DNA from: a virus
DNA length: 25,634 nucleotides
IMG/VR virus record: IMGVR_UViG_3300017772_000106
Span: 1-25,634 of that record
Direction: 5' to 3' (one strand)
Of the stretch, positions 1-25,634 are shown one piece after another (positions within the stretch are counted from its first letter, which is position 1; each line of letters starts with the position of its first letter). Below the pieces are notes generated by a model. That model worked only from the letters and a program-made list of their open reading frames with translations, did not search any database and was not told the DNA's origin. A program made the translations under genes and the position numbers.

Positions 1-1706
1 AAATCAGGGCTACCTTTTTTGCCTTCTGATGCAGCCACTGTATTCATCTTGTATAATACTTGTTGCCACTTGTGACGACAATATACACCCCCCTTGAAGC
101 GAAATAAATCATAGCTATCAGTATCTGTGTGTAAAGGTAATTTTGCTTTTTCAAAATCCATCTTTCTACTTGCTGTGTCAATATCCTCTAGTCTGTAAAC
201 AACGCCTCTTTTAGCCCTGTTCATCATTTCTTTACAAAAAGGTCTTGTGTTGGTTGACGTAGACTTACCTGTGCCTAAAGCATATCTATATCTGACTTTG
301 TAATAACTCTTGTCTAACTGTGAATTTTTTTTAGGGTTATTTTCGATTGGAGTTTTTGATTTAGGATTGTCAGAAAACTCGAAAAAATTGTCAGCCCATT
401 CTTCAACGCTTGAATTGTCTTCGGATACGTCCCGAACGTCAATTAAATTATGCGTTTTAAGGCACATTTCCTCGCCTTTAAGCGACTCTAATGCCCCCGA
501 CAACAATTCGTCTGTCTCAGCGTCAGTTAATGCCTTAGAAGCCATAAAATCAACTTCCGTTGCGAAGTCTCTTGTAGAGCCTCTTTTTACACCTGTTTCC
601 TCTTCACGTTGTTCCTCGTCAACAATGTTCTCTAAGTCCATAAACTCCAGTGGCTCTATGGTTTTAAAGTATAAATTTAAACTAATGTTGTTCACAGCAA
701 ACATTTCGTCTAAAGCCTCAATGATTAATTCCTGATAAGGTTTAATTGTGGTATTTGTAAAGAGTCTTTGTGCTGTAATGATTTCGTCTTCGTTGCTTCC
801 GAGACCACTGTTGCCGTCTCTGAGTCCGATTAACAACGGGCTTGTAACTCTATGTGTAAGCATTATTTTACTGCTACATTCTTCACTGAGATATTCGTAA
901 TGATTCGGAGCGTCTGCCAATGGTATATCCTCGATTGTAGTTTGAGAGTCAGCATTGTTGTTGAACGCAATTATAACCTTTTCCCCGTGACTACCAGTGA
1001 GCTTATTCATTACATCGTTTTTGATAGCAAGCTGTTTTTCTCTATCAGGCACGCCGTTGTTAAAATTCACAACTTTAGTTCCTGAGAAACCGTTAACAGT
1101 GTCGTTTATCAAATAGTCTGCTATTTCACTTTCCAATGTAGCATATGCGTAATTGTAATCTGCGGGGCTATAATAATAATATCCTGTCACATATCTTTTG
1201 ATAACAAATAATTCGTTTTTAGCTCCACTTCCAAACACTGGTATTTTCTTTAATTCGGTTTGTTGTGTAACTTTTGTCCAATCAGGGGCATAATAATAGT
1301 TTTTGATTTCCCCGTCTTCGTTCATTTTTTCCGCTCTGAGAGTTTCTCTCGGGAAATGTGTTATTGAGGATATTTTTTTACCTGTGTAAGATATTTGAAA
1401 GCTAGCCTCTCCAAGCAATTTTAAATCTTGACAAACTTTTCTTAAACAATCAGGATTTATCAAGCCTCTCATCTGAGCATATTGCTCAACTTTTTCTGAC
1501 GAGTCTGTTGCGTCAAGTCCTTTTCCGTATATTTGATTTGTAATACCGTTTATAACAGCCTGATTTGTTGTGCTGTCCATATAAGCGTCTATTAAACATT
1601 GGTAATAATTATTTTCATCTCCAATGGAAACCCAATCTCTGTTTCTTTCCTCTGTTATACTAGGTCTTTCATATTGACCCAACTGTATCATGTGTAAATT
1701 ATCCAT
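1..1706 (-). CDS. Phage portal protein, 3' end cut by the window edge
   Basis: The reading frame is open from an ATG at 1706 to the window edge, about 569 residues with no stop, so the C-terminus is missing. Portals form the dodecameric ring at the head vertex through which DNA enters and to which the tail attaches. The first 350 residues read like a flavobacterial portal: early TTNQAVINGITNQIYGKG, then a clip/stem-like region and LTHRVTSPLLIGLRDG near residue 283. An acidic linker (about 350-465) leads to a separate C-terminal segment (about 468-555) with FCKEM, YRLEDID, YDLFRFKGGVYCRHKW, a Cys/His pattern I associate with extensions of phage head proteins. The start overlaps the upstream gene by 8 bases. 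The portal comes after capsid and major tail genes, far from terminase, which is unusual. The family call is by sequence character, not by a database match. Confidence 0.72.
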   Translation of the reverse strand, partial: MDNLHMIQLGQYERPSITEERNRDWVSIGDENNYYQCLIDAYMDSTTNQAVINGITNQIYGKGLDATDSSEKVEQYAQMRGLINPDCLRKVCQDLKLLGEASFQISYTGKKISSITHFPRETLRAEKMNEDGEIKNYYYAPDWTKVTQQTELKKIPVFGSGAKNELFVIKRYVTGYYYYSPADYNYAYATLESEIADYLINDTVNGFSGTKVVNFNNGVPDREKQLAIKNDVMNKLTGSHGEKVIIAFNNNADSQTTIEDIPLADAPNHYEYLSEECSSKIMLTHRVTSPLLIGLRDGNSGLGSNEDEIITAQRLFTNTTIKPYQELIIEALDEMFAVNNISLNLYFKTIEPLEFMDLENIVDEEQREEETGVKRGSTRDFATEVDFMASKALTDAETDELLSGALESLKGEEMCLKTHNLIDVRDVSEDNSSVEEWADNFFEFSDNPKSKTPIENNPKKNSQLDKSYYKVRYRYALGTGKSTSTNTRPFCKEMMNRAKRGVVYRLEDIDTASRKMDFEKAKLPLHTDTDSYDLFRFKGGVYCRHKWQQVLYKMNTVAASEGKKGSPD

Positions 1707-2052
1707 AGTAAACAAATTTATTATCTCCAGTGCTTTGTTCTATATAAACGCCATTGGAAATATTGTAATCAGACAATGTTTGGTCGGTACAATACATCTT
1801 GTCTTTAAAGATAACATTGTTATCTGTTGTGTTTGTAATTGTAATTAAATAGTAACTATTTTCATCTAACGCTTGTGTTGTAGAATATCTGTAATAATAA
1901 TCTAACTCAGTGAAAGAAGCGTCATTGTCTGTGTAAATTACTTCGTTTTTTCCTTCTGATTTAATCACTACACTGTGTGTTTTTGAGTTATTTATACTTG
2001 TTCTTGGTATAAAGTTAATAAATCTTGTGCCGTTTTTCGTTAATATTTGCAT
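1699..2052 (-). CDS. Small virion-associated protein of unknown function
   Basis: This encodes 117 residues, rich in Asn, Thr and Tyr, with alternating polar and hydrophobic runs (YYLITITNTTDNNVIFKD) that suggest a beta-sandwich. There are no signal peptide, membrane segment or catalytic motifs. It lies between the major tail protein and portal genes and overlaps the portal start by 8 bases, so it is co-translated with virion genes. Small beta-rich proteins at this place in flavobacterial phages are usually minor structural or tail-tube-associated proteins, but I do not recognise a named family. The ATG follows an A/T-rich leader and a likely terminator, so it may depend partly on read-through or its own promoter. 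Structural role is inferred only from position and composition. Confidence 0.7.
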   Translation of the reverse strand: MQILTKNGTRFINFIPRTSINNSKTHSVVIKSEGKNEVIYTDNDASFTELDYYYRYSTTQALDENSYYLITITNTTDNNVIFKDKMYCTDQTLSDYNISNGVYIEQSTGDNKFVYYG

Positions 2053-2065
2053 AATTTATTTAAAA

Positions 2066-2095
2066 AGGGGGTAAGACATAAAAATCCACCCCCCT
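2066..2095 (-). terminator. Probable rho-independent terminator or attenuator
   Basis: On the minus strand a G6 run followed by T and an A-C5 run can pair (AGGGGGGT with ACCCCCT, one G bulged) around a loop of about 15 bases. The 3' arm runs directly into TTTTTAAATAAATT. It lies between the stop of the major tail protein and the next start. A GC-only stem stands out in AT-rich DNA. It may end most messages after the capsid and tail-tube genes and leave a fraction to read into the portal. Confidence 0.5.
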
Positions 2096-2113
2096 ATCCT
2101 GTAAAATTATATT

Positions 2114-2662
2114 TTAGCTATTTGTTCCTACAGTAACAGTCACTGTTGCAGAACTCATGCCCGCAAAAGGGTCAGCAGTTGTACCACCGTTGATAAAATT
2201 AGGCGGTTCGCCTTCTGACGAAGATAATGTCAGTGAATATCCTGACATGTCTCCGAAAGCAGTTCCAGTGGCTACTGTTCCACCAGTAACTTCTGCGCCG
2301 TGCTCTAGTCCTACCAAGAAAAAATTACCATTTCTGTCTTCTACACAAACGTGAGGTCTGCCATAAGCCATTAATTTTAATTCTTTGTGGTCTTCTTTTG
2401 ATAATTTTGGTAAAGTCAATGTTAAAGTTGTCTCAAAAAATGTAGTTCCGTTTTCTCTTGAAGATGTTATAGCACTCTCCAATGAGTTTGTGCCTTTTAA
2501 GTCGTATTGAAATGCTGTAAAAGTCCCTGACATATTAGTTATTTCATCAGCGGTTTTTGTTACAGTTCCTAAATCTCCAAAATCAACAAACCACGCTTTC
2601 ACAAGCCCACCAACCACGTCTTTACAAGGTGTTTTTCTACCTATTGTTAAATCACAAGCCAT
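2114..2662 (-). CDS. Major tail (tube) protein-like structural protein
   Basis: From the ATG at 2662 this gives 182 residues starting MACDLTIGRKTPCKDVVGG. A longer reading starts upstream (MLPYLKTNN...), but it would run through a hairpin, and the ATG at 2662 sits behind the typical A-rich leader AAAAACAAACAAT. The opening (Cys-Asp, then PCKD.VGG) and the Gly/Thr/Ser-rich C-terminus are what I associate with tail-tube-type proteins of flavobacterial phages. The middle (TTFFETTLTLTLPKL) looks like paired beta strands. It directly follows the major capsid gene in transcription order. It is probably the repeated subunit through which DNA passes, but a second capsid or decoration protein cannot be excluded. 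No residue pattern proves the role. Confidence 0.6.
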   Translation of the reverse strand: MACDLTIGRKTPCKDVVGGLVKAWFVDFGDLGTVTKTADEITNMSGTFTAFQYDLKGTNSLESAITSSRENGTTFFETTLTLTLPKLSKEDHKELKLMAYGRPHVCVEDRNGNFFLVGLEHGAEVTGGTVATGTAFGDMSGYSLTLSSSEGEPPNFINGGTTADPFAGMSSATVTVTVGTNS

Positions 2663-2680
2663 ATTGTTTGTTTTTAAATA

Positions 2681-2700
2681 AGGGAGCATTTCAGCTCCCT
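2681..2700 (-). other. Perfect hairpin between capsid and tail protein genes
   Basis: A perfect 7-base inverted repeat, AGGGAGC and GCTCCCT with a 6-base loop, lies in the gap after the major capsid stop and before the next ATG. On the minus strand it is followed by TATTTAAAAAC, too A-broken for a strong terminator. It could be a weak attenuator or a 3' hairpin that protects capsid mRNA. Assignment is by structure only. Confidence 0.45.
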
Positions 2701-2716
2701 ATTATTATTTTATTTA

Positions 2717-3643
2717 TTATGCGTGATACAGAACAATCTCTGTTCCAATGCCGTATTGTACAGCACTTGTGTATCTCATAATACATCTGACGTTCTGTGA
2801 ACCGTCTAAATCACTCATATCAAGCACTTTCACTTCGTTCATGTCGTTTAACAGACCTGTTCCAAAATATAAGTTTGATTTTTGCGCAGCCATTGCTGTG
2901 TCGTCATTAAGACCGTTCGCAACGAATAATTTAACACCATCAAAAGATAATGCTTGGTCTCCGTACCACATGTGTGATTCAGTTTTATAACCGTTGTTCG
3001 ATGCAGCAAACCCACCTAAAGCCCTAACATATGCTCTAGCAATGTTTTGAGAGATGTATATGTGTAAATCTTCTTTGTTATACAAAGCAGACGGAATTGC
3101 GTCAACAATAGAGCCTAATTTTGAAATAACATTTGCACTGGTAACTGCAGCGTGTGATGCTACGTCTATAACATTGGAATCAGCTAAAGCTAAAGTCACA
3201 AGACCATCAAACTCACCTGCTGTGGAGTTTGCGCCTTCCCATATGTTTTTCTCAGTTTTTTCAGCTACTAATCCCGCAACGTGTCCAATAATAAAATCAG
3301 AAAATTTTGGTGGTAGTTTATCATAAGCTGAATATCCCATCTGTACAGCTTCCCAATCAGATACAAAATCTTGCTTGCAAAATTGTAAATTTACTTGGAA
3401 CTCTTCTGGTTGAATTATTCTTTCAGTTAAAGTCACTGTTGCAGTAGCGTCAAAATCACAAGAAGCGTTTTTAATTACATTTGCGTCAGTGGCTACGTTT
3501 TTCATTGTAGACTTATATTTGATATTCGGCATTACTTCCACGCCTCCTTTATCAATAGTGTTCGCACTTAACAGTGCTGCAGAGATATATTTCCCCGCAA
3601 ACTCACCTGCATATGTGCTAGTTATGTTTGTTGTTGTTGCCAT
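2717..3643 (-). CDS. Major capsid protein, HK97-like
   Basis: This encodes 308 residues beginning MATTTNITSTYAGEFAGKYI. The content fits an HK97-fold shell protein: an N-terminal arm without membrane or signal features, a long central helix-rich part (DFIIGHVAGLVAEKTEKNIWEG), a loop region with GLVTLALADSNVIDV, and a C-terminal beta segment ending EIVLYHA. It follows a scaffold-like acidic gene by 10 bases, with the prohead protease two genes earlier, so the order is protease, scaffold, capsid. The ATG is preceded by AATAAATAAACA. The first residues lack the long delta domain of HK97, consistent with the separate scaffold gene. The call rests on genomic position, length and sequence character; I am fairly sure. 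Confidence 0.8.
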   Translation of the reverse strand: MATTTNITSTYAGEFAGKYISAALLSANTIDKGGVEVMPNIKYKSTMKNVATDANVIKNASCDFDATATVTLTERIIQPEEFQVNLQFCKQDFVSDWEAVQMGYSAYDKLPPKFSDFIIGHVAGLVAEKTEKNIWEGANSTAGEFDGLVTLALADSNVIDVASHAAVTSANVISKLGSIVDAIPSALYNKEDLHIYISQNIARAYVRALGGFAASNNGYKTESHMWYGDQALSFDGVKLFVANGLNDDTAMAAQKSNLYFGTGLLNDMNEVKVLDMSDLDGSQNVRCIMRYTSAVQYGIGTEIVLYHA

Positions 3644-3653
3644 TGTTTATTTA

Positions 3654-4247
3654 TTAATTATTTTGGTAAATTTTATCAAAAACTCTGTCTCTTGTTGTTT
3701 TTACTCTGTTATTTGATATTTTAAAGTTAAATTTGGTTTTATTTTCCTTTTCAGGGTTATGTTTAATTGGCTCAGTGGCTACGGCAGACAATTCCTCTTT
3801 TACAGTGGTATCTTCTTTCATTTCCTCTTTAACCTCTTCAACGTCTCCACCCATTTTTTCCTCAATCATAGCTTTAATTTCATCTACAGCCTGAGTAAAT
3901 TCTTGTTTAGTGACATATTCCATTTCAACTTCTTCTTTTGGCTCTTCCACTGATTCTTCAAGTTCTTCTTCTTTGACTTCTTCTTCAGCTTCGACCTCCT
4001 TTATTTCATCAATCATGCCTTCTTCTTTCACAATAAGAATTTTTCCATCTTCTAGCTTATATTCGCCCAGTGGCAAGGCAACTTCCTTGTCTTCGGTTTT
4101 TATAAACACAGATTTTCCTGCTTCAAATGATTCGGCTGTAATAACAGTGCCGTTTTCTAATTTGTATTCAGCAAGTTTTATGTTCTCATCAGAAAGTTCA
4201 ACGCCAACAATATTTGAAATTTTGTTTAGTATCTCTGTTGCTTTCAT
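3654..4247 (-). CDS. Scaffold-like acidic coiled-coil head assembly protein
   Basis: This encodes 197 residues. Residues about 1-75 contain a repeated beta-like motif, EYKLENGTVI and EYKLEDGKILI, as in small barrel modules. Residues 80-155 are almost all Glu, Lys and Val (EVEAEEEVKEEELEESVEEP) and should form a charged coiled coil. The last 40 residues are basic and Asn-rich. An acidic helical middle plus a basic tail directly before the major capsid gene is typical of a scaffold that guides shell assembly and is then removed, here perhaps by the adjacent protease. No catalytic motif is seen. Another possibility is a head accessory protein, but position makes scaffold most likely. A 10-base gap separates it from the capsid gene. 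Confidence 0.65.
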   Translation of the reverse strand: MKATEILNKISNIVGVELSDENIKLAEYKLENGTVITAESFEAGKSVFIKTEDKEVALPLGEYKLEDGKILIVKEEGMIDEIKEVEAEEEVKEEELEESVEEPKEEVEMEYVTKQEFTQAVDEIKAMIEEKMGGDVEEVKEEMKEDTTVKEELSAVATEPIKHNPEKENKTKFNFKISNNRVKTTRDRVFDKIYQNN

Positions 4248-4308
4248 ATTTACGATTTATACAACCACAACGTAAGAATACCACAAGTGTTATATTTTTT
4301 TTTAATAT

Positions 4309-4461
4309 TTATTGTGGAGAGCCTGTAATATTGCCTATTCCTTGAGCTTGTAGACTTCCGTCACAGCATTTAACACTGTATTTTGTTCCGTTAGGACATA
4401 AACAGCCTCTTTTCGTGTTTGTCGGGCTTGTTCTGCTAGGTGTTTTGAATGATTTTTTCAT
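4309..4461 (-). CDS. 50-residue cysteine-rich small protein
   Basis: A small gene in the gap between protease and scaffold, starting at ATG 4461 and ending TAA at 4309. The product opens MKKSFKTPSRTSPTNTKRG, then has CLCPNGTKYSVKCC, and ends with a GSLQAQGIGN-type tail. Four cysteines in a 14-residue span (CxC and CC) suggest a metal site or disulfide knot. The opening Lys/Arg/Thr-rich tail is unstructured. I recall similar short ORFs beside the head genes of flavobacterial phages and prophages but know no function. An A-rich leader (AAAAAACAATAAATT) supports the start. It might be a minor virion component or regulator. The conserved-looking C-terminus argues against a chance frame. Confidence 0.6.
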   Translation of the reverse strand: MKKSFKTPSRTSPTNTKRGCLCPNGTKYSVKCCDGSLQAQGIGNITGSPQ

Positions 4462-4476
4462 AATTTATTGTTTTTT

Positions 4477-4509
4477 AAGTGTACTTTAAGTGGACTTTAA
4501 GTGGACTTT
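4477..4509. repeat. Three tandem 11-base repeats after the protease gene
   Basis: The unit AAGTGGACTTT is present twice and AAGTGTACTTT once, head to tail, with a partial fourth copy (AAG). Each unit is nearly palindromic (AAGT..ACTT). The array overlaps the stop codon of the protease gene and fills the gap before the small cysteine-rich gene. It could bind a regulator or simply reflect slippage. Confidence 0.7.
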
Positions 4510-5713
4510 AAGCAATAGGCACACAATTTGGCACTTTCTTACCGTTTTTCATCTTAAAACCAACCATTTCATATCCTTCCCAACAAGGCTCTTTGAGTTC
4601 GTGCTGTTCGCAAGGCATATACCAAGTCTTGTCTTCAAGCTCATGTGTATGAAAACCATCACAACCCAAGTCCTGTGCTATTTTTTCTGCTTTTTCTTGT
4701 GTATTATAAGCTAATCTATCATTGATAACAGCCATATTATCATCAATAATCATATTTTCAAGGTCTATTTCACCCAATTCCTTGAGTTTACTTGCTGACC
4801 AACGCAGTCCTGCGAGACCTCCCCACAGTAAAAAGCTAATAGTTCCACAGGCTTTGCTGTCTCCTTCGTCATAATTAACCTCAGCTCGTGATAAATAACT
4901 GTACATTCTCTTTAAAGTTTCCAATGAAATCGCACCTTTTTGAGCGAGAGTCGATGCTCTTACCTTCCCGACCTGTGTTGCGCACTTGTTATTTACCTTT
5001 TCGTTGAGTTCAATCCCCCTTTTAGCGTTGTTCGATACTGCTTGAGGATAGTCTTTATATGATTCTAGAGCAATTTTGGCGTCATTTACTGTATTAGTAG
5101 GTGTTTTGAGGGCAGTTCGCACCTTAGAAAGCATAAAATTTGCTTCCGATTCCTCTATTATTGCTAAATCAGTGGAAAAATCAGGACTAACATTGAGTTT
5201 TGCCTTGTCTGCGAAGTAACCTTCAATGGAAAATCCTTTTACTTTGCCATTTTTTACATAATCAGTCCATATTTCTTCGTTTTCGACCTTCATTGAAATC
5301 ATCCACGTTCCTTTTGGCACTTCTAGGCCATATTTTACTGATTTATCCATTTTAGTGTCTTCTACAATCCAAGATTCAACAACGGTCAAGCCTTTTATGT
5401 TTAATTCGTGTTCTAACGTGGCATTATTTTGATTTCCTTGTATAAAAAATAATTCTGAGGCACGTCTTACAGTATTTTCAGAGAAATACACATAAAACAT
5501 ATCATCGTCTTTTTTTCTGAATATAGGTTTGTTCGGTATCAATGCTGCTCCCATTAAAAGCCTTTTTTCTCCATTGATTTGTGCTAATTGTATCTCTTGA
5601 TTTTTCAATGCTATAAAGTCCGACTCTATTGCGGGACTTTCTACAATGCTAACAGCGTCTATGCCACTTAACTCTTGTGTTTCTTCATCTAATATTAATT
5701 CAATTATCTCCAT
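4508..5713 (-). CDS. Prohead maturation protease (XkdF-like) with C-terminal extension
   Basis: This encodes 401 residues. Residues 1-170 match the XkdF-like phage serine protease pattern: ELSGIDAVSIVESPAIE at the start, PIFR near 63, an ATLEHE stretch with a candidate catalytic His (about 102), VVESWIVED, and KGFSIEGYF with a candidate catalytic Ser (about 162). This enzyme trims scaffold and shell proteins in the prohead. Residues about 225-310 form a helical module (TLAQKGAISLETLKRMYSY, then LLWGGLAGLRW) often attached to such proteases. The end, with HELKEPCWEGYEMVGFK and VPNCVP, is a short Cys-containing tail also seen on phage head proteins. Upstream is the tape measure gene, 11 bases away; downstream are the cysteine peptide, scaffold and capsid. 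Catalytic residues are my reading of the pattern. Confidence 0.78.
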   Translation of the reverse strand: MEIIELILDEETQELSGIDAVSIVESPAIESDFIALKNQEIQLAQINGEKRLLMGAALIPNKPIFRKKDDDMFYVYFSENTVRRASELFFIQGNQNNATLEHELNIKGLTVVESWIVEDTKMDKSVKYGLEVPKGTWMISMKVENEEIWTDYVKNGKVKGFSIEGYFADKAKLNVSPDFSTDLAIIEESEANFMLSKVRTALKTPTNTVNDAKIALESYKDYPQAVSNNAKRGIELNEKVNNKCATQVGKVRASTLAQKGAISLETLKRMYSYLSRAEVNYDEGDSKACGTISFLLWGGLAGLRWSASKLKELGEIDLENMIIDDNMAVINDRLAYNTQEKAEKIAQDLGCDGFHTHELEDKTWYMPCEQHELKEPCWEGYEMVGFKMKNGKKVPNCVPIA

Positions 5714-5724
5714 TGTTGTTTATT

Positions 5725-7641
5725 TTAAAAAGTTGCTTGTTGTATTGTGTTATTTTCTAATTGTTGTGCTGTAGTAACGTCTCCTGCTACCACATACGCT
5801 TGAACAGGTGCGTTTGCTTGACTATCTAATGCTTGTGCTATCTGATTTGTCCCTGATTGACCTACTACATTGAAAGACGGGCTTGACGGTTGTGTAGGAA
5901 CAGGGGGTGTTGTAGTAGAGGTTGCCCCTCCACCGCCTCCTGACGGTTGAAATTTCTGCATACCGATAGCGACCATCTGTGCTGCTCCTGCGACACCCAT
6001 TGCTATCATATTTGCTGTTCTTAAGGCTTGAATAGGTGTTATATCAGTAGTTTCTGCTGCGGCTTTCATAATTGCCTGTGCTGTATTTATCCCTACTTGT
6101 GCCATACCAATGGCTTTTTGTATATTAAAAGCCTTTTTTGCTTGTTTTTCGCCTTTTTTAGCAAAAGCGTCAGTGAGAACTGATAAAGAACTCAACGCAG
6201 ATTGTGCTAAAGCAAATTTTGCGTCTTGTAAGGCTTGTTCGTCAGCTCTTTTTGACTCTGCTATCTCTTTAGACCTTGTTACCTCTTGTTGGTCAAATCC
6301 TTGTTTAGCGTCAGCATACTCTTGTTCAGCGTCTACTCTTGCTTGTGTACCTTCTTTGTATAAAGCTATTTTATTTTGTAGTCTTGTGGTCTCTAGTTCA
6401 GCTTCTTGTTGGTCAACTAGCCTTAGAGCCTCCAACCTTTCCGTTGCTCCAACTATTTGTTCAGCGTTAAACCTGTCTGAGTCAATACTTCTTTGATTTT
6501 CAGCCTCTTTTTCAGAGTTTATCATATCAAGGTTTTCTTTTCTCAGTGCTGTTTCGTTCGTTTTAAATTCGCTCAGTTTACCATTGACAGATTCTAACAC
6601 AGCTTTGTATTCGTTCTGAGCTTCAATTAAAGCAACTTGTGCTTCCACATTATCCTCTGCTTTGTCTAATTCATTCTGTGCTAAGTCTATTGCTATCTGT
6701 GCGTTTGCTAATAATAAGTTTTTTTGCTTCTCATATATTCCAACAATTTCATCATTCGCCTCTATTCTAGACTGTAAATCAAGCTCTGTATTATCTCTGA
6801 TTTGTCTTTGCATTTCGGCTTGTTGCTCGTATTCAGCAATGATACCCGCATTTCTTGCTGCTGCAATTTTAGCGGTTTTCTCAAGTTCCACATTAGCTTT
6901 TGCCGTTTCTAAGATTGCTTTTACATTGATTTTCTTTACTTTATCAATTACTTGTGAGCCAATGTCCGCAGCTTCTGTGATAGCTTCACTAAAATTATTT
7001 ACTATATCAGAGCCTGCTTGAACAACGTCTTTTCCAATGTCAACAAAATTTTGTCCAATCTGGTCTAGTTCTGCGTTGAGTTCAGCAATTCTTTCAGGGT
7101 CATCATTTCCAAACCAAGATTTTTCCCAAGCAAGTTGTGCTCCTATAATACCAGCTTTAATTGCCTCAAAACCTAGTTTCATTGGAGTAATAGCTATTGT
7201 TAACATACCGCTCATAACCTTTCCTAAAGCGTCAAAGTTTTCTGTGCTACTAGCCACATTTTCGTAGACCTCTTTCAAAGCGTTTGACAGTGCTGAAAAT
7301 ACTAGCTCAAGAGCTTCAAAACGAACAGCAAAAGCGTCTACCACTGGTTGACTACCTTTTAACATATCAACAAGTTTACCAACAGCCAAACTTATTATTC
7401 CAAAAATTCCTGCTGCTTTTGTAAGACCTCCGAAACCTTTAGCAAGTCCTTTAACACCGCCACCTAATTTCTTGAAAATACCTTTTTTGGCAGGAGCTTC
7501 TACAGTTTTGCCTAATTCTTCAGCGTCTTTTGTCGTGCTTTGTAACTGTGTACCAAGATTTTCTATTGCTTTTACAATATCTTCAATGCCTTTGTCAGCA
7601 CCTTTAGTTTCTACATCAAGTTCAAGTACCTTTTTTTCCAT
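5725..7641 (-). CDS. Tail tape measure protein
   Basis: This encodes 638 residues, the longest coiled-coil protein in the window. The start (KVLELDVETKGADKGIEDI) is typical of tape measure N-termini. A Gly/Ala/Ile-rich hydrophobic stretch (residues about 55-95, GGLTKAAGIFGIISLAVGKL) could cross or contact a membrane. Residues about 235-460 are a long Ala/Glu/Gln coiled coil, followed by an Ala-rich helical part and a Gly/Pro/Thr linker (GGGGGATSTTTPPVPTQPSS) before the last 70 residues. Such proteins set tail length and help DNA enter the cell. At 638 residues a tail of roughly 95 nm would follow from the usual 0.15 nm per residue. It starts inside the end of the small upstream gene. No peptidase domain is visible. 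Confidence 0.85.
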   Translation of the reverse strand: MEKKVLELDVETKGADKGIEDIVKAIENLGTQLQSTTKDAEELGKTVEAPAKKGIFKKLGGGVKGLAKGFGGLTKAAGIFGIISLAVGKLVDMLKGSQPVVDAFAVRFEALELVFSALSNALKEVYENVASSTENFDALGKVMSGMLTIAITPMKLGFEAIKAGIIGAQLAWEKSWFGNDDPERIAELNAELDQIGQNFVDIGKDVVQAGSDIVNNFSEAITEAADIGSQVIDKVKKINVKAILETAKANVELEKTAKIAAARNAGIIAEYEQQAEMQRQIRDNTELDLQSRIEANDEIVGIYEKQKNLLLANAQIAIDLAQNELDKAEDNVEAQVALIEAQNEYKAVLESVNGKLSEFKTNETALRKENLDMINSEKEAENQRSIDSDRFNAEQIVGATERLEALRLVDQQEAELETTRLQNKIALYKEGTQARVDAEQEYADAKQGFDQQEVTRSKEIAESKRADEQALQDAKFALAQSALSSLSVLTDAFAKKGEKQAKKAFNIQKAIGMAQVGINTAQAIMKAAAETTDITPIQALRTANMIAMGVAGAAQMVAIGMQKFQPSGGGGGATSTTTPPVPTQPSSPSFNVVGQSGTNQIAQALDSQANAPVQAYVVAGDVTTAQQLENNTIQQATF

Positions 7642-7780
7642 ATCTTATTTTTAAATAGTTGATTGACTCCTTCACGTTTCTTGGCAATTTATTTTGTCCT
7701 AGAGCAATGTTTATATATTCTCCATATACTTTATTGGCTTGACAAAATTTAAGTGTTTCTATACAAAATTTTATATTCAT
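7622..7780 (-). CDS. 52-residue small protein upstream of the tape measure
   Basis: ATG at 7780 follows the stop of the upstream gene by two bases, and the TGA at 7622 lies 20 bases inside the tape measure gene. This tight coupling and the good A/T-rich leader make it a likely gene although it is short. The product begins MNIKFCIETLKFCQANKVYG and continues as a basic, mainly helical peptide with KLPRNVKESINYLKIRYGKK. Two Cys lie near the start. There is no membrane segment. I do not recognise it. By place it could be a tail assembly helper. Confidence 0.55.
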   Translation of the reverse strand: MNIKFCIETLKFCQANKVYGEYINIALGQNKLPRNVKESINYLKIRYGKKGT

Positions 7781-7782
7781 AA

Positions 7783-8145
7783 TTAAGTTGTTGTAAATGT
7801 TCCCCCTGAAGGACTAAATGTTGGCACTGGGTCAGATACGTTTTGACAAAACGCAGTTCCGCTATAAGTCATTGAGATAGTTTCAGAGGTAACGTCATAA
7901 ACTGGCTCTGATAATAACTCCATTGAAGTTCTTCCTGACTGTAACTTTGTTGACATTTTATTTATTGTGTAAGCCGTAGTTCCTAACACAATTAAATCGT
8001 TTAATTTTAATTTAGTTAATATTTTCACTGGTAATACATCTTCTATTTTTAACAACCTTGCTTTTTTGCTAAATACTCTTGTGATATAATTTTGAAAATA
8101 TTTTTGAAATAAGCTGTTATTGTTTCCTCCATAATCCGTTCTCAA
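7783..8145 (-). CDS. C-terminal part of an interrupted baseplate-like protein
   Basis: This frame has no ATG. The first usable start is TTG at 8145, but the frame is open back to the stop of the upstream gene at 8182 and is in the same phase as that gene. The residues before the TTG (NLNFGSEINEV) and after it (LFQKYFQNYITRVF, then LLKIEDVLPVKILTKLKLNDLIVLG, TTAYTINKMST) read as one continuous domain of a tail/baseplate protein. I therefore think that this is the last 130 residues of the 8182-10158 gene, cut off by a stop. The chain may be made by read-through or be inactive, or the sequence may carry two small indels. It could also be a true separate gene starting at TTG. Confidence 0.6.
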   Translation of the reverse strand: MRTDYGGNNNSLFQKYFQNYITRVFSKKARLLKIEDVLPVKILTKLKLNDLIVLGTTAYTINKMSTKLQSGRTSMELLSEPVYDVTSETISMTYSGTAFCQNVSDPVPTFSPSGGTFTTT

Positions 8146-8181
8146 AACTTCATTTATTTCAGAGCCGAAATTTAAATTGTG

Positions 8182-10158
8182 TTAAGGGGGCGTTGTTGCT
8201 GTTCCTAGCTCGTTGTAATTATCAGGTCTGTGATAACTTGTTAAAGTGTGTCTTACTCCTGAAGGAACTTCTGCGCCTAACACATCGGAAGTACTTGTGC
8301 TGTCTGTAAAATTTATTGTGTTTGTTGTTCCAATACTTAATTGATTAATAAACATTAACAGTGGTGCGCCAATACTAGGTTTTAAGTCTTGATTTAAAAA
8401 AGTTCCAGTGACTAATGACGTTCTTTCTCCAGTGTCTCTTTTATCTAATCCTTCAAACATCATGTGTTCAAAAGGAGATTTTAATTTAAAAGTTTCAGTG
8501 GAGTCCGTTTCAACCGTGTGTGTAGCTTTTCCAAAGGCTTTGTTGTTTGTTTGTTCGTATTGTTGTGCTAATATACTTTTTGACGGTGGATACTCAAGGT
8601 CTATTTCGCCAAAGGGTAAAACCTCGTCAACCTCGTGTTGGTCTACAACAACATATTTTGATATATCTACTTGATTGCCTAATGCATAATAATCATCTAA
8701 AGTTTGAACAATTATTTCCTCAGTTAATTCGTCAACATAGGCTATAAGATTAAATTGCTTGAATAAACCACTTAAAAAGTCCTTAACTTTCATTTTTGGA
8801 ATTTGGTCTGTTATTGTGACTAAAGCGTCTTGTGGTGTTATAGTAGTTGAAACGCTTGTGAAAGTTGCTGTGTAATCATAATTGACTGTCGTTCCTGACG
8901 TGTTTATTTCATAGCCGTAAATCCTTTCAATTTTTATTGTGGAACGAAATTGTATTGCGTCTTGTGAGATTAATCTTGGAACAACGGCTCTTTGTGTAAA
9001 AAACGAGCCTCCAAAAGTATTTTCATAATCATCTACAAAATCACTTGTTCCATATCCTATTTCATACACAACACTAGAAGTGCCTGATAGATTATTTTCA
9101 GCTGAAATTATTCTCCAATTTAAAGCGTCTAAAATTTGTAAATCATATCTTGCTGTTGATGTTGCACTTGTAGGAGTTATAGTCACTGTTATTCTAAAAC
9201 TATTACCACTGTAAGTTACATTAGAATAGTTAGTCATTTTTAAAAACCATATTCCTGTTCCAGTGGAGAAATATCCAAAACCTAATGAGGGGTTTGTTAG
9301 CTCTGTAACGTCTCCTGACCCTGTGTATGTTTGATTTACATTTCCAACCCAAGTCCCCGCAAGAGGCATTTTGCCTTTTGCTCTATGTAACCACATATAA
9401 AGATTATCAAACACATTAGACTGAAAGAAATTACCTGTTTTAAAAATTAACCCATATTTTTCTTCAATGGCTTTTATGATTAAAGATACTTTTATTGCAG
9501 GCTTTAAATCCTCTGCTAAAACACCACGCTTAGAATTATCTTGTGATGTGATAGCTATGTTCATTCCGTTGTCATAATCCCCGTTCTGATTATACAGATA
9601 TGCTTGAGAATGAGCAAGCAAAGGATATACAACAGCTTTGTTGTAGGTAATTCCGTCAACTGTAAAGTTCTGACCAGACGTAAGAGAGTTTCTGACAGAC
9701 GTATTGGTTGCTGTATGGTTGAATTCGTTTAACCACGTTAAATCACTTATTTCATCCTGTTTTAATAATTCTTTTAATGTGCTTGTGTTTCCAAAAAAAG
9801 TAACCTTATAAATAAAAGGTTTTTGATTTTTCATAGTAACACTGTTGAGTTTTATTTTGCCCTCTCTGAATGATAAATGATTTAAAAATATTCTTGCGTT
9901 ACAATACACATTACTGTCAAACTCGTTGACATCAGGATTATACCAACTTTTAAATATTTTGTTGTTCGTCTTTGACGCAGGTAAATTAAAACTCCTGCTG
10001 TAGTCAGTGTATAATTGGTCAAGGTTTCTAAGGTCTTTTATGACTTGAGTAACAGTGATTAATTCTTCCTCCATTAAATCCGTGTTTACAAACTCAGTGG
10101 TGTTCTCAGAAAGGTCTACTCCTATTTGTGGCTGTATGTATAAAGATATTTTTTGCAT
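8182..10158 (-). CDS. Large baseplate or distal-tail-like structural protein
   Basis: This encodes 658 residues. The N-terminal 150 residues (LYIQPQIGVDLSENTTEFV, then VIKDLRNLDQLYTDYSRSFN and FREGKIKLNSV) resemble the large tail-tip proteins of flavobacterial siphophages. The middle is a Thr/Ser/Asn-rich beta region (about 265-420) suggestive of a carbohydrate-binding or jelly-roll insertion. The part around 450-520 (MKVKDFLSGLFKQFNLIAY, DELTEEIIVQTLDDYY) resembles a hub-like fold. It ends TTPP followed by TAA, after which the same frame continues in the next entry. It overlaps the upstream gene as TAATG. The role in host contact is inferred from position and composition. Confidence 0.65.
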   Translation of the reverse strand: MQKISLYIQPQIGVDLSENTTEFVNTDLMEEELITVTQVIKDLRNLDQLYTDYSRSFNLPASKTNNKIFKSWYNPDVNEFDSNVYCNARIFLNHLSFREGKIKLNSVTMKNQKPFIYKVTFFGNTSTLKELLKQDEISDLTWLNEFNHTATNTSVRNSLTSGQNFTVDGITYNKAVVYPLLAHSQAYLYNQNGDYDNGMNIAITSQDNSKRGVLAEDLKPAIKVSLIIKAIEEKYGLIFKTGNFFQSNVFDNLYMWLHRAKGKMPLAGTWVGNVNQTYTGSGDVTELTNPSLGFGYFSTGTGIWFLKMTNYSNVTYSGNSFRITVTITPTSATSTARYDLQILDALNWRIISAENNLSGTSSVVYEIGYGTSDFVDDYENTFGGSFFTQRAVVPRLISQDAIQFRSTIKIERIYGYEINTSGTTVNYDYTATFTSVSTTITPQDALVTITDQIPKMKVKDFLSGLFKQFNLIAYVDELTEEIIVQTLDDYYALGNQVDISKYVVVDQHEVDEVLPFGEIDLEYPPSKSILAQQYEQTNNKAFGKATHTVETDSTETFKLKSPFEHMMFEGLDKRDTGERTSLVTGTFLNQDLKPSIGAPLLMFINQLSIGTTNTINFTDSTSTSDVLGAEVPSGVRHTLTSYHRPDNYNELGTATTPP

Positions 10159-11303
10159 TATCTTATTGTGTTCACGTATTTAGCCGAATGTAAAAATTCC
10201 ATTGTATAATTTATCATTCTGTCGTTTAATCCTGTTTTGCTAGTAAATGAAGAATCAATTAAATTCACTGGAGTTATTTCTCCCGTTGTTATATCTGTTA
10301 ACCATACGTATTCACTGACCATTAATTCTTTAAAAGACTCGTTCATGTCTTCTGAGACATATCCTGTGTTTAGTTGAGTTTTCTCTTGCGCTTGAGAATT
10401 AAAATTTTGTTTACTGTGTTCGTAAATATTATAAACATTGTAGTTGTATGAAGTTGTACATATGCCACTTTGATTTAATCCTTTCACTGTTTGCCTAGCC
10501 TCGAAAACGCTTCTATCAAAACTTTCTCTTGTGGCGGTCATCGACTCTGTTGATTTTTTAAAGAAAAACAGCTCTTGTAAAGCTCCCCATCTATTTAAAA
10601 AAGTAATTTTCTTCACTGGGTATTTACACTCTTCAATGCTTTCTAAATTTAATGTTCTGTATAAAGTTCCAGTGCCGTTTGTTCCTGAATAAAATCTCAT
10701 TTGATAAGGTATACTTGCTGTGTTATAACCTACGTATTTTATTTTTTGATTATTATTTCCGTTGTCGGTAGCATTAAAAGTAGCGTCACTGGTATTTCTA
10801 AACGATGTTTTAACAGAGCCTACTTTTTCGTTATTTATCGGAACATACACCGCTTGTCCTTGAAGATATTGTACTGTGTTAGAGGTAATCATTGCGTCAG
10901 GCTCCGTCACGTAATTAACCCCTTCACTGAAAGTGTTAAATCCTTCTTGACATAAATACGTGGCAGAAACTGAGCTACCAATTTGACCTCCACTGGCGTT
11001 TCTAGCAAATATGTTCGTGTTTATCCAAAGACTTTGTGTTAAAGCTGATGTGTTATAATTACCATTGTATTTTTGTTCTAAATGATTATGTATAAGCTCT
11101 GCTATTTCAAATGTAACAGAATGTTCCTCTGGTAATGGTTTTTTAGTTAATTGATAAGTTTCGTATATGCTTGTACACTGTTCTAATGCTCCTGTAGTTC
11201 CAGTGTAAACGCTAATCCTTAAATCAAAATATGCTAATGATAGATTTGTTTCTTGTTGTGTTCTTATAAAAAACGGGCTTCTTGTTCTAATTATTGTGCT
11301 CAT
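10158..11303 (-). CDS. Tail structural protein, unknown family
   Basis: This encodes 381 residues starting MSTIIRTRSPFFIRTQQET. Beta-rich segments (TYQLTKKPLPEEHSVTFEIA, YQMRFYSGTNGTGTLYRTL) and a Trp/Phe-containing turn (FLNRWGALQELFFF) point to a structural sandwich protein. The last third (YVWLTDITTGEITPVNLIDS) is typical of tail-tip-associated proteins of Bacteroidota phages. The gene overlaps the upstream gp10-like gene by ATGA and the downstream baseplate gene by TAATG, so translation is coupled. No enzymatic motif, signal or membrane segment is seen. It is likely part of the distal tail, but I cannot name it. Confidence 0.6.
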   Translation of the reverse strand: MSTIIRTRSPFFIRTQQETNLSLAYFDLRISVYTGTTGALEQCTSIYETYQLTKKPLPEEHSVTFEIAELIHNHLEQKYNGNYNTSALTQSLWINTNIFARNASGGQIGSSVSATYLCQEGFNTFSEGVNYVTEPDAMITSNTVQYLQGQAVYVPINNEKVGSVKTSFRNTSDATFNATDNGNNNQKIKYVGYNTASIPYQMRFYSGTNGTGTLYRTLNLESIEECKYPVKKITFLNRWGALQELFFFKKSTESMTATRESFDRSVFEARQTVKGLNQSGICTTSYNYNVYNIYEHSKQNFNSQAQEKTQLNTGYVSEDMNESFKELMVSEYVWLTDITTGEITPVNLIDSSFTSKTGLNDRMINYTMEFLHSAKYVNTIR

Positions 11304-11830
11304 TCAATTCCAATTTTATCTTTGTAATATCCGTCAAGCATTGAATCCCCAAAAAGGTCTAATGCTCGTTCAAATGGTTTTGTAAAAAAAAGGCTTGCTC
11401 TAATGCCTTTATTTCCTACACTCCTTGCTATTATGTAGTTTAATCCTTTACGCTTGAGAAAACGTCCCTTTTCATCTCTCGGTGCTATTCCTTTACGCAC
11501 TCCCCACTTGTCAAAAGCACTTGAGGGGGGCATACGGCTAAATTTGTAATGCTCTTTAGCTTTTGTTTGAGCTTGCGCCGTCTGTGGATATGTGCTTTTC
11601 ATACCTCTAACCCCTTTGTCAATTAGCTCTCCATAATACAATGAGTTGAAAGTAACTTTTTGACCTACAATTTTATAACCAATGCTATCATATAATTTAC
11701 CACTGGTGCTTATAGGTTTTTTTCTTTTACCAAATCCGCTCTTTTTTAAGTTCTGTTTAGCTTCTTGTGTAACCCATTTAGCATATTTTTTTAATGCTCT
11801 CTCAAAATATCCTCCTGCTTTAACCTTCAT
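11300..11830 (-). CDS. Tail completion / neck protein, HK97 gp10-like
   Basis: This encodes 176 strongly basic residues. The N-terminal helix (YFERALKKYAKWVTQEAKQN) followed by SGKLYDSIGYKIVGQKVTF and YYGELIDKGVRGM fits gp10-type neck proteins, in which a helix is followed by a strand pair and a Tyr/Gly turn. The last part (FFTKPFERALDLFGDSMLD) is the usual closing helix. Such proteins link the head connector to the tail tube. It sits directly after the tail-terminator-like gene (TAATG overlap) and before the tail tip genes (ATGA overlap), as expected. The Lys/Arg-rich insertion (SRMPPSSAFDKWGVRKG) is longer than in many homologues. Confidence 0.62.
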   Translation of the reverse strand: MKVKAGGYFERALKKYAKWVTQEAKQNLKKSGFGKRKKPISTSGKLYDSIGYKIVGQKVTFNSLYYGELIDKGVRGMKSTYPQTAQAQTKAKEHYKFSRMPPSSAFDKWGVRKGIAPRDEKGRFLKRKGLNYIIARSVGNKGIRASLFFTKPFERALDLFGDSMLDGYYKDKIGIE

Positions 11831-12285
11831 TAACAGTGAGTCATTTCATCCTTAGTACCAATGTCAAATGTAACAGCCCAACCTCCAAGTTTGTTGTCAA
11901 ATCTTTCCGTGAAAGGCTCGCAAGTAGATACGTTCAACAGCTCAAATTTATCTCTGTATAAATCTGCTTTCTGTAATACTCTGTTAACTCTAGTTGCTAA
12001 AGCAAGCTGTGTGTTTAACACATCATGTTCGTTGTCGTTTCCTCTGAAATAATCTTTAGTGGTTTGATTTGAAATATCTATTAAATCCATGTAGAACACA
12101 GTTATATTAAAACTTACATAATTGTTGTTTATTGTAGCGGTGTTAATCATAATATGAGCCAGTGGAAATAATGATTGTTTTTTTAGGTCTATTTCGGCAA
12201 TGTCTCCAAATGTAACCTCGTGATTAAAAGGCTCAGCATTGATTGCTGATTTAATATTATCTATTACAGTGTAAAATGAGTTCAT
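11830..12285 (-). CDS. Tail terminator-like protein
   Basis: This encodes 151 residues. It begins MNSFYTVIDNIKSAINAEPF, has the small protein pattern FPLAHIMINTATINNNYVSF and ITVFYMDLIDISN in the centre, and ends WAVTFDIGTKDEMTHC. An N-terminal helix followed by alternating strands and a helix around ATRVNRVLQKADLY is the general shape of tail terminators, which cap the tail tube at the head side. The position next to the gp10-like gene supports this. It overlaps its neighbours by ATGA and TAATG. Similarity is structural in character only; a head-tail connector is the other possibility. Confidence 0.5.
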   Translation of the reverse strand: MNSFYTVIDNIKSAINAEPFNHEVTFGDIAEIDLKKQSLFPLAHIMINTATINNNYVSFNITVFYMDLIDISNQTTKDYFRGNDNEHDVLNTQLALATRVNRVLQKADLYRDKFELLNVSTCEPFTERFDNKLGGWAVTFDIGTKDEMTHC

Positions 12286-12548
12286 ACGGGCTTTATGTAT
12301 ATTGGTGTATTTGTTCCTAAATCTTGTTCAATGAATTCGTCAAGGTCATCAATAGCTCTGTCAAAGTCTAAGCCGTCACGCCTAATCAATAAATCAAGAC
12401 AAACCCAATAATCATATATGGCACAAACAGGTTTAATTGAAGAAAGACCTATAAAAGCCTCCTCAAAGCCGTCTACAAGGATTAAGTGTTTATTTTGTTC
12501 CAACAAATTATTGTCGTCTAATATTTCAAATATTTCATCTTTGGTCAT
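12282..12548 (-). CDS. Small acidic protein of unknown function
   Basis: This encodes 88 residues, rich in Asp, Glu, Leu and Ile: DEIFEILDDNNLLEQNKHL, GFEEAFIGLSSIKPVCAIYD, then a helix with LDFDRAIDDLDEFI and a C-terminus TPIYIKPV. The pattern with a Phe/Ile-Gly turn, a P.CAIYD.. strand and an acidic helix resembles a short family that I have seen in several unrelated phages and bacteria, without known function. Its ATG overlaps the stop of the -1 frame extension of the tail chaperone (ATGA), which independently supports that extension as translated. No membrane segment. Confidence 0.65.
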   Translation of the reverse strand: MTKDEIFEILDDNNLLEQNKHLILVDGFEEAFIGLSSIKPVCAIYDYWVCLDLLIRRDGLDFDRAIDDLDEFIEQDLGTNTPIYIKPV

Positions 12549-12799
12549 TTCTTAATTTTTAACATAGATTTTTCAAGCTCGTATTTATCCTTTTCAAAAG
12601 CCAAATAAGTTAAGCAACTGTGTAATTTAATTTTAGTAGTTTCTTCAAACCTTGATAAGTCTCCTTTTGATAGTCCATATAAAGATTGATACCAAGACCA
12701 TTTTTCACTGAAGTTAGTAGATGCTGTGGGAAGTCCACCGCCTCCTGTGTCTTCAAATAGTTCAGGATAACTGTTTTTAACTCGTTGCTTAAATTGTAA
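12545..12799 (-). CDS. -1 frame extension of the tail assembly chaperone
   Basis: Directly after a T9 run, the frame one base back from the upstream gene is open for 84 codons. It reads LQFKQRVKNSYPELFEDTGG, a Gly-rich turn, then SEKWSWYQSLYGLSKGDLSR and SCLTYLAFEKDKYELEKSML before TGA at 12545. This looks like real protein, with aromatic residues in regular places and a closing charged helix, while the 0-frame reading of the same DNA (62 residues) does not. The TGA overlaps the next ATG as ATGA, matching the rest of the operon. A 0-frame product plus -1 extension is the well-known layout of siphophage tail assembly chaperones. Joined to the upstream 161 residues, the full product would be 245 residues. 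Confidence 0.7.
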   Translation of the reverse strand, partial: LQFKQRVKNSYPELFEDTGGGGLPTASTNFSEKWSWYQSLYGLSKGDLSRFEETTKIKLHSCLTYLAFEKDKYELEKSMLKIKK

Positions 12800-13281
12800 A
12801 AAAAAACCAGTGAAGAAAAAACGGTGTTCATGTCTATTTTTTTCATATCATATTTTTCGCTCGTTTCGTAGTCTTCAATCTCGTATAATTGTTTTACACT
12901 GTTAGTCACTGGTCTGTATAATACTCCAAGACCTTTATGAATATTGCTCCAATCAGAAAGGTAGTTATCAAGGTCAACATATTCTCCAAATGTGATGTCG
13001 TCAAGTTTCGGTATAAATCCAAATTCAACATTGTTAATTTTTATTCGGTCTTTAAATTTAGTATCACTGTCAAATAACTCTACAATGGAATTACATATGC
13101 TTTCCACGTCATGTGTTTTTATTTTGTTTACCGCTATCAGTGGAATATTACAAAACACCTCTATCATCTTTTGTTGAAGAAAATACACATCATCGTTTCC
13201 CTCTGATATTTTAATCCAATTCTGATACTGTTGTAATGTTATTTCTGTAAGGCTTGTTGGTATGTTTACCGATACTTTCAT
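12610..13281 (-). CDS. Tail assembly chaperone-like protein, 0-frame product
   Basis: The 0-frame product is 223 residues. Residues 1-161 are convincing protein: VNIPTSLTEITLQQYQNW, VEFGFIPKLDDITFGEYVDL, DWSNIHKGLGVLYRPV. These motifs fit a group of Bacteroidota phage proteins at the tail assembly chaperone position, which coat the tape measure during tail building. After residue 161 (codon pair TTT TTT at the T9 run) the remaining 62 residues look like an accidental reading of coding DNA in the wrong frame. The stop TAA is at 12610. The gene is the first of the structural operon and follows the promoter candidate at 13319-13326. Normal phages make both a short and a frameshifted form; whether that holds here, or whether one T is missing, cannot be settled from sequence alone. 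Confidence 0.7.
   Translation of the reverse strand: MKVSVNIPTSLTEITLQQYQNWIKISEGNDDVYFLQQKMIEVFCNIPLIAVNKIKTHDVESICNSIVELFDSDTKFKDRIKINNVEFGFIPKLDDITFGEYVDLDNYLSDWSNIHKGLGVLYRPVTNSVKQLYEIEDYETSEKYDMKKIDMNTVFSSLVFFYNLSNELKTVILNYLKTQEAVDFPQHLLTSVKNGLGINLYMDYQKETYQGLKKLLKLNYTVA
12798..12806 (-). promoter_or_regulatory. T9 slippery run, probable -1 frameshift site
   Basis: On the minus strand the codons GTT TTT TTT TAC contain nine T in a row. Slipping back one base keeps Phe in the decoding site and moves ribosomes into the open -1 frame. If the run were ten T, the two frames would simply be one gene, so an indel or sequencing error gives the same picture. I did not identify a clear downstream stimulatory stem. 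Confidence 0.6.
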
Positions 13282-13318
13282 TGCTGTATATACGTTTTAA
13301 ATGATTAACTGTTATACA

Positions 13319-13326
13319 CAAATATA
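13319..13326 (-). promoter_or_regulatory. Promoter candidate of the structural operon (TATATTTG)
   Basis: TATATTTG matches the Bacteroidota -7 consensus TAnnTTTG, with its last base 37 bases upstream of the chaperone ATG, giving a leader of about 30 bases. It lies in the only long non-coding gap (13282-13521), after a terminator. I see no good TTTG-type -33 box at the expected distance, so the promoter may rely on an activator or an alternative sigma factor such as the one encoded at 18949-19458. Confidence 0.5.
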
Positions 13327-13390
13327 ATCTTTTCTTGTCTTGTCTTATCTATATGCTTGAGCGAGAAACGACCGACCGCTTGATGTGTAT

Positions 13391-13420
13391 AAAAAAAGCC
13401 ACCCTTTTTACAGAGTGGCT
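13391..13420 (-). terminator. Rho-independent terminator downstream of terL
   Basis: On the minus strand AGCCACTCT pairs with AGGGTGGCT (9 base pairs, one G-U) around a loop of GTAAAA, followed by a run of T. It is about 100 bases after the terL stop and before the promoter candidate. It separates the replication/modification/packaging transcript from the structural operon. The rest of the 240-base gap holds no gene that I believe. Confidence 0.75.
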
Positions 13421-13521
13421 CAGCGGATAGCATAGAATGAAAAACGAATCTAGACAAATAGATTACATTGGTAAATATATAAAAAAAACAATACACAGTA
13501 CTACACATTAAATAATTATTT

Positions 13522-14724
13522 TTAATAAATGTGATATTCCCCCTGATTAGGGTTTTGTAATTGATAGCTCACAGCGTATCTTAAAGCATCAATGGCGTGA
13601 TTATATTTATCCACTGGCGTTTGTGACTTCTTTTCTAACCAACAATAATTGTTTAGCTCCTTGACTAAGTCTTCACTGTCAGGACTTATTACAAGGTCGT
13701 AATCTTGAAGCAAGCTAATTCCGTACGTAACACTGCCTTGACCTTTTATGGCAGACACCATATTACAATCTCTGCTTAATTCGGTAATCAATCGAGGCTC
13801 TGCGCTATCTCCGACAATTAAATGTCTATTAGCATATTGTTGATTAAGGTGGTTTATTTGGCTTGTAGTGAGTTTTGTTTTATAGTAACACAGGCTAACA
13901 TAGATGACTTTATTTTGTTTGTCTACGCTTGTCTTAACAAGTGTTGTTGGGTCGTTTGAAAATCCGTAATCTTGACCGAACACTGGAGTTGATACCTCTG
14001 TAAATTCTCCAATAGTCCAATTATCAAATATCACTCCCTCAGATTTTTCTAACCAAGAGCCTTCAATGGTATGTTTATATCTTTCAGGTCGTCTTCGCTT
14101 CATCTGTTCTATCTGTGATATGTAACTCTCAGAGAGGTTATCAATGTTATCAAGATATGTGGAATGACAATAACTCACGTTTCCCTTTATTGTGTTGCTC
14201 CCTGCTTTGATTCCTGCTCCTTCAAAAAACCTCTTGTAAATCCAATGTTCTTTAGTAGTTGGATTCATAATCATAAACACTCTGTTGCGAACATCCTTTT
14301 GTCTCACTGATAAATCTATTTTATCAAATATATCCTCATCAGTCATTTCTTCGGCTTCGTCTATTATCCAAGTGGTAATTCCCTGTAATGATTTAAGGTT
14401 TGCTGTTTGGTCTCCTGATGAAGTCTTTATACCTCTGAACAATATTTTACTACCATTGTTTAAATTTACAATCTCATCTTTTGTTGTGTAATACATATCT
14501 GTAAGACCTAGCAATTCAATTTTCTCTTTGAACTCAGGTATAATCGAAACTGACGCAGACCTTAATGTGTAACGAGTAAACAACACACTATGTGTAACAC
14601 CTTTCTCTAAGGTTAGATACAATGCTAACATTGATACAGCAAAAGACTTTCCTGAGCCTCTACCTCCAGTGAACAAGAAGTATCTTGACGGATTGTTTAA
14701 TATTAGAAATTTGTTATTCAGCAT
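13522..14724 (-). CDS. terL: Terminase large subunit
   Basis: This encodes 400 residues. The ATPase domain carries Walker A GGRGSGKS (about 20-27), a Walker B with catalytic Glu in IIDEAEEM (120-127), and the coupling region MIMNPTT (about 151-157). The C-terminal RNase-H-like nuclease has three expected acidic positions: D252 in GQDYGF, D306 in VGDSAEP and D379 in HAIDALRYA. Length and motifs fit a PBSX-type phage terminase, complete and probably active. It cuts concatemeric DNA and pumps it into the prohead through the portal. It overlaps terS by 11 bases. A terminator follows. The portal gene, normally adjacent, lies about 12 kb away. Confidence 0.95.
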   Translation of the reverse strand: MLNNKFLILNNPSRYFLFTGGRGSGKSFAVSMLALYLTLEKGVTHSVLFTRYTLRSASVSIIPEFKEKIELLGLTDMYYTTKDEIVNLNNGSKILFRGIKTSSGDQTANLKSLQGITTWIIDEAEEMTDEDIFDKIDLSVRQKDVRNRVFMIMNPTTKEHWIYKRFFEGAGIKAGSNTIKGNVSYCHSTYLDNIDNLSESYISQIEQMKRRRPERYKHTIEGSWLEKSEGVIFDNWTIGEFTEVSTPVFGQDYGFSNDPTTLVKTSVDKQNKVIYVSLCYYKTKLTTSQINHLNQQYANRHLIVGDSAEPRLITELSRDCNMVSAIKGQGSVTYGISLLQDYDLVISPDSEDLVKELNNYCWLEKKSQTPVDKYNHAIDALRYAVSYQLQNPNQGEYHIY

Positions 14725-15058
14725 TATTATCCTTCATTGCTGCCATAAGGTCTTCAATGTCAACTCCGAACTCTCTTGTGTTAAGGTCAATACTGTCTTT
14801 CGGGTTTCCGTATCTAGAATTGTACAGAGCATTGTATGCTGCCACGTCTCCACCTCGAGCTTTATTCATTATTGCTAATGTGATAATATCCTCTTGTGAC
14901 ATTTCCTCTATTTCGCCTGTTATCGGGTTTTTACCTTTCTCAGATACTTCAAGCCACCTTTTAATTACAGTGGCTCTGTTTTGCGTTCCTTTCGGTCTTC
15001 CTTTAGGATTTCCTGACACGCCTTTCTTAAATGGTTTTAAATTTTCTGTGTTAGCCAT
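14714..15058 (-). CDS. Terminase small subunit-like DNA-binding protein
   Basis: This encodes 114 residues. It opens with a basic, Gly/Pro-rich stretch (FKKGVSGNPKGRPKGTQNRA), a motif common at the start of small terminase-like and DUF5681-type phage proteins, followed by a helical DNA-binding part (ATVIKRWLEV) and an acidic C-terminus (FGVDIEDLMAAMKDNNAE). Small terminases select the packaging site and bring the large subunit. The 11-base overlap with terL and the gap of 12 bases from the kinase put it in the same transcript as the modification genes, so packaging and DNA modification are co-expressed. Confidence 0.75.
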   Translation of the reverse strand: MANTENLKPFKKGVSGNPKGRPKGTQNRATVIKRWLEVSEKGKNPITGEIEEMSQEDIITLAIMNKARGGDVAAYNALYNSRYGNPKDSIDLNTREFGVDIEDLMAAMKDNNAE

Positions 15059-15070
15059 ATTATTAATTTT

Positions 15071-15613
15071 TCACTGTTGTTTCACTGTTTTTATTAAATG
15101 TCGTCCTACAATATCCATAATGTGTTCTATAACATACTGTTTGTGTTCAGGACTATTATTGTTAAATATTTTTACACTGTTGTTATTCACAATGTTACGT
15201 ATTTTTGTAAATTTCGCTTGTATAAACTTTTCTGTTTGATTGTCTCTACGGTCTATGTGTCTATCAATTAAAATATCCTTATCAGCCTCAAGAACTATTA
15301 TATCACAATCCACCTTATCAAATAAACTCTGATTAAATAGTCTGTCACCCTCGAATATTACTAAATCATTATCACTGAGCTTATTCACAAACTTAAAAAA
15401 ATCAGGTTGACACGCCATACTTAGCTTGTCTGTCCCCGCAAACGTAGAATTGTCATATACACCTATTACGTAGATTCTAAGCAACTTACTACGCACACCC
15501 TGTATTAGACCAAACTTGAATTTAGTTAGTGGCTTAAAATTGTTTAAAATGCTTTTTATTAAAGTTGTTTTTCCCGTTGCAGGTACTCCACCAACTGCTA
15601 TTATTTTAGCCAT
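15071..15613 (-). CDS. P-loop kinase, candidate 5-hydroxymethyl-dU DNA kinase
   Basis: This encodes 180 residues. Walker A is GVPATGKT (9-16). GTDKLSM (60-66) and VIFEGDRLF (85-93) supply the candidate substrate-binding and acidic residues. RHIDRRDNQTEKF (about 118-130) looks like an Arg-rich lid. The fold is that of small nucleotide kinases, but the substrate motifs are not those of thymidylate or adenylate kinase. Directly upstream is a helical protein of the type fused or linked to kinases that phosphorylate 5-hydroxymethyl-dU in phage DNA, and a TET/JBP-like oxygenase is two genes further. I infer that it phosphorylates oxidised thymine within DNA to create a leaving group. A nucleotide kinase acting on free dNMP is the main alternative. 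It overlaps the upstream gene by 13 bases. Confidence 0.65.
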   Translation of the reverse strand: MAKIIAVGGVPATGKTTLIKSILNNFKPLTKFKFGLIQGVRSKLLRIYVIGVYDNSTFAGTDKLSMACQPDFFKFVNKLSDNDLVIFEGDRLFNQSLFDKVDCDIIVLEADKDILIDRHIDRRDNQTEKFIQAKFTKIRNIVNNNSVKIFNNNSPEHKQYVIEHIMDIVGRHLIKTVKQQ

Positions 15614-16467
15614 TGTTGTTCATAAGTTTCGTTTCTAAAATCCCAAAGGACATCCCAATCAACTCCTGTGGAAACTAATTCAGTCATTTTTAAAATCTCT
15701 GTTCTTTGTCTATCAATGTAATATCCAATGTAGCGTTTTCCTAGCTTATATTTCTTGTAAGCACACAAGGTTGTTTCTATGTTCCAAATATTTTTCTTAT
15801 CAATGTTTAATGTTTGTATGTGTTGTTTTAGTTTTTTAAACTCCCACTGTAAGTATTTTATTTGATTCTCTGTTAGCCTCTTGTTATTCTTATGAGTGTC
15901 AAGTTCTTTTAATCCTAGATGATACACAAGACCGTTTCGACAGCTCTCAGCGTTTTTCAAGTCAAGGTTTGTAGGCTCTAAATCATAACCCGTTAACACA
16001 TTAACCATTTCCAAGTATATAAACATAGTAAATCTTCCAAAGTTTTTAATCCTTGATAGATTGATGTAGCAATTATCGTATGTGTTCTGCGATGTAGGTT
16101 GTTTCAGTGATTCAAAATAATTCTCTTGTGAGTCTCCAACTAGATTTTTATAGCTTTGAAAAGTCTCTACAAATTTATCACTGGTCTTTATTCTTAACCT
16201 ATCTGTTTGAAACAGTGTTTTATTCTTGTTTGTGTTCCACCATCTTCGTAATCTATTTATGTTCACATTCTCGTAGTCAGGAAACTCGTTGTAAATATAA
16301 TATACAGTGGTAGCTGAGTAACAAGTACCAAATAAAAACGCCAACCAATATCTTTGTTCTATGTTTAACTCAAATCTATTCGCCACATATCGTAAACAAT
16401 CATTGGAAGGGTCAATGTCTTTCGCTTCCGAAGACCTCTTGTGATATTCAATGTAATCAATACTCAT
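15601..16467 (-). CDS. Helical DNA-modification protein (5-hmdU kinase helical domain / thymine pyrophosphorylase group)
   Basis: From ATG 16467 this gives 288 residues; two more codons upstream would need a TTG start. Highlights are RYWLAFLFGTCYSATTVYYI, YNEFPDYENVNINRLRRWW, a Thr-Asp pair in LFQTDRLRIKTS and a C-terminal VDWDVLWDFRNETYEQQW. This all-helical pattern (aromatic-rich, EFPD then RLxRWW, then TDR) is how I know the group called alpha-glutamyl/putrescinyl thymine pyrophosphorylase or the helical domain beside 5-hmdU DNA kinases. These act on hydroxymethyl-uracil in DNA and help replace it by larger groups. The neighbouring kinase, oxygenase and amidotransferase fit. The exact reaction is unknown to me. 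Translation is coupled: its start lies inside the end of the amidotransferase gene. Confidence 0.6.
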   Translation of the reverse strand: MSIDYIEYHKRSSEAKDIDPSNDCLRYVANRFELNIEQRYWLAFLFGTCYSATTVYYIYNEFPDYENVNINRLRRWWNTNKNKTLFQTDRLRIKTSDKFVETFQSYKNLVGDSQENYFESLKQPTSQNTYDNCYINLSRIKNFGRFTMFIYLEMVNVLTGYDLEPTNLDLKNAESCRNGLVYHLGLKELDTHKNNKRLTENQIKYLQWEFKKLKQHIQTLNIDKKNIWNIETTLCAYKKYKLGKRYIGYYIDRQRTEILKMTELVSTGVDWDVLWDFRNETYEQQWLK

Positions 16468-17074
16468 AAACAAAATTAGGCTCTAATAATTCAGGCTCAT
16501 ACTCGGAGTTAACTCTTTTGAATATATCACGTGTAGAGGCAATATAAACAGCGTCTTTGACAATAAGTCTCCATAATGGTCTTCTGCTATTACGCACGAC
16601 AAATAATTGCTTAGACTTGTTTAAAATCATTCCCGCAAAACTTCCTTTCATATTTGTGATAAATTCTTTCAAGTCTTCTTTTCCTACACATTTGTGTAAT
16701 ATTATTTCTCCATCGTTACCCGTATGCATACTGATGTTATACTTCTTTTCAATCTCCGATTTAGTCCCCATATCAACAACTCCGTTAAACACAAGGCTTT
16801 TATCTCCAACTGTAACTGGCTGATTATTAATGTGTTGTCTAAAATCTCCGCTTGTGGAATACCTATTGTGGTATATAAATTTTTTAGGCTTTGGAAACTC
16901 TGACCCGTCTATATCAGCCATGTCAAAATATTTATTTGTAATTAATCCGTTATCATAATATGTGTAACCGAAACTATGTAAACCTCTGATTTTGCTTTCA
17001 TTGATAAACTTTTTAAGAATATCAATATGCTCTTGATTAGGGTTATCACATATAAATCCTACTACACCGCACAT
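16457..17074 (-). CDS. Stand-alone class II glutamine amidotransferase
   Basis: This encodes 205 residues. It starts MCGVVGF, so Cys2 becomes the N-terminal nucleophile after Met removal, as in Ntn-type glutaminases (PurF, GlmS, AsnB). The other expected elements are in order: HNRYSTSGDFRQHINNQPV (substrate loop with Arg), VFNGVVDM (oxyanion Asn-Gly), and TGNDGEIIL (normally SDTE-like). The chain stops after the glutaminase domain, so there is no built-in synthase. It would release ammonia from glutamine, or transfer it to a partner. In this operon the likely partner is the DNA base modification machinery, perhaps to place an amine on activated hydroxymethyl-uracil. The gene starts one base after the oxygenase stop. 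Class assignment is firm; the acceptor is inferred. Confidence 0.82.
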   Translation of the reverse strand: MCGVVGFICDNPNQEHIDILKKFINESKIRGLHSFGYTYYDNGLITNKYFDMADIDGSEFPKPKKFIYHNRYSTSGDFRQHINNQPVTVGDKSLVFNGVVDMGTKSEIEKKYNISMHTGNDGEIILHKCVGKEDLKEFITNMKGSFAGMILNKSKQLFVVRNSRRPLWRLIVKDAVYIASTRDIFKRVNSEYEPELLEPNFVYEY

Positions 17075-17075
17075 A

Positions 17076-17972
17076 TTAATTAATTTTATCCCCTCTGTTC
17101 CTATTCTTTACAATCTCGTATTCTTCATCAGCAGTACCGCAGTGTATCATATTACTTCTGTAATACATAACTAGAGAAACTCTTGTGGCGTCTTCGTCAA
17201 TCTTTTGTATTGGAGTATTACCGTGCCACTGGTGTACGTCAACAAGTAGTAAATCGCAATTTTGTATATCAAAAGCAACGCCCCATTTAGGCACAACAAA
17301 AAATCCTCCCACATATCTACCTTGACGCAATACAACTAGGTTTCCAAATCCTTTTTCGTAGTCTCCATTGTCGGTGTGTATAGCTGTTTGCCAATTCTTA
17401 TTAACTGTGACGGTCGTAAAGCTCGTATCATTGATAACAAAATCTTTAGACGTGTTGTCTGCCATTTCCCTCTGTAACTTATAGTGGTCAGGCATTAGCT
17501 CCTTATATTTTGTGTCAACAAGTTTTATGATAGGATATGCTTTTTTAAATTTATTAAACTGTTTCTCATTGAAAGCTGTTTGCCTACAATACGGGAAACG
17601 GGGGTTGCGGTCAAAATAACCAATGATGCCACTTTTAGTTATCTGTGAAGCCTTTTTAGTATTCGACACAGTACCGTCTTTTTTTATCATTGTAGTCTCG
17701 GATTCGTCCTTGTGTACGTCTCCACTGCTTATACCTCTGTTGTTTGTATGTGATGCTGCGTCCTTTAAATTGTCAAAAGCGTTTTTAGCAATGTTATTTG
17801 GTATAATCTTTTTTCTAAACTTAGCAATAACCTTTCCTGTTTCAGCACAGTAAATATCGGCATTGTAATTTATCATTGTATTATAATCCTTTTCAGATAA
17901 TAAAACGCCTTTTAATTTATTAGCTTCTTCATCTGTTAACACAGGCTTCAATACTACCTTTTCAATCCTCAC
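17076..17972 (-). CDS. TET/JBP-like 2-oxoglutarate/Fe(II) DNA dioxygenase
   Basis: This encodes 298 residues beginning at GTG 17972, overlapping the ParB-like gene by 11 bases; the next ATG is 32 codons in and would cost conserved sequence. The metal site is visible: H199 and D201 in AIHTDNGDY, H250 in VHQWHGNTP, and R264 in ATRVSLVMYYR to bind 2-oxoglutarate. The stretch GFGNLVVLRQGRYVGGFF and an upstream FDRNPRFPYCRQTAF are typical of the TET/JBP branch, including phage members. These enzymes hydroxylate the 5-methyl group of thymine or 5-methylcytosine in DNA. No cytosine methyltransferase is in the window, so thymine to 5-hydroxymethyl-uracil is my preferred reaction. Family call is strong, substrate inferred. 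Confidence 0.82.
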   Translation of the reverse strand: MRIEKVVLKPVLTDEEANKLKGVLLSEKDYNTMINYNADIYCAETGKVIAKFRKKIIPNNIAKNAFDNLKDAASHTNNRGISSGDVHKDESETTMIKKDGTVSNTKKASQITKSGIIGYFDRNPRFPYCRQTAFNEKQFNKFKKAYPIIKLVDTKYKELMPDHYKLQREMADNTSKDFVINDTSFTTVTVNKNWQTAIHTDNGDYEKGFGNLVVLRQGRYVGGFFVVPKWGVAFDIQNCDLLLVDVHQWHGNTPIQKIDEDATRVSLVMYYRSNMIHCGTADEEYEIVKNRNRGDKIN

Positions 17973-18552
17973 AAGCCTTTGTAATTAATTTAAACACGGT
18001 GTCAGTCATATTATCAGTGGCAAATTTCTCTCTGAGTTTTAATTCGCATTTTCTGAATATCGGCTCTGTGTCGCTATTAAGATACAGTTGTACCATTCTA
18101 ACATGTGATGATTCGTTTTCTTCCTCTGGAAAGTCGTATTCTCCAGTGTCTTCAATATCACTATCAAATTTGTCTTCTGATTCTTCCCACTGAGGAACGT
18201 CTATACCGTATGTGTTAAGAGTATCACTGTTCCATGTGTTCGCTAACATATCCCAATTCCAAGAGCCAAAACTTGCGTTGTCTTTGATGATAAATTCGTT
18301 CTGTTGTTCCTCTGTTAAGTCTTCTACCTTCATTACAGGGATTTCTTTAAGTCCTGCTGATTTACACGCTTTTAGCCTCATATTGCCCCCTAGAACAATC
18401 ATGTCGCTATTTACAACAATAGGTCTGATATTGAGCATTTTTGGAAACTCCTTAATTGATTTAACTAACTTGTTGAATTTATCATTCTTGATTACTCGGG
18501 GGTTGTTCGGATTTGTTTTGATTTTCGAGATTTTTATGTTCTGTATCTTCAT
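17962..18552 (-). CDS. ParB-like nuclease-domain protein
   Basis: This encodes 196 residues. Residues 1-95 form a ParB/Sulfiredoxin-like domain: ISKIKTNPNNPRVI at the start, LVKSIKEF, then MIVLGGNMRLKACKSAGLKE (ParB box, GGNMRLKA at 55-62) and IPVMKV. Next come LTEEQQNEFIIKDNASFGSW, an extension typical of phage ParB proteins tied to DNA methylases, and a long acidic part (about 115-150) of Asp and Glu before a small C-terminal domain (VRMVQLYLNS). ParB boxes in this group bind nucleotide and may act on DNA. Here the fused or neighbouring methylase is absent and the oxygenase overlaps instead. It may direct or license modification, or act in partition; neither is proven. Confidence 0.75.
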   Translation of the reverse strand: MKIQNIKISKIKTNPNNPRVIKNDKFNKLVKSIKEFPKMLNIRPIVVNSDMIVLGGNMRLKACKSAGLKEIPVMKVEDLTEEQQNEFIIKDNASFGSWNWDMLANTWNSDTLNTYGIDVPQWEESEDKFDSDIEDTGEYDFPEEENESSHVRMVQLYLNSDTEPIFRKCELKLREKFATDNMTDTVFKLITKACED

Positions 18553-18563
18553 GTGTTAAGAAT

Positions 18564-18959
18564 TTATTTAGTTTGATTTCTATTTTCCTGAGTTTCTCTT
18601 TCATATTCATATTCACTGTATAGTTTAGTCATTGTTGATATTAAATCTCTTACACAAGCACCGCAACTGCTTGTTTGAAGTTTTGTATTAAATATTCTGT
18701 TGTGTATCTTCACTAATTCTTTTTGCTCTATAATATTCACTGCGGGTCTGTTAATATTAAAAAATCCTTTTAAATAAATGTATTCATCTTCATTGAGGCA
18801 ATTAATTTCTTTGTATGGAAAAATCTTGTTTAATTTTTCTTTTCGAGCTTCACAGCCGCAGTCTTTTCCTAGCTTATCAAATAGCCATTTTGTAGCTTTT
18901 TTAATTCCAGTGGCTTGAGTAATTTTCTCAATGCTGTCTCCAAGTCCTTTACTTTTCAT
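18564..18959 (-). CDS. Conserved cysteine-containing phage protein, unknown function
   Basis: From ATG 18959 this gives 131 residues. It starts MKSKGLGDSIEKITQATGIK, with a short helix and basic turn, then FDKLGKDCGCEARKEKLNKI, a middle part with FPYKEINCLNEDEYIYLKGF and an end with SSCGACVRDLISTMTKLY. The CGC and CGAC motifs, plus another Cys in INCL, could bind a metal together. I recall proteins of this type (GLGDxIEKIT, DCGC, CxxC near the end) in many Bacteroidota prophages, without a known role. The gene overlaps the end of the sigma-like gene and lies 11 bases before the ParB-like gene. It may be part of packaging or late regulation. Confidence 0.6.
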   Translation of the reverse strand: MKSKGLGDSIEKITQATGIKKATKWLFDKLGKDCGCEARKEKLNKIFPYKEINCLNEDEYIYLKGFFNINRPAVNIIEQKELVKIHNRIFNTKLQTSSCGACVRDLISTMTKLYSEYEYERETQENRNQTK

Positions 18960-19458
18960 CAATCTTTTTTTTTATCTGTTTTATACATTTGTTTATTGTT
19001 CGCCAAACTATCACATGACTAATGTTTGTTGCTGATGATAATTTTCTAATGCTGTGAAACTTTTTTCTGTATAGATTAAAGAGCTTTTTATCAAACCAAT
19101 AAAATTCATCAACAATTCGGTCTACAATCCCGTCCATGTCAACATAAGGCTCGTTGTCTGCTTTCAGTGTAGAGATTAAGTCATATGTGATTCTTGACTC
19201 TTTGTCTTTTCGTATACCGTCAATGAATAAATTCTTAATCATCTTGTATACATACGGCTTATTAACCTCACTGTTATACGTTATTTCAGAAAAATTTAAT
19301 TTATCAGTGGAAACTTTATTATGAACTAACAAATAAAAGTCTTGAATTAAATCCTCGGGCATAACCTTACTGTTATGTGTAATATCCTTAGCCATTGATA
19401 ACCAAAGGCGTTCGTCCTTGTGTAGAAGATTTAATACCCTGTTAACCTCTCTGTTCAT
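18949..19458 (-). CDS. Sigma-70-like RNA polymerase factor
   Basis: This encodes 169 residues. Region 2 is seen as AKDITHNSKVMPEDLIQDFY (about 23-42) and PYVYKMIKNLFIDGIRKDKE (about 68-87), where the second resembles the 2.3/2.4 helix of small ECF-type sigmas. Residues 120-168 contain a helix-turn-helix (SIRKLSSATNISHVIVWRTI), the region 4 type that reads the -35 or -33 box. The basic end (KQIKKKIDEK) is usual. It could direct host RNA polymerase to late promoters such as the structural promoter near 13.3 kb, which lacks a standard -33 box. It overlaps both neighbours. A non-sigma HTH regulator cannot be excluded. Confidence 0.65.
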   Translation of the reverse strand: MNREVNRVLNLLHKDERLWLSMAKDITHNSKVMPEDLIQDFYLLVHNKVSTDKLNFSEITYNSEVNKPYVYKMIKNLFIDGIRKDKESRITYDLISTLKADNEPYVDMDGIVDRIVDEFYWFDKKLFNLYRKKFHSIRKLSSATNISHVIVWRTINKCIKQIKKKIDEK

Positions 19459-19789
19459 TTAGCTCTAACAATATGTTGACAAAATCGTCATATTGTAATG
19501 CTACATAGTCTTGTTCGTGATTTTTAGTAAATACCACAAGAGGGGTTTTTAAACTTCCAATGGTGTCGTTCTTACTTTGTTCCAGTGCTCTCCAAATATT
19601 TAATTTTTCTTGATTCTTACACTCCCAATTATACTCTGATAATATTCCTTGTGTAGCCATAATGTCTCCTTTGATAGAGAGTCCTCCACTGTTAGGTGTT
19701 CTGCGTATATTGCTGTTAAACTTCTTAGAAAGGTCTTTTGCTATTTTGAGCTCAAACCTTTTGCCCTTTTGATTAGCATTGATGCTCAT
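19442..19789 (-). CDS. Holliday-junction-resolvase-like PD-(D/E)xK nuclease
   Basis: This encodes 115 residues with the layout of archaeal-type Hjc/phage resolvases: GKRFELKIAKDLSKKF (candidate Glu13), RRTPNSGGLSIKGDIM (candidate Asp42) and WECKNQEKL (Glu56-x-Lys58). Such enzymes cut branched DNA before packaging. Basic residues near RR and KK fit DNA binding. The ATG overlaps the small upstream ORF by ATGA, and the end overlaps the sigma-like gene. It could also be a VRR-NUC-like or restriction-type nuclease, but small size and the SGG-x-KGD segment favour resolvase. Confidence 0.7.
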   Translation of the reverse strand: MSINANQKGKRFELKIAKDLSKKFNSNIRRTPNSGGLSIKGDIMATQGILSEYNWECKNQEKLNIWRALEQSKNDTIGSLKTPLVVFTKNHEQDYVALQYDDFVNILLELNEQRG

Positions 19790-19962
19790 AATTTTTGAAA
19801 GTGTTTTCTGATTATTTTACCCAATTCAGCGTCATTAGGATATACTCTACACAGGAAAGCAATGCTATACTCAATAACACCATAAGGACTGTGATAAAAA
19901 GCGTCTTTTGTTTGTCTGTACTCATTGAGTGTTCTATTTTTTGGCTTCTTACTTTTTGCCAT
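19786..19962 (-). CDS. 58-residue basic small protein
   Basis: A short gene, ATG at 19962 and TGA at 19786, overlapping the resolvase start by ATGA and the upstream peptide gene by 14 bases. The product begins MAKSKKPKNRTLNEYRQTKD and continues FYHSPYGVIEYSIAFLCRVY to KIIRKHFQKL. It is basic at both ends with an aromatic centre. LNEYRQTK occurs at the start of other small flavobacterial phage proteins as I recall, with no function known. Tight coupling on both sides supports expression. Confidence 0.65.
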   Translation of the reverse strand: MAKSKKPKNRTLNEYRQTKDAFYHSPYGVIEYSIAFLCRVYPNDAELGKIIRKHFQKL

Positions 19963-20038
19963 AAAACAAGTAAGTTACTACAGCACCCCCTGTAAAAGAT
20001 AGTAAATGTGTTAATACAATTAATGATAACAAAGTCAT
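19949..20038 (-). CDS. 29-residue single-membrane-span peptide
   Basis: ATG at 20038 overlaps the upstream stop (ATGA) and TAA lies at 19949. The product begins MTLLSLIVLTHLLSFTGGA and closes TYLFYGKK. One hydrophobic stretch of about 24 residues followed by two Lys matches an N-out, C-in membrane peptide. There is no recognisable family. It may alter the host membrane, or be a small phage toxin-like or superinfection factor. It is too small to be called with certainty, but the overlap pattern is exactly that of its neighbours. Confidence 0.5.
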   Translation of the reverse strand: MTLLSLIVLTHLLSFTGGAVVTYLFYGKK

Positions 20039-20301
20039 AATTTTCTAAATGTATGAAATTTTTTCTTAAGTTTCATTGTTTCTTTATAAGACTTCACTGA
20101 ATTAAGTAAAGCAAGTGTGCTTTTCTTTTCTAGGTCGTCAACCCTAATCCGTAGGCTTAAAATGCAATTTAAGGCAGTTTTTAGTGCGTTTAATGCTTCT
20201 AAATCGTTTTGGCTTGGCTTTATATGTCTCAAGTTCATTTCGGTCTTTAGAATCAATATTTCCAATCCGTTTTTAGCTAATGTGTAATCTATGTCTGTCA
20301 T
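20035..20301 (-). CDS. Small helical protein, unknown function
   Basis: This encodes 88 residues, nearly all helical, with Leu/Lys/Glu heptads: LAKNGLEILILKTEMNLRHI, LEALNALKTALNCILSLRIR, then LEKKSTLALLNSVKSYKETM. It is probably a coiled coil. The basic end (KLKKKFHTFRKL) suggests nucleic acid or membrane contact. It lies between another small helical gene and the membrane peptide, within the replication cluster. I do not recognise it. Confidence 0.6.
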   Translation of the reverse strand: MTDIDYTLAKNGLEILILKTEMNLRHIKPSQNDLEALNALKTALNCILSLRIRVDDLEKKSTLALLNSVKSYKETMKLKKKFHTFRKL

Positions 20302-20304
20302 CTG

Positions 20305-20544
20305 TTATTTTTTTAAATCTTCACTGTATAACAATTCATTTCCTAATTTATTATCAATGGACTTTATCAGTCTGTAAATGTCGTGACTAAGTTTCTTGAC
20401 TTCGTTTTTCTCTTGTTTAGTTGAGTCAGTACCTAAATGAGCGTACAGTGAGCAATCAATCTCTAATAGCCTGTCAACCTTTTCTTTGTCTGTATAAGTT
20501 TTGTACTCTGTTATTTTCTTTACTTGTTCGTATGTGTATTTCAT
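20305..20544 (-). CDS. Small charged helical protein, unknown function
   Basis: This encodes 79 residues rich in Lys, Glu, Tyr and Leu (MKYTYEQVKKITEYKTYTDK, LSHDIYRLIKSIDNKLGNEL). Predicted mainly helical, no membrane segment or motif. The ATG overlaps the end of the ATPase gene by ATGA, so it is translated as part of the replication operon. Unknown role; might be a partner of the helicase-like ATPase just upstream. Confidence 0.6.
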   Translation of the reverse strand: MKYTYEQVKKITEYKTYTDKEKVDRLLEIDCSLYAHLGTDSTKQEKNEVKKLSHDIYRLIKSIDNKLGNELLYSEDLKK

Positions 20545-21419
20545 AATTTTAGTTTACTGTTGTTATTTTTTATTTTAAGAGGATTCTTACCGCCAATGGT
20601 AAATCCTAGACCGTTGTTAAAATCAAATCCCAGTGGCTCTCCAATATTAGTAGGTCTGCCACCCGTTTCTTTATCTTTGACTTTATACACGTGTATCATT
20701 GTTAAATCATATAATTCTTTATGTGAAACGTATCTGTGTATACAAATTAAATTATCGCATCTATTAGGGAAAACCTGACCGCCTTCACAATCAGCTTTGC
20801 GAGGTGGCTGTATATGACCGCTGAGAGGATTCCCGTTGTCGTACACTCTCCTTGCTGCCTCTGTTTGCGGATGTATACTCATAAATAAAGTCTTTCCTGA
20901 TATATTACAAAACTGTCGAACATCATTACAAAAATTATAATTCCTGTCGAACTGTGATGATATTTTACGGTCGTGATTTAATCCCGTGTAAGGGTCAATC
21001 ACACAAGCGTCAGCATCTGTATCAGCGAATATTTTTAATAAAGTCCTGTGGTCGTACACTTTAGAATTATCAACAAACGTAACGTATTTGGTAATGTGTT
21101 TATGTAACTGAGAAAGGTTTGTAATATTTCTGAGATATTCCCCTGTCCAAAATTGTAACATATCCCTCATAAGTTGTCCACTGCCGTTTTCTCCGCTCCA
21201 TATAATAAATTTTTTCTTGTGTATCTTTACTAAGCAAGTGATGTACCACATAGTCCAATTAGTCTTACCAACATTGTCTAGTCCTAGAAATATGTTAAAA
21301 GATTTATCCTTGTACACAAAATAATCATCAAGCAAACAATCTATTCTCAAGCCTTTTTTTAATCTGTTATTGATAACAGCATTAATATATTCCAGTGAAG
21401 TATCTTTAGATTCAATCAT
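20541..21419 (-). CDS. RecA/DnaB-fold ATPase, probable replicative helicase-like protein
   Basis: This encodes 292 residues. Walker A is GLDNVGKT (46-53) and Walker B is ACVIDPYTG (138-146). After it come FMSIHPQTEAAR (a sensor-like motif), and a Gly-rich segment GGQVFPNRCDNLICIHR that resembles the loop/strand of DnaB and Twinkle-type enzymes. The N-terminal 35 residues replace the usual N-terminal domain of DnaB, so this is the motor core only. It likely unwinds DNA or loads the replisome with the DUF1376-like gene upstream. Compared with DnaB (about 450 residues) it is short. A recombination ATPase is another possibility. It overlaps both neighbours. Confidence 0.72.
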   Translation of the reverse strand: MIESKDTSLEYINAVINNRLKKGLRIDCLLDDYFVYKDKSFNIFLGLDNVGKTNWTMWYITCLVKIHKKKFIIWSGENGSGQLMRDMLQFWTGEYLRNITNLSQLHKHITKYVTFVDNSKVYDHRTLLKIFADTDADACVIDPYTGLNHDRKISSQFDRNYNFCNDVRQFCNISGKTLFMSIHPQTEAARRVYDNGNPLSGHIQPPRKADCEGGQVFPNRCDNLICIHRYVSHKELYDLTMIHVYKVKDKETGGRPTNIGEPLGFDFNNGLGFTIGGKNPLKIKNNNSKLKL

Positions 21420-21834
21420 TGCTTAACCTTTCACTAATAATATTTGGCACATTCTCTTGTGGATTCTTATATTGTTTTATCTTACTTTTATCTTTATGCT
21501 TGAGCGACTGTCGAGCGTTTGCTTGACTTTGCAAGCCTCCTTTCCTCCCGTTTGCGGAATTTCTTATGCTTCTTGCCTTAGTTTCTTTGATTTGTTCGTC
21601 CAACCATTTTATGCTTATACGCTTGTTTTCTACAATTATTAAACCCTCCTTGACTAAACTATCATAATGGTCAGGAATAATTGCTCTAAGGTGTTGTTCG
21701 GGCATTTCGCATTCTCTGCTCCAAAAATAACAACAAGCCTTCATATAAGCTCCTTGCTGTTCTAGTGTTAAAAAAGATATTGTTCCTGTTAACCATTGAT
21801 TAACGAAAAACTTTATATATGGAAATTCTTTCAT
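21412..21834 (-). CDS. DUF1376-like replication initiation protein
   Basis: This encodes 140 residues. It begins MKEFPYIKFFVNQWLTGTIS, then LTLEQQGAYMKACCYFWSRE, CEMPEQHLRAII. This is the pattern of DUF1376/YdaU-like proteins (short strand, W....T..L....QGAY..L....), often next to helicase genes and linked to replication start or helicase loading. The C-terminal half (ARSIRNSANGRKGGLQSQAN) is basic and low complexity, probably binding DNA. The gene overlaps the ATPase gene by 8 bases. Family call is moderate; the length is normal. Confidence 0.65.
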   Translation of the reverse strand: MKEFPYIKFFVNQWLTGTISFLTLEQQGAYMKACCYFWSRECEMPEQHLRAIIPDHYDSLVKEGLIIVENKRISIKWLDEQIKETKARSIRNSANGRKGGLQSQANARQSLKHKDKSKIKQYKNPQENVPNIISERLSND

Positions 21835-22139
21835 AATTTATTTGTTTTCTGTTCGTATTCGTTGTATGCTTTTAATTCGTTGCTGTTTAAATCTTCTATT
21901 GTGTACTTATGTGTATTGTTTCCGTACATCATTTCATCTGTGTAGTAAGGTATCTGTTTGCTACCAATGTCAATACCTTTAGCGTTAATCTCGTTCTCAA
22001 ATTTAACCTTGATGAATTGTTTGGTTAGTCCGTGCCACTCTGCTATTAATTCGGGCTTTGTTCCCCTTAAAACCAACTTGAGGATTTGGTATCTGTCCGC
22101 CTCCTCAAGTATGTGTTGGTATTTGTATTCACAAGTCAT
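21831..22139 (-). CDS. Small hypothetical protein in the replication cluster
   Basis: This encodes 102 residues. An N-terminal helix (YKYQHILEEADRYQILKLVL) leads to TKPELIAEWHGLTKQFIKVK, which looks like a short helix-turn-helix (PELIAEWHGLTKQFIK), then an acidic C-terminus (YTDEMMYGNN). A small DNA-binding or adaptor protein is plausible. It lies 3 bases after the SSB-like gene stop and overlaps the DUF1376-like gene by ATGA. No name can be given. Confidence 0.6.
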   Translation of the reverse strand: MTCEYKYQHILEEADRYQILKLVLRGTKPELIAEWHGLTKQFIKVKFENEINAKGIDIGSKQIPYYTDEMMYGNNTHKYTIEDLNSNELKAYNEYEQKTNKL

Positions 22140-22142
22140 AAC

Positions 22143-22412
22143 CTACCAAGGCATTGCCCCGTCTGATTTTTTAGTCTCAACAGGAGTCTCGTTTTCGTCT
22201 GTTGGCGGTTTGTATGTGTTAACACTCAGTGCTACGTCTTTTCCAAACCTATCTTTCTCAGTGTTAATATTAATGTTCAATTTTAAATAGCTTTTCCCCT
22301 CGTATTCAAAAAAGTGTTCTTGAGCTTTATTTAATTGAACTGTTGCTGTTATCCACTGGTCGGTTCTTTTTATACCTGAACCACAGTAGATTGTTTTCTG
22401 TTTATCTTCCAT
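22143..22412 (-). CDS. Single-stranded DNA-binding-like protein
   Basis: From ATG 22412, after an A-rich leader (AAATAAAACAAAT), this gives 89 residues. An upstream start at 22430 would overlap the exonuclease gene and is less likely. The core (TIYCGSGIKRTDQWITATVQ, FEYEGKSYLKLNININ, FGKDVALSVNTYKP) has the alternating strands of a small OB-like fold. The acidic C-terminus ends DGAMPW, an aromatic tip on a disordered tail as in SSB proteins, where it docks partner proteins. It lies between exonuclease and primosome genes. This supports a phage SSB role but sequence similarity alone is weak. Confidence 0.6.
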   Translation of the reverse strand: MEDKQKTIYCGSGIKRTDQWITATVQLNKAQEHFFEYEGKSYLKLNININTEKDRFGKDVALSVNTYKPPTDENETPVETKKSDGAMPW

Positions 22413-22419
22413 ATTTGTT

Positions 22420-23097
22420 TTATTTATCATTGTTTGTATTATTGTGTAAATATTCTCTACAAGCGTCTACACGGTCGCATATTTGTTCTATCACTGAAGC
22501 ATCGTACTCAATGTCAAAAGATTTAATTCTTAAATTCCAAGGCGTATCATCAAACACATAATGTTCTCTAAACTCTTGATAACTCAGTGATAAATCATTT
22601 ATCCTTCTGTATTCGTTCTCAATAATGTTATCAGGAGTATTCATTAGTGTGTAAACTAATTTAGACCTCGTCAAACCTGTAAGATGCATATAAACTTGAC
22701 ACTGGTAAAAATACGTTTTATTTTTTACCTCCGTATCAGTCAGTGGAAAAGTAAAACAATTCCAACTATTTTTTACTTCCAAAATAGCGTCTTTGTAAGT
22801 GTCGTCACTGTCTTGTATTACCACATCAGGAGTTCCAGTCATATACTCGTCAGCATAGGATTTTTCGTTTTTAAGTATATTAATGTCCATATACTCTCCA
22901 ATGAATTTTATAGATTCGTCCTCAACAGCGTTCCCCTTTTCTGTGTACTTGCTAGTAAAATTATTAATCTTTCCATATACTTGTTCAGCATACCATTCTT
23001 TAACATAGGTCTCTGCTCCTGTGGAAATTATCCTTTTCCCTGTAGGCTTCGCCATAATCCTTGACACAGCACTGGCTCTGATTTTAAATTTTCTCAT
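22420..23097 (-). CDS. YqaJ-type phage exonuclease
   Basis: From ATG 23097 (ATGA overlap with the upstream gene) this gives 225 residues; longer upstream starts run through the neighbour. The PD-(D/E)xK nuclease core is clear: helix with RASAVSRIM, EKGNAVEDESIKFI (candidate Glu), GTPDVVI (catalytic Asp91) and AILEVKNSW (Glu107-x-Lys109), then the Gln/Tyr motif YFYQCQVYMHLTG. Such enzymes chew one DNA strand and act with an annealing protein in phage recombination. The candidate annealing protein is two genes upstream and the SSB-like gene follows. Confident for fold and role. Confidence 0.82.
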   Translation of the reverse strand: MRKFKIRASAVSRIMAKPTGKRIISTGAETYVKEWYAEQVYGKINNFTSKYTEKGNAVEDESIKFIGEYMDINILKNEKSYADEYMTGTPDVVIQDSDDTYKDAILEVKNSWNCFTFPLTDTEVKNKTYFYQCQVYMHLTGLTRSKLVYTLMNTPDNIIENEYRRINDLSLSYQEFREHYVFDDTPWNLRIKSFDIEYDASVIEQICDRVDACREYLHNNTNNDK

Positions 23098-23333
23098 TTT
23101 TCTATAACTGTTAAATTTAACTCTCTTGCCACATAGTTGATGTGTTTTTGAGTGGTTACACTCCACCAACCTAGTTGATGAAGTTCGTCTCCACTGATTG
23201 TAGCTACATGTGTAACGTAACTTATTACTTTGTTGCCCTCAATTCTAAGGTTTTGATTGTATCTCTGTAATTGCATATTTGTTTGTTTTTCTTGTTTATA
23301 ATCTGACATCCACTGCCATTCTTTTTTATACAT
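23094..23333 (-). CDS. Small hypothetical protein before the exonuclease
   Basis: From the ATG at 23333 (8-base overlap with the upstream stop) this gives 79 residues. An upstream start at 23354 is possible. It begins MYKKEWQWMSDYKQEKQTNM, has ATISGDELHQLGWWSVTTQK in the centre and ends VARELNLTVIEK. The GDELHQLGWW turn and the closing helix could form a small DNA- or protein-binding domain. Not recognised. It is translationally coupled to the exonuclease (ATGA), so a role with the recombination enzymes is plausible. Confidence 0.6.
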   Translation of the reverse strand: MYKKEWQWMSDYKQEKQTNMQLQRYNQNLRIEGNKVISYVTHVATISGDELHQLGWWSVTTQKHINYVARELNLTVIEK

Positions 23334-23709
23334 TGTTAGGTTTCTTGAAGACATCCGCCTCTACATCTGAGTAAATGCCGTATTCATAAGCACTGATTAA
23401 TTTCAGTGTTAATCTATCTTTTAACCTTTTTTCAGCCATTGACCACGGATACGCCATCTTGCAGTTTTTTGGAGAGGCTTCCCCTGTTGACCACATGACT
23501 CTGTTACCTCGTTTTGCGTCTCCCACAATAGCTACGTCACTGTTTGTATCTCTGTATATCGTAGGTGCGCCAAACTGTATATTCTCTTGTGCTGCTATCT
23601 TTTCGCAAGCATCGTGTGTAATAATCCAAGTGCTTTTTGCACCTCTTTTAAGCTCCCAAAAGTCTTCTTTTGATAACTTATATTTTTTTGCTAGGTCTTG
23701 TATTGTCAT
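23326..23709 (-). CDS. Possible Rad52-like recombination-associated protein
   Basis: This encodes 127 residues: LAKKYKLSKEDFWELKRGAK, STWIITHDACEKIAAQENIQ, then SDVAIVGDAKRGNRVMWSTG and MAYPWSMAEKRLKDRLTLKL, ending with ISAYEYGIYSDVEADVFKK. The segment YP..MAEKR..DR..LKL is a pattern of Rad52/Sak-like annealing proteins and their partners, and this kind of protein is widespread in Bacteroidota phages. Upstream of a YqaJ exonuclease, an annealing function fits. It is short for a full annealase (usually 200 or more residues), so it might be only the conserved core. Confidence 0.5.
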   Translation of the reverse strand: MTIQDLAKKYKLSKEDFWELKRGAKSTWIITHDACEKIAAQENIQFGAPTIYRDTNSDVAIVGDAKRGNRVMWSTGEASPKNCKMAYPWSMAEKRLKDRLTLKLISAYEYGIYSDVEADVFKKPNNV

Positions 23710-24019
23710 AATTTTTGATTTTATTCATTGATTTATAGATTGTTTTCATTCTTCGTTCATTGTACTGCAGACCAATCTGTTTTAACTGCATTCCAATGTT
23801 ATTTAATTCTTTGATAAATTTATCAAATCTGTGTTGGTGTAATTCATAGTCATTGTTGGTTAACTTAAAATTTGATACAACACGTTTATTCCAATTAGCT
23901 CTGATGACTAAATGCCTCAATCTGTCTTGAAGGTATGCATTAGTTTCTGTAGCCCACCAATGATTTATATTGTCGTTTTGGTGCTGTTCGTTGTCGGGGT
24001 GTGGGTAGTGTACGCTCAT
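23678..24019 (-). CDS. Hypothetical early protein, His- and Asn-rich
   Basis: This encodes 113 residues. It starts MSVHYPHPDNEQHQNDNINH, then WATETNAYLQDRLRHLVIRA, and ends with a basic helix (NERRMKTIYKSMNKIKNYDN). It is mainly helical with several His and Trp. There is no recognisable motif. It overlaps the annealing-like gene by 32 bases and the small upstream gene by ATGA. Function unknown. Confidence 0.6.
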   Translation of the reverse strand: MSVHYPHPDNEQHQNDNINHWWATETNAYLQDRLRHLVIRANWNKRVVSNFKLTNNDYELHQHRFDKFIKELNNIGMQLKQIGLQYNERRMKTIYKSMNKIKNYDNTRPSKKI

Positions 24020-24177
24020 AACCTGTTGTATGTGTCCATTAGTTCTAATATTACTTCACTGTAGGATTTCCTGTTATTTATTTTACACTTCTGTTGAAAA
24101 GTCTCTATTGTAGATATTTTTTCCATTGGCACATAGAAACTCCTTGTTGTATATGATATTTCTTTTTTCATACTCAT
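24016..24177 (-). CDS. 53-residue small early protein
   Basis: A short gene not longer than 54 codons, with ATG 24177 overlapping the upstream stop (ATGA) and TGA overlapping the next ATG (ATGA). The product begins MSMKKEISYTTRSFYVPMEK and continues ISTIETFQQKCKINNRKSYS, then a Leu-rich end. It is basic and looks like a small regulator or DNA-binding peptide, but no motif is clear. The double overlap is strong evidence that it is translated. Confidence 0.65.
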   Translation of the reverse strand: MSMKKEISYTTRSFYVPMEKISTIETFQQKCKINNRKSYSEVILELMDTYNRL

Positions 24178-24569
24178 TTTATTTTTTCGGTTTTTAATTG
24201 TTCTTTAATTTGCTCGAGAACACGTTTTTTATGCGATTTACGAGCCTTTAGGCATAAATCCATAATAATAGGCAGGTCAGTAAAAAAAGTCTCAGGATTT
24301 ACAACTATAGTGTTATTTTCAGTTTCAAAATAAATTTCCTCGTGGTCTTCCCATATAGAAATTATTTCATGAATATACACATACCTGTCTTCATGCTCCG
24401 TCTGTTTATCCTTTTCCTTGTGAGCTTCTTTTAAGATTTTTATTTCATTGAGCAGTTCTGCTTCGTTTTGAGATTTTTGTAAATAAAATTCATTAATTTC
24501 TTTTAATTCTTTCACCTCTTGTTCTAGCTCGTAAATTTCGTCATTCAATATATCTTTACTTGTTCCCAT
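24174..24569 (-). CDS. Coiled-coil hypothetical early protein
   Basis: This encodes 131 residues. Residues 5-75 form a Leu/Glu/Lys coiled coil (ILNDEIYELEQEVKELKEIN, EAELLNEIKILKEAHKEKDK). The C-terminal half contains a small beta stretch (DRYVYIHEIISIWEDHEEIYF) followed by a basic helix (KARKSHKKRVLEQI). The LytTR-like or small regulator look of the middle is only suggestive. Function unknown. Confidence 0.6.
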   Translation of the reverse strand: MGTSKDILNDEIYELEQEVKELKEINEFYLQKSQNEAELLNEIKILKEAHKEKDKQTEHEDRYVYIHEIISIWEDHEEIYFETENNTIVVNPETFFTDLPIIMDLCLKARKSHKKRVLEQIKEQLKTEKIK

Positions 24570-24570
24570 A

Positions 24571-24834
24571 TTAACAGTATATTAGTGTTGTTGATTCTAT
24601 TTTTTCCTTCGCTTTCATACAAGCCTTTACAGCAAGAAACCAATTATAAGTCTGAAACACATTATCATACGCATAACAGTAGTCTTCCTCTGTTTGTGAC
24701 TCCCATAAGTCTTCTTCAACTCCGTCTAACTGACAAAGCATTTCGTCATTGTAATCATAACCACCGTAGTTGTTAAAAATATCCCACATCTTGCGTTGTA
24801 GGTCAAGACACTTTTTTTCCATTGTATTAGTCAT
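24571..24834 (-). CDS. Small acidic early protein, unknown function
   Basis: This encodes 87 residues, acidic and aromatic (DIFNNYGGYDYNDEMLCQLD, EEDLWESQTEEDYCYAYDNV), ending with a short basic Cys-containing helix. The high Asp/Glu content and Tyr/Trp richness resemble small phage proteins that mimic DNA or block host enzymes, but this is only composition. It overlaps the next gene upstream by 8 bases and lies one base before the coiled-coil gene. Confidence 0.6.
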   Translation of the reverse strand: MTNTMEKKCLDLQRKMWDIFNNYGGYDYNDEMLCQLDGVEEDLWESQTEEDYCYAYDNVFQTYNWFLAVKACMKAKEKIESTTLIYC

Positions 24835-25189
24835 TTTGTTCCTCCTCTGTAATTAATTCTTGATATAATTCATATTCAGCGCACCATCTGCTAACCTCAT
24901 CGTCATCATAATGATAATTTCTAATTTTAGCCCCTCCGTGTGCTTTTTCTCTGCAAGCCTCTTCAAAATTGTATTCATCATAAAACAAGTTTTCAGGGTC
25001 AAGGTTGTAATCTCCATCTGCGTGTAACCAATATATTGTGTAACCGTCACAGGTGTCCACTGAGTCAATCACCCAATCTTCAAATTGGTAATCAGACGTG
25101 ATTATTAGTTCGGTCTCTAAATAGGTCAAGAGGTCTTCCCCGAGTTCTGTTTGTAACATATTTTTTGCTATTTCAATCTGTGCTTTCAT
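24827..25189 (-). CDS. Acidic hypothetical early protein
   Basis: This encodes 120 residues with strong acidity: YLETELIITSDYQFEDWVID, SVDTCDGYTIYWLHADGDYN, EYNFEEACREKAHGGAKIRN and a closing helix with ITEEEQND. Asp/Glu dominate from start to end. No enzyme motif is seen. By composition it could be an anti-restriction or inhibitor type of protein, but this is inference from charge only. The ATG follows the upstream TAA closely (AATAATTATG). Confidence 0.6.
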   Translation of the reverse strand: MKAQIEIAKNMLQTELGEDLLTYLETELIITSDYQFEDWVIDSVDTCDGYTIYWLHADGDYNLDPENLFYDEYNFEEACREKAHGGAKIRNYHYDDDEVSRWCAEYELYQELITEEEQND

Positions 25190-25191
25190 AA

Positions 25192-25389
25192 TTATTTATT
25201 TTTTCTGTGTCTATTGTAAAATTTATTGTAGTCGTTAATATCTGATTTATCACTGTTCCATAAAAAGTTAAACTCATTAAGAGCCTCCTGTATGCCACAG
25301 TCAGAGCAGATACGTTTTCCAGTTTTTCTTGATAAAGCTGCAAGCCCTCTATCGATAGACGTACAGCAAGTGTTACATTGTATTTTCAT
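25192..25389 (-). CDS. Small zinc-ribbon-like protein
   Basis: From ATG 25389 this gives 65 residues; an ATG at 25404 would add five residues and overlap the upstream gene by 14 bases. The leader before 25389 is the more A-rich. The product has MKIQCNTCCTSIDRG and KTGKRICSDCGIQEAL: two CxxC pairs spaced by about 24 residues, as in small treble-clef or zinc-ribbon proteins of phages. It probably binds zinc and perhaps RNA polymerase or DNA. Metal binding is inferred from the cysteines. Confidence 0.65.
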   Translation of the reverse strand: MKIQCNTCCTSIDRGLAALSRKTGKRICSDCGIQEALNEFNFLWNSDKSDINDYNKFYNRHRKNK

Positions 25390-25390
25390 A

Positions 25391-25624
25391 TTAATTTCTT
25401 TCATAATTAGCTAAATATTCTTTACACAGTTTTGTTCCTGTTTTTATCTTTGCGTCAACCATAAATTCAAAGGTTTCTTTGTCTTTTCCTGAATACTCTA
25501 TAATTCCATCAAGAGTTAAAAAGCATCTATACAGCAAAGAAAATTCTGCCAACGGTATTCTAATATGTGAGTCGTTTTCTCTTAACGTATCTATTATTTG
25601 TTTATTTGTGTTTGTGTTTTTCAT
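25391..25624 (-). CDS. Small early protein at the right end
   Basis: This encodes 77 residues starting at ATG 25624, close to the window edge. It reads MKNTNTNKQIIDTLREN, then IRIPLAEFSLLYRCFLTLDG, KDKETFEFMVDAKIKTGTKL and ends ANYERN. It is mainly helical, with no clear motif. The leader before the ATG (ACAAAATACA) fits a Bacteroidota start. Upstream genes are not visible. Confidence 0.55.
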   Translation of the reverse strand: MKNTNTNKQIIDTLRENDSHIRIPLAEFSLLYRCFLTLDGIIEYSGKDKETFEFMVDAKIKTGTKLCKEYLANYERN

Positions 25625-25634
25625 TGTATTTTGT

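Follow-up and report, generated by a model that had tools for sequence, protein, structure and literature searches.

A gene next to the terminase gene of a marine phage probably yields two products, owing to programmed slippage at a run of nine T residues (T9). The pattern of conservation around the run favors programmed slippage of RNA polymerase over slippage of the ribosome. The gene lies in a stretch of viral DNA of 25,634 nucleotides (IMG/VR record IMGVR_UViG_3300017772_000106), which was analyzed as a whole and is referred to here as the window.

Sequence Features of the Frameshift Gene

The features of the window that bear on the gene are as follows.

12799..13281, minus strand: frameshift gene, shared N-terminal domain; 161 frame 0 codons, ending in GTT TTT TTT
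12798..12806, minus strand: putative T9 slippage run, read in codons as G TT TTT TTT T; T9 or T10 in all 312 distinct relatives
12545..12805, minus strand: -1 frame extension; 84 residues past Phe-Phe, then TGA
12610..12798, minus strand: 0-frame tail; 62 codons and a stop, dual-coding with the -1 frame
12610..13281, minus strand: complete 0-frame ORF, corresponding to a 223-aa short product
13522..14724, minus strand: terminase large subunit gene (Terminase_3, E = 3e-34), upstream of the frameshift gene
12282..12548, minus strand: next gene, 88 aa (phrog_13182), with an ATG that overlaps the -1 frame TGA
11300..11830, minus strand: candidate HK97-gp10-like neck or tail-completion gene (PF04883, E = 0.023, under the curated cut-off; phrog_29822), further downstream
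5725..7641, minus strand: candidate tape measure protein gene (phrog_3336, E = 9.5e-8), ~5 kb from the frameshift gene

Frame 0 starts at the ATG at 13281 and is convincing through codon 161, where the run of exactly nine T occupies positions 12806-12798 in the minus-strand sense. Past the run, frame 0 reaches a stop at 12612-12610. Frame -1 continues to the TGA at 12547-12545, which overlaps the ATG at 12548 of the downstream gene, and the two frames together encode a fusion of 245 aa. The initial annotation had already given this layout, with 161 convincing residues, 84 residues in frame -1 and the TGA/ATG overlap, and all of these values were reproduced, with the gene on the minus strand. 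In the window, the -1 frame is closed 14 codons before the run begins, and no ATG, GTG or TTG usable as a start was found for the -1 segment, which leaves a shift as the only way into it.

The N-terminal domain matches phrog_32199 (E = 1.6e-14), and its AlphaFold model has a pLDDT of 91.6. For the -1 extension the pLDDT is 70.8, and the model of this C-terminal domain was too weak for a fold search. An alignment of relatives (A4) shows that the extension carries a conserved F..KWGWY...L...K domain. This alignment and a companion one (A3) contain only the window and the loci from the searches for related loci.

Conservation of the T Run in Related Phages

When the -1 segment alone was used as a query, 80 IMG/VR loci were found, and profile searches with either half yielded many more. 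The two halves were located independently in each locus by profile HMMs. Both are present in 405 of 407 loci, the other two stopping at the edge of the stretch, and 312 of the sequences are distinct. The second half is in frame -1 relative to the first at the junction in every one of the 312. Measured at the junction as the longest stretch of T, the run has nine residues in 298 loci and ten in 14; all 14 of the latter keep the -1 relation, and a run of eight or fewer does not occur in any of the 312. Clustering at 70% identity gave 111 clusters, 99 with T9 and 12 with T10. No close relative among the 312 loci was found to be fused in frame; the comparison of run lengths that had been proposed for related phages returned T9 and T10 but no continuous gene. 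The T9 arrangement is more than chance. Elsewhere, just 41 other runs of at least nine T are present in 1.23 Mb of DNA flanking the related loci.

In every one of the 312 loci the third (+1) frame meets a stop within ~21 nt past the run, usually in a conserved TTTA[AG], and a one-base deletion would therefore always end the protein immediately.

Three of the related loci come from Bacteroidetes metagenome bins, two of these being Winogradskyella, and the isolated phages that match the frameshift gene are Nonlabens phages P12024L and P12024S. The phage of the window infects Flavobacteria-type marine bacteria, and the T9 gene probably belongs to a widespread group of flavobacterial tailed phages. 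The two Nonlabens phages carry the same gene (genes 40/41 in P12024L and 38/39 in P12024S) at the same place after the terminase, with T9 and the -1 relation. They differ from the window in sequence, with ~25-32% identity, and in that the gene is annotated as two separate hypothetical proteins. In P12024L (positions 6001-6695 of locus L083), genes 40 and 41 are the two halves, and the second has been annotated from an internal start.

Single-ORF Relatives of the Fusion Protein

A fold search with the model of the N-terminal domain led to Flavobacterium phage 6H. In its sister phages FPSV-F7 and 23T, as well as in laban6-1, Ingeline, Leef and a Microcystis phage, the protein is a single ORF of 259-301 aa. 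These single-ORF proteins of Flavobacterium (FPSV-F7, 23T, laban6-1), Cellulophaga (Ingeline), Polaribacter (Leef) and Microcystis phages make up phrog_25418. The family is homologous to the T9 fusion across both halves but is encoded in one frame, without T9. The fused T9 family was compared with the single-ORF proteins by hhalign on a shallow alignment of five sequences; the match extends through both halves (245 columns), with a probability of 99.1 and E = 1.6e-17. Because distant relatives encode the entire protein as a single ORF, the fusion is a genuine product, and on this homology the 245-aa protein of the window is a real one. The proposal that T9 joins two frames into one protein is borne out by both the remote single ORFs and the constant -1 relation.

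When the Ingeline protein was used as a scan query, it matched only phage Ingeline itself. In that phage the single-ORF gene comes after portal and adaptor genes, and two small genes lie between it and the tape measure gene. In Flavobacterium phage 6H (locus L248, 10352-10927), the protein is annotated with 191 aa, as opposed to 293 aa in the near-identical FPSV-F7 and 23T. The 6H gene is shortened by an indel near the end of the N-terminal domain, which is either an error or real.

Dual Coding of the 0-Frame Tail

The continuation of frame 0 past the run had been described as random in the initial annotation, a view that does not hold for the family. The 0-frame tail is open for at least 46 codons in 96% of 48 lineages, whereas synonymous shuffles of the -1 frame predict 14% (27% in the highest single shuffle). 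In four successive blocks, the frequencies of frame 0 stop codons are 0.000, 0.001, 0.004 and 0.039, compared with expected values of 0.070, 0.022, 0.006 and 0.116. The third frame, as a control, shows no depletion in the first block (0.190 versus 0.150 expected).

Residue identity in frame 0 is also above expectation across the first 28 residues, with z = 13 in the first block and 17 in the second. Comparable control regions of the N-terminal domain have z values of -1.2 to 1.6, climbing to 5 just before the site. Identity in the third frame is raised past T9 as well, as conserved silent sites require, and for this reason the frame-specific depletion of stops is a stronger argument than the frame 0 identity. 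The tail follows a motif of roughly [YW]NLxxELxxxxLNYLxxQxEV. By these sequence measures the region past T9 is dual-coding, the 0-frame tail being conserved beyond what frame -1 explains. Since the tail is both open and conserved, both the short and the long product are selected.

Possible Transcriptional or Ribosomal Slippage

The nine-T run consists of a T TTT TTT heptamer with one additional T on either side. Most sites have NTT before the heptamer and TA, TG or TC after it. In four clusters the 5' codon lacks the middle T (ACT, GAT, GCT, AGT), and all four have an extra T at the 3' end, compared with 7 of 101 NTT clusters (Fisher p about 7e-5, worked by hand with the clusters taken as independent). 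The two clusters with a C after TTT TTT TTT both have TTT as the 5' codon. As intermediates of such compensation, T10 is seen and T8 never is. Only about six independent lineages put the compensation to the test. Coding explains part of the outer T residues, through the middle base of Val, Ile or Leu on one side and Leu TTR on the other. TTC at Phe-161 with CTR at Leu-162, which would be silent in both frames and leave T TTT TTC, has no occurrences, although other columns with a conserved Phe or Leu often use TTC or CTN. The absence of T TTT TTC alone is not decisive, since UUU may be the better ribosomal slip codon.

A downstream hairpin and a Shine-Dalgarno-like element were considered as stimulators. 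No Shine-Dalgarno-like motif was found around the site in 49 lineages, nor was any excess of pseudoknot-free RNA structure in the same lineages, and RNAalifold showed no structure on a diverse alignment. The floor of nine on the run length, maintained by compensation outside the heptamer, and the failure to find a stimulator of either kind favor transcriptional slippage.

In vivo, runs of nine A or T residues make bacterial RNA polymerase slip efficiently, and the hybrid of this enzyme is 9-10 bp long (PMC5009743); from a length of nine, A/T runs become avoided in the coding regions of many bacteria (PMC1088944). The frameshift gene has the properties expected of such a site, namely an A/T homopolymer at least about nine residues long where the frames change, an extension in the shifted frame that is conserved by selection, and a run length selected beyond the ribosomal heptamer. 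Faithful mRNA (U9) would give the 223-aa short protein, composed of the N-terminal domain and the 0-frame tail, of which at least the first ~28 residues are selected. If RNA polymerase inserts an additional U, or leaves out two, ordinary translation would enter frame -1 and give the 245-aa long protein, which carries the conserved KWGWY C-terminal domain. With one U removed, translation would terminate no more than about 21 nt past the run.

The alternative that deserves most weight is a programmed -1 ribosomal frameshift at the T TTT TTT within the run, with a minority of ribosomes making the long form on faithful mRNA. The heptamer fits X XXY YYZ in frame and is kept by every relative, the -1 direction and the two-product layout match the classical case (PMC5009743), and ribosomal slippage may be influenced by how long the U run is or by the use of UUU as the codon. 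However, tandem -1 re-pairing does not involve the first T, and still, where this T is lost, an extra T at the opposite end of the run makes up for it; seven T would suffice, yet neither T7 nor T8 is present in the 312 loci. The silent T TTT TTC is never used, and neither a Shine-Dalgarno-like element nor a structured region downstream was found in the 49 lineages. We therefore regard ribosomal slippage as possible but unlikely. Of the -1 shift as it had been annotated, the frame relation stands, and its ribosomal mechanism is made doubtful by the compensation outside the heptamer and by the failure to find a stimulator.

A run such as T9 can also slip when the DNA is replicated. The run itself would then be T9 in some phages of a population and T10 in others, which would toggle the long form. 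Indels would alter the frame relation, though, which they do in none of the 312 loci, and the T10 runs hold the -1 relation, so that phase variation of this kind is very improbable. Still less credible is that sequencing or assembly lost one T from a single ORF with T10, as the initial annotation had cautioned. Homopolymers are error-prone and remote relatives do have a single ORF, but the -1 relation recurs in 312 distinct loci, among them the isolated Nonlabens phages and even the T10 loci, and the 0-frame tail is under selection. The relatives thus exclude a lost base in the window. Equally hard to credit is separate translation of the -1 ORF by internal initiation or coupling, without a fusion. 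The annotation of P12024L as two genes would agree with it; the closed -1 frame of the window, which lacks a usable start, and the relatives that encode both halves as one protein speak against it.

Slippage by RNA polymerase, the preferred reading, resembles the cases of Thermus thermophilus dnaX, Shigella spa13/mxiE and IS elements (PMC5009743, PMC1088944). Like the frameshift gene, these have a nine-residue run whose length is kept in homologues, the extension read in the shifted frame is conserved, and at least two products are made. The present case differs from them in that it is a gene of a phage morphogenesis region and has a T run. In the literature searched, outside of which lay most subscription papers and all preprints, no report of transcriptional slippage in a tail chaperone gene was found, and the frameshift gene bears no slippage annotation in PHROG and phage records.

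Possible Role in Virion Assembly

Ribosomal -1 frameshifting of tail chaperone genes is a textbook case. By analogy with it, the slippage would yield two versions of a probable virion-assembly protein, and a tail assembly chaperone is a plausible identity. The two proteins would probably act like lambda gpG and gpGT, with a common domain and a second binding domain in the long form, and the short and long forms would probably enter tail or neck assembly in a fixed proportion.

A close parallel is offered by phage lambda G/GT and, more widely, by the frameshift conserved in tail assembly chaperone genes of dsDNA phages (Levin 1993; Xu 2004; reviewed in PMC5009743). Both in lambda and here, one gene gives two products through a -1 shift late in the first ORF, the long form adds a small second domain, and the gene lies in a phage morphogenesis region. 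Unlike in lambda, the site here is a pure T9 or T10 with a length floor of nine, stimulators were not found, and the 0-frame tail is long (about 50-65 codons) and under selection. The gene also follows the terminase instead of lying directly upstream of the tape measure gene, from which ~5 kb and several genes separate it, and no sequence or fold match to known chaperones above noise was found for it.

On the minus strand, the order is terminase, frameshift gene, 88-aa gene, 151-aa gene, gp10-like gene, two larger genes, tape measure, protease, scaffold and capsid candidates, and portal. The window from 1 to 14724 thus shows an unusual gene order for a siphophage, with terminase and neck/tail genes first, tape measure, protease and capsid next, and the portal last.

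No chaperone match above noise was obtained in Pfam, NCBIfam and PDB searches, and a PDB fold search with the N-terminal domain model gave no match. Phage_TAC_7 was matched by one of 79 members (E = 0.033), and one BFVD entry named tail assembly chaperone was matched at E = 0.15. PHROGs place the frameshift gene in unknown families, apart from a weak match to phrog_166, "tail protein". This weak match raised the question of homology to the T4 baseplate hub proteins gp26, gp51 and gp28, which found no support: the T4 proteins are in families (phrog_150/1140) other than those matched here, and hhalign against single T4 gp26, gp51 and gp28 sequences gave nothing. The place beside the terminase and the single-ORF relatives are unlike the classical chaperone pattern. 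Of the siphophage tail chaperone named in the initial annotation, the two-product -1 layout with a common N-terminal domain is retained; a match to a curated family or solved fold, and adjacency to the tape measure gene, are not.

A more general proposal is that flavobacterial tailed phages set the ratio of two assembly proteins by RNA polymerase slippage on a T run of 9-10 nt, which is kept as a fixed ruler by compensating mutation, with a region of ~50-65 codons read and selected in two frames, and that this replaces the classical ribosomal frameshift of phage tail genes. We give this combined proposal slightly better than even credence. If true, a large and diverse group of phages obtains the two-product layout by polymerase slippage, and selection keeps the outcome and not the mechanism. 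From the sequences of more than 100 natural lineages, one could then read how short a run can be and still slip in Flavobacteria-type hosts. Slippage at T9 would also explain why annotators split or truncate the frameshift gene.

Other Sites in the Window

An in-frame TAA at 8184-8182 (minus strand) splits a long ORF that runs from 10158 down to 7783. Both parts match phrog_38559, and the TAA is a natural split, a site of read-through or an assembly error. A run of nine A is present at 18973-18965 (minus strand), near the end of the gene at 19458-18949 and beside the TTG start of the next ORF at 18962. It is possibly another slippage site.

Follow-up and report, generated by a model that had tools for sequence, protein, structure and literature searches.

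Kinase-dependent substitution of 5-hmdU in phage DNA has been described for phages M6, ViI and phiW-14 (PMC6449724; phiW-14 also PMC5977210). The M6 route starts from a thymidylate-synthase (TS)-type enzyme; next to its amino-acid:DNA transferase (ADDT) lie genes of PLP and radical-SAM type, and the cluster contains neither a TET/JBP oxygenase nor a glutamine amidotransferase (GATase). The set of phages PaMx11 and Ab18 comprises an amino-acid:DNA transferase (AADT) that acts as a glycinyltransferase, a flavin-dependent lyase, a GNAT, a kinase, the kinase's helical partner (HMUDK_hel) and a thymidylate-synthase-type enzyme; we take the products of the glycinyltransferase and the lyase to be those named in the titles of Wen et al. 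and of the PDB entries. Another group starts from a TET/JBP oxygenase. A ParB-TET-pyrophosphorylase-kinase set with 4-bp overlaps has been annotated upstream of the terminase in Gordonia phage CaiB (PMC9302106), and such a set in Rhodococcus phage Tonitrus has been interpreted as thymidine hypermodification (PMC11955845). A TET-initiated route to thymine hypermodification, which a sequence-only reading of the present locus had thought would be new in a Bacteroidota phage, was thus already predicted by annotation for actinophages in the cluster descriptions of those two papers.

The locus studied here lies in a 25.6-kb record of a marine virus (IMGVR_UViG_3300017772_000106:1-25634; hereafter the window), which is incomplete and carries nearly all of its genes on the minus strand. 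Five of these genes, in the order ParB-TET-GATase-AADT-kinase, run from 18552 to 15071:

17962..18552, minus strand: ParB/Srx-fold protein that opens the unit and is likely a partner for DNA binding or targeting (ParB_N 2.6e-9)
17076..17972, minus strand: TET/JBP 2-oxoglutarate/Fe(II) oxygenase, predicted thymine-5-hydroxylase on DNA (Tet_JBP 1.3e-26)
16457..17074, minus strand: stand-alone class II (Ntn) glutamine amidotransferase (GATase), predicted ammonia donor (GATase_7 1.6e-8)
15601..16473, minus strand: amino-acid:DNA transferase (AADT, Pfam ADDT), predicted to act on 5-phosphomethyl-dU by displacing its phosphate (PF18724 1.4e-21)
15071..15613, minus strand: P-loop kinase, predicted 5-hmdU DNA kinase (Walker A and PHROG 800)

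The four adjacent genes from TET to kinase had been recognised from the sequence, with junctions that overlap or leave a one-base gap, and all four ORFs are confirmed at the positions given; the ParB-like gene had been left out and also belongs to the unit. ParB overlaps the start of TET by 11 bases, one base separates TET from the GATase, and AADT and kinase overlap by 13 bases. The GATase/AADT overlap is 17 bases with the listed TTG start of the AADT, or 11 bases with the ATG at 16467, which is likely the true start. Downstream lie a DUF5681 protein and the large terminase. The same gene set recurs in the same order across dozens of distinct phage contigs and the cassette is therefore not a chance assembly. 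Of 33 window proteins that were compared, 17 have homologues in Nonlabens phage P12024L, the closest isolate; portal-, capsid-, protease-, terminase- and tail-like proteins are among them, and for the terminase Riemerella phages are next closest. By this homology the host is likely a member of the Bacteroidota, as first suggested. A PADLOC run gave no meaningful defence-system match. Among 30 window proteins scanned by profile there were no PLP or radical SAM families, in agreement with the earlier remark that neither is encoded nearby.

We read the cassette as a pathway for post-replicative thymine hypermodification in which ammonia from the GATase gives 5-aminomethyl-dU, and put the probability of this whole explanation at roughly 0.58. 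The TET/JBP enzyme would hydroxylate the 5-methyl group of thymine in phage DNA to give 5-hmdU, the kinase would phosphorylate this to 5-phosphomethyl-dU (5-PmdU), and the AADT would displace the phosphate with a nitrogen nucleophile. The GATase would act as the ammonia-donating subunit of the AADT, yielding 5-aminomethyl-dU by PurF-like chemistry, and the GNAT of sister cassettes would go on to N-acetylate this product. Oxidation, phosphorylation and phosphate displacement by the AADT are strongly indicated, while for the supply of ammonia by the GATase the balance is about even.

Compared with the described systems, the window shares ParB, TET/JBP, a helical transferase/pyrophosphorylase and a kinase with CaiB and Tonitrus. 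However, Tonitrus has aGPT-Pplase2 where the window has the AADT, and the cluster descriptions of CaiB and Tonitrus name no glutamine amidotransferase, whereas the window encodes one. With M6 (5-NedU) and ViI (5-NeOmdU) it shares the 5-hmdU DNA kinase family (PHROG 800, M6 gp54) and the ADDT (M6 gp51; PMC6449724). The likeness to PaMx11/Ab18 extends to the AADT fold and the kinase in the window, to the GNAT in its relatives and to one cassette form (form C, below) with homologues of both AADT and flavin lyase. PaMx11 and Ab18, in contrast, start from a nucleotide-pool enzyme (TS), have HMUDK_hel and contain no GATase, whereas the window cassette starts with TET; HMUDK_hel, present in both M6 and Ab18, is absent from it. 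The class II fold and glutamine-site residues of the GATase are common to the glutaminase domains of PurF and GlmS but, unlike these domains, it forms a protein of its own, 205 residues long, whose partner acts on DNA. No such glutamine-splitting subunit has been seen in the versions of the pathway studied in the laboratory.

Profile searches placed the oxygenase in the TET/JBP family, as proposed (93.2 bits against a curated cut-off of 34.9), and its iron and 2-oxoglutarate residues (H199xD201...H250...R264) were invariant in 28 aligned sequences; a PDB sequence search with the single window TET gave no match. The adjacent ParB-like protein may target the TET. ParB precedes TET in most relatives of the window cassette and, according to their cluster descriptions, in CaiB and Tonitrus (PMC9302106, PMC11955845).

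The GATase is a single domain without an acceptor (synthase) domain in its chain. GATase_7 and GATase_6 (2.1e-7) both scored above their curated cut-offs, and C2, the glutamine-site arginine R71, N97-G98 (oxyanion) and D121 were invariant in 54 aligned sequences, which upholds the original call of a one-domain class II glutaminase. NCBIfam returned PurF/GlmS/AsnB matches only, far below cut-off. The AlphaFold2 model (pLDDT 94.5) matched the GlmS glutaminase (Z 21.7), PurF (Z 21.0) and also Ntn hydrolases such as EgtC (Z 18.7), and in sequence-profile comparison PurF was nearest.

The helical protein had been likened to a thymine pyrophosphorylase or the kinase's helical partner. By profile it is instead an ADDT (PF18724, 77.7 bits against a curated cut-off of 26.2; second Pfam match aGPT-Pplase3, 1.2e-5), and the HMUDK_hel assignment was rejected. 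Its AlphaFold2 model (pLDDT 96.7) best matched the PaMx11 5-PmdU glycinyltransferase (8z2m; Z 19.6, rmsd 3.3, 256 residues), followed by a queuine salvage enzyme (Z 9.4) and 3-methyladenine DNA glycosylases (Z 7-8). Profile-profile comparison with the glycinyltransferase-type alignment gave a probability of 96.5%. In PDB sequence searches the single window AADT had no match and the AADT profile one chance match (0.23); the link to 8z2m is drawn from the predicted fold and from the form C homologues.

The window kinase has the Walker A motif GGVPATGKTT, and G9, G14, K15, D62, E88, G89, R118 and R122 were invariant in 41 aligned sequences. Pfam gave no family above cut-off and no HMUDK_HMUD1 match. 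The protein matches PHROG 800 (1.2e-9), as does M6 gp54 (2e-39), which Pfam assigns as a 5-hmdU DNA kinase; through this shared family the suggestion of a P-loop kinase of 5-hmdU type stands. The PHROG 800 label 'terminase small subunit' looks like a misannotation. No TET-GATase cluster contained an HMUDK_hel partner gene, which together with the missing HMUDK match weighs against the proposed pathway.

Relatives were collected by scanning IMG/VR with the TET (16 loci) and with GATase, AADT, flavin-enzyme and kinase alignments (~200 more). All are contig fragments, so a gene missing from them need not be missing from the phage; loci were annotated by HMM and clusters counted at 95% clustering. 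Four cassette forms lie between ParB-TET and kinase-terminase: form A, GATase-AADT, as in the window; form B, GATase-GNAT-AADT, the commonest; form C, a shorter AADT with a flavin enzyme; and form C0, the shorter AADT alone (L175-L177). All 69 GATase clusters contained a window-type AADT, and 63 of 66 clusters with this AADT contained the GATase; of the remaining three, L198 and L199 end at a contig edge and L210 is a distant member. The pairing of the GATase with this AADT clade is obligate. The pair is kept in other gene orders with a divergent P-loop protein (L100-L106, L142-L147). It was met, too, in four groups of contigs in which no TET was found, a point against the proposed pathway. 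No locus combined GATase and flavin enzyme, and none of the loci collected carried a GATase-AADT gene fusion, which was sought as proof of coupling. A GNAT was present in 45/69 GATase clusters. Radical-SAM proteins near the pair in L148 and L151 were considered for a tailoring role but are not close to M6 gp53; that of L148 is fused to a domain of the TET-associated glycosyltransferase (TAGT) and is no clear guide to tailoring.

The strongest evidence for the proposed pathway comes from natural module swapping. Three pairs of metagenomic phages (L156/L054, L015/L067 and L010/L032) have TET proteins that are 91-98% identical and kinases that are 93-98% identical, and the genes between them are AADT and flavin enzyme in one member and GATase, GNAT and AADT in the other, with breakpoints at gene junctions. 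The DNA of L156 and L054 is 93% identical through TET and 95.6% identical from kinase through terminase; everything between differs. On the TET tree flavin form C is interspersed among the GATase forms, and well-supported branches force at least six changes. The form C AADT matches the solved PaMx11 5-PmdU glycinyltransferase (4.5e-8) and its flavin enzyme the solved flavin-dependent lyase from the same phage (4e-6). Since the swapped-in enzymes match solved 5-PmdU enzymes, the TET and kinase common to both forms very probably make 5-PmdU from thymine. If they do so for the form C AADT they very probably do so for the GATase-type AADT, which would place the modification on thymine and its making in the DNA, not in the nucleotide pool. 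The absence of a thymidylate-synthase-family gene from all 30 records searched, including the window (these are fragments; Cr30, which has TS, is not counted), agrees with this. That family is the marker of the nucleotide-pool pathway of M6/ViI/PaMx11 type. In further agreement, C5-methyltransferases are nearly absent: one scored above cut-off in only two of 42 records, both partial and neither of them the window, and all of these records may be fragments. The early proposals that thymine is the target base and that it is oxidised, phosphorylated and substituted are therefore supported, the latter also by the enzyme families.

This near-absence also bears on the reading in which cytosine is the hypermodified base, with 5-methylcytosine as the TET substrate. 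There are precedents: 5mC is what the characterised TET enzymes of animals act on, and phage TETs working with glycosyltransferases on cytosine are known. Moreover, the TET of P12024L adjoins a TET-associated glycosyltransferase, so TETs of the window clade can serve other chemistry. However, cytosine as the main reading was set aside after the C5-methyltransferase search of the 42 records; the window, an incomplete record, contains neither such a methyltransferase nor a TAGT, the AADT and kinase belong to 5-hmdU/5-PmdU enzyme families, and form C carries homologues of solved 5-PmdU enzymes beside near-identical TET and kinase. We consider a cytosine target improbable. More improbable by far is that the glutaminase gene has an unrelated metabolic or decoy role and is in the cassette by chance. 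Stand-alone GATases do occur with amidoligases in other phages (LUZ24), but here the GATase adjoins the window-type AADT in 69/69 clusters and in several gene orders, and the two are replaced as one block in the swaps.

The main rival to ammonia accepts thymine hypermodification but supposes that the AADT adds serine, glycine or glutamine and that the glutaminase tailors this amino acid; a glutaminyl adduct might be deamidated, for instance, or a carboxylate amidated. Known AADT homologues do use amino acids, as in the PaMx11 glycinyltransferase. The window AADT is a member of PHROG 3271, not of the glycine-type PHROG 6364, and a search of phage records with it found Ackermannviridae proteins at 28.9% identity; ViI, one of the phages in that group, has an O-linked aminoethoxy modification, and an amino acid may therefore be what this AADT clade uses. 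The EgtC match of the GATase model and the amidoligase near GATase-AADT in L151 point the same way. Amidation, however, requires an ATP-dependent ligase and the window cassette has none; all glutamine-site residues are kept, the closest GATase folds are ammonia-channelling synthases, and in every cluster the GATase is tied to the AADT and not to tailoring genes. We regard amino-acid transfer as unlikely, if less so than the two preceding alternatives, and the obligate GATase partner suggests ammonia instead.

Ammonia as the nucleophile is thus favoured because the GATase is bound to the AADT and not to any ligase, because the AADT-plus-lyase set that replaces its block should leave the aminomethyl group bare, because its nearest relative, PurF, displaces a pyrophosphate leaving group with glutamine-derived NH3, and because 45 of the 69 GATase clusters carry a GNAT that could cap an amine, as a GNAT accompanies the flavin enzyme in phage Ab18. 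A GNAT beside both enzymes is consistent with an amine product in each case. The sequence-only reading had offered ammonia as a possible added group, and the obligate pairing and PurF-like GATase make this plausible, with the chemistry of the added group a matter of inference. More generally, we tentatively propose, at a little under even odds, a glutamine-dependent DNA amination in which a stand-alone class II glutaminase feeds NH3 to an AADT-fold enzyme that replaces the 5-PmdU phosphate. There would then be two interchangeable routes to 5-aminomethyl-dU, this one and that by glycine and flavin-lyase, the cassettes being swapped between the same TET and kinase genes.

What is new is the pairing of GATase with AADT and the way in which this module and the flavin route replace each other. 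Metagenomic contigs were the only source of the pair. In 50,697 phage records no cultured phage was found to have it, GATase and AADT matches being distant (all <60% identical, ~25-30% among the matches listed) and in largely different phage groups. A full-text literature search, which did not extend to the metagenomic clusters of Lee 2022, gave among the matches listed no paper on such a pair in thymidine hypermodification. The original interpretation accordingly survives in its enzyme families, pathway, thymine target and Bacteroidota phage, and ammonia is plausible; it erred over the helical partner and the novelty of a TET start, and drew the operon one gene, ParB, too short.

If the proposed pathway is true, glutamine supplies the ammonia with which thymine is aminated within the DNA. 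Such a route can be tested and could provide enzymes that put a primary amine on DNA. The natural swaps amount to near-isogenic experiments, in which the same oxygenase and kinase are joined to two amine-installing modules. They argue that phage TETs of the window clade act on thymine and provide defined pairs for biochemistry. Lastly, they suggest that tailoring modules are exchanged quickly between phages, plausibly under pressure from modification-dependent defences.

In Caulobacter phage Cr30, a TET/JBP oxygenase (TET), a protein resembling the amino-acid:DNA transferase (AADT) and a kinase of the type encoded in the window cassette all lie inside 9 kb (L022:8955-17848). No class II glutaminase (GATase) was detected with this set, and a thymidylate-synthase-family gene is present elsewhere in the phage. 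A distant AADT adjoining a DNA-methylase-like ORF is found between TET and kinase in locus L210 (4218-5985), with no GATase, and this arrangement possibly represents a further module type.

In Pelagibacter phage HTVC112P (L020:4378-6600), ParB-TET is followed by an FkbM-type methyltransferase, which suggests yet another downstream chemistry on a TET product. P12024L and P12024S, which share a host, have different genes at the corresponding position (L018:7986-10251 vs L019:4314-5856): one carries TET, a TET-associated glycosyltransferase (TAGT) and an N6/N4 methyltransferase, whilst the other has a protein annotated as ATPase-GNAT together with small ORFs.

GATase-AADT pairs were also found without a detected TET. 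On the 41-kb contig of L148, where no TET was found, GATase-AADT-GNAT-kinase adjoins a gene for a 700-residue fusion (L148:8068-10170) whose radical-SAM-like N-terminal part is joined to a TAGT domain. ParB-GATase-AADT, with a GNAT and a SAM-synthetase-like ORF nearby, occurs on a contig of a rabbit-gut Phocaeicola MAG (L222:6572-9902), and no TET was found in that MAG.

Phage TET/JBP enzymes carry the labels 'SNF2 DNA repair protein', 'oxidoreductase' or 'queuine tRNA-ribosyltransferase' (L020, L021, L022, hits H4 and H14). PHROGs and GenBank/RefSeq give the name 'terminase small subunit' to relatives of the 5-hmdU DNA kinase (M6 gp54, Cr30), as follows:

PHROG 800, the kinase family
L026:21686-22249, kinase relative
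L022:17303-17848, kinase relative in Cr30

This label will spread wrong annotations.
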